From Morinoia aosen (lineage: Eukaryota; Arthropoda; Malacostraca; Amphipoda; Talitridae): 64,000 bases of DNA. Location: contig CM059577.1 of assembly GCA_030386875.1 (NCBI GenBank), positions 25,307,038 to 25,371,037 of the forward strand. The letters run 5' to 3'. Position 1 is the first letter of the stretch; every line of letters starts with the position of its first letter. The notes beneath the pieces were generated by a model. It saw only the letters and a list, made by a program, of their open reading frames with translations, ran no database searches and had not been told where the DNA came from. Below are positions 1-64,000 of this stretch, piece by piece. The translations under genes were made by a program, and so were the position numbers.

Positions 1-1081
1 AGCATTTTCAAATGTAGTCGACGTAGCACTCTAGAAAAAGGTGTGGAAAGATAATAGGAAATTTTGTGTTTAGTTTTCGTACCATCGCGGGAACGGGTAT
101 GTTGTAGTTTATTTTATGTTACTAAGATATCAATATTTTTTTGATAGGTGTAAAGCGGAAAGCTTAACTTGCTTGCTAAGTGGACCATTTTAATGTCCAC
201 GAGTCCTACAGATTGATTCAATATCAGTTTATTATTTCTGTTTGTAGCATAGCCGATAAAGAACATCAATTGAAAGGCTGATTCGTTCAGGCTTGTTTGT
301 TCAGTGGAAATGTTGGGGACAATCCGGAAACGTTGCTGTAAACACATATTCGGTATCATTGATAAACTACAGATTTCCATTTTGTTCTTATTTACTTGAA
401 GAGAAAAGGAATATTTGTGCGCTCATTCATGTTATCAGTTCACGCATCGTTCTTTCAAAGAGATAAAAAAACAAATTTATAATGAGATTTTATTAACCTA
501 TGCTGATCGATCAATGCAATATCGGAAAAAGTTTATAGAACGTTAATTGAAAATTGCACCATATCGTCGATCAAAGCCCAAAATACTACCGCATATAGGA
601 AAATAATCCGCATGACTTCTTAAGTTAGCATCAGAGCGCAGTACACACGTTAGAATGTCAAATAAATCGCTAGATTAAGTCAGGTGTTATTACCAATATG
701 GTTCCCAAGCAGCGAAAACGTACATGTTGGATACAAAACTTTTTTCTTAACTACTAGAAAATAAATGTCTAATGTATGCCCACACTCGCCCAAGTTTAAC
801 CCTCGTTACAACAATACGCTTCAAGACACCATTATTTTTTACTTGAATGTGAACGAAATCCCGTAATATAATATCGGTGACGCATGTATTATAGGAGAAT
901 AATTTTACTAAGTTTACGCGGATACACAAAAGCCAACAGCGCCACGCCTTAAAATCTGCATATTGAGCTCCAATTTTTCGCATGTTAGAAAAGTCTTGTG
1001 GTACTGATTTTGAGTGCGGGGCGTATGCGCCCACTAAGCGAAAGACCGCCAGTTACAGATCGGGTGATCTACTTGGAAACT
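1..1081. other. Non-coding, nothing recognised
   Basis: AT-rich sequence. The short open frames here (for example 114-380 and 747-1034 on the minus strand) show no recognisable domain, no coding-like composition and no splice context. I see no repeat or RNA gene. Confidence 0.5.
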
Positions 1082-1084
1082 TAA

Positions 1085-2301
1085 GGGTGCGTTCACACTA
1101 CGAGCGGCGCGGAGCGGAGCGGCAATAATGTTTGTACAGGTTTGAATGCAGAAACGCTTGGCTGTTCACACGACAAGCGGAGCGGAGCGGCACGCTCGGG
1201 AAATTCGTCGGGATTTTTTGACGCTCGCGTCGAGCGTTTCTCCTTGGCTCCGCCTTTGGATCGTCATATCTTACAGGGGTAGAATTGTCGTTTGAGTTAG
1301 ATAAAACTAGTATATAACTAGTTATTTGTACAACTAATATTACAATTATAACTGATGGTGTAACATGTAATATTTTAGTGTAATTTCACTCATTTGGGTT
1401 CATTAATCATTTATTTCTATTTTCTTCTGCTTTCTCTGATAAGTTACTTTATTATTGCTTCAGTTTAAGGAATTTATTATGCTTTTCTCGTGATGTTGTT
1501 TCATCTTTCTTGTGATGCTGTGCATTTCATTTTATGATCTTGATTAAAGTATAATTATGTACGATTTTTTAATAAAGTTTTCATTTTTTCCGTAAAATGG
1601 GAGAAAAAGGAGGCCGTATGATGATGAGGAGGACTCAATGAGTGTCAAACACACAATAAGTTACAAAATTTTAAGAGCTTGGGTGATTTTTTCCAATACT
1701 AACGGAAAGCATATCAGTATTTCGAGAACTATTTGGTCAGGACAAGTCAATATTCGTCAGTATTTTTCACTTAGGTTTCTCTGGCACAACCCTGAATTTC
1801 TGAAGGGAATTACTTTACGTTCACTCACATTTAAGTCACCAAAAGACTTTTTTTGATCGTACTGGTCCACGAAAACCTGTAGTAATATATGTGATACAGC
1901 CTATATGGAAAGACTTTAATTTTGCTTAAACTACTTTGCTTTACATGTATCCTCAATAAAAATTTATGTATTGCTAAACAGCAAATTTATCTAATCTCGT
2001 TGGAAATTTTTCTTTCTATAAGGGATTGTAGTACATCAAAAGTTGCCTGCTTCATCCGTAAATACTCGTAGAATTGTGATTCATCTCTCCTCAGTGCTTC
2101 GAAGAGATAGTGGTATTCTCCATAGCGATCTCTCCTCATGTTGATGGGATGGATCTAGTGTTTCCGTTTTGCCGTCGAGCAACAGAAGCGCATTCACGGA
2201 ACGCTCCATAGCGACTGATGCTTGTGAAGGTCGCTCTGCTAAGCTCACATGTGAACACACGCGCCGCGCCGCGCCGCTCCGCTCGTAGTGTGAACGCACC
2301 C
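1085..2301. mobile_element. Harbinger-type non-autonomous DNA transposon
   Basis: The ends are inverted repeats. The left end begins GGGTGCGTTCACACTACGAG and the right end is its reverse complement, ending GTGAACGCACCC. Both ends are flanked by the trinucleotide TAA (1082-1084 and 2302-2304), which matches the 3-bp target duplication of the PIF/Harbinger superfamily. Inside the TIRs are GC-rich subterminal runs built on GAGCGGAGCGG, with a second partial copy near 1165-1195. The interior is AT-rich. An open frame at 1638-1856 (+) has no transposase motif I can see, so I call the element non-autonomous or decayed. Length is about 1.2 kb, long for a MITE. Confidence 0.75.
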
Positions 2302-2330
2302 TAAGTAACTCGCGCGGCTAACACCTTTAA

Positions 2331-3103
2331 CCCTTTCCTCCCCGACACTAATAGTTCAGGGAAAATTTTCTAAGGTAACTTCAGTCCTTACCCTGAAATA
2401 TCAGCAAGATTGCCCTAGCTTTTTTTTCTGCGTAAGCAGGTGCTCGCTTCCTTTTTAACACGTTAATTTGATTAGGTTAGGTTGAAAAACGGACTGTTGA
2501 AATCTATTTATGTGCTCGAATAAGTTTCTGACCTTTGTAAGAACTGTACAATATGCAAGAGCTCGATAATGTTTTCGTGGTTAGATAAAATTCCTTCAAA
2601 ATAGGTCGGAAAATGGTTTCAAACGTTATACTTTTACATTGGTGCGTGTACGAACAATTTATCTAGTGGTACACATTTATCCCACTCCGTAGTCAATGTG
2701 TTGAATTGATGAAAAATATTATACATTAAAAATGTATGCTTGACGCCAAGAAAAGGGCCGAAAAATCTGAGAAAAAATATCAATTTAGATTTTGCTAAAT
2801 TTTATCTGTAAATATATGTACGTATGAAAAATTTGCTCAATGGAAAGAAAAAAGGTATTAAACGTACTGCATAGATTATGAAGCTTATATTGAGTGGATA
2901 TCAATAGCAAATTGCACGTGTCAAACTTCTTGAATGTCTAAGAATATAAAATTTAGTTGCAAAAATACTATCCATTGCCCTAATTTTGTCATTTACTTCA
3001 AATTATTTCCCTACTTGTTGAATTACTCGGAAATTTTGTCTATTTCCCTAAACTGGAAGCACTCGCCATCTGGGAACTGGAGTTCACGCCGGGAAGGAAA
3101 GGG
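2331..3103. mobile_element. piggyBac-type non-autonomous element, copy 1
   Basis: Flanked by TTAA on both sides (2327-2330 and 3104-3107), the piggyBac target duplication. The left end reads CCCTTTCCTCCCCGACAC and the right end, reverse-complemented, CCCTTTCCTTCCCGGCGTG, giving an imperfect TIR of about 16-18 bp. The CCCTTT start is typical of piggyBac-like ends. There is no transposase frame. A diverged second copy in the same orientation is at 49181-49966. The element sits about 25 bp from the Harbinger-type element. Confidence 0.75.
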
Positions 3104-3107
3104 TTAA

Positions 3108-6002
3108 TACACGAGAAACATTAATATTAACTTTAAATTATAAAATCAACTATGAAATGTTTCAAATTGGGAATTTCAAACCAAGAATTTTATCTCGACT
3201 TTAGCACCCGTGCGACTAAGAACAAGCTACTGACGACTGCTGATTAACGATGATAATTTAGCACACCAGAAATAAGTCATATGCACACAATGGCGCTTGC
3301 AGCAGAAGCAGAAACCAAATTTTTATAATACTGCACTAATATATTCTTCAAAATTACAACAGGTAAGCAATATATTTGGTACATCAATATCTGCATTACT
3401 TACAACTAGGCTATGCAATTTGATCTCAGAACAAGATATTTTAACAGCCATAATGCTTGACAATTATCGATACATATACGAGCAACAACAAAATATCTAT
3501 TACAAATCAACTAGCTTTCAGTTTCCACCGAAGCTATGATTACCTGTTAGGAGCGTCATATACTTCGATGAGTAAGACTTCTAAAAAAAAATCGTGTCAG
3601 TGATTCACTCCAGCTAACCAAAAGTCGATGGCGGTAAAACGAGTCTACGAGTGTCAACCCGCCGCTTATGAAAGACCCAACCGCGCTTAGCAAATCACAA
3701 TTATACACCTTCGACAGTACATAAACTTGGTGACGACTGACGAGCCTGAATATCAGGGTAGCGGGATAGGAAAATCAATTTCAACAAGTCAACTAGTACG
3801 AGTACATCGCTTAACATCACCAACTCAGCTATGCACGCTAAAAAATATTCGAAGTAGCAACATACCAGGGTATATCCCAACCTTGTCAGCTATAACTGCC
3901 GACGCTCGTCGACGACGTTATTTTGTTCCATTCGTAGCTGTCGCCTTCAGTTCCGTTATTTCTATCCATCAAATGTGATGCGTGTCAACTCAAGTGCCAA
4001 CTTTCGTTGGAATTTTCTTCATCTTAAAATCGATATTTTTGCACAAAAAGGTGACCTGCGATCATGAGCAACCGCTGACAGGTTATAAAGCCGATCCTAG
4101 CGCAAGCTACAGGTAATTAACACACACGACAGCCTCGGAGTATGAGCCTTCAGGGTTTCGAGCAACGCGTGGTATTTAAATTTTTGAAAACCGAAACATA
4201 TTTACTTCATTCCACCAAAAACACGCACAAAAGCGTTAAATTAACAGTCAACTAGGTACAGTTTAAAACTGGACAATCCGACATGACATAAGTGTGAACA
4301 CGCTTGTTAGCATTCGCTTGGTAAGTGTAATAGGTGGAAACTTCATGAACTAGGGGAAAGAGATTTCAACGTTCACTCGAAATGGTAGAAGCAAGTAATT
4401 ACGATCCAAAATCATCAGCCTCATCACTCTCCAAATACTACATAATCGGAGACCGGAAAGCTCAGGTTTACAAAAGGTCTTCTGAATGTTTCCAGGACAC
4501 CTTTTTTGAGTTAGAAATTCACATTCACCCAGAAATTCAACCATTGATACGAGGAAGTGTATTGCAGTAACAAAAAATGCACTAGTCATGAACACCCCAA
4601 TCCTAAAGGCATGATTCCAGAGAACATGTAATAATTCCATTTTTGCCTTACACTCTATTTTCACTAGCGTGAAGTAAAACGCGCATGAACAATAAACGAA
4701 GAAAATTAATCGGCACAAAGCACGAGAAAAACAGAACAGCAAAATTGATACGAATCACATGAAAAAATTTACGAAAGCACTTGATGTTTTGAATACGGAA
4801 CCAATTTTTAAGAACACAATGTACATAGCTAAAGGAAAAAATTCAAGTTTTTGGAAAAAAATTGGTTTAAAATGCATTCCATTGATCCGAATAGGGTAAT
4901 GATGCTCCTAGACTGATTATAAAGATAAACTAATCAAATGAAACCTTTAATAAATAAAAATTGCTCTTCAGCTTTCAGACAGCGTTAGCTAACAAATGTT
5001 AGTAGAGGGCGGGCTATAATAAATAATGAGTTAAATCATGATTCAAAAAACGTAGAAAATTGTACCAAAATATTTGAGTCTTCGTACCTTTCTCCATATA
5101 CGAGAAGAAAAAGGGGCGAAAGATAGAAGGAAACTCAAGCACATGAGAAATGAAATGCATTGGAGACTTTAATTATTACCAGAGAAGAGTAAAAACGGGA
5201 AAAGTTCCTTTGAACGAGGTTCCCCTCGTCCAAGTGATGCAAGTTGTGTCGAATAAAAACAAGAAATTTCAAGCAAAGACATGAACGAATGTTGCCGCTA
5301 GGAATTAAACAGGCTAAATATGAAGTTACACGCGAGAAAACCACAGAATTATGGAAAACTAAACTTCATTCCGCGAAATGGGCTCAAGGACACTTGTTTC
5401 GGAATAATCAAAATTTGCAGTAGAACATCAACGCACTTGTACGTAAATTTTATGCTCATGCATTGGGCTCAATAGCTAAAAAATTTTGATGAAAATCCAT
5501 GATTCATAAGAAACTGAAATTATTGAATTCCTTCACATGGAATACTTTCATAGAGTTAAAATTAAACTTCGGAAGTCGTATAAAGTTGGTGCAAAAGTGA
5601 AGTTCTGTTAATGGGAAGAATGTCTTGGGAACAAATTTTTGCCTTCTGTTAGTGTGAGATACATCTGTGGCTTATTTGCGGTTTTCACTTCCAGGTTATC
5701 TAAGTTTTGTCATTGATTAATTTTCAGTAACATTAACGCTCATGTTTGGTTTATTTAAGGGAAGATTTTACTCCCGAGTTTCGGAAAGGTATCATATAGG
5801 TGCAGTAGCCTCATCTATTAAAAGAGCTTATGATTTAAGTTACAGGACGTTTTACCGTTCCAAGAAAAAAGGAAATTTCAGATCGAAAGACAAACCAAAC
5901 AAGGGTCGACCAAATGAATGAATCGAAAAAAGTTGGACGTCATTGTCTCGTAAAACTTCACTTTTACTACAGAAAGGTGGCTCAAACCATATAGGTTACA
6001 TT
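3108..6002. other. Intergenic, no supported gene
   Basis: AT-rich DNA. Frames at 3297-3539 (+), 3727-3978 (+) and 4350-4742 (-) have no recognisable domains. A 59-codon frame at 5742-5921 (+) is Lys/Arg/Ser-rich and faintly resembles the helix-turn-helix start of a transposase (AVASSIKRAYDLSYRTFYR). It is too short and isolated to call a gene. Confidence 0.45.
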
Positions 6003-6283
6003 TTATAAATTAGTTTTAACCTCCCTAACCATAAGAGCATTTCAAAATAAAAGAGGAAGGCATTCACTTTTTAACACGGGGCTGAGGGAGCGAAGGAATT
6101 CCTGATCAAGATGTTCTATTGTACTCATAATCTCCTGCGCACAGTAACAGCAGAGTACTGAAAACAAAGGTAGTCCGTAGCGAAAGAAAAACTTATTGTA
6201 TTTCAATAGAAGTGAAGCCTACCAAACCATCAACTCAGGACCATACATGTTTTCCCTAGGAGCGTTCATTTCCCAAGGGACAG
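6003..6283 (-). mobile_element. SINE-like family A, diverged copy
   Basis: Diverged copy of the family described at 24996-25359. The tail-side motif TTAACCTCCCTAACC, the GAGGAAGGCA block, an ACAGCAGAGTACTGAAAACA stretch and the CCTAGGAGCG head-side motif occur in the same order. It lies just left of the I-like retrotransposon target site. Confidence 0.6.
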
Positions 6284-6364
6284 ATTCGATTAGTTAGTTA
6301 GGGCCTCTTCAACAATTCGACTGAGACAGGTAAAACTGAAATTCAATATTCACGTAAGCAATGT

Positions 6365-6378
6365 CGAAAATAACATTA
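6365..6378. repeat. Target-site duplication of I-like element, 3' side
   Basis: CGAAAATAACATTA, identical to 12502-12515. It overlaps the first ATT of the tail, so the exact edge is ambiguous by about 4 bp. Confidence 0.7.
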
Positions 6379-6395
6379 TTATTATTATTATTATT
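6375..6395 (-). repeat. (TAA)n tail of the I-like element
   Basis: Seven ATT triplets on the + strand, i.e. an AAT/TAA run on the element's own strand, directly at its 3' end. A simple-repeat tail rather than poly(A) is typical of the I clade. Confidence 0.75.
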
Positions 6396-6542
6396 GTAAT
6401 TGTTTAACCACCGTTACCACTAACAAGTGATCCGCACAGTGAGTCGCAGTAACATATTACATTTCAAGCACAATTCAAACTAAAATTATAAATGGCATCA
6501 CTATCAATTTGCCTGTCTTTATAATTTAGAACTCATGGGAAA

Positions 6543-9500
6543 TTAGATTACATAGAATAAGTCAGCTTCTTGGAGAAACCTATAGAGGCCTCCCCCCAAT
6601 TCAACCGGGCCCGAGTCTCCCAGCAACTCGCTCATCACCACCTCGCTCTGACCGAAGTAACGGCGTCTTAGTGCAGCATATCGTTGGCACTCGGTGAGAA
6701 TGTGTTTTACACTCACAGTAACTTGACACTGGAGACATTGCGGCGGCGCAGTCCCGTTCATCAAATACTCATGCGTTAGAAGTGTATGTCCAATACGGAG
6801 GCGACACAGCTTTATCTCCCACTCCCGGTTGGTCCAGCAGCTTGTTCGGAGGGGTTGCGTCGTGTCCTTAATTTCTCGGAGTTTGTTCTCAGTCACTTCA
6901 CGCCAGTCATGATTCCAATTTTGATGGACGAGTCTTTTAAAGGCACATGCGAAGTCTCCGCGAGGCATTCCTTTGCGTATCTGGCGCTCTCGTTGGGTGG
7001 CAGACTGTGCAGCCTCGTCAGCTCTCTCGTTTCCCGCCACACCCACATGGCTAGGCACCCAGCACAATGTATAATGTTTTCCGATCTCAGTCATCAGCGT
7101 TAGGATCTGCGTTATTATAGGATGGGTGTTGCAGGGTTTTATCATACTTTGTAGGGCGCTACGACAGTCTGATACGATTGTGATCATACTCGTATCCACC
7201 GCTCGAGATGCGCGCACCGCGGACAGTATTGCACACAACTCAGCTGTGAACACCGAAGCCACTGAAGGGAGTTTGACCGCTAGTATGTTTAACCCATGGA
7301 CGGCTGCATATGCCGTGCCATGTTCAGTTCTAGATCCATCGGTAAAGAAGACAGCTGTTTCAGAGTGACGTACGAAGTGATCGAGGAATAGGGCTCTGGA
7401 TGGGGCTGCACCAAGCAGTCGTTTATGCAGGTCAGCCAGTTCACTGCACACAGCTATCGGGGGAGAGACCCACGGCGCAATGGGGGAGACGCTTTCCGGA
7501 GCCACGCACTCCAGTGAGATGTCATAGTTTCTTAGTATCGTTTGCAGGCGAAGATAAAATGGTTTGGGGCTTCTTTCGTTTGCATGCAGGCGTCCCGAAG
7601 CACAGCGAATTTTTGAGAGAATTTGTTGAGCAGGATCAGAGAGCAGTCTAAGGTAATAGTTTACGATCTTTATTTCCAGGTAATACGCTAAAGGTTTTAT
7701 TCCGGTTTCTGCATGGAGAGATAAGATAGGTGAACTTTTGAACGCACCAGTAGCTACCCGAAGGGCAGAATTCTGCACAGTGTGCAATGATTTCATTAGG
7801 GTAGCACACGCAGAGCTATAAGCTTCTGAGCCATAGTCCAATTTTGGCTTTAGTAGACCCATATAAAGACGGAGCAAGGTTTGCCGATCTGCTCCATACT
7901 GGGTATGGGATATGACTTTCATTAAGTTTATGTGTTGTGAACATGATCGTTTGAGGGATTGGATGTGAGGCCGCCAGGTAAGGCTCGAGTCGAAGATTAA
8001 TCCCAGATACTTGAATTGTTCAACATGTGGTAGCACTGCATTGTTTAGATGAAGTTCGGGGGAGGCTTTCAGACAGCCACGAGTACGGCAGAAATGCATA
8101 GTCACTGTTTTGGATGGGGAGAATTGAAATCCAGTGGTTGCTGTCCATTGCGTGAGGTGGTTAATAGCGATCTGCAATTGTCGTTTTAGGAACTCCGGTT
8201 TTTTGCCCGACACATAGATGACGAAGTCATCTACGTATAGAAGCCGATGGACACTCTGCGGAATTTCATCAGCGATATCATTTATGGCAACAAGGAAACA
8301 CACGCAGCTGAGGATACTTCCCTGAGGGACTCCTCCTTGGAGGCTCTTGGTTGACGAGTGGACATTCTGGAGACGGACTCTAATTTTTCTATTATTCATG
8401 AAATTGTGTAGGAAAGCAAGAAGGTGCCCATGTATACCATATTTCTGAAGTTTCAGTAGGATTCCGTATGTCCATGCGGTGTCATATGCTTTCTGTAGGT
8501 CAAAGAAGACGGCAACAAGGTGATTCTTTGAAGTAATACTCGAAGCGATGTGTGATGACAGCGTCACCAAATGGGCGGTGGTACTTCGGTTCTTCCGGAA
8601 GCCAGATTGGATATTTACTATTTTCCTAGTCGATTCCAAAAACCAGACTAGTCTCCTGTTAACAATTTTTTCAAGCAGTTTGCTTAAGCATGAGGTGAGA
8701 GCAATTGGACGGTAACTATTTGGAGATGTCGGATCTTTACAAGCTTTTAAAATTGCTATTATTATTGTTAGTGACCAAGTTGCTGGGAATTCCTGCTGGG
8801 ACCATATTTTGTTGAAGAGAGAGAGTACTGCAGGGAGGAAGGTTTCGTGGGCTTTTTTAATCATGCTGTACGAGATGTCATCATGGCCGGGAGCGCTATC
8901 GCTGGCTGTGCGTAAGGCAGTTCTAAGTTCTGACATGGTTAAGGGGCTATTGTATGCTTCATTGTCTCCCCCCAACTGCAGAGGTCTTCCTTCCCACCTT
9001 TCCTTATATCGCGTGAAGGATGCGTCGACGGTTGCGTTATCACTCACTGATGCGAAGTGTTCCGCCAGCATCTCCGCAGCTTCCAGCAATGTTTCAGTCA
9101 GGTTGTTCGTACGGGGATCTCTCAACTTTGGGGTAGGAGTCAATTTAAATTTTCCGGACAGCTTTTGGACTTTTTTCCATACTAAGTTTAAGCTGGTTTT
9201 GATATTTATACTACTGATGAAAGCTTTCCAGGATGATTGTTTACTTGTCAGGAAGGTCTTCCGGCAGATTGCCTTTGCTCTATTGTATCGGATCCTGTTA
9301 TACGCATTGTTACATCTTTCCAAGGCTCTTTCAGCTCGCGTACGCTCGCGTTTGCCATTTCGCACTCAGAGTTCCACCACGGTACCGGAGGTCGCGGTAG
9401 AGAGCCGCTCTTGCGAGGTATGGATGTATCAGCAGCTTGCTGTAAGATGTTGGTCAAAGTAGCTGTGTGATCCTCAACATTCTTTCCATTCAGCTGGTCG

Positions 9501-10249
9501 ATATCCTCACTTGACAACTGGGTCAGTCTGCTAAACAGAGTCCAATTTCCTTTGTTTAGGTCATACCGTTCATATCTGGCTTGCATATTTTGAGGATGGA
9601 CAGGATCGAGATGGATAGGGTAGTGATCGCTGTCATAAAGGTTTGCATTAACATGGTATTTAAAATCCATATAGCAGTCAGGAGAGCATAGTGTTAAATC
9701 GATGACAGAGAGGGATCCCGTCTGCCTGTGAAAATGTGTAGGTTGTCCGTCGTTCATGATACAGATGTTATTTTCTCTTACTATTCTTTCCATGAGTTGT
9801 CCTTTATCATTTACCACGTTGTCATTCCATAGTTGGTTTCGAGCATTGAAGTCCCCCATTATAATATACGGGGTAGGCAGCTGGGAAATCAAATTTTCAA
9901 CTTCTTGGTGTTGTATATTGATGTGCGGCAAGTAGACCGAGCATATGGTGTATGTCCGGTGCAGATTAATACGTAGTGCTACTGCTTGCAACGTGGTACG
10001 CAAGTCAATCCGGTGATGCGGTATTGTCCTGTGGATCAATATTGCAGCGCCCCGCTCGTGATCATCAGCGCGGGTCACACCAGAGGTATAGAGAGAGTAC
10101 TGAGTGGGTGGTGTCACCGTTCTGTCCCGGAGCATGGTCTCTTGAAGGCAGACACATGCAGGGTGGTATAGATTGAGGAGTTGTTTAAGTTCACACAATT
10201 TGGTTCGGTACGATTCTAAATTCCATTGAATAAATGAATCAAAATTCAT
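6543..10249 (-). pseudogene. ORF2: endonuclease-RT-RNase H polyprotein, frameshifted
   Basis: ORF2 should cleave target DNA and copy the element RNA into it. It lies in two overlapping frames. Frame one (10249-9248) is an exonuclease-endonuclease-phosphatase domain with QWN near the start, LQET, GDFNARNQLW and the SDHYP histidine motif, so the catalytic residues look present. Frame two (9365-6543, about 940 codons) continues with reverse transcriptase (FFDLQKAYDTAW near residue 285, GVPQGS, catalytic YVDD near 376), then RNase H (FTDGS near 673, TAELCAIL, SDCRSAL, and the HVGVAGNERAD end), then a C-terminal Cys/His knuckle (CLQC...H...C near 875). The switch lies near 9350, just after PWWNSEC. 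A single small indel explains it; a programmed shift is less likely, since LINE ORF2 is normally continuous. ORF2 starts 30 nt after the ORF1 stop. RNase H plus the TAA tail points to the I group (I/Nimb-like) rather than Jockey proper. Confidence 0.9.
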
Positions 10250-10279
10250 TTACAAATAGAGGTACTGGTTTGTTTTCCT

Positions 10280-12142
10280 TCAGGTTCCGATCACTTGAAT
10301 TTTTTGGCTTTCTGCTGATCTCGATGCTCGGTCTCGGCTTCTTGATGGTGGCGATGTCGTCCGCTGTTTCTTGGTTGGTGCAGTAGGCTTCGGTTTGTAG
10401 GTCATTGAGTTTCTACTGGAGTTGCCATCGTCATCGTCGCTTCCATAGCCTTGGAGGTTTGTAAGGCTGGAAGTTGCCTCCCTCCGCTTGAAAGAGTATT
10501 TGGTGAGAGAAGCCGGCGTAGGTTTTTGGCCTTTCACTGTTTTAGGGGGTTCTCCGTTTGGCTCCAGTTGTTTTCGTTGTCGGTTGTAGACTGTAGGCAC
10601 CTTGGGCTTAGAGAGTGTGGCGTTATTTATTTCTTTTTGCGTCGTCCTTTTCGGTGAAATGATGGGTTGGGAGACGGCAACTGTTGGAGTTCCTGAGCTT
10701 GTACTAATTGAATCGGTGGCCTTCGATTTTACATCAGCTGTAGCTGGAGCGGATTTAGCGTTGCGAGGAGTAGAATCAGTGCACGCAGTGATTTGGTTAG
10801 GAGGTTGTTCATTGTTGTTTTTTGCCTGAACTGGCCTTATTTCTGGTTTTGCAGGTTCTTGTTCAGTGTGAGTCGGCTGTTGTGGCATATATTCCTGAGG
10901 AGCAGCAGAGTTGGGTTCTTCCGCAGGGGTACTTGTATCTCCCCTAACTACCGCGCTATACATCCGCTCATGCTCCGGATGTTTCTCCAAAACGAGGTCC
11001 ATGGCTTCTGAGCGCGAGGTCTTCAATCTCTGTTGAGTGGCTAAAATTTCACTTTCAATTTGATATTTTGGGCATTGTTTATCATTTGAGTAATGAGGCT
11101 GCCCGCAATGGTAGCATCGGACGGCATTAGGACAGGAGCTTTTTTGGTGCCCTTCCTGCCCACATCGGGAGCACGTGTCTGCTTCTCTGCGGCAGTATTT
11201 TGCAACGTGGCTATAGCGTTGGCATTTAAAGCATTGTTGCGGTCTTTCTTTATATTCTTCTACAAGCTCACTGTGCCAAGATGACAATTTCACAGCTCTT
11301 GGCACCGTGTGCTTTTGGAATGTCAGGATGTATGTGTCGGTAACAACTTTCTCGCCATCTCTCCTCAGCTCTATTCGCCGCAGGTCAATCACTCCCTGGT
11401 CAGCTAGGTGGTCCTTCAGTTCTTCCATAGAACACTGTCCGAAAGTCTTGCTTCGGACTACACCACGAACAGTGTTGAGTGATCGGTGGGGCTCTATTAC
11501 TACTCCCTTTCCGCCAATGCGGTCCAGTTTCATCAGCTTATCTGATTGGGTTGTACTATTTGTCTCAATGAGGAGACTGTTATACCCAGATTTTACGATT
11601 TTCTTTGGAGTACCAATTGTCTTAGTAATGTCGCGTTCTGCCAGCAACACGTTCAAATCTCTGGAGATATTGACCCCAGGGAATCGTACAGTATAATATT
11701 TGATATAGTATGGTATGGAGTTCTCGAACATTCCTTCCAGTCTCAGCATCTGACGCGCTCGCCGGTCATCTCGTCGTCTCCTCTTCACCTGTCGTCGGTT
11801 CATTGTTTTCCAGATGCTCTGTTCATCTCCGGTCGCAGCTTCCTCATCATTGTTAGGCTCTCGGGTTGTCTCAGCTTCCACTGTTTTGGCCCTCGAAGCG
11901 TCTTCGCTACATAAGTTTCTCTCATTCGTCTGATCTTTTCCATTATTTAATTCAGTCTCGGCACTCGCTCCTTGTGTGGGGTCCACACTTAGAGGAGGCA
12001 AATCGTTAGTCTGCATTAGAGCAGAACTAGCAGTATCCATTTGAGTGTCCAGGTCGTCAGCGGCAGGTAGGGATTGATGGGTTTCCATCGCGTACTGGGG
12101 AGACCCCGGTTGGCTCCCCCTAGCACAATCGCTAGGGGGCAC
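10280..12142 (-). CDS. ORF1: Gag-like nucleic-acid-binding protein
   Basis: An open frame of 620 codons. The N-terminal ~110 residues are acidic and polar, followed by an Arg/Lys-rich patch (QVKRRRRDDRRAR). Residues about 145-230 (starting IPYYIKYYTVRFPGV) look like the RRM-like fold of LINE Gag proteins. Three zinc knuckles follow near residues 304-356: CFKCQRYSHVAKYC, CSRCGQEGHQKSSC, and a variant CYHCGQPHYSNDKQC with altered spacing. The rest is Pro/Ser/Thr-rich with basic stretches. By analogy with I-element ORF1 it coats the element RNA in ribonucleoprotein particles. The start at 12142 is the first Met of the frame and leaves about 360 bp of 5' UTR. No stops interrupt it. Confidence 0.85.
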   Translation of the reverse strand: MPPSDCARGSQPGSPQYAMETHQSLPAADDLDTQMDTASSALMQTNDLPPLSVDPTQGASAETELNNGKDQTNERNLCSEDASRAKTVEAETTREPNNDEEAATGDEQSIWKTMNRRQVKRRRRDDRRARQMLRLEGMFENSIPYYIKYYTVRFPGVNISRDLNVLLAERDITKTIGTPKKIVKSGYNSLLIETNSTTQSDKLMKLDRIGGKGVVIEPHRSLNTVRGVVRSKTFGQCSMEELKDHLADQGVIDLRRIELRRDGEKVVTDTYILTFQKHTVPRAVKLSSWHSELVEEYKERPQQCFKCQRYSHVAKYCRREADTCSRCGQEGHQKSSCPNAVRCYHCGQPHYSNDKQCPKYQIESEILATQQRLKTSRSEAMDLVLEKHPEHERMYSAVVRGDTSTPAEEPNSAAPQEYMPQQPTHTEQEPAKPEIRPVQAKNNNEQPPNQITACTDSTPRNAKSAPATADVKSKATDSISTSSGTPTVAVSQPIISPKRTTQKEINNATLSKPKVPTVYNRQRKQLEPNGEPPKTVKGQKPTPASLTKYSFKRREATSSLTNLQGYGSDDDDGNSSRNSMTYKPKPTAPTKKQRTTSPPSRSRDRASRSAESQKIQVIGT

Positions 12143-12501
12143 CTTGTAACTGCTTACAAGCTCCTCAGATGATATTGGTTTAATAATCTACATAAAAGAA
12201 CAAAATAATACAAAACCCCGATGTAGGGGGGGCCGCCTGCGTTGGTTCTACCTACAACAAGCTATCAAGAATAATTAAATAAGGTCAGCCTGTTATTTTA
12301 CATTAATTATCTAATGTATATCAAAGACAAGTAGGTATACTAATAGTACCACCACGTAAAGGTGCAGGTCGACTAGATACACTCTAGTAAGAATGTACCT
12401 TCTATCAAATCCTTGTCAATATTCAGCAATGTTCCCTTCACACATATGAACAAATACACTTGGTACCAGTAAACGTGGTAAAGGGAACACGTAAAGTTTC
12501 C

Positions 12502-12515
12502 CGAAAATAACATTA
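12502..12515. repeat. Target-site duplication of I-like element, 5' side
   Basis: CGAAAATAACATTA, identical to 6365-6378. It marks the 5' end of the element, about 360 bp upstream of ORF1. Confidence 0.7.
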
Positions 12516-12640
12516 ATTGAACCGTACCTTCATCTAGTTTTGATTCAGTATTTATACAAATTGAGTTTGTGACTGCTTGTCGGTCAGCAGCATAATGAAA
12601 ATTCTCTCGGTGCACCACCAAAATCTCACATCTCAGTCGA
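12516..12640. repeat. Dispersed repeat, right flank of I-like insertion
   Basis: Resembles 25445-25570 by eye: shared blocks include TTGAGTTTGTGACTGC against TTAAGTTTGTGACTGC, GGTCAG, TATGAAAA and CACC. It is the continuation of the sequence interrupted by the retrotransposon. The family is unknown. Confidence 0.6.
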
Positions 12641-15600
12641 AGTGTTTACCGGTTTTTCTCTGAGACAATGATGCGTCATCCTCTGAGAGGGAGGTTTCAG
12701 CTGGCAAAAATTAGTCCACCTCGAGTAGCCTTTAGCAAAAAATCTTTCGCCACTTTCTCATCAATCCGATATTTAATTTCTGATTCAAAAGCTTACTTTA
12801 CTTTGCAGCTCTCATTCAAGAGCTTTAAGCTTACCTTGTTTTTACTCAAGATCAAAAAAGCTTGAAGAAACTTTCATTCACAATGACGTATTTTTTCAAC
12901 AACATGGGGGCATGTATCTGCTCATGAAACCCATCGGCGTTGAAATGCAATGTACATGAAGACCGGAAGCCCTTACTGAATGAGATAATCAAACGGTCAC
13001 GATAAAAATAAACCACTATATAGAAGTGGACTTTTTGCAAGCGCTTCACCAGCGTTCTCATAATTAGCCAGCACCATAGGTGTTATAGTTTGAGGTAAAT
13101 CTATAGTACACGGTAAACAGGAATGTGGTATATCATCCCACTCTAACTTTTTCGAGGGAGCGTCTAGATTTTAGCCCTTCTAGTGCTGATGCTATACTTA
13201 GGCGACTAAAATGATGGATAGGTCAGGCGATATGGAGATAATTGACATTAGAATTATAAACTTTCAATAACATTCCCGGTTTGGTATTAGTAGCTACAAT
13301 TATTAAAGGTGTTGACGGCCATGGAAAAAAGTTACAAATATGTTTAGGAATAGCGCTCCCACGATGAGTTATAACTCAAACGATGTGACAGTATTATATA
13401 GTACTATATGCTATTATCTTGACAACGGTAAATAAAAAAGTAGAAGAAAGGAACGAAGATTACTTAATTAGGAACTGCGAAGATAAACTAATGACAGTCA
13501 CGAACGAAATTTCTCGCTACTTCTCAAGCAAAACGAAGAAAGACGGGACCGCAATAGGCAGTAGATCGCTGAACTTAACAGAGCTAGGACAGCTACATTT
13601 GCGATGAGTGAGATAGAGTACTTATAAAAATTGGCCGCAACCAAACCCGCTCAGGCGAACTGCCTCGACGATAACAAAGAAATTGAAAATGTGCGCGAAT
13701 AGCAAAAAATACGAACGAACTATACAACCACAACGCACACAAGACGAAGCACAAACAAAAACGCTGAATTTCCTCCTCTTAAATTATACATTAAAACTGC
13801 TTAAATACGAAGGATATAATTATGCTAGAGAATTGATATTCTTTGGATAGAGTCATGCCTGGCTACACAGCGGAGCTGGCGTACGTGGCATTTGGTACGC
13901 GACCTACTAAATTATATTCTCAGAGGAAGTTACAAACGAAAGCTGTAGTGTCTAGAAATACGGTAAAAATGCAGCGGGAGTTATTCAATTAATGAATGAA
14001 AATAATGACAGCAAATATAACATGGGAATTCCGAGCCAGTGAAACTAGGATTCTAGATTGTAAATTTTCCCCTTCAATGACAAGAAGAGAACACCCAGAG
14101 TAACAAAATTAAATATCAAAAACGAAAATTTCCGTCCGGAAGAATGTTCACACATAATACGAATACATAGCGAATTTCCTCAAGTGGGGCAAATACTACA
14201 ATTTCAAAATACAAAATTTAGCATTTTTGTCCAACTTGCTGACATTTTACGGGCACCGCTGAAATATTTCCCCAGTACAAAAACCTCACATTGCCTTAAC
14301 TCTCGACTCAAATGAGCGACCATAATTAAAGACTTATTAGATGGTGTGCCCATCCGAAACTACTTTAAATGGAAGAATAATCCTCGAGGCGATTACAATT
14401 TCGTGCCACGAGGCGTTCGAAATATGTTTGAAAATATGTTCGAAACAGTTCAAAATACGCATTTGATAGCATTTATTTCTTGTTCTATTTTGAAAACATT
14501 TTTGACGTTCGATATGTCGCTCCCAGAGTTGAAAGAAGTTTTAAGTACGGGTACCGCATAGTACAATTAGTAGGGTGTTATGTACAAAGACAGACGCACC
14601 TTGTTATGCTTGCCTCATACAACTCTTGACGTACACTTATATCCAAGTCAAAAATGCGAGTAGACATAGAGCTTGACTGAAAAGTTTTTAATTTCATAAT
14701 CACCTACCAATAGAATCAATTATTTGACGATATTAACTGGATAGTATTTATACTCGGTGCCCAAAACTTTTCTAGAGTATCAAATAATAAACAGAAAAAA
14801 AAATTATTCCATGAAGAAACACTCAGCTCCGCATGAATAAAATTGTGAATGCTAAAGAGCCTGAAAAAGATGAATACCAGAATAAATCCCTCTTTGATTT
14901 AATTAAGGTCAAAATATTTTTAAAATCAATTTTGACTGGAATGAAGGACAGCTCATTCTAGAGAGCTAACAAAGCAATAATAAATACTCAACAATAACAA
15001 AAAAATTATAGCTTGTGATTAAAATACGAGCTCGAAGCGTGAACAGTTTACGCGAGGTTATACTGAGCAGCAGTCACACAGCTCACATAATCAATACAAC
15101 TTAGCAACTGAACTAGTAACTCCACTCCACTCCAACTCTCATTCATAAACACCGAAGGACAAACAACGAAATAATAATTGTTCCAGAATTCAAAACATCT
15201 TCATTTCAATACTGAGGAAATAATGTAGATACCAAAAAAAACAGGGGTTTCACCCAGCCCAAGGATGGTAAGTTGTCGCAGTATCGTCAAGCTATTTAAC
15301 AGTTCAGCGGCATGAGGAATTAGAAGAAATTATGACATGAACTCTCAACATTAAGACATCACAGATTCTGAATGCAAAAACCACCGACACTCGATGCATG
15401 ATGCAACTGAAGTGTGCTAGTAGCTTCAATAATCTTTAGAAATTTACCTACCACAGCTCGGTGATTATGAATGTACGATACACAGAACTTCGACGCATAT
15501 ACTCAAGATAGAAGAAAATTCTTCTCCTAACGCGCAAGAATTTCAACTGAAAGATGGAAATAATTTCATTCTACACGCCGGATGTTACACCAAATCGCCG

Positions 15601-16159
15601 CTGCAAAAATTTATTGCAGTGCATAAACTTGCATTGATTCTGGGTCATTTATATTTAAAAAAAAACAAATGCCAATCAATACAACTCCAAAACCAACTGT
15701 ATAATACTTCCATGCCTGCGTCCTAGCAATATGTAATTCTGGTCGTCGGTTGTTCCACAAAAACATCGTCATGCACAAGTAGAAAGAGAACTTTTAAATA
15801 TTTAATTTTAGGGATTATTTGAGATAAGTGGACGAGAGTATTTTCTTCTGTGAGAGACGTGTACTAAAGTATAGCCATAGAGTTAAAACATTCAGGAATA
15901 GATAGCATGAGAATAACATATGATCAGTGATTCAGCGTTGAATCATTTTAGGAAGATTTCGCACATTAAAAGTGAAAACATCACAAACACATACCCTGAC
16001 TGCCACCAAGCAGACAACACACAAAGCCTGTTCTTTCCACTTTTTTTCAATTGAGAAAGCAAACCTATTCAGAAAGTTCATGGTTTGACCATCTTTGGGG
16101 CATTGATTACGGAATCTAATCCATTTTGATTTACTCGATTGGAATAGGAAGAAAGAACG
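12641..16159. other. Non-coding, nothing recognised
   Basis: AT-rich, with scattered short frames (12852-13061, 13419-13607, 14346-14561) that show no domain or coding signature. Small local direct repeats of a GTTCGAAA/ATATGTT theme occur near 14418-14450. Confidence 0.45.
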
Positions 16160-16717
16160 CTACACAGGCCGAAAGACAGTACCGTCTCGCGGAACGGCAG
16201 TCAAATCGTTTTCTGTACCGATTTTGTCATCAAGTTTGCTGGCATCGTTTTCTTCAGCGTCGTCTTCAGCGAAAATATCAAGAATGCTTTGACCTTTCCC
16301 ATTCATGATGGTTCTCATTGAGTTGTGCCTTTTCTTGCTCGGAGGCATCGGAAGAACCGGCAACGACTCGGTTTGTGCACCGCTCGGCAAAACAGGGAAC
16401 GTGTCAGACTTGAAGTGGGGGCCAGCAGGCAATGAAGCCGTTTTCGAAGAGGAACCAGCTGGCAATGATCCTGCTTTGGAAACCGAACTACTTGGAGAAG
16501 ATACCCCTGTTGGACCCGGACCGTCTGGGAAAGATCCCGCGTCAAGAACCCTAGGAAGTGCTGATCCAGTGCCCACATTGTAATCTGACTGAGAGGTCCT
16601 TTTAGGTCTGTTGACTTCTTGCTGCTTCTGAGCGAGCTGACTCATGCTGACGCTGTGTTGTTGCTGTGGTTGTTGTTTGTCTTGTGTTGGGGTAGAGGAC
16701 GATGTCATTACCTGCAC
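16160..16717 (-). CDS. Unidentified Ser/Pro-rich reading frame
   Basis: A 185-codon open frame in a patch clearly richer in G+C than its AT-rich surroundings, which is the main reason to list it. The predicted protein starts Gln/Ser-rich (KQQPQQQHS, SQLAQKQQ), has a run of Ser/Pro/Gly with repeated SLPAG and SLPVLP themes (SLPAGSSSKTASLPAG), then a basic segment KKRHNSMRTI and an acidic segment ILDIFAEDDAEENDAS, and stops shortly after. It looks like an intrinsically disordered tail. I recognise no family. A possible splice acceptor (GTGCAG before GTAATGAC) lies at the frame start, so it could be a terminal exon or a retrocopy fragment. The opposite strand is also open for 92 codons, so strand is not certain. 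Confidence 0.3.
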   Translation of the reverse strand: MQVMTSSSTPTQDKQQPQQQHSVSMSQLAQKQQEVNRPKRTSQSDYNVGTGSALPRVLDAGSFPDGPGPTGVSSPSSSVSKAGSLPAGSSSKTASLPAGPHFKSDTFPVLPSGAQTESLPVLPMPPSKKRHNSMRTIMNGKGQSILDIFAEDDAEENDASKLDDKIGTENDLTAVPRDGTVFRPV

Positions 16718-16719
16718 GC

Positions 16720-17820
16720 CATGAATATACGATTTAGATTTTCGGAAAGTGTTGCTGTAGCTTCAGGGGAAAAGAGATTTAAGTTGAAACAAGAAATGAC
16801 AGAAGAAGATTGTGACATTTTAATAACCCTTCAGAAACGGATGTTCCGAAACAAAGGCTATCGATACATGAGGGAATTTAGGAAAACGTAAAAACTCCTT
16901 CATAGCTAACTTGAAGGTGTACTGACGACTATAATATATATGCATTCATTCAAAAGTTCATTATTATAGCTACACATCATATATGTAATAAATGGGACTA
17001 GGCTGCGTACACAAGGCTGAACACTACAACATGTTATCCACTCAACATGGATCAGTATATGAAGTACCTTGAATGATAGCTCCTTAGTTTGAATAATCAT
17101 TTGAACAAAACATTAAATGCTCATATTTTACTGAAAGCGATTGTGAAGTATGTAAAAAAGCTCAATCCCAATGGAATAAGTGGGACAACGAAGCCATCCG
17201 TGATAATATTTATCGGCGTCACAGATTATGCCCAGAAATATCCCCCGTCGGAGACGAAAGAATTCGCGCAAACAGAAAAGTTCAGTCGGGAAAAAATCCC
17301 CTCAAAGCGACAGCAGCATACACCACACAGCACAACCACTTTGTAGACATTATTTTCTACATTTGTAAGCATTTGTTCCAATGAATAAATTTTGTATCGA
17401 GTTGGAAAGTGTACCGTTTTAGCCGCATATCCCAGAATGTGAAAACTAAACAATTTAAAAAATTAGGGCTTGCAGTAAAATCAATTCAAGCTGATTAGCG
17501 ATGATTTGAACAAAAACAAGATTACAATTCCATCACACGCTAATGATACACACAATTTAACAGAATTCATTTCCTTTTCTTTAAATAGCCAAGTCATTCA
17601 GCATTCATGCACTAACATTCCAAACAGTGTTAGCGTCTGCTAGTTTCTCCGTTCCAATTCTCCCCAACTCCTATTTAACGTAATTACATCATTATTCTTC
17701 ACTATTCATTTACAAACGGTGGTTAAGGAATACGAGAGTATTTCTTTTGCAAGAGTTAATAAATACGGTAATTTCCTATTCTATATGGCTATAATTTCAA
17801 TATTATTAAGCATTGCTTAA
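16720..17820. other. Non-coding, no supported gene
   Basis: AT-rich. A 57-codon tail of a plus-strand frame (Met at about 16720 to 16891) is rich in charged residues but unrecognised and probably chance. Nothing else stands out. Confidence 0.4.
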
Positions 17821-17834
17821 TCACCATATAAATA

Positions 17835-18200
17835 TTATTATTATTATTATTATATAAGAAAGTTTTAGCCTCCCTTAACCACGACAAAGATGTTCCAAGA
17901 GAGGAAAGAGGAAGGCACCATTTAGTATGGAGTTGAGGGAACGTGGAATCTATGCACAAGGTGCACAGAAACAGTAAGCTAGGAAAGAAGTTCATGAAAC
18001 AAGAAAAAAGTTGAAGAAGAAAGTAGTAGGTGCTGAAAAACAGAACAGCAGTGAACCGAAAAAAGATGGTCCGTAACAAAACAAAAACCTATTTTATTAC
18101 AACAAAAAGGAAACCTACCTAACCTTTAGCTCGGGCCCTCACATGGTTCCCCTGGGATCGCTAATTCCCATAGATACAATAGTTGTATCCCCCTGAGGGG
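17835..18200 (-). mobile_element. SINE-like family A, full copy with target duplication
   Basis: Runs from an (ATT)n stretch at the low end to CCCCTGAGGGG at the high end. The flanks TCACCATATAAATA (17821-17834) and TCACCAATTAAATA (18201-18214) match at 12 of 14 positions and abut the element exactly, as aged target duplications would. On the minus strand the head is CCCCTCAGGGG and the tail is an AAT repeat. Confidence 0.75.
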
Positions 18201-18267
18201 TCACCAATTAAATAAAAGATTCTAACAAAAATAAATATTTGTTTTCTACTTCAAGGAGCATCGATTA

Positions 18268-18352
18268 GATTATAAGTTTAGGCCTCCTTAAACACCACTA
18301 AGGTATTTTAAAAGAAAGAAGACGGGAGGCACCATTTGGTAAGAAGTTAAGG
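18268..18352 (-). mobile_element. SINE-like family A, tail fragment
   Basis: Only the tail-side third remains (GCCTCCTTAAACACCAC to GGCACCATTTGGTAAG). It ends where the next copy begins, consistent with 5' truncation on the minus strand. Confidence 0.6.
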
Positions 18353-18368
18353 GTATGATTGAGTGATT

Positions 18369-18734
18369 ATAAATTAGTTTTAGCATCCCTTTACCACAAC
18401 AAAGATGTTCAGAGAGAGGAAGGTGAAGGCACCATTTAGTATGGAATTGAGGAAACGTGGAATCTATGCACGAAAGGTGTTCCCGCAAGGGATCCCGTGC
18501 GCATAGAGTGAAATAAGAAGGAAGGTCATGAAACAAGACAAAAGTTGAAGAAGAAAGTCAGAGGTGCTGAAAAATAGGGACAGCAGTGAACCGAAAAAAG
18601 GTGGTCCTTAACAAAATAAAACATTTCATTTCAACGAAAAGGAGGCCTACCTAATTCTCAGATCAGGACCTCACATTTTCTCCCCATGGGAGCGCTAATT
18701 CCCATGGATACAATAGTTGTACCCCATGAGAGGA
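18369..18734 (-). mobile_element. SINE-like family A, near-full copy
   Basis: All family blocks appear in order, from ATAAATTAGTTTTAGC to a decayed head CCCCATGAGAGG. The block around GTGTTCCCGCAAGGGATCCC is an insertion or expansion relative to 17835-18200. No clear target duplication. Confidence 0.7.
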
Positions 18735-19024
18735 GAAGTCAAGAAAAAGTGGAATCTGTGCACAAGATGGGTTTCCTTTACTCTCCAGACCCTCTTCTTA
18801 TAGATACAGTCAGTTAAAAAAGGATATGAAACAAAATTAACATTGAAAAAGAAAATAATAGGCGCTGAAGGACAGCAGTGAACCAAAAAAAAAAAGAAGA
18901 CAAAACAAAAGACCATTCAATTTGAAGTAAAAGACCTACCTAACCTTCAGTTCGAGACCTTGCATCTCCATTTCGCCCTTGGGAGCGATAATTCTCCCAA
19001 CTACAATAGCTGTGTATTCACTTG
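18735..19024 (-). mobile_element. SINE-like family A, head-side fragment
   Basis: Starts inside the family at GTGGAATCTGTGCACAAG and runs to a decayed head (CACTTGAGCGG). It is fused directly to the preceding copy. This piece lacks the tail, so it arose by recombination or deletion rather than simple 5' truncation. Confidence 0.6.
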
Positions 19025-19267
19025 AGCGGACCCAAGCTGAGTGAATGTTTCAAATCAGTGTCAAAAATCGCAACTCGTTCAGTTTCCAGTAAAATCATTC
19101 GCGTTTTTGCTACCTACATAAGGTCTCGCCCAGGGTTTTCCAACTTTTCTCTGACTTTGTACTCACCCTTCAGTATTTCGACAGATGGTATATGTTCTTT
19201 GTATACAGCAATATTTGAAACTATATAATCAGTGATAAATATATATGAATTTTTGGAAACAAATAAG

Positions 19268-19620
19268 ATTAGATTATTAGTTAGTTTCAGCCTCCCTATC
19301 CGCAACAAAGGCGATCCAAAGAGAGGAAGGAAGAAGGCACCATATAGTATGGAGTTAAGGGAACGCGGAATCCATGCAGAAAGGGCATAGAAACAGTAAG
19401 ATAAGAAGAAGTTCATGAAACAAGGTCAAAGTTGAAGAAGAAAGTAGTATGGCTGAAAAAACAGGACAGCAGTGAACCAAAAAAGAGTTGGTCCGTAACA
19501 AACAAAAACCTATGTTATTTTAACAAAAAGAAGGCCTACCTAACCTTTAGCTCGAGCCCTCACATTGGCCCCTGGGAACGCTAATTCCTATAGATACAAT
19601 AGTTGTATCCCCCTGAGGGG
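19268..19620 (-). mobile_element. SINE-like family A, full copy with perfect target duplication
   Basis: Element from TAGATTATTAGTTAG to CCCCTGAGGGG. The 15-bp sequence GGAAACAAATAAGAT occurs at 19253-19267 and 19621-19635 and abuts both ends exactly. This fixes the element edges: a GGGG/CCCC hairpin end and a TTAGATTA-type tail end. Confidence 0.85.
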
Positions 19621-19759
19621 GGAAACAAATAAGATAAAACATCTTTTCCTTTCTGTTGTGAAAATTAAATGCACTCCTTCAGATAAGCAATCGCACTTCT
19701 ATGGGTACACGCACTCCAGGTTCGGAACCCCCTTGCTCAAACTTATCAGAAAAAGAGGT

Positions 19760-19960
19760 CGGTGCTGCTATAGCGTGAGGTCCACGACACTATAGCATGG
19801 GATCAACCTCTAGCTAATAATATAGCGTGAGTTTAGGTTAGGTTACCAATGGATATTACTTATTTCGACACATTTAATTTAGCGATAAACAATTTCTAGA
19901 TCTCAAACCGCACCTGGGAAAGCGATATATGGCGGTAAACCTCACGCTACAATAGCACCG
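19760..19960. mobile_element. Small inverted-repeat element (MITE-like)
   Basis: Left end CGGTGCTGCTATAGCGTGAG. The right end, reverse-complemented, is CGGTGCTATTGTAGCGTGAG, so the TIRs are about 22 bp with two or three mismatches. The TATAGCRTG motif recurs inside near 19790 and 19822. Total about 200 bp. Target duplication is unclear, so I do not assign a superfamily. Confidence 0.6.
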
Positions 19961-20497
19961 AGACGCCACGGCCCAGAGCGCTTGTTGGCTACATTGGGTG
20001 CAATGGCTGGACCATGAATAAGTTTTTAAAATCCTAGTCAGACTTAATTCCACTCAATAGAAAAAATTTCTAGGACACTTTTTCCTTTGGAATTGAAATA
20101 AGAAATCTTGTCAAATCCAAAGCGATGATTTTATGATTTTACCTTTTGCCGAAGATGAAGAACATAAGCAGAAAAAAATCACAGGATATCGGGCATCCGG
20201 AACTGCAGAACGAAAAAAAATTCAAACTAGAATGACAACAATGAAAACAGAACAAAAATTTTAAAGCACATGCAAAAAAAACTTGATAACCGTCGGCAAA
20301 AGCATTAAATGAGGTAACAGAAAAAATACAGAAAAATGTAACCTGATGGCATTCGAAAGAAATTATTTAAATACAAAACATAAAATAGGCAAGGAAATGG
20401 CAGATCGATAAGTTACTTCTTAAACTAAGCGATCGAATTTTTTCTACTTGATCTACTAACACGGATAGGCGTAGCACACCGCGTGCGTAACATAGAT
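19961..20497. other. Non-coding, nothing recognised
   Basis: AT-rich with several A-runs. No feature supported. Confidence 0.4.
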
Positions 20498-20829
20498 ATT
20501 AGATTAGATAAGTTAATCTAAGCCCCCCCCCCCCCCCCCCCTAACCGCAACACAGGTGTTCTTAAGAGGAGGCACCATTTAGTATGGAGTTAAGAAACGC
20601 GTAGCCGAGATACCGAGCGCATGGAAGCCGTAAGTTAAGGTAGAATAACAAAAAGACAAAAGGTAGAAAAACAGGACAGCAATGAACTGAAAAAACGAGG
20701 TCCTTAACAAAACAAAAGCATGGAATTTCAATAAAAATATTGCCTACCTAACTTTCAGCTCGGGACCTCACATTTTCCTCCAGGGAGCTCTTACTCCCAT
20801 TGATATAATAACTGTCTCCACCCGAGGGG
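20498..20829 (-). mobile_element. SINE-like family A, copy with poly-C expansion
   Basis: Family blocks in order, ending CACCCGAGGGG. The usual GCCTCCC block near the tail is replaced by a run of about 20 C (20523-20542), i.e. poly-G on the element's own strand. A target duplication is not convincing. Confidence 0.7.
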
Positions 20830-21472
20830 ATACAACATATTCCATTTATAATCAGTTTTGTAGAATATCTTAAGAACTAAAAAGCTATGAGCTATTAACA
20901 ATAATTACTTTTTTACCATTAGAAATTCTAGCATGAAATCGATAGTAGAATACATGGAGACGTCCTATGACCAATGTCAGCATGCGTTACTGATGCAATA
21001 ACGTGCGATGTTAGTACTCGGTAGATTTCTACGAAAAGCCCCTTTCTCATGCGAAATTTCCTAACCATACGGGGTATAAAAATAAGACATAACGAATACA
21101 TCAGATTACGCGGTAAGGGTAGGAATCCGCACATCTGAATGAAATAAGCTGCCGCATTCGAAAACAAATTTCCCTTTTTTATAGTAAGAAAAAACAATGA
21201 TGATTCACATCCCATCATTAGTGTACCACCACAGACACCAGCACCGCATAGCTTGATCACGTCTGTTAAGCAGGGCGTGAAAATGTTCATAGCACCGTTA
21301 ACCATACATTACAGGGCTGTTGTGAAGAAGCACAGTCCGACAAGTTACATGTCCCGCAAAGGTGAAGCGTGGGGAGAAGTAGAACGGAACCCACCAAACA
21401 AACGTGCAAGCAGAAGCAATCAAGACCGTGTTATTGGCGGTGCAGCTAAAGGCAACCTCTTATCCATTAGAT
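20830..21472. other. Non-coding, no supported gene
   Basis: Contains a 125-codon minus frame (20928-21305) with no recognisable domain and a 73-codon plus frame. Neither has coding-like composition. Confidence 0.35.
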
Positions 21473-21600
21473 AAGGTTATAAGTTTGTTTAAGCTTCCCC
21501 AACCACAACTAATGCATTCTTAAAAGAAGGATGGCACCATTTAGTATGGAATTTAAGGTTAGGGGAATCTATGCTCCAGGTATTTCCCTACACCCTGCAT
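21473..21600 (-). mobile_element. SINE-like family A, tail fragment
   Basis: Tail-side blocks (TTTAAGCTTCCCCAACCAC, GGCACCATTTAGTATGG, GAATCTATGC) then loss of similarity. Confidence 0.55.
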
Positions 21601-21639
21601 AAATATAATAGTAGTAGTTAGTACATTGTTCCGTATCCA

Positions 21640-21960
21640 TAGCCAAAATGTTTTCACAAAGAAAGAGAAGGGATCATTTTTAGCATGGACTAAAGAATAC
21701 GAGAAACCTATGCATAAGGTGTGTTCCTACACAGGATACCCTGCTCCTAGAAATAGCTAGTTAGAAAGGAAGAGAAAGAAAACACAAAAAGGTGATAGTA
21801 AAGAAGGTATGTACACTGAAAGAAATAAAGTGGGCACAAAAAATAGATCTCCCGAAGGTCTATCTATTGCCGAGGTAGCTTAATATTCCCTGAGAGCGCT
21901 AGTCCCCACAGTATGAGGTACAGCTAATCCATGCCTAAGCATACCCTACAGTCTGAGAAT
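21640..21960 (-). mobile_element. SINE-like family A, strongly diverged copy
   Basis: Weak but ordered matches: CAAAGAAAGAGAAGGGATCA, TATGCATAAGGTGTGTTCC, AGTTAGAAAGGAAGAGAAAG and a head region CCCTGAGAGCGCTAGTCCCC. Probably an older subfamily. Confidence 0.45.
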
Positions 21961-22884
21961 TGATAAATGCTCCTTAGTTCTCGCTACCAGCTTCAGGTTG
22001 AGCTCGTGACCCTGTTTAGGACATGGGCTTACAAATGGGGTAAAAACCTACAACTGAAGAAAAGATCTAAACCGGCATTTCTCATTCGTCCATCTAAGCT
22101 TGTTATCCCTGCAGCTATTGGGGAAATAACTTTGCAGAGGCAAAATAGTGTGTCTCATGCTATTGTATTCTCTGCCGCTAAAATAAAGCACAAAGATGTG
22201 TTTCCATCAACTGTAATGCCGCTACAGCATTGCAAAAAGCATTTCGATAGAACTCAACCTTCACCAAAGTACAGTATAATTGCATATAATAATGCGCAAA
22301 ACGTAGACTTGGTGGCAATTTTGTGGCAGCCAAGCCAAACTTGCATTTCATTTCAATTTCTGGAAGCATACCGAAGCGTAAACAAGTAAAAATGAACAAA
22401 CCAACATATTTACAAAAAAGGAAGGGTTACCTTTTCCTTCCATGTCAATCACCCGTTTTACATCAACGATTAATAATAATAAACGAAGATAATCAGTAAC
22501 ATAACATTAATAGGCAAGCCTCTTGTTAACTTCCGGATTACAAGTAAGCGTTGAAACTCGCGGCCATCATTATCTCCACTCTTGCCCCGGCGTAAATTAA
22601 TAAGAAAAACGAATCGTCAATTTACTTTCAATGGTCACGCATTTAAACCTTCTCCTCGGCGCCGTCCTCGCTTGGCGCGACAGTTTCACCATCTTTTCGC
22701 CCACGCATCTCGAGGTGTGCCTGTGCATCAACACGCATTGTTACCGTATTGATCGCTCCATTATTACAATGGTGTCGCGTTCACTTTTGAGGATGAGGTA
22801 GTGAGAGAAGTCCAAACTCGATGAGTAGAACAATTCTCCCTCTTAATTTCTTCTACTTGTCTTCTCTGATTTCTATATATCACC
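21961..22884. other. Non-coding, no supported gene
   Basis: A 140-codon plus frame (21967-22389) has no domain I know. 22560-22800 is somewhat G+C-richer but has no clear exon structure. Confidence 0.35.
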
Positions 22885-22998
22885 AGAGAAGCTGCACGTA
22901 CTCTGGTGAGGCACCCTGGCACCCTGGCTGGAGTCGAACCTGGGTCTCTATGTCCATATTGCTGTGCTTTCCCCTCTTGTCACGGACAAAGGCCATAC
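22885..22998 (-). mobile_element. tRNA-like SINE head or tRNA relic
   Basis: Read on the minus strand it has a B-box-like GGTTCGACTCC (about 22929-22939) preceded at tRNA-like distance by an A-box-like TCCGTGACAAGAGGGGAAAG. Downstream is a duplicated CAGGGTGC motif and a hairpin (CACCAGAG...CTCTGGTG). It lacks a clean acceptor stem, so it is not a working tRNA gene; a tRNA-derived SINE fits better. Confidence 0.5.
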
Positions 22999-22999
22999 A

Positions 23000-24980
23000 A
23001 AAACCCTAATAATGACGCATATATTAATGATTACCGTCTTAACCCGTCGCCACGTCCTGGACTCTTAGAAGGTCGGCAAAGCTAGCACATGTTTCACATC
23101 AGCAAACCTAGGGTTGCCATATATGGTCTTAAGCGTCTCGTTGAGCGCTATTCATTGGTGTAAGGTAAAATTAGGTGGGAGGAACAGGGAAGGAGAGGTA
23201 TCAAGCTCAAATCTGTATGAATTCTTCTGCTCTGTCTGGAGTGTAGCTACCGGCGCTGCACAACCTCTTAGAAGGCCAGCAGTGTAGCTGAGGCATACCA
23301 GCACACACTCTGCCTCTAAGAAGGTCGCCATCATTTTTATTTTCTTATGTTTTCTGTTCAAAAAATGGGAGTCCAAATCAACAGATTTAGTCCTACGCAA
23401 AAAATAATACCACCATTGTATTCGGGAGGAAAAGCTCTATGCATATCAAACTCTTTACAAACAATGAAACTGCTTGATAACAGCCTATACACAAAATGAA
23501 CTGAAAAATAAAAACTGTGTTTTACATATAGTGCACATAACTCCGGAACTATTGGACCTGAAAAAAAATTCACATACCACAAGATTCAGCAAATCAGAAT
23601 CTACGAAAATGCCTCATAAAAAAACATAAAAGTGAAATAAATAAAAAATGGCCTGTGATTTTCTGATTTCTGTTTTTTGTATTTTACCGAAATAAAAACT
23701 CAAATTTCGTAGATTTTCATTGGGTAGCAGTATTTTTCTCCCCACTGACGGAAAGAGCAACTCTCTCTCTTTACTATGAACCCCCAATGAAACTTCTAAC
23801 ATGATTAATGAATGTACAGTAAGTTGCACAGTTGACCCATTTTCTTCAAACCTCTTGGCAGGTCGACCATGTGGAGACGGGTTAACTGTAAAGGGAACGC
23901 AACCTAGAGGTACGTTTGGAGCCACGTTCTGGTCAAAAGTATAAACAATGCAAGGCAAGGGAAAAACTATATCTAAAAATAAATAAATAAAGAAAGACAC
24001 TTTGGCGAACAAAATTCGAAACTATCGACTTAAGGAAATGTAGATAAATGGTCAAATGACGTCACACCATAATTAGCTTCCAAATCCTTTTCAAAAAGTA
24101 AATTGCGCGGCAAGAAAGAGTAATCATATTCAACGCACTTTCGCTTCAAAAGTAAAATAAGCCCCAAACTGTGATGAGAAAAATTTGAGATTATACTTCA
24201 TTTTTCAAGATTTGGCCCCAGAAGTTCGCGGGCGCGACCGGTGAAGTGCAATCTGATCGCTAAAGCTTGCAGATGTCAAAGTCAAAGGCAATGCACAAGT
24301 GAGAACTACTAGAATACAAGAAAAGGGCAACTTGCATCTTAATCTGCGCCCGGCATCTTTACCAGTGTTTGGCCCCTCAACTTCCCTAATAGCAACCCGA
24401 TTGTAATTATAAATGAGTTCAGAAAGACACCAACGGTACTTTTTGTTACGCATATACGGGACGATAAAATGGAGAATGTGCTTAATGACACTATAAGACA
24501 ACTTGTGTCAAATTTAAGAGCTAAATCGAAGTCGAACTGGGTGTCAAAGGAGGCTTCTCTGAGCGATTCTTTTAAAATTTATCTCCCTAATACCTTTTAA
24601 TAAATCTATCACTGGCCTATGTATTTATTTTTCATGGCCAACAAACACTCAAATATATCCCAAGCCTGCAGTTTAAGCAATCAACCTCGCTTGGAAAACG
24701 ACCTGCGTTACGAGGCAAAACGCTATAGATCCGCACTGAATGAGAGTACGGCGTGAAATGCACGACTCAAGCAATGCTACAGGGTACTGAAATGACATGG
24801 GCACACAGGAGTAAAATTCGCCTGACAAATCAGATCAAACTAGGAGTCGTTACTGAGAGATAGCGGTATGATTTTCAAGTCAGTAATGACAAAAAAATAC
24901 GCTAATCAAGCTAAACAGTAAATTAATTAGAGTGTAATATTAATAAACAATATAATTAATTATAAAAAATTCAAACTTTG
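23000..24980. other. Non-coding, no supported gene
   Basis: Short frames only (23152-23400, 23614-24012, 24205-24501 on the minus strand), none with domains or splice context. Two copies of a CTCTTAGAAGG motif lie at about 23063 and 23266. Confidence 0.4.
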
Positions 24981-24995
24981 ACCGTAATTGGTTAA

Positions 24996-25359
24996 GATTA
25001 TAGATTATAAGTTAGTTTAAGCCTCCCTAACCGCTACAAAAAAAGAGCGTATCGAAGAGAGGAAGGAGGAAGGCACCATTTAGTATGGAGATGAGAGAAT
25101 GGGGAATCTATGCAGAAAGGTCATAGAAACAGTAAGATGAGAAAGAAGTTCATGAAACAAGATCAAAGTTGAAGAAGAAAGTAGAAGGTGATGAAAAACA
25201 GGACAGCAGTGAACCGAAAAAAGATGGTCCGTAACAAAACAAAAACCTATTCCATTTTAACAAAAAAGAAAGCCTACCTAACCTTCAGCTCGGGCCCTCA
25301 CATTGTCCCCCTGGGAGTGCTAATTCCCATAGATACAATAATTGTATCCCCCTGAGGGG
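24996..25359 (-). mobile_element. SINE-like family A, reference copy
   Basis: The cleanest copy (364 bp). ACCGTAATTGGTTAA (15 bp) occurs perfectly at 24981-24995 and 25360-25374, abutting both ends, which indicates insertion by target-primed reverse transcription. On the minus strand the 5' end is CCCCTCAGGGG, followed by GATACAATTATTGTATC and GGGAATTAGCACTCCC, three successive small stem-loops. Then come a GGTTAGGTAGGC block, T-rich blocks, GTTCACTGCTGTCCTG, and a tail with ATAATC repeats. I find no convincing A/B box, so the RNA parent is unknown. It interrupts the repeat that is also the target of the I-like element. Confidence 0.85.
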
Positions 25360-25374
25360 ACCGTAATTGGTTAA

Positions 25375-25575
25375 ACTGAAGTTGAATTTCCAACTTCAAT
25401 TCAAAGTTAATTGTAGTAAGCAATTTAGAAAACAGCAAACATTCACTGAATCGTGCCTTCAGTTAATTTCAATGAAGTATTTATGTAAATTAAGTTTGTG
25501 ACTGCCGGTCAGTCAACAATATTATGAAAACCATCTCTGAGGCCACCGGTGACGTACGTTGCGGTCTAAGTGTTA
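25375..25575. repeat. Paralogous empty site of the I-like insertion
   Basis: Joins sequence like 6327-6378 (GTAAAACTGAA..., GTAAGCAAT...GAAAA) directly to sequence like 12516-12640 (AAGTTTGTGACTGC...). It shows the target before insertion of the 6.1-kb element. Confidence 0.6.
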
Positions 25576-26040
25576 AAACATAAATAGTGGATTTTCAAAT
25601 TATTTTAAGAGAAGCGCAACTTATTCGTACAAAAATCAGTTCGAATTTTTTATAACTCCTATTAAATAGAGGATTTGTTGAATAACTGACTAATATAAGT
25701 TCAGGTCACTTAAAAAGACGTATAACTTGAGGATAATCTATAATTAATTATAAATAAGAGTTACGTGCTATGAAATTAACAACCAAGGGCATAGTATTGA
25801 ATTAAAAAACTGAATATTGCTATTAAAGTATTTACAAGATCAACGATTAATTAAGGAGGTATTATTAGATCAACTAAGTTATTTTGAGCATTCATCAGTA
25901 AGATATTAGGAAGAAAAATAATTAGTAAGACATATAATAAATGAGTGAAACAGTATACGGTTTGTCATGTATGCGATCAACTTAAGATTAAATGAAGCTA
26001 AAAAAAGTTTAGGAGCAACAATATATTAGAAGTTTATTTA
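25576..26040. other. Non-coding, nothing recognised
   Basis: Very AT-rich. No feature seen. Confidence 0.4.
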
Positions 26041-26044
26041 ACAA

Positions 26045-26880
26045 TTAGCAGTGAGAATGAGTGAGCCCAACAGTTGACAGCAGTGAGTGAGAATAATTGA
26101 GAGTAATGAGTGAGCATGACAGTTGACAGCAACGAGTGAGCAGGGCAGTTGACAGTAATGAAGGAGCACGTGAGTTGACAGCAATGAAGGAGCACGAGAG
26201 TTGAACAGCAATGAAGGGGCATGAGAGTTGAACAGCAATGAAGGGGCATGAGAGTTGACAGCAATGAAGGAGCACGAGAGTTGACAGCAATGAAGGAGCA
26301 CGAGAGTTGACAGCAATGAAGGAGCACGAGAGTTGACAACAATGAAGGAGCACGAGAGTTGACAGCAATGAAGGAGCACGAGAGTTGACAGCAATGAAGG
26401 AGCACGAGAGTTGAACAGCAATGAAGGGGCACGAGAGTTGACAACAATGAAGGAGCACGAGAGTTGACAACAATGAAGGAGCACGAGAGTTGACAACAAT
26501 GAAGGAGCACGTGAGTTGACAACAATGAAGGAGCACGAGAGTTGACAACAATGGAGCACGAGAGTTGACAGCAATGAAGGAGCACGAGAGTTGACAGCAA
26601 TGAAGGAGCATGAGAGTTGACAGCAATGAAGGAGCACGAGAGTTGACAGCAATGAAGGGGCATGAGAGTTGACAGCAATGAAGGGGCACGAGAGTTGACA
26701 GCAATGAAGGAGCACGAGAGTTGACAGCAATGAAGGAGCACGAGAGTTGACAGCAATGAAGGGGCACGAGAGTTGACAGCAATGAAGGAGCACGAGAGTT
26801 GACAGCAATGAAGGAGCACGAGAGTTGACAGCAATGAAGGAGCACGAGAGTTGACAGCAATGAAGGAGAACGAGAGTTGA
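26045..26880. repeat. Minisatellite, 26-bp unit
   Basis: About 30 copies of a unit starting GTTGACAGCAATGAAGG and ending AGCACGAGA, with a few 27-bp (GTTGAACAGC) and one shorter copy, and a degenerate left edge. Sub-variants (GGGGCA against GGAGCA, ACAACAATG against ACAGCAATG) are clustered, as expected from local duplication. Long open frames across it are a by-product of the repeat. Confidence 0.9.
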
Positions 26881-27248
26881 CAGTTAACAACAAGTGAGCA
26901 GGAGAGTTGACAGCTAGCAACAAGTGAGGAGAGTTGACAGCTAGCAACAAGTGAGCAGGAGAGTTGACAGTTAGCACCAAGTGAGCACGAGAGTTGACAG
27001 TTAGCCCCAAGTGAGCACGAGAGTTGACAGTTAGCAACAAGTGAGCAGGAGAGTTGACAGTTAGCAACAAGTGAGCAGGAGAGTTGACAGTTAGCAACAA
27101 GTGAGCAGGAGAGTTGACAGTTAGCAACAAGTGAGCAGGAGAGTTGACAGTTAGCAACAAGTGAGCAGGAAAGTTGACAGTTAGCAATGAGTGAGCACAA
27201 CAGATCACAATAAGCAATGAATGAGCACGAGAGTTAACAGTTAGCAAT
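26881..27248. repeat. Minisatellite, 30-bp unit related to the 26-bp array
   Basis: About 12 copies of a unit with GTTGACAGTTAGCAAC followed by AAGTGAGCAGGAGA. It shares GTTGACAG and GAGCA.GAGA with the neighbouring 26-bp unit and differs mainly by a 4-bp TTAG insertion. Confidence 0.9.
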
Positions 27249-28387
27249 GATTGCAATCAATTGCACTATGTTTCTCAAGTAATTGTGAAAAACAAGAAAA
27301 CCATTAACAAAAGAAAACTAACGTTAGGCAGAGCCACAGATTCAACGTGACTTTGCAAATCGAAACCAAAATAAAGCAAGCAAATTAACACAAGAATTTT
27401 ATGTCGTAAACGTTAGTTCAGCATTCACATAAGACTCGAGATTAAAGAACAATGGAGGTTCCTCGTTGAACAAGACATTTAGTTTCTATTTTTAAACAGG
27501 GAAGTTGGAAGCTCATTTTCGAAAGGGTAAACGTGACAATAAATTTATCGAATCAAAACAATAAACGAAGGCTGCAATACTCATCAAATACAAAGGCTGC
27601 AATATTCATCAAAAACCACGGTCTTCGACTTTAGTTCTCTAAAACAACACAAATGAAAACAAATTCAAACTTCACACAGATCACGTTTACTGGACAAATG
27701 TACAACATGGAAATCAGGGGTAAGCTTTCAACGCATGAGGCCATATTTTAAAGTAATCTACGTCGTTGTAGTGATACAGCCAGCCGGCAACGTGTGTTTT
27801 TCTGTTGGTTTGGCTACGCAGAGAGCTTTCTTTCCCATTTCAAGTTCTCCAATTTAAGCTTTCGCCAGAAAAAATTTTAGACTTTTTGGCTAGAAAAGTA
27901 GCACGTAGCACAAAAAACTTACGCTGCTGCTGCACCGCTATAATGACGTAAGTTATTTGAAAATCAGTCCACAGCGATGTGAAAAGCGAGAAGGGGTGAC
28001 CCACCGCGATGGGGAGAAGTTGGGGGAGGCTCGGGAGACTCCCTAGATACCCAAAGCTTGGGAAATTTCTTCAGACTGATGGGAAGAAAATGGGAAGATT
28101 GAGAAGCTTTAAAATGGCAAAAAAATTGCCTTATATTTGACAAATAAATAGGAAAAATTAAAAATGAACGTGCTAGATGATGAAATTTATTCAAGAAGGG
28201 AAATTAAATGCGTGAAACGTTAAAAAAAAGTGAATGATTTTAAAGATGCAAGATACTTAGAACAGTAGGAGCTGCAAAAAAATGCAAAAACCTATCCTAT
28301 TTAAAATTTCACCGAATAATCTGCTAAGCGTTTTTACGTTTACACGCTTTTAAACCAAGCACAAAAAAATTTTGGTGTTAGGTTTTA
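27249..28387. other. Non-coding, no supported gene
   Basis: AT-rich with a G+C-richer patch at 27960-28060. A minus frame of 76 codons there is unrecognised. Confidence 0.4.
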
Positions 28388-28743
28388 GGATAGTTTAATC
28401 CTAACCACGAAAAAGGTGTTCCAAAAAGAGAAAGGAGGGCACTATGTAGAATAGAGCTAAAAGGATGGGCAATTTATACACAAGGTGTGTTCTCACACAA
28501 CATTTCTAGCACATAGAAACAGTAAATTAGGAAGAAATTTTATAAAACAAGACGAAAGTTGAAGTGGTAGGTGCCTAAAAACAGGACAGCAGTGAACAGC
28601 CAAAATGACGGCTCATAACATGGCAAAAACTTACTGTACTTCAATAAAAGAAAAGCCTACCAAATTATCAGCTCAAGACCTCACATCTACCGCCTGGGAG
28701 CGCTAATTCCCACAGGTACAATAGTTGTCTCTCCCTGAGGAGG
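28388..28743 (-). mobile_element. SINE-like family A, near-full copy
   Basis: Blocks in family order from TAGTTTAATCCTAACC to CTCCCTGAGGAGG. The head hairpin is altered but compensated (CTCC...GGAG). No clear target duplication. Confidence 0.7.
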
Positions 28744-29139
28744 TCCATCGCTTCAGTCATATCAAAATTTATGAATTTATACATCACAATTCCTGAATTC
28801 AAAATATGTCAATCTTTGAATCTATCATGCCACAATTCGTAAATTGACCATGTTTCTATTTCTGAACTTATGAAGGAGTCTTATTTCATTTGGTCTCACC
28901 ATAAATTCTTAATTTCACACAACTCACATTCTTGAGAAGCTTACCCTCATGATAGTTTTATTAACAGCAAGAACCAACCGATAGCACTGAGGTCAAACAC
29001 CCAACGGTTAACACCAAATATCAACCCGCTCAGTGAAGACGACGACCACTAAACGAAGGTTTTAGACTGGAAATGTTACTGAACATTTTCTTCCTGCGCA
29101 GGCAGGTAGCTTTATGCCTTGTAACAATGTTCCCTTACG
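28744..29139. other. Non-coding, nothing recognised
   Basis: AT-rich sequence leading into the 24-bp minisatellite. Nothing supported. Confidence 0.4.
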
Positions 29140-30190
29140 CCCTCGCAGGAAGGTGGCCTTGTGCAATTGCAGGAAGGTGGGCTTGTGCAATTGCAGGAAG
29201 ATGGGCTTGTGCAAATGCAGGCAAGGTGGGCTTGTGCAATTGCAGGAAGGTGGGCTTGTGCAATTGCAGGCAAGGTGGGCTTGTGCAATTGCAGGAAGGT
29301 GGGCTTGTGCAATTGCAGGAAGGTGGGCTTGTGCAATTGCAGGAAGGTGGGCTTGTGCAATTGCAGGAAGGTGGGCTTGTGCAATTGCAGGAAGGTGGGC
29401 TTGTGCAATTGCAGGAAGGTGGGCTTGTGCAATTGCAGGCAAGGTGGGCTTGTGCAATTGCAGGCAAGGTGGGCTTGTGCAATTGCAGGAAGGTGGGCTT
29501 GTGCAATTGCAGGAAGATGGGCTTGTGCAATTGCAGGCAAGGTGGGCTTGTGCAATTGCAGGAAGGTGGGCTTGTGCAATTGCAGGCAAGGTGGGCTTGT
29601 GCAATTGCAGGCAAGGTGGGCTTGTGCAATTGCAGGAAGATGGGCTTGTGCAATTGCAGGCAAGGTGGGCTTGTGCAATTGCAGGAAGGTGGGCTTGTGC
29701 AATTGCAGGAAGGTGGGCTTGTGCAATTGCAGGAAGGTGGGCTTGTGCCATTGCAGGAAGGTGGGCTTGTGCAATTGCAGGAAGGTGGGCTTGTGCAATT
29801 GCAGGAAGATGGGCTTGTGCAAGCAGGAAGGTGGGCTTGTGCAATTGCAGGAAGGTGGGCTTGTGCAATTGCAGGAAGGTGGGCTTGTGCAATTGCAGGA
29901 AGGTGGGCTTGTGCAATTGCAGGAAGGTGGGCTTGTGCAATTGCAGGAAGGTGGGCTTGTACAATTGCAGGAAGGTGACCTTGTACAATTGCAGGAAGGT
30001 GGGCTTGTGCAATTGCAGGAAGGTGGGCTTGTGCAATTGCAGGAAGGTGGGCTTGTGCAATTGCAGGAAGGTGGGCTTGTGCAATTGCAGGAAGGTGGGC
30101 TTGTACAATTGCAGGAAGGTGACCTTGTACAATTGCAGGCAAGGTGGCCTTCTACAATTGCAGGCAAGGTGGGCTTGTGCGTTTGTAGCA
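29140..30190. repeat. Minisatellite, 24/25-bp unit
   Basis: About 43 copies of a unit running AGGAAGGTGGGCTTG then TGCAATTGC. A common variant has one extra C (AGGCAAGG), making 25 bp and shifting the reading frame of any translation, which explains why all frames stay open for long stretches but switch phase. Rare variants: ACCTTGTAC, and one unit lacking AATTG. Confidence 0.9.
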
Positions 30191-31155
30191 CGGCGGTCTC
30201 CTGTTTTTGTGATAAGGTAGCTTATTGAGACTTCGTAGGAAAGTTTATACACCTTCGAGACGATGCGGTTGTTTATCCATGAGACAATAGCTGAAGGTTA
30301 CAGGATTGTACTTATAAAGTTGCTAGGAGTCGCGAAATCGAAAAATATTTTGTTTTGGATTGTGTGTACTCTAAAATTTCAAATGTTAGTTCTGATGGCT
30401 TAGGAACTCTATCATGTATGTTCAGTTTGATAACGATTTTGACCGGCCACAATACACGAAGTTGTCAAAAACGAAATAACCCGCAGCAAATTGCCAAAAG
30501 AAGACTTAAGGTGTTCCACTAATTAAGGCTGGTGTTTCATAAGAACATATCCAGAGATAACTTACTTTACTCAGAGGCTAGCCACCAGCTGAAGATACAA
30601 AAATCTTCTGAATCAAAGAATTTCACGAGAAACTTCTTACACAGGCGTTATCAAAAGCTCCATAAGAAACTTGACATAAGAATGAGTAACCACTTTCGCC
30701 TGATTATAATGTACCAAGATCAACACCTGAGTATTGCAACTAAACCCTGATTTTTGTCAGAGTCATGGGAGTTACAGCCAAAAAACTAACTGTACCCACA
30801 CCCTCAATATTTAGTGATGAAAGATACTTATGGATCACATTTCACAAGTATGCCAATAAACAAGAAGTTTCACTCAATTGGCGTTACTATGCCTGACGCT
30901 CCGCACTCGTGACTGAAGGTTAGAGTCGCACCGCTGACGTCGGTCAAAAGGTCCGTCCAGTTTATATTGAACTTTTGTGTTGGCCAAAATCCAGCTGACT
31001 CTCTAGTCAACCCTCAACCAGCACAACACCGTTGGGACGCATCTGGCTGAACATTGTGGCACAGCATATACTTATGTATATGTATGTTTGTAGGTTTGCA
31101 ACGATGAAAACCATTTGGAAAAAAATGTAAACCAGCGAGAAGAAGGAGATGACCA
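30191..31155. other. Non-coding, nothing recognised
   Basis: AT-rich. A 72-codon plus frame at 30532-30750 is unrecognised. No further TMEM63 exon could be identified here. Confidence 0.4.
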
Positions 31156-31248
31156 CTATAAAAGATGGTGAGAACTGAGAATACGATCGAGAAGAAAACT
31201 ACCGAGAAGATGACTACCAAGAAGACAATCAAGAAAAAGAAACCGCCA

Positions 31249-31690
31249 AGAGGAACAAGACCACCCGAAAGAAGAGGAACAAGACCACCCGAAAGAAGAG
31301 GAACAAGACCACCCGAAAGAAGAGGAACAAGACCACCCGAAAGAAGAGGAACAAGACCACCCGAAAGAAGAGGAACAAGACCACCGGAAAGAAGAGGAAC
31401 AAGACCACCCGAAAGAAGAGGAACAAGACCACCCGAAAGAAGAGGAACAAGACCACCCGAAAGAAGAGGAACAAGACCACCCGAAAGAAGAGGAACAAGA
31501 CCACCCGAAAGAAGAGGAACAAGACCACCCGAAAGAAGAGGAACAAGACCACCCGAAAGAAGAGGAACAAGACCACCCGAAAGAAGAGGAACAAGACCAT
31601 CCGAAAGAAAAGGAACAAGACCACCCGAAAGAAGAGGAACAAGACCCCGCGGAAGAAGAAGAACAATACCACCACCCAGAATAAGAACAA
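31249..31690. repeat. Minisatellite, 24-bp unit, next to last TMEM63 exon found
   Basis: About 17 nearly identical copies (on the + strand GAACAAGACCACCC then GAAAGAAGAG). On the gene strand it is pyrimidine-rich. Units become irregular toward the exon, the last degenerate unit ending about 25-30 bp from the candidate splice donor. The unit length is a multiple of three and the exon frame stays open through the array. Confidence 0.9.
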
Positions 31691-31713
31691 GACGACCGGT
31701 AAGGTGGGCTGAC

Positions 31714-31841
31714 CTCATCACACAGCGCCCTGTCCTGCTCCCCCCGGGCCACGTCGCCGCCCGTGCCGTAGGTGCGGCCCCCGCCCGGGAACAGCCCGTC
31801 CTCCTCGCACGCCGAGGGATCCACCGCAGCCGTCGCCGAGC
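31714..31841 (-). CDS. Tmem63: TMEM63 exon 15 (of those found), C-terminal tail
   Basis: Starts after ATGCAG and completes a Gly codon left by the previous exon. Encodes a low-complexity, acidic and Gly-rich tail ([35 protein letters not shown]). A donor GAG|GTCAGC gives a phase-0 end. A second possible donor (CCG|GTCGTC) lies 17 nt further on. If neither is used, the frame reads through the 24-bp minisatellite to a stop near 31156. The following exon, if any, was not found. Confidence 0.7.
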
Positions 31842-34800
31842 CTGCATCATGGGAGCAATCAGTGTTTCCGGATGATACCTTCAATTTTCCTGCTGTGTGA
31901 TGAATAGTGAAGTGCCTTAGTTACGATTGTAAGCATTTGATTCTGTAGACAGAGATTTGATTTGATAAGTTGATTTCAGCCTTTCTAACCACCAACACTA
32001 CAGAAGTGTTGCCAAGAGAGGAAGGTGCCACATTTGGTTTAAAATTGAAGAAACGTGGAATCTATGCACAAAAGTGTATCCTCACGCCCCAGCGTACAGA
32101 AACAAAGGTTGAAATATGTTTCTGAAACGAGATGTTTGAAGGAAACAGTGATAAGAGCTGAAAAATTGACAGCAGTGAGTCAAAAATAGGTGGTCCGTTA
32201 AAAAAAACTTAATCTACGAGTATCTATAAGAATGAAACTAAGGCGTACTTTACATTCTGGGATTTTACCAAGGAATCCGGCTATTCAATTAACAATAAAA
32301 TGCCTTATTACAATTGCAAATAATTGTTTCTGCAAAATAATTTCCGTCAAAGTTTTTTGGCAAGGCGTCTATAAACTAAAATTTTAGCATCAAAATCCAG
32401 CAAGTACTTTTGCAAAGGAGTAGTCTCTTATAAAAACGCATTAAATAAAAATTATCTTAATTTTTCATTGATACTCCACATATATATAATAAGACTAATA
32501 AAGATATTGTTCAGAACTAGTGCTATTAGATTTCTGAGAAGAAATAGTTTATTCAGTATATCAAAATAGTTAACGATAACTGAAGGAAGCTATCCCACAA
32601 AGGGTACTCTAAAACTGCAATTTTTAGCTTCTAAAACACGGTAAGGAGGTGAACCAAACACTAGACATTTTTTGGATGATTATAGATTTTACGTTAGTTC
32701 AAGCCTCTCTAACCGCTACAAAAAAAAGTGTCTTGAAGAGAGGAAGGAGGGAGGCACCATTTAGTATGGAGATAAGGGAATGCGGAATCTATGCAGAAGG
32801 GGCATAGAAACAGCAAGTTGAGAAAGAAGTTCATGAAACAAGACAAAAGTTGATGAGGAAAGTAGTAAGTGCTGAAAAACAGGACAGCAGTGAACCGAGA
32901 AAAAGGTGGTCCTGAACTCAACAAAAAAATTTCTTTTCAACAAAAATAAAACCTACGTAACTCTCAGCTCGGGCAATCACACATTTTTCACCTGAGAGTG
33001 CTAATTCCCATCGATACAACAGTTGTCACCTCCTGAGGGGGCACATTATTTTTTTTTTGGAATCAGCATTTTTGACGCAACTCTCAATTATCTCGAACTG
33101 AAGAGAAATGAACAACATTCAAAGGTTCATACATTAATGAAACTGTAAAGTCTCATACTACATCAGCGATTTCTTTTTGACCATCGTTATTAGAAATTGA
33201 ACATTTTTTCGAAGCACCTTTAATCGTACTATTATTGCGCTTGCAATTTTTAGCACTCGCCAGCGTAATGATATAGCATTCCCTGCACCAACCCACCATT
33301 ACCACTGCACTAGGGCACACCAACACACAGCTGCCATGAAGCACACTAACACACCCCACTATTCGCACCACCAACCCACCATTGCCACTGGCCACGCTGC
33401 TCTCCTTGAGCACGTCCGGCACGAAGACGCCCGCCTCCTGCTTAGGGCGCAAGCTGGACGGCCCCTGTGAGCTGGCCGATACAGTGTCCGCCTCCTCGCC
33501 TCCGCCCGACGGCTCCCCGCCGCCGTCAGGGGCAGACACTTCCGTGCTCTGCACAAGACACACGGAAATGGCAGACCACACCACGGGTGGCAGCCCACAC
33601 CACGGGTGGCAGCCCACACCACGAGTGGCAGACCACACCACGAGTGGCAGACCACACCACGGGTGGCAGACCACACCACGGGTGGCAGACCACACCACGG
33701 GTGGCAGACCACACCACGGGTGGCAGACCACACCACGGGTGGCAGACCACACCACGGGTGGCAGACCACACCACGGGTGGCAGACCACACCACGGGTGGC
33801 AGACCACACCACAGGTGGCAGACCACACCACGGGTGGCAGACCACAAAATGGCAGACCACACCACGGATGGCAGACCACAAAATGGCAGACCACACCATG
33901 GTAGGCAGACCACGAAATGACAGACATTGCTGATAGACCACACCACTGGTGGCAGACTACAAAATGGCAGACCACACCACTGGTGGCAGACCATAAAATA
34001 GCAGACATTGCTGGTAGACCACACCACGGGTGGCAGACATTACTGATAGCAGATCACAAAACAGAAAACCACATCACTAGAATACTTTTCTCCATATAGT
34101 TATGTATATGGTTTGAGTGAATGAAAATTTTTGCTTCGATCCACTTCACAATATACCTCATACAAATGAAAATTTCACGCTTGAAGACAGATTAATAATA
34201 TTATAAGCACGTTAAAGAAACAATTTTGCAATATCTTCAAATCCAGGTAAATAATAGAAGTAAACTATAAAACCACACCTTGAAATTTGATGCGGATCTA
34301 ATTGCTACCAACCTCATGACTACACTACACCCACCTCAATAAAACCTAGACTAACGGCTAAGTACTTCACTAAAATACTGCATGTCTGAACTAGCAAACC
34401 TACAGCAAGTCACTTCACTGCTGTACATCAGATTTGGTCAGCTTCAGGGAGCATGGCGACGTATTGAAGGGACGCCTACACACGAAATTAAACCTTCGAA
34501 ATCAATCACGTGAGATAGCAGAAAGTTGTGAATCCAAAGCTACTTACAAGCATTAGACACGTGACACAAAAACTACGAGAAGTATAAAAGAAGAAAAGCA
34601 TCAGAGATAGTTTGAAGCATCACAGTCAGAAGTAAGGACTGCGGTATTTGACAAAGTCAATATCAGTAAGTTTGCACATCGGCCAAACGATATATAGGCA
34701 CCAAATAGGTCTCAAGTTCCATTCCATATTATGCAGGAATTAGACCTTGAATGTCACTATTTATAAACAAGTCTCCCTGTCTTATGTGTTGATAAAAACC

Positions 34801-37800
34801 CATAAGACAGGAATCTCCGTCCATCGAACAAAGACATGTGAAGACACATTGAGCTGAGCAGCCATCAGGACGATCGCTCACATGAACTTATTACAATCAT
34901 CAGGCTTCAAATTCTCTACAAGCCACCCAACCCCGTCACCCACCAGAGGAGCAAACAACAAGGCCGACAACTCCACGGAGCACGCGCACTCACTCACCTG
35001 GTAATCAATGGGACTGAGGTCCTTGAACCAGTGGAGGCCGAGGTGCGTGATGACCACAAGAAGGGTGATGCAGAGCAGCACGAGGCTGTAGATGCTGCGT
35101 GCCTTCTCGATGCCCTGACGCACCACCGAGAAAAAGAGGAGGCACAGCTGCAGCAGCACGATGGACACCATCACGAAGTTGACCGCTGTTGCATGGATGT
35201 TCTTGCTGATCCGTGACGGTCCATACGCGAAGTAGATGTTGTACTTGTCCACGAAGTGCTTGAAGATCATGTAGACTAGACCTGCCGTTGCAATGGCGGT
35301 CAGTAACACTCGTTCAAGTTAATAACGTTGAGAGGGTATGAATGTGATACGTTCAAGTCATCATCTGTGCATGGTGTGGTTCAATATTAATTAAGATCAT
35401 GCGAGTTGGAAATATACTCGAGGGAAATGAAAGATTAGAATTGACGTTCGTTTAAGCCTACCTAACCGCCGTTCAAAAGAGAAGAAAGAAGGCACCAGTT
35501 GGTATGGAGTTAAGGGAACGCGAATTTTACAAAATCAATTCCATCGATTTCAAGCTTTTTTTCAAGCCCTATCAATTGATATATTTTCCATTTCTGTACC
35601 TCTAAAACTGTGGGAGAAGGTCTACTTCAAACGTCAAAAACTTCAGGTTTTAGGAGAGCCCCACAAACTCGGTGCATGAGTGGCCTGCTTCTCAACCTAG
35701 CTCAGAATTTGTTCACTGTGTGTGTCAAGTGAGTTTTGTTTTCGTTTCAAAGCATTTCAAACATGAGCTGTACGGCTAACTCTCACCTGCTGAAAGCTTA
35801 AATCTGCTTTGCCGTTAGGGAGGTCGGGGTAAGCGCGCTTGACGACCTAGGGGGCCAGTGTGGGTAAAAACTCAAGTCCATTTTTCAATGGATTTTTCTG
35901 AAATTTTCACCATGTGTAAAATGATGCAACAATCTCTTTAGGATTTGTGCTTTTCTTCGTAAATTTTATTAGAAAATTAATTTAAAAAAACTGAAACAAG
36001 AGGACTTTAGAAACTGCTTCTCCTTCTTCAATTTTGAAGTTACAGAACTGGCAACCTGTTCTTTAGATAGCTAAATGTATTATTTAAAGAAACATTGGAA
36101 TGGAATTTCGATATTTTGATTGGTTGATTTTTAAAATTAAAATTTTCATTTATTACTTTTGACATTTTATCTGTTATTTTCAAACTAAACAGTTTTTCGA
36201 AAAAAATCATCCGTCATTTTTTAGCTTTTTTCAAGTCCTATCTATTGATAAATCTGCCATTACTGTACCATTCAAACTGTGGGAGAAGTAGCATTTCAAA
36301 CGTTACCAACTTCAAGCTTTCATAAAAGCCTGACAAACTCATCATATGGCCGTGTAATGAAGTAAATGTCTTGCTTTCCGCAAGCTGTAGCAGACAAATG
36401 AACCCACTAACAAAGCAGTGAAGCATATCATTAAATTCATAAAATAAAATCCCCATAGCATGAGCTAAAAACAGTAAAATTATCATTTTTGGATAATAGG
36501 GACGAGAGAAAGGGACTCGGCACGACGAGAGAAAGGGACTCGGCACGACGAGAGAAAGGGACTCAGGAGAAGAGGACTCTCACCGAAGGGCGTGATGAGG
36601 GGGCAGGAGATGGAGTAGATGATGGTCATGGCGAAGATGAGCAACATCCACGCGTACTGCACCCCAAACTGGAACTCGTAGAGAATGGCACGCCGCACGC
36701 TGGCAGTCTCCGCCTCTGATCTGTAATGCAATCGAATTACTTACCTACGGTTTTATGGGGATTTTTAGATGCAAACAATCCTATCTATGCAAATCTACAC
36801 ACGGTGGCCATAAAAAATGTAATCACTGATTTTTTAATATTTTGTATCTACGATACACAACATTAGTTCGATTCTGCCACACTTCTTTAGTTTTTATCCC
36901 TTTGAAATGCTGGGTAATAAACATCATTAAACTTTTTTACGGTATCATAAGTACATTAAATTAAAAAATTAGTGGGCAAATTTGCGGAGGGCATCCTGTG
37001 TAACAATAAAGCTCTGATAAACTTGACAAGTTGTTCCCTTGGTTATCACCTTCCATGCTCTACTTTCAAGATTAATGTCAAGCAGAATTGAACACCCTGT
37101 TTTATTAAATAATATAAGATAAAATTCAGAATATACACAAACACTGCACTGTGGATACGATCTGTTACAAAGACCCATTCAATGGAAATTTTTTTTTCAA
37201 AAATCAATTAGATTTTTCATCGAACCAGATTTGAATGTGTCCTTGTATTACAGGAAATGACAGCTTTTTCTTTTCCTTCAATTTTTCAGACTACTTACTG
37301 ACGATGGAGCTGGTCTTCAAAACGTTTAATTGAACTGATACTTTCTTATTTTATATTTAGGCCGTGTTAAATTTTCAAAAAATATGATTTCAATGCTTTG
37401 CGCATTCTTCACCATCATGTTCCTGATGATCATTTGCGTTTAGAAAAATCACTTTCCTGAATAAATAACAAGATGACATCATTATTATCACACATCATCA
37501 CTATGACCACAAATCATCACCACTACCACATAACATCATCACCACCACCACGCAATACCACCATCACCATCACCACTACCACCACCACCACCAAACAACA
37601 CCACCATCACCACTACCACCACACAACACCACTACCACCACCACACAACACCACCATCACCACTACCACCACACAACACCATCACCACCATTACCACCAG
37701 CACACACAGCCACCATCACCACTACCAGCACACACAACCACAACCACCACTACCAGCATACACAACCACAACCACCACTACCAGCACACACAACCACCAC

Positions 37801-40800
37801 CACCACTACCAGCACACACAACCACCACCATCACCACTACCAGCACACACAACCACCACCAGAGCGCTAACAACAGCAGCAGCAGGGATGAGCAGACCTG
37901 GCGAGAGCAAGCCTGATGATGTACATGAAGAGCTCCGGGAAGCGGATGAGCTCGAGGGAGGTGCCGATGAAGGCCGAGGTGATGATGTAGTTCACGAAGA
38001 AGGCGCCGTTGTCAGGCAAGAAGATGCACTCCCAGCGGTAGGTGGCGTTGTTGGCGGTCGGGTTGGCTATCCACTCCACCAGCGCCTTAGCGCTGCAACC
38101 ATATGTTAGTCAGTGCAAATATAGCCCAACGAGTGCACGCACATACTCATTCACTGCAAATACAGCCTAACAAGTGCACACAATATGTTATTCATTGCAA
38201 ATACAGTCTAAGAAATGGATGCACTAGGTTATTCATTGCAAAATACAATCTAAGAACTGCACACACTAGGTTATTCATTGCAAATACAGCCTAAACATTG
38301 CACGCACCAAGTTATTCATTTCAAATACAACCTAAGAAATGTACGCATTTTGGTGTTCAATGAAAATGAAGACTTAGCACTGTACCCACATGGACTGATA
38401 AAAGAACAGCCTTAGCGTACTCTCTATGCCATTGCTCCAAAACTCATATTCACAATAGTTTGCCGCATCCATTCATCAAGAATAACCCATGAAGAACAAA
38501 ATAGAACATCACAAACGCTGAACTAGGAGATGAGGAGGAGGAGGAGGTACACGTGAAATTTCAAATGAATCTGACAGTAATTAATTAGTACCAGTACAGT
38601 CTACACTCTTAACTTCACTTACCCCAAATTCTGACCAGAAGATAGAGATGATGTACTACAATGCAAGCGGTCACTTCGAGTGCAAAAGTGCAATAGTTGA
38701 ACAGCACACACACACACACACACACACATTAGAAATTTTTTACCAAATCCGAATCAAAAATGGTATCACCAATGCGGATTTGAGTAAATACACTGGACTA
38801 AGAGAAACAAACACAGAAAATTAAAAGTAATCCAATCCACTGGCGTAAGAAAGTAAACCCCGTGGATGAGGAGAGGAAAGTAAACCCAGTGGATGAGGAG
38901 AGGAAAGTAAACCCAGTGGATGAGGAGAGGAAATTTAACAGAATAGAGTAGATGGGATGGCGGAGAGACAAGACGGACCTGGTGAGCCCCAGAGAAGGCA
39001 GGATGATGACCATGAAGAGGAGGAAGGAGAAAGTCTTCCTCATGACGGCGTGGTTCTCAGCAGAGCGGGTCCAGTGCGACATGAACTGGTCAGAGTAGGC
39101 CACCAAGACCGGCATCAGCGCGGCCATCGTCCACAGTAGCAGCGTAGGGAAGAACTCAGACAGCACCGGGCTCTGCGGCAGCGTGTAGGACAAGTCAGCT
39201 GCAACTCGAGTCAAGCCATTCTTTATTGTCTCAAGTATTGCTCATTTTACTACCGTTGCAGTCGATGCTACTGCAGGGGGCGGCAACATAACTTCCTTCT
39301 TTCAAAACCAAATAAAACCCATTCTGTATCTCAGAAAAGTTTTATTTGTTTTTATAATGCAGGTACACACATAAAGTTCTGTTTTACACAGTTTTAAAGA
39401 TCAAATCAGGTAGGTGACATCCCCATGAACAAAACAAAAACTGTTTTATTTCAATAAAAAGAAAGCCTACCTAACTTACAGCTCTGGACCTCACATTTCC
39501 CCAGCGAGTGCTAAATTGAGCGCCATCAAGCACTGCACTAAACTGCCATTGGCAACTTACAGCAAAAATGAGCAGCGTGGTCCTGCAATAACACACAATG
39601 ACAGCACGAGAAGAAATGAGAACTCAAACATACACAGTGATACACCAAAAACTTCCGTCCTCCAGACCTAAGGAAGGAGGAAAATATCTTGAAATGATTA
39701 GCACAGAAGACCACAACAGCTACACGAATAGCTAGAGAGGACACGAGCCAGAGGGCGGCTGAAAATGAGTTTCAGCACAAGCAATCGAGGCCCGAGTCTT
39801 GCATCAAGGTCATATTGAAGCACATGGTCAGAGTTCAACAGCCACAATAATGTCAAGTGAATATACAACACTCTTTTTACTAGGACTATTACCCAAATTT
39901 TTTTTTTTAATTCTATGAAATCAAAATGTCAAATAATTATTTTTCTAAGAAAACAAGAAGAAACTTCAACAACCTCTACAATGCCAAATGAACATATTGG
40001 GTTGGCCAAAAAGTTTGTTTGTTTTTTGAATGTCCTTTCCTACCTCCTAAAGATCATCTTCAAATCTTGTATTCAGCAGCGAGCATGTTTACGTCAGTGT
40101 TTAATGAGCCTCGAAGCAGATAAGTAGAGAAATTCCAACATTTTTACTTACATTTGAGCCCTTGAACTGGAGGACCTAGCAGAGCACTACTGACATCTTA
40201 TGTCTTACTTCAGGAAAGGAAAGAAAGTAACAGAAACTTGCAAAAATACAGGACATGTGTGAGGGGTACTTTCCGTTACTTTCTTTCCTTTTCTAAAGCA
40301 AAAAAAACTCACACACAAGCACTAGTTAAACGGTGTGTGAAATTAATAGTCATAAAATATCTGCTTTCGTTTCATCATAAAAAGTGGCCTTTTGCAAATT
40401 TGTGGCCCTATCATTTGACATGTTGTTGAATGATATTATGATAAAATATGAAAGAGAGTTAAGTTATACTGAACATGTTTGAATCTACAGAATTTAACCA
40501 AATAAAAACGAGTTAACTAGCACACACCATTTGCTCGAGCAGATAGAATTGAACGAGTGAAAACGGGCTAAATAACACGCATTATTTGTTTAAGATGAGA
40601 GAACTCAAGACACATGAGTTAGAGCTAAATAGCACTCCCAACCTTCTCAATGAGAAAAAATTGAAACTTGTGCAAACGAGCTAAGCGCGACGCACCATCT
40701 GCTCCAACTTGTCAGCGAAGTACACAAAGTCCAGGGAGTTGATGACGACGGCCGGAGTCGTGAGGAAGAAGAGCACCAAGAAGAGCACAGAGTTGATCGC

Positions 40801-43800
40801 CAGGGCCTTCGCCCACCAGTGACGCGTCGTCACCGACAAGTTCTTCCTGCATCACCAAGCCATTTTACAGCACGCCATTCAAACAATATATCACAGAAAT
40901 TTCATTTAGTTTAATTTTAGGACAGTATATTGCTTATGAATTTTAGGGCTTGTTAATTTTAGGACAGCATATTGTTTATTGATCTTAGGACAACATATTG
41001 TTTATTAATTTTAGGACAACATATTGCTCATTAATTTTAGGACAGCATATTGCTTATTAATTTTAGGACAGCATATTGCTGGCACATGTAAAGTTTTCTG
41101 AGCTTTTAGAGTTCTAGAGTTTTATCCTTCACGAGCACTTTGATAATATACGTCATTTCATACTAACACAGAGTCAGTAAGCACCAAGTTAACACTACAC
41201 ACCTTAAAGACGGAGAGAGGTCTCACGCTCCTTTGCGTCATGGCTCATATTTTTGTTATAACGTAAATATGAACACCAAATTGTACATGCTAGGCAATCT
41301 AAGAGAAATGGCTAGACTGACACGAGACACCATAACCCTGGACTCGCTCACGTCCATGGCTCAGGCATTAACTACCAGCCCAGCTCTGACGTGACGAGGC
41401 GACCAGTACCACAACATGCAGCGCAGGCCAGGATGAACATGACCTCCGAGCACGTAGCCAAGAGACTGGAGCTGTGGCACCACAAGGCAAGTCTCGAGAC
41501 CATGAGCAGACCCAAGTCTTCCGAGAAGTAGGAACACGGTAAGGCGGCTCACTACATAGAGAATGATGGGCAATTGAGGTATGAAGAGCAACTGAGAAAT
41601 AAAGGCAAGCAAAATGGTTTTGCAAACGACGGAAATCTGAAACATGAGAAGTCCCCAGAAATTGAAGTAGCATCGATAAATGGAGAGGAACCAGAAAATG
41701 AAGAGGAACCAGAAAATGAAGAGGAACCAGAAAATGAAGAGGAACCAGAAAATGAAGAGGAACCAGAAAATGAAGAGGAACCAGAAAATGAAGAGGAACC
41801 AGAAAATGAAGAGGCACCAGAAAATGAAGAGGCACCAGAAAATGAAGAGGAACCAGAAAATGAAGAGGAACCAGAAAATGAAGAGGAACCAGAAAATGAA
41901 GACGAACCAGAAAATGAAGAGGAACCAGAAAATGAAGAGGAACCAGAAAATGAAGAGGAACCAGAAAATGAAGAGGAACCAGCAAATGAAGAGGAACCAG
42001 CAAATGAAGAGGAACCAGAAAATGAAGAGGAACCAGAAAATGAAGAGGCACCAGAAAATGAAGACGCACCAGAAAATGAAGAGGCACCGGAAAATGAAGA
42101 GGCACCAGAAAATGAAGAGGCACCAGAAAATGAAGAGGCACCAGAAAATAAAGAGGCACTAGGATATGGAGAGGCACCAGAAAATGAAGAGGCACCAGAA
42201 AATAAAGAGGCACCAGAAAATAAAGAGGCACCAGAAAATGAAGAGGCACCAGAAAATGAAGAGGAACCAGAAAATGAAGAGGCATCAGAAAATGAAGAGG
42301 AACCAGAAAATAAAGAGGCACCAGAAAATAAAGAGGCACTAGGATATGGAGAGGCACCAGAAAATGAAGAGGCACCAGAAAATAAAGAGGCACCAGAAAA
42401 TAAAGGGGCACCAGAAAATGAAGAGGCACCAGAAAATGAAGAGGAACCAGAAAATGAAGAGGCACCAGAAAATGAAGAGGAACCAGAAAATGAAGAGGCA
42501 CCAGAAAATGAAGAGGAACCAGAAAATGAAGAGGAACCAGAAAATGAAGAGGCACCAGAAAATGAAGAGGCACCAGAAAATGAAGAGGCACCAGAAAATG
42601 AAGAGGCACCAGAAAATGAAGAGGAACCAGAAACAGAAGAGGCACCAGAAAATGAAGAGGCACCAGAAAATGGAGTGGTACCAGAAAATGGAGTGGTACC
42701 AGAAAATGGAGTGGTACCAAAAAATGGAGTGGTACCAGAAAATGGAGGGGCACCAGCAAATGGAGGGGCACCAGCAAATGGAGGGGCACCAGCAAATGGA
42801 GGGGCACCAGCAAATGGAGGGGCACCAGCAAATGGAGGGGCACCAGCAAATGGAGGGGCACCAGCAAATGGAGGGGCACCAGCAAATGGAGGGGCACCAG
42901 CAAATGGAGGGGCACCAGCAAATGGAGGGGCACCAGCAAATGGAGGGGCACCAGCAAATGGAGGGGCACCAGCAAATGGAGGGGCACCAGCAAATGGAGG
43001 GGCACCAGCAAATGGAGGGGCACCTTCAAATGGAGGAGCACCAGCAAATGGAGGGGCACCAGCAAATGGAGGGGCACCAGCAAATGGAGGGGCACCAGCA
43101 AATGGAGGGGCACCAGCAAATGGAGGGGCACCAGCAAATGGAGGGGCACCAGGAAATGGAGGGGCACCAGCAAATGGAGGGGCACCAGCAAATGGAGGGG
43201 CACCAGCAAATGGAGGGGCACCAGCAAATGGAGGGGCACCAGCAAATGGAGGGGCACCAGCAAATGGAGGGGCACCTTCAAATGGAGGAGCACCAGCAAA
43301 TGGAGGGGCACCAGCAAATGGAGGGGCACCAGCAAATGGAGGGGCACCAGCAAATGGAGGGGCACCAGCAAATGGAGGGGCACCAGCAAATGGAGGGGCA
43401 CCAGGAAATGGAGGGGCACCAGCAAATGGAGGGGCACCAGCAAATGGAGGGGCACCAGGAAATGGAGGGGCACCAGGAAATGGAGGGGCACCAGGAAATG
43501 GAGGGGCACCAGGAAATGGAGGGGCACCAGGAAATGGAGGGGCACCAGCAAATGGAGGGGCACCAGGAAATGGAGGGGCACCAGGAAATGGAGGAGCACC
43601 AGGAAATGGAGGGGCACCAGGAAATGGAGGGGCACCAGCAAATGGAGGGGCACCAGCAAATGGAGAGGCACCAGGGAATGGAGGGGCACCACCTACCAGT
43701 AGATGTTGGAGGGCGCAGGAGCGGGCCTCACGATCCAGTTGTGGGGCTTCAGGTCCGTAGAGACAGACGACCCAGCCGGCTCTCCCATGCACCTGGCGAG

Positions 43801-46800
43801 AGACAACTCCGTCAGGCGATACCGATGATATTTATGGTGAACGCATGAACAAGGAACTTCATCACACTTGGAATACAAATGAGGATCAAAAGAACAAATG
43901 AGAACCAAAGGAACAAATGAGAACCAAAGGAACAAATGAGAACCAAAGGAACAAATGAGAACCAAAGGAACAAATGAGAACCAAAGGAACAAATGAGAAC
44001 CAAAGGAACATATGAGACCCAAAGGAACAAATGAGAACCAAAGGAACAAATGAGAACCAAAGGAACATATGAGACCCAAAGGAACAAATGAGACCCAAAG
44101 TAACAAATGAGAATGAAAGGAACAAATGAGAATGAAAGGAACAAATGAGAACCAAAGGAACAAATGAGAACCAAAGGAACAAATGAGAATCAATGGAACA
44201 AATGAGAAACAATGGAACAAATGAGAACCAAAAGAACAAATGAGAATGAAAGGAACAAATGAGAATCAAAGGAACAAATGAGAATCAAAGGAACAAATGA
44301 GAATCAAAGGAACAAATGAGAACCAAAGGAACAAATGAGAATCAAAAGAACAAATGAGAACCAAAGGAACAAATGAGACCCAAAGTAACAAATGAGAATG
44401 AAAGGAACAAATGAGAATGAAAGGAACAAATGAGAATGAAAGGAACAAATGAGACCCAAAGGAACAAATGAGAACCAAAGGAACAAATGAGAACCAAAGG
44501 AACAAATGAGAATCAATGGAACAAATGAGAAACAATGGAACAAATGAGAACCAAAAGAACAAATGAGAATGAAAGGAACAAATGAGAATGAAAGGAACAA
44601 ATGAGACCCAAAGGAACAAATGAGACCCAAAGGAACAAATGAGAACCAAAGGAACAAATGAGAATCAAAGGAACAAATGAGAATCAAAGGAACAAATGAG
44701 AAACAATGGAACAAATGAGAAACAATGGAACAAATGAGAACCAAAAGAACAAATGAGAACCAAAGGAACAAATGAGAACCAAAGGAACAAATGAGAATCA
44801 AAGGAACAAATGAGAAACAATGGAACAAATGAGAAACAATGGAACAAATGAGAACCAAAAGAACAAATGAGAATAAAAGGAACAAATGAGAATCAAAGGA
44901 ACAAATGAGAATCAAAGGAACAAATGAGAATCAAAGGAACAAATGAGAACCAAAGGAACAAATGAGAATCAAAAGAACAAATGAGAACCAAAGGAACAAA
45001 TGAGAACCAAGGAACAAATGAGAATCAGAGGAACAAATGAGAACCAAAGGAGTTTATTAGTTCATTAGTTAGTTTAAGCCTCCCTATCCTCAACAATGAG
45101 ATGTAAAGAGAGGAAGGAAGAAGGCACCATTTAGTATGGAGTTAAGGGAACGTGGAATCTATGCAGAAAGGGCACAGAAACAGAAAGCTAAGAAAGAAGT
45201 TCATGAAACAAGAAAAAGTTGAAGAAGAAAGTAGTAGGCGGTGAAAAACAGGACAGCAGTGAACCGAAAAAAGATGGTCCGTAACACAACAAAACCTATT
45301 CTATTTTAACAAAAGAAAGCCTACCTAACCTTTAGCTCGGGCCCTCACATTGTCCCCCTGGGAGCGTGAGAACCAAAGGAACAAATGAGAACCAAAGGAA
45401 CTAATGAGAACCAAAGGAACAAATGAGAATCAAAGGAACAAATTATAACCAAAGGAACAAATGAGAATCAAAGGAACAAGTAACTTGACCACAAGTGGAA
45501 CACGCTTGATGGCCAAAGGAACAAATAACTTAATCACACGTGGAACACACTTGATGAACAAATGAAACACAAACTTCATTATACTTGCAACACCAAGGAC
45601 AACTTATGCAATAAGTAAGCGTCAATTCAAACACACGAGTATATTTTGAAAAGTTAACTATTTTTAAAATTATAGAAAGTATTTATCCATACCAAGTATA
45701 GAGCTAGTTAATGAAAATACATCTTTCTCACTCAGTTTGTACTTCGACATTCGTAAGCATCAGCAAGAAATTTCTAGGAAATTAGTTAATTGGAATCATT
45801 TCGAATGGAGTCAAGGGAACGCAGAATTTTTGCCCAAGGTTAAGGAGAAAGTTACATTAAGTTAAGAAACAACTTTGTGAAACGAGATGATAAAAGTTGA
45901 AGATGAAAGTAATAGGTGTTGGAAAACAGGACAGCAGTGAACCGGAAAAGATGGTTCATAATAAAACAAAACGAAAATGTTTCAACCAAAAATCTCGCTA
46001 CTTTTCAGCTCAATACCTCACATTTTTACCATGAGAGCGCTAATTCTCATAGACATAATAGTTGTGCCCTCCTGAAAGAAGAACAATCGAGATGCCACTT
46101 GGGGGCGTTGTAGACGCACCTACACCAACTACAAGTACTCTCTGGTATGAAGGAGACATTTTCTGCTGAATGAACGAAACTTTGCAGCATTGTTAGTTTT
46201 GCAGGAGCTTGTAGCTCCCCCACCACCTTTACACACAGTTAACCATCAGTGGCGGACAAATTGTTTACTTATTCAATTATACCTATGTGTATACACTAAT
46301 TTTTATTATAATACTATATTGTATATTAGCATGTGCTATATTGTCATATATCAATCCATTCAAATACGCACAAGTATGAAGCTGTGGATAGAGTGGACCG
46401 AACGTGCGAATCGTAATTTACATTCTATTACTGCAATGTATATTATTATATATTGTAATATTATACATCAATCTATGCAATTAAGCAGAAGCATGGAGCT
46501 GTGGGTAGAGTGTACCGCGACCTGGAGGCAGTCATCACTACACGGACGCTGACCTGCATGGGACGGACTTGTGGTCCTTCATGATCCTGGCGGCGCTCTC
46601 CCTGGAGTCGAGCGTGACGAAGGCCACACCGGTGGGCCGCTGCAGCGCCTTCACCTTCTCCGTCTCAACGCGCGATGCCAGGCATGACTCCAGCTGCGTG
46701 TAGTACTCCAGGGCGTCCACCTGCACACAGGGGGGCGTGAGAGCGCACGCTAGCATTTTACATGGGCAACATAACAAAATGCTTACTTATTCCACTGCAC

Positions 46801-49800
46801 TTATGTGCGTACACTTATTTATATACTCACTTATTTGCTTCATCCTAGAAATTACAATTTTGCTACAGTGTATATTAATATATATCGTATTATCATACAT
46901 TACTTCGTTCATTTATTACTTTTTTCATTTATAACAATACATTCATTTATTCAGGGATTAACCTCCATTGGAACTCAGTTTTAAAGCACTTATCACAGAG
47001 AAGGGCTAAGACGTTCAAGTGTTACCACAAGGGGGTAAAATTCAGTGTCTCGATTAGGAGAAGTGTTGTAAGCATCTTGACGAGATGCTGAGGTGATGCG
47101 GCGATAAAAAAGGAACATGGACACTCGCACATGAGAACGCTTGTATGGTACATCTGACTACCAACATGAGATAGAAAGATGTATAGAATAGAAAGCAACA
47201 TGAACTGCTTTATTGCACGTCTAATTCAACAACAGATCCTTGTAACGAGCACTCCTGATATTGCAGTGAGTAGTACAAGTGGCAGACTAATTGAAAGTTC
47301 TTAGCTGCTGCTGGTTTTCTCACTAAAATATTACACACATTAACTACAGGAATCACTCTTTACAAGCTCCCTTCCCGCTCTACACACAGGCTACCCTCTC
47401 CACCTCTATACAGACTCCCCTCCACCTCTACACTCCTCTCCTCTACACCCTCCAACCCAGACACCGTTCAACAATCTGCTTTTATACCTACAACCCACTT
47501 GAAGAATGAAACAAAAAACTATGAGGTAACAGCGGTCTCTGGAAGAGCCACCAACCTTGGGACACCCGAAGATGTCGCAGCAGCCACAGATGACCCCACA
47601 CTTGTACGGCCGCATCAGCAGACGCTCCCCGGTGTCCTTCTCGAAGCCTTCGCAGTACAGGCGGGCTCGGTGGGCCAGCTCTCTGAGGCATAATTCATAA
47701 TTGAAAATGCAACCTTATTTTTCATAGCAAATGCTGAATGTTCATTTACAAATATGTCTTGAGGTAGTGCTTGATATGTGAATTTTCGACACATTGAAGA
47801 TAGACTAGTGTGCAGCTCGAATTGTGTGGTTTTAGCAGAATGCTCTCAATGATACTGATTGTTTCTTTTACCCCAAGTGTTTTGCAGCATATCCTTGCAT
47901 TAATCTGTTAACCATCAGTGTCTAGTTATCTGTCCCTGGTAGGTTGTATTTTCAGTGTCACTGTCCACTTTAACTAACTCTCGCAGTGTTCTTCAATTGA
48001 ATTTTTCCATTTAAGTAGACGCATGGATTTTTCACCTATCTGTGATGGTCACTGTCCCCATATCAGTTCTGCAACACAACTGAAGGCGAAGTGACAGTGT
48101 CAATGCGCCGCGTCCACATCGCAGTCTCGGATATCAGGGTAATAAGTCGACATGTACAAGAAGGTTTTCAAACAGGTCGTACATAAAAGAAAATTTTTCG
48201 ATATTCCTGCTCAAGAGTTTGAATAATTTAAAACGTACTGCCTAATCTCTACGTACCACTGATGCTGATCTTACTGCTGATCAGCCAATAAGAAGGATGG
48301 AGCCCTTCACTTATACGGATAGGTGGTTAAAAACAATTCTGAATCTTCACTAATTAGGTTAATGGAAATAATCAATATGATATACCAGATAACAGGGCCT
48401 AGCAGACATTGCTGAAATAATAATTCCTCTATAAGAAAATTCCTAAATAAACACACTATAAAAATCTTAAAGGGAGTATTTCAAAAGCATAACATCAAAC
48501 CTAGCTAGCACTGACGACGTAAGCCAAAGTGGTCCATTATTTTCCCTTTGATTGAAAGTCAACACAAGCTGCAGTCCAACAGAAAACACCGTTGCACAAG
48601 CAAAAAGTAAAGAGGGACCAAAACGTCTTTAAAAATCCTGAATTGTTGCACAAATGCCAAAAAACGACAATGAACCGACACTTCTAAATAGACAAGACAC
48701 TTCACAGCACAGGTAGAGGCAAAGCCAGGATATAACACATTTCTGCTCACCTCTGGCCATCATAGAGGATGAGATCCTTTATTCCGTAGGCAAACTGGAC
48801 GTCCACGACCTCCACCTCGGGGTACGCCTCCCTGTAGCACCGCAACGGGGGTTATTGGGGGCGGTGGGGGTGATGGGGTGAGGGAGATGGTGGGGTAGTG
48901 GGGGTGATGGGGTGAGGGTGATAGTGGGGCACTGGGGATGATGGTATGGAGGCGACTGGGTGATGACGTGATGTTTCCTGTGGAGCATTTGAGGGGATTG
49001 TGTAATGGTGTGATGTATTACGGAGCAGTGGAGGTGGTTTTGAGTAATGGTGTGAAGATTATTATGGGGCAGTGAAGCTCATTGTGTGATGGTGTGGAGA
49101 TTGTTATTGAACAGCAGATGTGATGGTGTGATGATGGATATTATAGAACAGCAAAGGCCATTAAATACCCTTGCCTTTAACCCTTTCCTTCCCAACACTC
49201 TTAATTGTTAAGGAAAAAATTTTCTGAGGTTATTCCAGTCATGACCCTGAAATATCAGCAAAATTGCCCTAGCATGTTTTTTTTTGCATAAGCAGGTGCT
49301 TACTTCCTTTTAACCAAGTTGACTACGATTGTGCGTGTTGTAAGTTGATTTAGTAAGGTTGTAAAAAATAAACTGGTAAAATCGATTTATTTGCTTGAAT
49401 AAATTTTCGTCCTTTGTAAGAAATGTACAAAATGTAAGAGCTCAATGATATTTTTACGGTATGATAGAATTCCTTCAAAATAGGTTGCAAAATGGTTTGA
49501 AATGTTTTACATTTACATTGGTGCGTACATGAACAATTTACCTAGTGGTACACATTCGTCCCACTTCGTGGTCACAGTGTCAATTGAAAAAAATTATGCT
49601 TTAAAAATGTATGCTTCGACGCCAAAAAAATGGCCGAAAAATCTGAGAAAAATATCAATTTAGTTTATGCCTAATTTTATCTGTAAATACATGTACGTAT
49701 GAAAAACTTGCTCAAATAAAAAAGGCATTAAATGTATTGCATAGACCACGAAGCTTACACTGAGTGGATATCAATAGCAAATTGCACGTGTCAAACTTCT

Positions 49801-52800
49801 GGAATATCTAAAAACATAGTGGCAGGAATATTATTAATTGCCCTAATTTTGTCATTTACTTCAAATTATTTCCCTACTAGTTGAATCACCCTGAAACTTT
49901 GTAAATTTTCCTAAACTGGAAGCACTAGCCATCAGGGAACTGGAGTTCCGGTCGGGAGGCAAAGGGAAGTAAGAAAAGTAGAATTTCTACTCTTCTATAC
50001 AGAACTGAGATGGGTACGTGTCTTGGAAATTTTAGTTTCATCAAGAATAAAACCACAAACAACGGAATAAAATTCATTATTCTAAAAAGGGGCATTCAGA
50101 CTAGCGCTAGTTTCAACACTTCATTATCAATGAATGCTCTGAAAATAAGATCAACAATATAAGAAAATTGATATTTAAATAATTGCTACATAGATATACA
50201 GCCTATATAATATACAATTGGCAGGCACTTTGATCACAGTTAAGAACAAGTTTCTGCTTAAAAATGTGCATTGATTCTAAAATCCGGAGATCGCTATTAC
50301 ACGTAGAATCTAAAATTGAAAAATCATCCACCGAGAATAATGGTTAGTGTTTTCACAGTGAAGTCTAGGCAAAGACTGAGATGGAGTTGCTAGCGGCCTA
50401 TTAGTTCTAAACGATTTGCCTAGATGTTGGTGACATCTAATCTTCGACTGTTTCAGATTGCTCTCTATGTAGAGAACTCTGGCAAGTTCCACACTGATAT
50501 TTATACACAATACTAGAGAGCAAATCTTTCGGCAGTCTGTCTTCATACTGGAAAAATGATTTTATTTGGAACCCGTTGCAAAAAACAAAATTGAAATCGA
50601 GTTGGGGATAAAATTTTCTCAAATTCCTAGCTATAACATTGTTTTAGTTCATCAGAAGTTGGTCTAATATACGGAAGAGATAGATATAAAGCACATTTGG
50701 AAATTGTAGCTACTGTGACCTTTGGCTTATTGAACATTTTGTTTAAAAACTTTTTAAGCGTATAGTCAAAAAAATATTGAGGGTATCTCTTGGTAGAAAA
50801 AAATGTCCTCAAATAATTTAGTTCTTCGCAAAACTTATGATAGTTTGATGACAAGTGAAAGGTTCTGTGAAGAAGTGTTCTCAAACTATTCAGTTTAAAA
50901 ATGAAAGGAGTAAAGCTGAAGAAACTATTTCCTAGACCAGTGAAAGTCAGTTTCCGATAAATGCCTAGTTGAAGATGATTGTCAAAGCGTTCAACATTAA
51001 GGTCTAAAAAAGGCAAAACTGAATCATTTTCTACATCCATGGTGAATTTGATATTTGGGTGTTGACTATTTATATGATCTAAAAACAGATTGGCATGAGT
51101 GACATCATTAAAAATAACAAAAGTATCGTCCAAACATCGGTTATGAAAAACAAGTTTGAAAAAATCTGGACAAGAAGACAGGTACTTATTTTCCATATTG
51201 CACATAAATATGTTCGCCAAAGTAGGGGCTAGAGGGTTACCCATTGCCAGGCCATCTATCTGCTTGTACAAAATATTATTGAAATAAAAACACGTTTCAG
51301 TGACAGCCAACTAGGCATTTATCGGAAACCGACTTTCACTGGTCTAGGAAATAGTATTTTCAGCTTTACTCCTTTCATTTTTAAACTGAATAGTTTGAGA
51401 ACACTTCTTCTGTTCACAGAGCCTTTCACCTGTCATCAAACTATCATAAGTTTTGCGACGAACTAAATTATTTGAGGACATTTTTTTCTACCAATGAACT
51501 CACTAGAAGTACGCAGGCACACACCGGCAGAGCGGCGGCCACTCACTGGAAGTGTCTGAGGAGTGTATCTTTATGGCAGGAGCGGCGCGGCACGTGTGTG
51601 ATCATGACGGTGCGGGAGACGGAGGAGTTGGCGGCCTCCTCCTCACTGGAGGAGTTCGGGTCCAGGTCGGTGGCCTCGTTGATCTGCAGCAGCCGCGAGT
51701 GGTGGCGCGTGAACGCGATCCCCAGCGGCAGAAACAGGAAAGCCAGCGTGATGTGCACCCACATGAACGGCGAACTGCACACGTCAAATGAATTTACTCC
51801 TAAGTTTGAGGCACTTCAATCTAAATCAATGACTGAAGACTATTTGTGCTTGTAAATTCCTGGCAGTGTGGGGATACTGGGTGCTGGTGATGGTTGTGCT
51901 TGGTCATGAGGAGCTTTGCTGCTTAATGAAGTTGTTTGTTCTGAGCATTGGTCAAGTGGTGAGCTCAATAATTTAGCAATAAATATCATCTCTTTTTAAA
52001 TAGAACTAGTGAGATGAAGTGATTAGTAATGGGCAAATAAAGGGGTTATGAGAAAATTAGTAATGCCTGTTGGTGCAGGGATAAAAGCATTGGGCATGTT
52101 AGAACATTATATAATAATTATATTAACCTACATCAAATGTGACCACAGAAAACATTAGCACAGACATAGTCTTCCTTCACACACTGCAAAATAAAGCAAA
52201 GGCAGCACCCGAAGCCCTACTTTAGATAATTAAGCATTAGAATTATTTGGCAGTGCATTTACTGAAAATAGCCAAGCAAGCACCTGGATTGCGCTACTTC
52301 AAAGTAACTGAATGTCAGCACTTAAGAGTTGCCATTCAAATGAAGAAATGGAAAAATGAAGCCAAATTCACTCAACTTAACAGCATGTCAATACCTAGAG
52401 CTACACATAAAAAAAAGAACTAGGAGCTGTATTTGCTTAAAATAACAAAGCAATATTTTTACTTAATGCTGCCCCTACAAATAAAATAGCATCAGCAACA
52501 CTTAGAACTGTACTCACTTTCAATAACAAAGTAATATCAGTACCTGAGCTGCCTTTACAGATAATAAAGCATTTGCTACACTTGGAGCAGTACCTACTCA
52601 CTCGAAATAACTAAGCAACATCAGTACCTGGGGCTGAGATTGGAAATGGTTGTGTGTCCGAACTCCTTCTCGCCGCCTTCCAGGGTGCCCTGGAAGTTGA
52701 TGGGCAGAACAACAGAGATACAGATGACGCACACGACGGCCACGTACACGATCATGTGGCGCTGGAAGCTCAGGTAGTGCACCGCATCACAGCCAGACTT

Positions 52801-55800
52801 GCGCAGGATGTGAGCATCCCTGAGGCAAGAAAACAAGCAAATAAAATGGGGAGTAATTACACCTAGCAAATGCAGTTTGAAAGTGCTCATATAAAGGTGC
52901 AATTGAAATGCCATTTGAGTTAACAAAATGAGTTTTCCACCATGAAGAATGACAAATTAAATGCTACTAATATACAGAGAGCCCCATAAAAACCATCATG
53001 GTTCAAGGTCAAAAGCCCTATTGTTGTAAGGTGACCCAGAAGTCCTACTGGCATTAGGTGACCCAGAAGTCCTACTGGCATAAGGTGACCCAGAAGTCCT
53101 ACTGGCATTAGGTGACCCAGAAGTCCTACTGGCATTAGGTGACCCAGAAGTCCTACTGGCATAAGGTGACCCAGAAGTCCTACTGGCATAAGGTGACCCA
53201 GAAGTCCTACTGGCATAAGGTGACCCAGAAGTCCTACTGGCATTAGGTGACCCAGAAGTCCTACTGGCATAAGGTGACCCAGAAGTCCTACTGGCATAAG
53301 GTGACCCAGAAGTCCTACTGGCATAAGGTGACCCAGAAGTCCTACTGGCATAAGGTGACCCAGAAGTCCTACTGGCATAAGGTGACCCAGAAGTCCTACT
53401 GGCATAAGGTGACCCAGAAGTCCTACTGGCATAAGGTGACCCAGAAGTCCTACTGGCATAAGGTGACCCAGAAGTCCTACTGGCATAAGGTGACCCAGAA
53501 GTCCTACTGGCATAAGGTGACCCAGAAGTCCTACTGGCATAAGGTGACCCAGAAGTCCTACTGGCATAAGGTGACCCAGAAGTCCTACTGGCATAAGGTG
53601 ACCCAGAAGTCCTACTGGCATAAGGTGACCCAGAAGTCCTACTGGCATAAGGTGACCCAGAAGTCCTACTGGCATAAGGTGACCCAGAAGTCCTACTGGC
53701 ATAAGGTGACCCAAAAGCCCTACTGGTGTAAGGTGACCCAAAAGCCCTACTGGTGTAAGGTGACCCAGAAGTCCTACTGGCATAAGGTGACCCAGAAGTC
53801 CTACTGGCATAAGGTGACCCAGAAGTCCTACTGGCATAAGGTGACCCAAAAGCCCTACTGGTGTAAGGTGACCTAAAAGCCCTACTGGTGTAAGGTGACC
53901 CAAAAGCCCTACTGGTGTAAGGTGACCCAAAAGCCCTACTGGTGTAAGGTGACCCAGAAGTCCTACTGGCATAAGGTGACCCAGAAGTCCTACTGGCATA
54001 AGGTGACCCAGAAGTCCTACTGGCATAAGGTGACCCAAAAGCCCTACTGGTGTAAGGTGACCCAAAAGCCCTACTGGTGTAAGGTGACCCAAAAGCCCTA
54101 CTGGTGTAAGGTGACCCAAAAGCCCTACTGGTGTAAGGTGACCCAAAAGCCCTACTGGTGTAAGGTGACCCAAAAGCCCTACTGGTGTAAGGTGACCCAA
54201 AAGCCCTACTGGTGTAAGGTGACCCAAAAGCCCTACTGGTGTAAGGTGACCCAAAAGCCCTACTGGTGTAAGGTGACCCAAAAGCCCTACTGGCATAAGG
54301 TGACCCAAAAGCCCTACTGGTGTAAGGTGACCCAAAAGCCCTACTGGTGTAAGGTGACCCAAAAGCCCTACTGGTGTAAGGTGACCCAAAAGCCCTACTG
54401 GCATAAGGTGACCCAAAAGCCCTACTGGTGTAAGGTGACCCAAAAGCCCTACTGGTGTAAGGTGACCCAAAAGCCCTACTGGCATAAGGTGACCCAAAAG
54501 CCCTACTGGCATAAGGTGACCCAAAAGCCCTACTGGTGTAAGGTGACCCAAAAGCCCTACTGGTGTAAGGTGACCCAAAAGCCCTACTGGCATAAGGTGA
54601 CCCAAAAGCCCTACTGGTGTAAGGTGACCCAAAAGCCCTACTGGTGTAAGGTGACCCAAAAGCCCTACTGGTGTAAGGTGACCCAAAAGCCCTACTGGTG
54701 TAAGGTGACCCAAAAGCCCTACTGGCATAAGGTGACCCAAAAGCCCTACTGGTGTAAGGTGACCCAAAAGCCCTACTGGTGTAAGGTGACCCAAAAGCCC
54801 TACTGGTGTAAGGTGACCCAAAAGCCCTACTGGCATAAGGTGACCCAAAAGCCCTACTGGTGTAAGGTGACCCAAAAGCCCTACTGGTGTAAGGTGACCC
54901 AAAAGCCCTACTGGTGTAAGGTGACCCAAAAGCCCTACTGGTGTAAGGTGACCCAAAAGCCCTACTGGCATAAGGTGACCCAAAAGCCCTACTGGTGTAA
55001 GGTGACCCAAAAGCCCTACTGGTGTAAGGTGACCCAAAAGCCCTACTGGCATAAGGTGACCCAAAAGCCCTACTGGTGTAAGGTGACCCAAAAGCCCTAC
55101 TGGTGTAAGGTGACCCAAAAGCCCTACTGGTGTAAGGTGACCCAAAAGCCCTACTGGTGTAAGGTGACCCAAAAGCCCTACTGGTGTAAGGTGACCCAAA
55201 AGCCCTACTGGTGTAAGGTGACCCAAAAGCCCTACTGGTGTAAGGTGACACCCAAAAAATTTTATTTAGCGATTTCAATAATTTCGCCCAAATGCACACC
55301 TGGTACAAAAAATACATAATTGCTCACAACATGAAAATAGCAAAAGTATGTCTATATGGCAATGAACAGTCACTTCTTCAATTACATGGTGAACTGGCAA
55401 TGAATAACCATCCAACAATTTTCACCTCAAGAAAAGGCATGAGTACTGATCAATTTTGATGTTACATGAACCAGATATCCGAGTTCAAACGTAAGAAAGA
55501 ACACCAACAATCAGAAATATTAGGTTACAAGGAATAGTTAATAATATATTCTTTTGACAAGAAGCACATCTACCCAACATAATTTTAAACAATATTAAGC
55601 AAATGAGGTTCTGTGACAAGGAACTCTCATCAAACATAATTCTATTACTAGATCTTGTTCCACTTTAGGTAATTCAACTCACTTGATTTTGAAGATGGCA
55701 GGTATCCAAGAGAAAGTTCCTTGATCAATGTGAAGATTAAAATCATAAGAAGCAACAGAGTCACTCTCGCTGCCCACCGACTGCTTTTGGTTGCTCTCTG

Positions 55801-55829
55801 GTTCTGCACCATAGAAAAGTTGCGTCCAC
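31714..55829 (-). CDS. Tmem63: TMEM63/OSCA-family mechanosensitive cation channel (15 exons, N-terminus missing)
   Basis: TMEM63 proteins are multi-pass membrane channels opened by membrane tension or osmotic stress. Fifteen exons on the minus strand join with consistent phase into 781 codons: 55683-55829, 52628-52819, 51547-51774, 48751-48831, 47556-47682, 46554-46720, 43697-43792, 40696-40846, 39561-39582, 38979-39198, 37898-38092, 36584-36720, 34998-35281, 33380-33548, 31714-31841. Family hallmarks in order: [20 protein letters not shown], the cytosolic RRM-like loop ([37 protein letters not shown]), [62 protein letters not shown] and [14 protein letters not shown]. The first transmembrane segment and preceding residues (about 70 in relatives) are not in view. 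Exons are G+C-rich within AT-rich, repeat-filled introns. Whether the C-terminus is complete is uncertain. Confidence 0.93.
31965..32215 (-). mobile_element. SINE-like family A, head-truncated copy
   Basis: Tail-side two thirds are present (TTGATTTCAGCCTTTCTAACC to AGGTGGTCCG), with the head missing. This is 5' truncation on the minus strand. It lies in the intron between TMEM63 exons 14 and 15. Confidence 0.65.
32678..33040 (-). mobile_element. SINE-like family A, full copy
   Basis: From GATTATAGATTTTACG to TCCTGAGGGG. The flanks ACATTTTTTGGA and ACATTATTTTTTTTTTGGA look like a target duplication in which one T-run has expanded. Confidence 0.7.
33380..33548 (-). CDS. Tmem63: TMEM63 exon 14, C-terminal cytosolic tail
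   Basis: Acceptor TTGTGCAG, donor AATG|GTGGGT, phase 0 in and phase 1 out. Encodes a Ser/Gly/Glu-rich linker ([19 protein letters not shown]) ending in [11 protein letters not shown], comparable to the YV..VL element near the C-terminus of animal TMEM63 proteins. The acceptor's upstream sequence is itself minisatellite (ends about 18 bp away). Confidence 0.75.
33560..34062. repeat. Minisatellite, 19-bp unit, upstream of TMEM63 exon 14
   Basis: About 16 regular copies of CAGACCACACCACGGGTGG up to about 33845, then irregular units with inserted AAATGG and TTGCTGGTAG pieces to 34062. It runs to within about 20 bp of the splice acceptor of exon 14, so it occupies the polypyrimidine and branch-point zone. 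Confidence 0.9.
34776..34811. other. Short perfect hairpin
   Basis: CCTGTCTTATG and CATAAGACAGG pair over 11 bp around a 14-nt loop, in the intron downstream of exon 13. Function unknown. Confidence 0.5.
34998..35281 (-). CDS. Tmem63: TMEM63 exon 13, last three transmembrane segments
   Basis: Acceptor ACGGCAG, donor CAG|GTGAGT; phase 1 in, 0 out. Encodes [19 protein letters not shown] (segment plus the conserved DKYNIYFAY), then a hydrophobic segment [19 protein letters not shown] and a final one [20 protein letters not shown], ending LSPIDYQ. This is one of the few exons with no tandem repeat next to it. Confidence 0.92.
35449..35531 (-). mobile_element. SINE-like family A, tail fragment
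   Basis: GTTTAAGCCTACCTAACCGC to GTATGGAGTTAAGGGAACG. Head missing. Confidence 0.55.
35545..35690. repeat. Direct repeat, left copy
   Basis: Resembles 36215-36350: shared AAGCTTTTTTTCAAG/AGCTTTTTTCAAG, CCTATC.ATTGATA, CTGTGGGAGAAG and TTTCAAACGT... The copies are about 670 bp apart and may be the ends of an unidentified element. Confidence 0.55.
36215..36350. repeat. Direct repeat, right copy
   Basis: Partner of 35545-35690, same orientation. Lies just downstream of exon 12 in the same intron. Confidence 0.55.
36500..36567. repeat. Three-copy 23-bp tandem repeat beside exon 12
   Basis: Three copies of a unit with CGAGAGAAAGGGACTCGGCA. The array ends 17 bp from the exon 12 donor; on the gene strand the unit is pyrimidine-rich. 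Confidence 0.75.
36584..36720 (-). CDS. Tmem63: TMEM63 exon 12, transmembrane segment after the pore helix
   Basis: Acceptor ATTACAG, donor TTCG|GTGAGA; phase 2 in, 1 out. Encodes a short Glu/Arg segment, then [11 protein letters not shown] and a membrane segment [18 protein letters not shown] ending TPFG. Strong family match. Confidence 0.93.
37476..37862. repeat. CCA/ATC-rich tandem repeat beside exon 11
   Basis: A microsatellite-like mix of ACC, ATC and CAC triplets that turns, toward the exon, into longer units with CACTACCAGCACACACAAC. It ends about 35 bp from the exon 11 donor. Confidence 0.85.
37898..38092 (-). CDS. Tmem63: TMEM63 exon 11, pore-lining segment
   Basis: Acceptor GTTGCAG, donor GCCAG|GTCTGC; phase 2 in and out. 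Encodes [20 protein letters not shown] and [20 protein letters not shown], matching the conserved pore region of TMEM63. Repeats lie on both sides: 15-20 bp upstream of the acceptor and 35 bp past the donor. Confidence 0.94.
38110..38360. repeat. Diverged ~44-bp tandem repeat upstream of exon 11
   Basis: Five to six copies sharing TTATTCATTGCAAATACA and a variable AACAAGTGCACACA-like half, at perhaps 75-85% similarity. Confidence 0.75.
38705..38728. repeat. (CA)n microsatellite
   Basis: Twelve CA dinucleotides in the intron between exons 10 and 11. Confidence 0.9.
38849..38933. repeat. Three-copy 27-bp tandem repeat beside exon 10
   Basis: Unit with AACCCAGTGGATGAGGAG then AGGAAAGTA, three copies, the last ending about 45 bp from the exon 10 donor. 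Confidence 0.8.
38979..39198 (-). CDS. Tmem63: TMEM63 exon 10, two transmembrane segments
   Basis: Acceptor GTTGCAG, donor ACCAG|GTCCGT; phase 1 in, 2 out. Encodes [20 protein letters not shown] (segment), [17 protein letters not shown] and [14 protein letters not shown] (segment). The FFPTLLLW and HWTRSAEN motifs are strong family markers. Confidence 0.94.
39415..39515 (-). mobile_element. SINE-like family A, interior fragment
   Basis: ACAAAACAAAAACTGTTTTA and AAGCCTACCTAACTTACAGC blocks, ending near CCCCAGCGAGTGCTAA. Both ends lost. Confidence 0.6.
39561..39582 (-). CDS. Tmem63: TMEM63 exon 9, 22-nt microexon
   Basis: Flanked by ATTGCAG on the 5' side and a consensus donor GTAAGT. Exon 8 ends in phase 0 and exon 10 needs phase 1; a 22-nt exon bridges this exactly, adding DHAAHFC and one base. 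The position corresponds to the variable loop just before FFPTLLLW in relatives. Without it the two neighbours cannot be joined in frame using the splice sites I see. Confidence 0.65.
39997..40130. mobile_element. mariner-type end relic
   Basis: TTGGGTTGGCCAAAAAGTTT, preceded by TA, matches the terminal inverted repeat of mariner-family elements. No partner end or transposase frame follows, so only one decayed end remains. The inner boundary is a guess. Confidence 0.55.
40215..40291. other. Inverted repeat with 17-bp perfect arms
   Basis: AAAGGAAAGAAAGTAAC at 40215-40231 pairs with GTTACTTTCTTTCCTTT at 40275-40291 across a 43-nt loop. Intronic; no known role. Confidence 0.6.
40696..40846 (-). 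CDS. Tmem63: TMEM63 exon 8, transmembrane segment
   Basis: Acceptor ATGCAG, donor CAGATG|GTGCGT; phase 2 in, 0 out. Encodes [18 protein letters not shown], then a membrane segment [20 protein letters not shown] and [16 protein letters not shown] is a family marker. A 26-bp repeat lies about 70 bp upstream of the acceptor. Confidence 0.9.
40917..41083. repeat. ~26-bp tandem repeat upstream of exon 8
   Basis: Six copies of a TTTTAGGACAGCATATTGC unit followed by TTATTAA, with mild divergence. Confidence 0.8.
41680..43690. repeat. Large 18-bp minisatellite abutting exon 7 donor
   Basis: About 111 copies of an 18-bp unit, GGGGCACCAGCAAATGGA near the exon, a short block of GTGGTACCAGAAAATGGA around 42668-42740, then GAGGCACCAGAAAATGAA and GAGGAACCAGAAAATGAA further away. 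The first unit begins 6 nt inside the intron, immediately after GTAGGT. Internal duplications of 252 bp (14 units) and 180 bp (10 units) are visible. Open frames of over 700 codons on both strands follow from the unit being 18 bp without stops. Confidence 0.95.
43697..43792 (-). CDS. Tmem63: TMEM63 exon 7, pre-membrane segment
   Basis: Acceptor CTCGCCAG, donor TACTG|GTAGGT; phase 2 in and out. Encodes [19 protein letters not shown] and [13 protein letters not shown]; the N-W-x-V-x-x-A-P-x-P-x-x-I-Y-W signature is diagnostic for TMEM63. It is sandwiched between two different minisatellites. Confidence 0.93.
43868..45057. repeat. Minisatellite, 19-bp unit, upstream of exon 7
   Basis: About 62 copies of AACAAATGAGAACCAAAGG with five recurrent variants (AATCAAAGG, ACCCAAAGG, AATGAAAGG, AAACAATGG, AACCAAAAG) that recur in the same local order, i.e. 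higher-order duplication. It is T/C-rich on the gene strand. Confidence 0.95.
45058..45368 (-). mobile_element. SINE-like family A copy inserted in the 19-bp minisatellite
   Basis: GAGAACCAAAGGA precedes it and TGAGAACCAAAGGAAC resumes directly after CCCCCTGGGAGCG. The head of the element (about 45 bp with the hairpins) is missing, so it is 5'-truncated on the minus strand. Confidence 0.85.
45369..45480. repeat. Minisatellite, 19-bp unit, remainder beyond the SINE
   Basis: Six more units of the same array, more diverged, ending at CAAGTAACTTGACC. Confidence 0.85.
45793..46080 (-). mobile_element. SINE-like family A, tail-less copy
   Basis: GAATGGAGTCAAGGGAACGC through GGACAGCAGTGAACCGG to the head region AGAGCGCTAATTCTCATAG and CTCCTGAAAG. 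Confidence 0.65.
46255..46520. repeat. Imperfect tandem duplication beside exon 6
   Basis: Two copies of an ~86-bp AT-rich block ending GAGCTGTGGGTAGAGTGTACCG / GAAGCTGTGGATAGAGTGG (46303-46400 and 46432-46520). The preceding part (TTTACTTATTCAATTATACC) reappears on the other side of exon 6 at 46775-46890 (CTTACTTATTCCACTGCAC), so related sequence flanks the exon on both sides. Confidence 0.65.
46554..46720 (-). CDS. Tmem63: TMEM63 exon 6, end of RRM-like cytosolic domain
   Basis: Acceptor TGTGCAG, donor TGCAG|GTCAGC; phase 0 in, 2 out. Encodes [38 protein letters not shown] and [13 protein letters not shown]. VDAxxYY and GxAFVT are conserved in the cytosolic loop. Confidence 0.93.
46891..47555. 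other. Intron 5, low-complexity pyrimidine repeat at its 5' end
   Basis: AT-rich intron. The stretch 47380-47460, about 95 bp past the exon 5 donor, is a loose repeat of CTACAC, CTCTCCACCTCTA and CCCTCC on the + strand. Confidence 0.5.
47556..47682 (-). CDS. Tmem63: TMEM63 exon 5, Cys-rich part of cytosolic domain
   Basis: Acceptor GCCTCAG, donor CCCAAG|GTTGGT; phase 2 in, 0 out. Encodes [20 protein letters not shown] and [20 protein letters not shown]. The CG..CGCCD..GC cluster is a TMEM63 family hallmark. Confidence 0.93.
47700..48750. other. Intron 4, nothing recognised
   Basis: AT-rich sequence, no repeat or mobile element identified. Confidence 0.4.
48751..48831 (-). CDS. Tmem63: TMEM63 exon 4, RRM-like domain strand
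   Basis: Acceptor GCTACAG, donor CCAGAG|GTGAGC; phase 2 in and out. Encodes [16 protein letters not shown] and [14 protein letters not shown] and VQFAY are conserved. Confidence 0.93.
48838..48970. repeat. G-rich repeat directly upstream of exon 4
   Basis: On the + strand, repeated GGGGGTGATGGGGTGAGG and GATGGTGGGG units; on the gene strand a C/A-rich tract that starts about 7 bp from the acceptor. The G-rich strand has several GGGG runs and might form a quadruplex. Confidence 0.7.
49181..49966. mobile_element. piggyBac-type non-autonomous element, copy 2
   Basis: Colinear with 2331-3103 across the whole length. The left flank is TTAA (49177-49180); at the right end CAAAGGG is followed by AAGT, so the second TTAA is lost. 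Shared internal landmarks include CCCTGAAATATCAGCAA, AAGCAGGTGCT and GTGGATATCAATAGCAAATT. In the intron between TMEM63 exons 3 and 4. Confidence 0.8.
50203..51308 (-). pseudogene. Penelope-like element: RT plus GIY-YIG remnant
   Basis: Penelope-like elements encode a reverse transcriptase fused to a GIY-YIG endonuclease. The frame 51310-50627 contains the RT core ([56 protein letters not shown]), with LDDTFV in place of the usual YxDD catalytic box. After a frameshift near 50625, [18 protein letters not shown] begins the linker and nuclease. Two further shifts are needed to read [20 protein letters not shown] and then [17 protein letters not shown], the C-terminal part of the GIY-YIG domain, to a stop at 50203. 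The N-terminal half of the RT is absent. Several frameshifts and truncation make it non-functional. Confidence 0.85.
51309..51494 (+). pseudogene. Inverted partial Penelope-like copy
   Basis: Nearly identical to the reverse complement of 50790-50970, encoding [15 protein letters not shown] and onward. It is head-to-head with the larger copy, separated by about 340 bp. Inverted partial copies are common in Penelope-like insertions. It ends about 52 bp from the exon 3 donor. Confidence 0.85.
51547..51774 (-). CDS. Tmem63: TMEM63 exon 3, second membrane segment and start of RRM-like loop
   Basis: Acceptor GTGCAG, donor TTCCA|GTGAGT; phase 2 in and out. Encodes membrane segment [19 protein letters not shown], then [15 protein letters not shown], an acidic Ser/Asn linker and [16 protein letters not shown](L/V)MITxVPR is conserved. 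Confidence 0.93.
51840..52627. other. Intron 2, nothing recognised
   Basis: AT-rich. Weak similarity between short blocks (AGCAACATCAGTACC-like, 52480-52630) repeated three times toward the exon 2 donor. Confidence 0.4.
52628..52819 (-). CDS. Tmem63: TMEM63 exon 2, first in-window membrane segment
   Basis: Acceptor GCCTCAG, donor CCCCAG|GTACTG; phase 2 in and out. Encodes [18 protein letters not shown], membrane segment [17 protein letters not shown], and [17 protein letters not shown].DAxxYLxFQRH and TTIxNL are family hallmarks. Confidence 0.94.
53030..55247. repeat. Large 27-bp minisatellite in intron 1
   Basis: About 82 copies. Two main variants: CCCAGAAGTCCTACTGGCAT (53030-53700, nearest exon 2) and CCCAAAAGCCCTACTGGTGT (the rest), each completed by AAGGTGA. 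Hybrid units (AAAAGCCC with GGCAT) occur only in the second domain. The boundary region 53700-54030 alternates blocks of 1-4 units. Open frames over 700 codons on the minus strand, and a 474-codon plus frame, are artefacts of a 27-bp unit without stops. Confidence 0.95.
55683..55829 (-). CDS. Tmem63: TMEM63 exon 1 of those found, N-terminal cytosolic linker
   Basis: Acceptor CACACCAG, donor ATCAA|GTGAGT; phase 2 in and out. Encodes [17 protein letters not shown], an acidic Ser stretch and [11 protein letters not shown]..LxYG and FxWI..IF.I correspond to the linker after the first membrane segment in relatives, so at least one upstream coding exon is missing. Confidence 0.85.
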
Positions 55830-56239
55830 CTGGTGTGGGGCAGCATGCATGCTTTATTAGTTGAATGAAAAAATTATGAATAGAGTAAAATATTTGCATG
55901 TATGTCAACAGATTATACAGACACTAAGCTGGAGCTAATGATGGAAAACAAGAATTACAGGCAGTAAACTTTTCATTGGTTCCACACGACAAGCCATAAA
56001 ATTTGAATCATTATTTTCCACCATAATTGGAAGAACAGAGCAAAATTTAAATAAAAAATTGCAATAATTTAATTTTCTTAAGCTATTTCATTGAAGAAAT
56101 TTCTAAGGAAGCATAAGATATCAGAAATTATAGAAAATTACTTGGCAGCATAAGAGCAAGAAAAAACTGAAAGGATTAAGTAAATACAAAAGGACTGAGC
56201 CTAAAGAAGTCAAGCACAGCAGCTTGCACAGTTAGTGAG
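55830..56239. other. Upstream TMEM63 intron, nothing recognised
   Basis: AT-rich; no exon for the TMEM63 N-terminus seen. Confidence 0.4.
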
Positions 56240-56415
56240 CTCTTCTCATAAACAGAGGGAAGGCATGAAGAAAAGTTTGACATAAAAAGAAAAGCCTAGC
56301 CAAAAAGAGGAAAACCACTCGGGTTTTCCCCTCCGAGTGGTTTTCCTCTTTTTGGCTAGGCTTTTCTTTTTATGTCAAACTTTTCTTCATGCCTTCCCTC
56401 TGTTTATGAGAAGAG
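56240..56415. repeat. Perfect palindrome, 83-bp arms
   Basis: 56240-56322 and 56333-56415 are exact reverse complements around a 10-nt spacer (GTTTTCCCCT). Outer arm starts CTCTTCTCATAAACAGAGGG; inner end CCACTCGG. Confidence 0.95.
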
Positions 56416-56560
56416 GAAGGCATGAAGAAAAGTTTGACATAAAAAGAAAAGCCTAGCCAAAAAGAGGAAAAGCCTAGCCAAAAAGAGGAAAAGCCTAGCC
56501 AAAAAGAGGAAAAAACCTAGCCAAATAAAGGAAAGCATAGCCAGAAAAAGAAAATGCTTA
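56416..56560. repeat. Third, direct copy of the palindrome arm plus 21-bp tandem repeat
   Basis: Right after the palindrome the arm sequence restarts (GGAAGGCATGAAGAAAAG...) in the original orientation and runs into four to five copies of AAGCCTAGCCAAAAAGAGG-type units that decay rightward. Confidence 0.85.
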
Positions 56561-57052
56561 TCAGAAAATAAGCTCCAACCAAGTTTAGAAGCTTGCCACT
56601 TTCAACAGTTGATGCTGTAGCCATAAAAACTTTTATAAGGTCCCAGAGCTGGCACTACTGAATTAGCTTAGGAACTGCCTCTTGAAGATTAAGGAGAGCA
56701 TCCCCCATAGGATTACAGGATTTTGAGACCATTGGATAAATGAAGATTATTGCTGCAATAGGAAGTATAAGAGGTCAGGTACATCCTGTGAAAAAATGAG
56801 ACTCGTTCGTTCACTCGTTCGCCGGCTACGGGGGTTTGAAGAATGGGAGGGAGGGGAGGAGGAACTGGTATTTTATAAAGGTATTTTATAAATTGCATGT
56901 TATACCTCCCCCTTGGCTCTTCCTTCACAGCACGACATTGCTATGTCATCTCCTATGTCTCTGTATTACTCTGTAATGATTTCAGGGGTCTAACCTGAAC
57001 CAAAAATTTGTTAAAAATTTTAATTAAAATTGTTTACATTTCCTTGTTTTGC

Positions 57053-57403
57053 CTTTTTTGGAGGTTCGGAATGTGGGGTTTCAAAATGCATCTCCTCCTA
57101 CAGTTTTTACGCTACAGTAATGATTTTAGTATCATTGTATGCAGAAAGCTAAGGGCTTTTCAAAAAGTTCCAAGCAATTTCAAAATTAATTTTTGTTCAA
57201 AAGTTATGACGTCATAAATCCGCATTTTTTGAAATAAAAATTTGCTCTCGATTGTTTTCATTTTTTTATTAAAATTGGAAATTTGGGGAACGGCATAGGA
57301 CTTTTTGGAATTTCCACGTCTTTTTGCATCCAATGATACCAAAATCATCACTGTAGCTCAAAAACTGTCAGAGATGACTTTTAAAAAACCTCTCCAAAAA
57401 TCT
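57053..57403. repeat. Imperfect inverted repeat, ~110-bp arms
   Basis: Left arm 57053-57175 and right arm 57297-57403. Core match: GCTACAGTAATGATTTTAGT against GCTACAGTGATGATTTTGGT, then ATCATTG.ATGCA.AAAG. The centre contains TATGACGTCATA. Perhaps a foldback-type MITE; no target duplication found. Confidence 0.7.
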
Positions 57404-59714
57404 TGTTTTCTATGAATATCTTGTTTTCTATGGGGGAAAATTGCATTTTTTTAATGGAAGATAAACGATTCTAAATTGCATTTCCTATCAGTATACCAAA
57501 TTTTATTGCTCTAGGTTCAATAATAAAGAAAATGGTCCGGAAGGGGGATGCTCACCTTAAAATAGTCAACAAGAAACACTTATGAATATGGTCCTCACAA
57601 CTGAACTAGGCATCTGAGATGTGCAGCATTTTCAAGTCTAATTGTAATGTCATTGTTTGCTTTAAACAAGGCAAGATTTCTGAAGAGTTGCTCAGCAAAA
57701 CAAATTATTGTCATGAACAAAAAACCTATGTATGTGAAATTTACTACATAAAAACTGTACTTGAAGGAACTGTACTCAAAAATTTGAATTACTTACCTTA
57801 GAATCAAAACAAATCGCTATTTTTTACCTAAAAACCTAAAACTAAATTTCAGTGAAAAAGCGTGCAAAATTAAATTGCAATAATAAAGAAAGGAGCACAT
57901 GCCAAAGCAAACGCAAATAGCAAATTTCAGAGCACAAAAACATCAAGCCTAAGCAAAAAAGACATGGAATAGTGCAGGAGGAGATGCATCAACCACAAGG
58001 CAGGCTAGTTTAGGCTAGCATCACCACCTAGTTAACGGGGTTTCATTAAATTAAAACTTATTTCACAAAAATGTGATTCATCAAATTCATTATAGATTCA
58101 CAATGGAACTAAATCCTGCTTGCTTTGATACATCTAGAAACACTCAAATTATTCATGCAAATAACCTTATAACTAAAATTAGATGCACATGCTGTGTTAA
58201 TTTCTTCGAGTTGATTTAAAATGATAGCAGGAAATTTTTACAGACACACACATGCCATATCTGAATGGCATTTATCTTATAAGGATGGACGAGTATATGC
58301 TGGAAAATATGTATTGAAACCAAACACCACTGGAAAAAGTGAATGACCTAAATTTTTCAGCTTGAGGAGTTACCTCTAAAAAATTATTGGTTCTTTTCAC
58401 AGCTTTGCTTCAATTTTATTATAGTATACGTTTATCAATGTGAGCAACATTTGCAAACATATGGTAAATACACGACCATTTCTCAAAGGCACATTTGTAT
58501 TTGAAGACCTAATGGTTAGAAGACAATTCTGTTTATATTTTCTTCTACCAATTTTTCATTTTGCTTCTTAGGCAACATTTAATTAAGGATAATTAGATAG
58601 CAACATAATTTAATTTCATCAAATCAGTAATCTTCATGATTTCAATTTCTCCAAAACAAAAGCAAAATAATTCCTACTGTTCTAGGAATACAATAGCAAC
58701 TTGAACTAGGATTTTACAAGTTTCAAATTGAAGATTTCTGAAGAATAAACACTTCAGTAGAACTTTTTTCAAAAAACTAGGAAATCACTAACAACAAAGC
58801 ACTGAAAAATTTAAACGTACATAAGAAATTATTCGAGCATATAATATGCAAAGTAAGCAAATAAAAGCAAATCTAAACAAACCACAAATTTATATGATGA
58901 ATTGTGTTATTCCAACAAAAATTTCCCACACAAATACTAGAGCAAAGCAATAGCTCTAATATTAAACAAAATCATTGTATGCACAGCTGTCTCAGGATTA
59001 ATCAAAACAAAATTAATGGCAGAAAACATTCATCAGAAAAGATGAAAAATTAATTACAAAAACAATCACAATTATTAATCAAATTTTCTATTTTAAATTA
59101 TAGGCAAAAAAATTAGAAAACAGTGACCCTTCTTTTACTTTCCTAATCAAAATCAGAAAGACCATAAAAATTCAAAATTTCTAAATTTTCTAACTATCAC
59201 ATGCGTTTAGTTGAAAACTAGGCTGTCTGCTCCCCTAAGGTGCACAGAATATTCAAAAGAAATTGAACAGTACAGACTTCACCTAAAGTTCAAAGTTTAG
59301 AGCACATTACCCAAAATTATTATATTGAAAATACATCAAGCACAAAAATTTCTCTCTTACACTCACACTTTCTCTAATCCAATGAAATTCATCGAGATAC
59401 TGAGTCTGATAAGGAAAACTAACAAAAGCTATATAAACGCAAATTTATACCGATGATTCAGCCAGATAAAATAAACACTCCACTAACAAAATTAACACAC
59501 CAACCCTTTCATTGAATTCAAATTCTCCAAAATGTATTGAGCTTGGGCTTCAGTCTCCTGTTCTCAATGATTGTAATTATTGTAATTGCCTCATAAAATT
59601 TATCATAGCAAAATTTTTACAGCTAGAGCATAAAATTATGCTACTAAACATTAGAGTGCAAATGAAATGGTTTATTTACTGGTTGTTGATGTGACGGTAA
59701 ATTTTCAGGAGCAA
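57404..59714. other. AT-rich, nothing recognised
   Basis: Probably intron or 5' flank of TMEM63. No exon, repeat or element supported. Confidence 0.4.
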
Positions 59715-59945
59715 TTTTGAATGATACTTTGCAGAAGACTGATTTGATAACACATATACTGAAAACTTATCTGAACAAGAATTTGCTGAAGACTAACTTG
59801 TATATGACAATTTGCTGAAGGCTGATTTAATAGCAAATTTACCAAAAATTTATTTGAAGGACAAATTTCTGAAGTTTGATTTGTACCTAATTTGCTGAAA
59901 GCTGTTTTGATTTCAAATTTGCTGATAATATTTCACAACAATACA
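59715..59945. repeat. Diverged ~33-bp tandem repeat
   Basis: About six degenerate copies built on AATTTGCTGAAGGCTGATTT. Confidence 0.6.
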
Positions 59946-62030
59946 GGAAACTTGCTCAAAACAGTTTTAACTAAGGTGATACCTTGTCAAAAGCTTACAT
60001 GTACATGTAAGACTAGTAATCCTAAAGGGACTAATTTCCCTTTGTTTAAACTTTCACACATACAGCTGCCTTCCATCTTCTGCCACAGACCATTCCTCAA
60101 CACAAATATGAAAAACACTTGAAACTTGATACGTATAATACACTTGATATTGCATACTTCACAATAGCACAAATGCAAGACACAAGCAAGTTGTATTTGC
60201 ACCATGCTGACCCACACTACCATTCTAAATACTCTAACCCGTATGGTACAGCAGCAATAAAACAGAACTGTACTTTGATATCATAAAAGACTCCAGCATT
60301 AACGCCAGTGACGTTTCTAGACTTACTAACATTAGCACAGCGCAACTACTTCACTAGCAATCTCAATATTGAATCACATTAAAAGAGATGCTGGATAAGA
60401 ACTACTATGCTTGGTTCATACAAAACCCAGTCAAGTTTCCACCAGCACTAGCCAAACACATGAAAGGAACAGAACTTGAAGAAAATTTTGGACAAACCAC
60501 TGATGCAAAACAACCAACTAAAAAAAATATGAAAATCCCACACAGTTGCTTCAAGAAATCTTTTATGAGTCACTCTAGGCACAGAAATTTTGCATGCCAG
60601 CTGATCAAGAACAGTTTAATCTTCAATATTTACTTATGAGAAACTACGCTTAGTTACCATTTAATAAATAGTAGATAGATGAATTGAAAGTTTAAAGGTG
60701 AAATTTTGGCATGCTAAGTTACCATTCTATGAAGAAGAAACCCTTTTTAAAAACAGAAAGCCTATACTGGTGAAAGACATAATTTTAACAGAGCATACAA
60801 TGAACATTTAAAAGAACTGACTTATTTTACAGATTATTAAATTGAAGTACAATGCAAATAGAATGCCCGTTATGTTCCCCACATGACACCACTTAGAGAG
60901 AATAATTTGGCTGATTCAATTGTCTAATTAGTCAAGCAATTAAGGTGTTGAAGGCTTACTTTAGGCTACCTCCTCCTGAGAAATGCTTTTGAGTCGAAAT
61001 AAAGTCTCAGTAACTGAAGAACCTTAATCTCATTTTGTGTAAATGGTAATGTATTTCAAAGTTACCAGGCAATGAATGCCAAGGTATGAGAAATGCTTGC
61101 TACTTTAATAATAATTACTTGAATGATAAAGATTCCCTATACCGAAACCACATCACCAATGAATATTAACAATATGTAGTAAAACGTTGGATAGTACTCC
61201 AAAACTCTTGAGATTTGTAACCTATAATTGTGTTAAATATTTTCCGGTAGAGTGAATTCAATTCAGGATGCTTTGAGCACAATTTATTTAAAAAAAGGTA
61301 GGTATACAGAGGGGCATAAAAATGAAGACCACAGCATTTAGCACTTTCATTTTCTTCCAGAATAAAACATCACAAATGTAGTTAATGATCTCATGAGTAC
61401 TTACTCTCACCATTACCATGAATACATTACCACTTACAGAAAATGGATTCAGTTTAAACAAACACAATTCCAGAAGTTGGTGCACCCAAAACCCTCAGTT
61501 CAACATACACCAACAAAAGCATTTGGACTATAAAAATGAGGTGTCACCTACACATTGTATTCACTGTAACCTAGATGTTGCCCCTTCTTTCTGCAAAATA
61601 AAACAAATTACAAAAATTAAAACACAAAACAAAAAGCCAATGCAAAAATATAAACTGCAACTGAATTTTAAAAAAGCATGTGCTGGGGTGCAACCTGTAA
61701 AAAATGAAGACTAATAAACAGCAAAAATAAAATTGAAACTGAGCAGCTACAAAATTATTTGTTCAATACATATATATGAACATAATATCAAGCAATGTAA
61801 GCAAAAACACTGTGTAATAAACCAAAACTCTTCAAAACAAAAAAATGGTAAATATTGTAGCACATGAGAAGTTTGACACTAAAATTGGCAACTTTGATTT
61901 ATATAAAATGTTACAGCCTCTCCCTAACGCTTAATATTGGTGTATATAAAAATACAGCACACATGTAACCTTCACTAAACATTTTACAATCTTCAGGAGT
62001 TGATAAAAGTACAACTAAAAGTAAATTTCT
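59946..62030. other. AT-rich, nothing recognised
   Basis: Short frames (60388-60639, 61418-61714 plus; 59987-60223, 61288-61485 minus) are unrecognised. No TMEM63 N-terminal exon seen. Confidence 0.4.
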
Positions 62031-62226
62031 GCCAATAATGCCTTCAAGTCAGAGACTACCATGCCAATAACAGCTTTAAGTCAGAGACTGCCATGCTGAT
62101 AACAGCTTCAAGTCAAGGACTGCCATGCCAAAAACAGCTTCAAGTCAAGGACTGTTATGCCAAAAACAGCTTCAAGTCAAGAGACGGCATGAAAATAACA
62201 GCTTCAAGTCAGTGCCTGCCAAAACT
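62031..62226. repeat. ~34-bp tandem repeat
   Basis: Six copies of ACAGCTTCAAGTCAAGGACT plus GCCATGCCAAAA, moderately diverged. Confidence 0.8.
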
Positions 62227-63776
62227 ACTAATTTTCCAAGTTAGTTTGTTCTAGCATCCATGAACTGTGTGCCCAGCAGGTATGCATGAGCCATTCTAAA
62301 TTCTATCAAAATGTTTAATTAGCAGCTCACATAGGTTTGATTCTTCATAAGAAAATTTTATGAAAGAAAAATGACAGAAAAGATGACAATGTTAGCTGTC
62401 TTCCCTTTCAATGACAACCAATAACGAATTGATAAAATTGATGCTTCTAACCCTCTAATAGCTTGAAGTATTTTTGTGGAATGCAAAATAATTTCAAAAT
62501 TTTAACTTTGACAGACCATTTCACTTTTTCAAGAGAATGTACAGAGTTTTACATATCATAGGGAGTCAACCAACCAAGTCTCCAAGCTGCACTGACCATC
62601 AATACTTCAAATGAATCATGGTTAAAGAAGATAATTATTCTAGCACATAGATATTAAGGCTTAGTAATTTCAAGACTGGCTGAAGACTCTGGGCTCTGTT
62701 TTGAGATACAAACACATAAAAAATTCAACTCAAAGTGCTAAAGTAGCATTGAATTACTGTGGAGACCTTTTGTTGAAGTTTGCTTGTATGCCACAAATTA
62801 AAAGTATTTACATTTTTAAAATTCTGTACTGAAATGTAAATTCTGTGCTTAATTCTGTACTTTCTGTTGTATAACATTTCCATCAGAACTGCTTATGGTC
62901 AACTTGTGCAACATTTTATCCTCAACAATAAAGCTTGAGGTACATATATATCAGAGAAAGTTTACCAAAACAGTATTCTTAACTTCAAGATTTGTAACGT
63001 AATATCAAATATAGGCATCAAACATTTGAAAAGTATTTTAGTAACTACAATTAATGTGAAATGAACCAACACAGGGCAAAAAATTGAACAAAAATATGAT
63101 TATTAATAAAATATCCATAAAAAGATGTGACTAACGATAGCAGCTAATGATTTGATTCTTTACCAAAATGGGAGTTCTTGAATTGATTTTAGAATTTCAC
63201 TTTTCTAGCATTGTAACAGCAAGTCTTACAATGACATATGCTGAAGACCCAGAGATCAAAGAAAGCCTCAATAATGATTGGCAAACCAATAATGTAGCAC
63301 TTAATAATGACCATGTCCCCTCAACAACTTCATTTCCAAACACAACCTATGCCAACTTTTCAGCTGGAAAAATAAAAGGTACAAGCAGCAATAACTGAGA
63401 CACGCACATGAATGATAACTCACTCAATTAGAATGTTTCAGGTATATATCATTGTCTCAGCAGAAAGAAAATGTATCCATCAAGAGGTAAAACAACATCC
63501 TCTATTTTCTCTGCTCAATAATAGTTACACTGCAACATCTACACAAGCTTTAAAATGTTAGGTAATTTCAGGCAGCCTTGGAAATCTTTTCTCAGTTTTT
63601 TACAGAAACTCTTTTTATAAGTCACAAAATTAAAACTGAGAGTGTAACTACCAATATTCTTTCAAGCACCATGTGAATACATTTGACATCTCATACCATT
63701 AGGGTACCAAAATTTGCAGAATATTGCTGAGTATGTAAAGCATTTAAAAAAAAAATAATGTATTCAATTTACACAA
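62227..63776. other. AT-rich, nothing recognised
   Basis: One 76-codon plus frame (63168-63398) with no recognisable domain. Confidence 0.4.
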
Positions 63777-64000
63777 CCGCTTGCACAGTGACCGAGTGTA
63801 TAGAGCGCTTGCGTTCTATGCTTCATGCCCAGGTTCGATCCCTGTGAGCGGCAGTTGGCGTGAAAAACGCTGATGCGGCAAATCAGGGTCGTTGCCTGGA
63901 GTATGGTCACTGTCCTCAAGGAATGTTACCTGAGCACTAAACGAGAGAAAAATGAGGCCTAAAGCTCGGGCGTGACTAGGGGCCTGGGGAACCCCTATCA
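63777..64000 (+). mobile_element. tRNA-derived SINE, head and body, cut by window end
   Basis: A tRNA-like head (63777-63852) with A-box-like GTGACCGAGTGTATAGAGCG and a perfect B box GGTTCGATCCC at normal spacing; CCGCT at the start can pair with AGCGG at the end. It continues into a G+C-rich body (GGCGTGAAAAACGCTGATGC, GCCTGGAGTATGGTCACTG). The surroundings are AT-rich. The 3' end is outside the window. Confidence 0.75.

What the first reader, a model, noticed from the sequence alone, without database searches (positions are those of the whole stretch)
31249..55247. Most TMEM63 exons have their own private minisatellite next to a splice site
At least nine of 15 exons have a tandem repeat within about 0-210 bp of an exon edge: exons 15 (24 bp), 14 (19 bp), 12 (23 bp x3), 11 (both sides), 10 (27 bp x3), 8 (26 bp), 7 (18 bp on one side, 19 bp on the other), 4 (G-rich) and 2 (27 bp). 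Exons 5 and 6 have looser repeats and exon 3 a retroelement 52 bp away. Unit sequences are unrelated, so this is not one family spreading. Large tracts of the same introns away from exons have no such arrays. Repeats that start at a donor (exons 7, 15) become more regular moving away. Inference: exon-intron junctions, G+C-rich and perhaps R-loop or replication-slippage prone, may seed tandem duplication in this genome, or intron ends are tolerated as repeat nurseries.
Basis: partly seen in the sequence, partly recalled or inferred. Interest (0 to 1): 0.8.

Follow-up and report, generated by a model that had tools for sequence, protein, structure and literature searches.

The report
Tandem repeats seeded at splice junctions
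In this large animal genome, short DNA segments beside the edges of exons have repeatedly been copied in tandem, so that about half of the strong repeat arrays found in sampled introns sit within 50 bases of a splice site, not only in the gene where it was first seen.

Summary
The gene is an animal TMEM63, minus strand, 14 recognised exons. TRF arrays lie by 9 of 14 exons. With arrays cut out of their introns, 7 of 11 strong arrays lie within 50 bp of a splice site, though those margins are 9% of the non-array intron; mean relative distance 0.178 against 0.5, P about 2e-5.

Out-of-sample test in the same genome (1.99 Gb): in 112 introns of five unrelated gene families, 26 of 54 strong arrays lie within 50 bp of a splice site, 4.2 expected, P 4e-15. 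Masking dispersed repeats does not change this. In 5 of 26 the unit contains exon end plus splice signal, as in the "mirages" of amphioxus genes (PMC3087553). In TMEM63 no exon signal was found in the units.

Best reading: tandem duplications are seeded at exon-intron junctions in many genes, then expand and drift, while the exon-side copy keeps the splice site. Why junctions is open: a G-rich-transcript R-loop does not fit most TMEM63 arrays, and GC step and splice-site strength do not predict arrays. Closest known: amphioxus mirages. New: scale, intron-only majority, a genome too large for amphioxus. Species, reads and RNA not available.

The parts
55683..55830 (-). TMEM63 E1 (donor at 55683; 5' limit approximate)
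   Evidence: Frame and donor read; 5' end not resolved
53010..55249 (-). 27-bp array, 83 copies, intron 1, 190 bp from E2 acceptor
   Evidence: TRF score 3437, distance
52628..52819 (-). TMEM63 E2
   Evidence: RSN1_TM Pfam hit, PDB alignment, splice sites
51547..51774 (-). TMEM63 E3
   Evidence: PHM7_cyt below cut-off
48847..48944 (-). 34-bp imperfect array, C-rich on the sense strand, 15 bp from E4 acceptor
48751..48831 (-). TMEM63 E4
47556..47682 (-). TMEM63 E5
   Evidence: no Pfam hit alone
46554..46720 (-). TMEM63 E6 (PHM7_cyt)
45367..45593 (-). 19-bp array in intron 6, the one strong array of introns 1-13 far from a splice site; TRF unit like that of 43875-45051, with a dispersed repeat between them
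43875..45051 (-). 19-bp array, 62 copies, 82 bp from E7 acceptor
43697..43792 (-). TMEM63 E7
41678..43691 (-). 18-bp array, 112 copies, begins 5 bp after E7 donor
40948..41080 (-). 26-bp array, 101 bp from E8 acceptor; decayed copies continue towards the acceptor
   Evidence: flank homology P 0.003
40696..40846 (-). TMEM63 E8
38979..39172 (-). TMEM63 E9 (RSN1_7TM), acceptor corrected to 39172
38849..38933 (-). 27-bp array x3, 45 bp from E9 donor
38093..38347 (-). 41-bp array x6 running to the E10 acceptor; the last copy holds the 3' splice region
   Evidence: flank homology P 0.003
37898..38092 (-). TMEM63 E10
37477..37861 (-). GGT-rich (sense) imperfect array, 36 bp from E10 donor
36584..36720 (-). 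TMEM63 E11
36501..36564 (-). 23-bp array x3, 19 bp from E11 donor
34998..35281 (-). TMEM63 E12
   Evidence: RSN1_7TM just below cut-off
33569..34038 (-). 19-bp array, 20 bp from E13 acceptor
33380..33548 (-). TMEM63 E13
   Evidence: splice sites and frame; mostly beyond the PDB alignment
31714..31841 (-). TMEM63 E14, last recognised exon; its donor is weak and its frame stays open into the array
   Evidence: no homology support of its own
31248..31673 (-). 24-bp array, 18 copies, 40 bp from E14 donor
   Evidence: flank homology P 0.003

Best explanation
In this genome short tandem duplications (units about 17-160 bp) arise preferentially with one breakpoint at or within about 50 bp of an exon-intron junction, donor or acceptor. 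A duplication there is tolerated because the copy next to the exon keeps the working splice site. The extra copies lie in the intron, expand by slippage or unequal exchange and drift, giving anything from two-copy duplications to minisatellites of 45-112 copies. Some units still carry exon end plus splice signal; most show only intron-end sequence. TMEM63 is a strong case, with arrays at 9 of 14 exons. Shown: position, breadth across sampled genes, exon-plus-splice-signal units in 5 of 26. Inferred: that the bias is in mutation and not in survival, and the expansion route. Unknown: why junctions break.
For: TMEM63: collapsed-intron test P 2e-5, 3.6e-5 with dispersed repeats removed; 7 of 11 arrays in the 50-bp margins that make up 1300 of 14672 nt. 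Five other families, arrays of score 100 or more: 26 of 54 within 50 bp against 4.2 expected, P 3.6e-15; score 50 or more: 29 of 80 against 6.3; array edges near the site 25 against 1, 3 and 3 at points 150, 300 and 500 bp into the intron; donor side 16, acceptor side 10; by family 4 of 8, 4 of 7, 9 of 16, 8 of 19, 1 of 4. With dispersed repeats masked: 29 of 54 against 5.0. Near arrays lie in 18 of 50 100-kb bins. Units spanning the junction: L048 (66 bp, 45 copies by TRF, first three printed) and L035 (106 bp, 2 copies) repeat 26 nt of exon end plus donor; L022 does so at both ends of one intron; L047 repeats 55 nt; 5 of 26 at P<=0.01. TMEM63 E10: the acceptor region is the last copy of the 41-bp array. 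Flank homology between array and splice site is significant for 3 of 11 (P 0.003 each), Fisher 7e-5, against 0.018 for distal flanks; own unit beats other arrays' units on that stretch, P 0.0014, driven by E14 donor and E10 acceptor.
Against: Exon sequence is demonstrable in only 5 of 26 units elsewhere and TMEM63 shows no collective exon signal over 11 junctions (P 0.65). Distal flanks of arrays also show some homology (Fisher 0.018). No tested sequence property explains the junctions well. SNF2 genes show only 1 near array of 4. The binomial P treats arrays as independent, though some share introns and genes. A survival bias cannot be excluded without relatives or population data. The refined splice sites come from a recalled human-like weight matrix, not RNA. 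Only one genome was tested, in 112 introns chosen through hand-typed hits, and no random-DNA control was obtained.
Confidence: 0.62

Rival explanations
1. These are mirages in the strict amphioxus sense: every array began as a duplication containing both exon and intron sequence, and TMEM63 shows only decayed ones.
For: 5 of 26 arrays elsewhere carry exon end and splice signal in the unit; the E10 acceptor array reaches the exon; PMC3087553 and PMC3902484 (passages) describe the same anatomy.
Against: No collective exon signal in TMEM63 units; 21 of 26 near arrays elsewhere are not significant for exon sequence at P<=0.01, two of them at 0.015 and 0.02; 12 of 26 have edges 12-46 bp inside the intron.
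Confidence: 0.15
2. Selection for function: arrays beside splice sites are kept because they help or tune splicing, for example pyrimidine-rich tracts bound by splicing factors.
For: TMEM63 arrays are T-rich on the sense strand (mean T-A skew 0.46 against 0.09-0.10, P<=1e-4) and poor in purine triplets (1.43 against 6.8 per 100 nt, P 3.5e-4). T-rich sense motifs are known for intronic repeats in Daphnia (PMC3152781 passages).
Against: The T richness does not generalise: T-A skew of near arrays 0.14, far arrays 0.23, all introns 0.11. Splice-site strength does not differ (P 0.30; P 0.56). Units are in the main unrelated to each other.
Confidence: 0.1
3. GC-rich exon edges form R-loops or stall replication and so seed repeats.
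For: Exon-edge GC is slightly higher at boundaries with an array (0.581 against 0.544, P 0.02); margins are GC-richer than deep intron in TMEM63 (0.43 against 0.36).
Against: GC step does not differ (P 0.29); within TMEM63 exon-edge GC does not differ (P 0.42), and most arrays lack a G-rich sense strand, E10 being the exception. A 1.2-fold GC difference would have to act very steeply to give a 13-fold density difference.
Confidence: 0.2
4. Geometry or transposon dilution: arrays fill short introns, or TEs pushed the rest of the intron away from exons.
For: Some introns are mostly array (intron 1: 2240 of 2863 bp), so any position would be near an exon. Introns at boundaries with arrays are longer (2216 against 1417 bp, arrays included, P 0.02).
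Against: The nulls remove arrays, dispersed repeats seen within the window and those seen across 60 loci plus window; the signal stays. The repeat masks are incomplete, being built from the fetched DNA only.
Confidence: 0.03
5. Assembly artefact or chance selection of one odd gene.
For: The gene was picked by a reader; arrays are hard to assemble; reads are not available.
Against: Other genes show it, near arrays lying in 18 of 50 100-kb bins of a sample spread over 21 contigs; two-copy duplications of 43-106 bp at junctions are short enough for ordinary assembly; artefacts would not know splice sites.
Confidence: 0.02

Closest known systems
Amphioxus 'mirages' (Adh3, globins BflGb6 and BflGb9, PGBD5 and others; PMC3087553, PMC3902484, passages seen; the original 2002 paper PMC117041 is not held)
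   Same: Minisatellite-like tandem duplications at exon-intron boundaries, at both donors and acceptors, in several genes, some with splice signals in the copies; edge copies escape homogenisation.
   Different: The 1.99-Gb genome is about four times the size of Branchiostoma's (recalled); most units show no exon sequence; the excess is measured here over sampled introns instead of described gene by gene; whether splicing is unharmed was not tested.
Tandem repeats at exon-intron boundaries in human segmental duplications (PMC2812944, passages seen)
   Same: Minisatellites of about 30 bp at exon-intron boundaries that can alter introns.
   Different: Restricted there to variable repeats in recent paralogues; no general excess at splice sites was seen in the passages shown to me.
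Human CBS 31-bp VNTR spanning exon 13-intron 13 (recalled; PMC1395315 holds the phrase by a search listing only)
   Same: A single VNTR across a splice junction.
   Different: One locus.
C. elegans intronic minisatellites linked to multiple alternative splicing (PMC4039745, passages seen)
   Same: Minisatellites in introns flanking exons.
   Different: Mainly a dispersed family (CeRep25B) with shared motifs; here units are in the main private to each junction.
Intron gain by tandem duplication of AG/GT proto-splice sites (Rogers model, as cited in PMC3087553)
   Same: Duplicated splice signals in tandem.
   Different: Here existing introns lengthen; no new intron was shown.

Membership tests
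Amphioxus mirages | Tandem repeats placed at exon-intron boundaries | tested here: met
Amphioxus mirages | Repeat unit contains both exonic and intronic sequence (TMEM63) | tested here: not met
   Exon-only comparison over 11 junctions, collective P 0.65
Amphioxus mirages | Repeat unit contains both exonic and intronic sequence (other genes of this genome) | tested here: met
   5 of 26 near arrays at P<=0.01; the other 21 not
Amphioxus mirages | Both 5' and 3' boundaries affected | tested here: met
   16 donor-side and 10 acceptor-side
Amphioxus mirages | Unit length 10-72 bp (Adh3) or about 150-160 bp (globins) | tested here: met
   17-159 bp among 26 near arrays
Amphioxus mirages | Found in cephalochordates | tested here: inconclusive
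   Species not named; genome 1.99 Gb is too large for Branchiostoma (about 0.5 Gb, recalled); six tandem copies of a muscle-myosin-like exon point to a protostome (recalled)
Amphioxus mirages | Length and somatic instability; normal splicing despite the repeats | not testable with these tools
   No reads, haplotypes or RNA
TMEM63 / OSCA channels | RSN1_TM, PHM7_cyt and RSN1_7TM domains; closest to animal TMEM63A/B | tested here: met
   Pfam; PDB phmmer E 2.7e-159 to CSC1-like protein 2

The most novel reading that the evidence does not exclude
Exon-intron junctions are a general mutational hotspot for tandem duplication in some animal genomes, driven by something tied to transcription or splicing of the junction rather than by base composition. 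Amphioxus mirages are one outcrop of it, and it steadily lengthens introns from their ends.
Probability: 0.45. Interest if true: 0.87.

Novelty: new variant of a known kind. Interest (0 to 1): 0.74.

Why it matters
In what I could read, junction duplications are curiosities of a few amphioxus genes. If in a large genome about half of all strong intronic minisatellites start at splice sites, then intron ends are a mutational hotspot, and questions such as how introns lengthen, how duplicated splice sites are ignored, and whether such duplications feed intron gain or alternative splicing can be tested directly with existing assemblies and RNA.

Tried and rejected
Geometry, TE dilution and chance: not supported by collapsed, TE-masked and out-of-sample tests. 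R-loop from a G-rich transcript: not supported in most TMEM63 arrays. Weak splice sites attracting arrays: TMEM63 donors 2.09 against 3.77, P 0.30; 224 boundaries P 0.56. Sense-strand T richness as a general rule: strong in TMEM63, not reproduced elsewhere. One spreading repeat family: units unrelated in the main. Relatives of TMEM63 in viral contigs and of the LINE in genome contigs: none. Rfam and tRNA scans of the window: nothing. Searches for a published genome-wide excess of minisatellites at splice sites; none seen in the listings or in the passages opened; the library lacks most subscription journals.

Left out, judged by eye: intronless copies, near-identical copies, and hits without a partner adjacent in the model. 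Of 119 candidate introns 112 had refined sites. 'Within 50 bp' is measured after removing other arrays. Two further genome searches, PF00664 (27 of 72 hits on C27) and PF00133 (23 of 31 on C27), were not used for introns, although some of their hits on other contigs could have given a few.

Full report
What is there. The interval holds an animal TMEM63 gene on the minus strand. Exon pieces match Pfam RSN1_TM, PHM7_cyt and RSN1_7TM, and a joined translation matches CSC1-like protein 2 in the PDB at E 2.7e-159 over its residues 3-631 of 716. The donor-acceptor pairs that I placed follow GT-AG (E4 donor corrected to 48751 from the string printed). E1 is incomplete at its 5' side, E13 and E14 rest mainly on splice sites and frame, and E14 may not be the last exon.

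Arrays. TRF finds arrays of 18-41 bp units (and two imperfect ones) beside 9 of the 14 exons. Because the arrays are long, raw proximity is partly geometry: a 2240-bp array in a 2863-bp intron cannot be far from an exon. I therefore cut all arrays out of each intron and asked where the cut points fall. For 11 arrays of score 100 or more in introns 1-13 the mean relative distance to the nearer splice site is 0.178 (0.5 expected, P 2e-5); 6 of 14 exons have an array within 50 bp, 1.3 expected, the E14 donor array not counted. Removing dispersed repeats as well gives 0.175, P 3.6e-5; keeping one array per intron, the farther one, P 1.1e-3. Seven of 11 arrays fall in the 50-bp margins, which are 1300 of 14672 non-array nt. 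No strong array lies in window 1-26000, out of 16 in the window.

Anatomy at the junctions. At the E10 acceptor the 41-bp array runs to the AG; its sixth copy is the 3' splice region and the other copies are diverged versions of it. The sequence between array and splice site resembles the unit for E14 donor, E10 acceptor and E8 acceptor (P 0.003 each, 3 of 11); over 11 arrays Fisher P is 7e-5 on the exon side and 0.018 on the far side. Exon sequence itself gives no collective signal in the TMEM63 units (P 0.65).

Out-of-sample test. When the window's own genome became searchable (1.99 Gb, 29 contigs), I took exon hits of myosin head, dynein DHC_N2, CCT chaperonin, kinesin and SNF2. I kept introns between hits that are adjacent in the model, fetched them and refined the splice sites under reading frame and model continuity; 112 of 119 introns resulted, none with an in-frame stop in the implied exon ends. 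First pass, 84 introns of three families, unrefined edges: 17 of 30 arrays within 50 bp, 2.3 expected. All five families: 26 of 54, 4.2 expected, P 3.6e-15; mean relative distance 0.298 (none of 200,000 simulated means as low); score 50 or more: 29 of 80 against 6.3; array edges near the site 25 against 1, 3 and 3 at points 150, 300 and 500 bp into the intron. Each family contributes, SNF2 least (1 of 4). The binomial treats arrays as independent, although some share introns. With dispersed repeats seen across the fetched loci masked, 29 of 54 against 5.0; array density is about 2.3 per kb in the margins and 0.18 per kb in deep intron. Of 224 boundaries 26 carry an array; 22 of the 35 introns with arrays have one near a site.

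Units that span the junction. Printed units show the exon end and the splice signal repeated in tandem: 26 nt of exon plus donor in a 66-bp unit for which TRF counts 45 copies, three of them printed (L048), 26 nt plus donor in a 106-bp pair (L035), 55 nt plus donor in L047, and both ends of one intron in L022. Against shuffles 5 of 26 are significant at P<=0.01 and two more at 0.015 and 0.02; the rest are not.

Mechanism. The plainest reading is that tandem duplications are seeded at or close to junctions. The exon-side copy keeps the function, and the remainder expands and drifts. Shown: position and breadth in the sample. Inferred: seeding rather than survival. A survival account would have to explain why duplications in free deep intron vanish while those at constrained ends stay. 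What makes junctions prone is not settled: GC step and splice-site strength do not predict arrays, exon-edge GC does so weakly. In TMEM63 the sense strand of most arrays is pyrimidine-rich and nearly free of purine triplets, which does not fit G-rich-transcript R-loops and suggested a splicing filter; but the T-A skew is not reproduced in the other genes (near 0.14, far 0.23, all introns 0.11), so I treat it as a feature of this gene.

Known precedents. [quoted passage not shown] PMC3902484, passages). Our loci work like mirages; L022, L035, L047 and L048 fit the definition by anatomy, TMEM63 does not strictly, since its units show no exon sequence. The genome is too large for Branchiostoma (recalled size), and six tandem copies of one myosin-head exon point to a protostome (recalled). 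Daphnia intronic repeats prefer T-rich motifs on the sense strand (PMC3152781, passages). I found no published genome-wide excess at splice sites in the held library, which is not complete.

Limits. One genome, no species name, no RNA, no reads, no relatives; hits typed by hand with some left out; splice sites refined with a recalled weight matrix; repeat masks built only from fetched DNA; the random-DNA control could not be fetched.

Noticed in passing
G000:C27:55.8-72.8 Mb: Intronless, often full-length bacterial-type genes (chaperonin, ABC transporters, SNF2-type helicases, tRNA synthetases) spread over this part of one contig; probably bacterial genomes joined into an unplaced record.
   Followed up: no
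G000:C1:35644596-35648320: Six tandem copies of one myosin-head exon (model positions about 376-452), one with a TGA inside the match, as in muscle myosin genes with mutually exclusive exons (recalled).
   Followed up: no
31156-31841: The TMEM63 E14 frame stays open through the 24-bp array to a stop near 31156, so the array could be coding or the weak donor GTCAGC may be used; RNA would tell.
   Followed up: partly
26097-27250 and 29145-30180: Two more large arrays (26/30 bp and 24 bp) 3' of the last recognised exon; they may flank undetected 3' exons or lie outside the gene.
   Followed up: no
50310-51494: Reverse-transcriptase fragment (RVT_1 below cut-off; Penelope-like by recall) in TMEM63 intron 3; 50790-51494 matches itself in inverted orientation.
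   Followed up: partly
6543-12187: LINE with a zinc-knuckle ORF1 and an RT plus RNase H ORF2 on the minus strand.
   Followed up: partly
17767-19642, 24936-25375, 28353-28748, 32652-33075: Dispersed repeat family, several copies in the window at about 64-83% identity, one inside TMEM63 intron 13.
   Followed up: no
L048 (G000:C1:31425749-31433230): Kinesin intron with a 66-bp unit (45 copies by TRF); the first three copies printed each hold 26 nt of exon end and a donor site; a good test case for cryptic donor use.
   Followed up: partly
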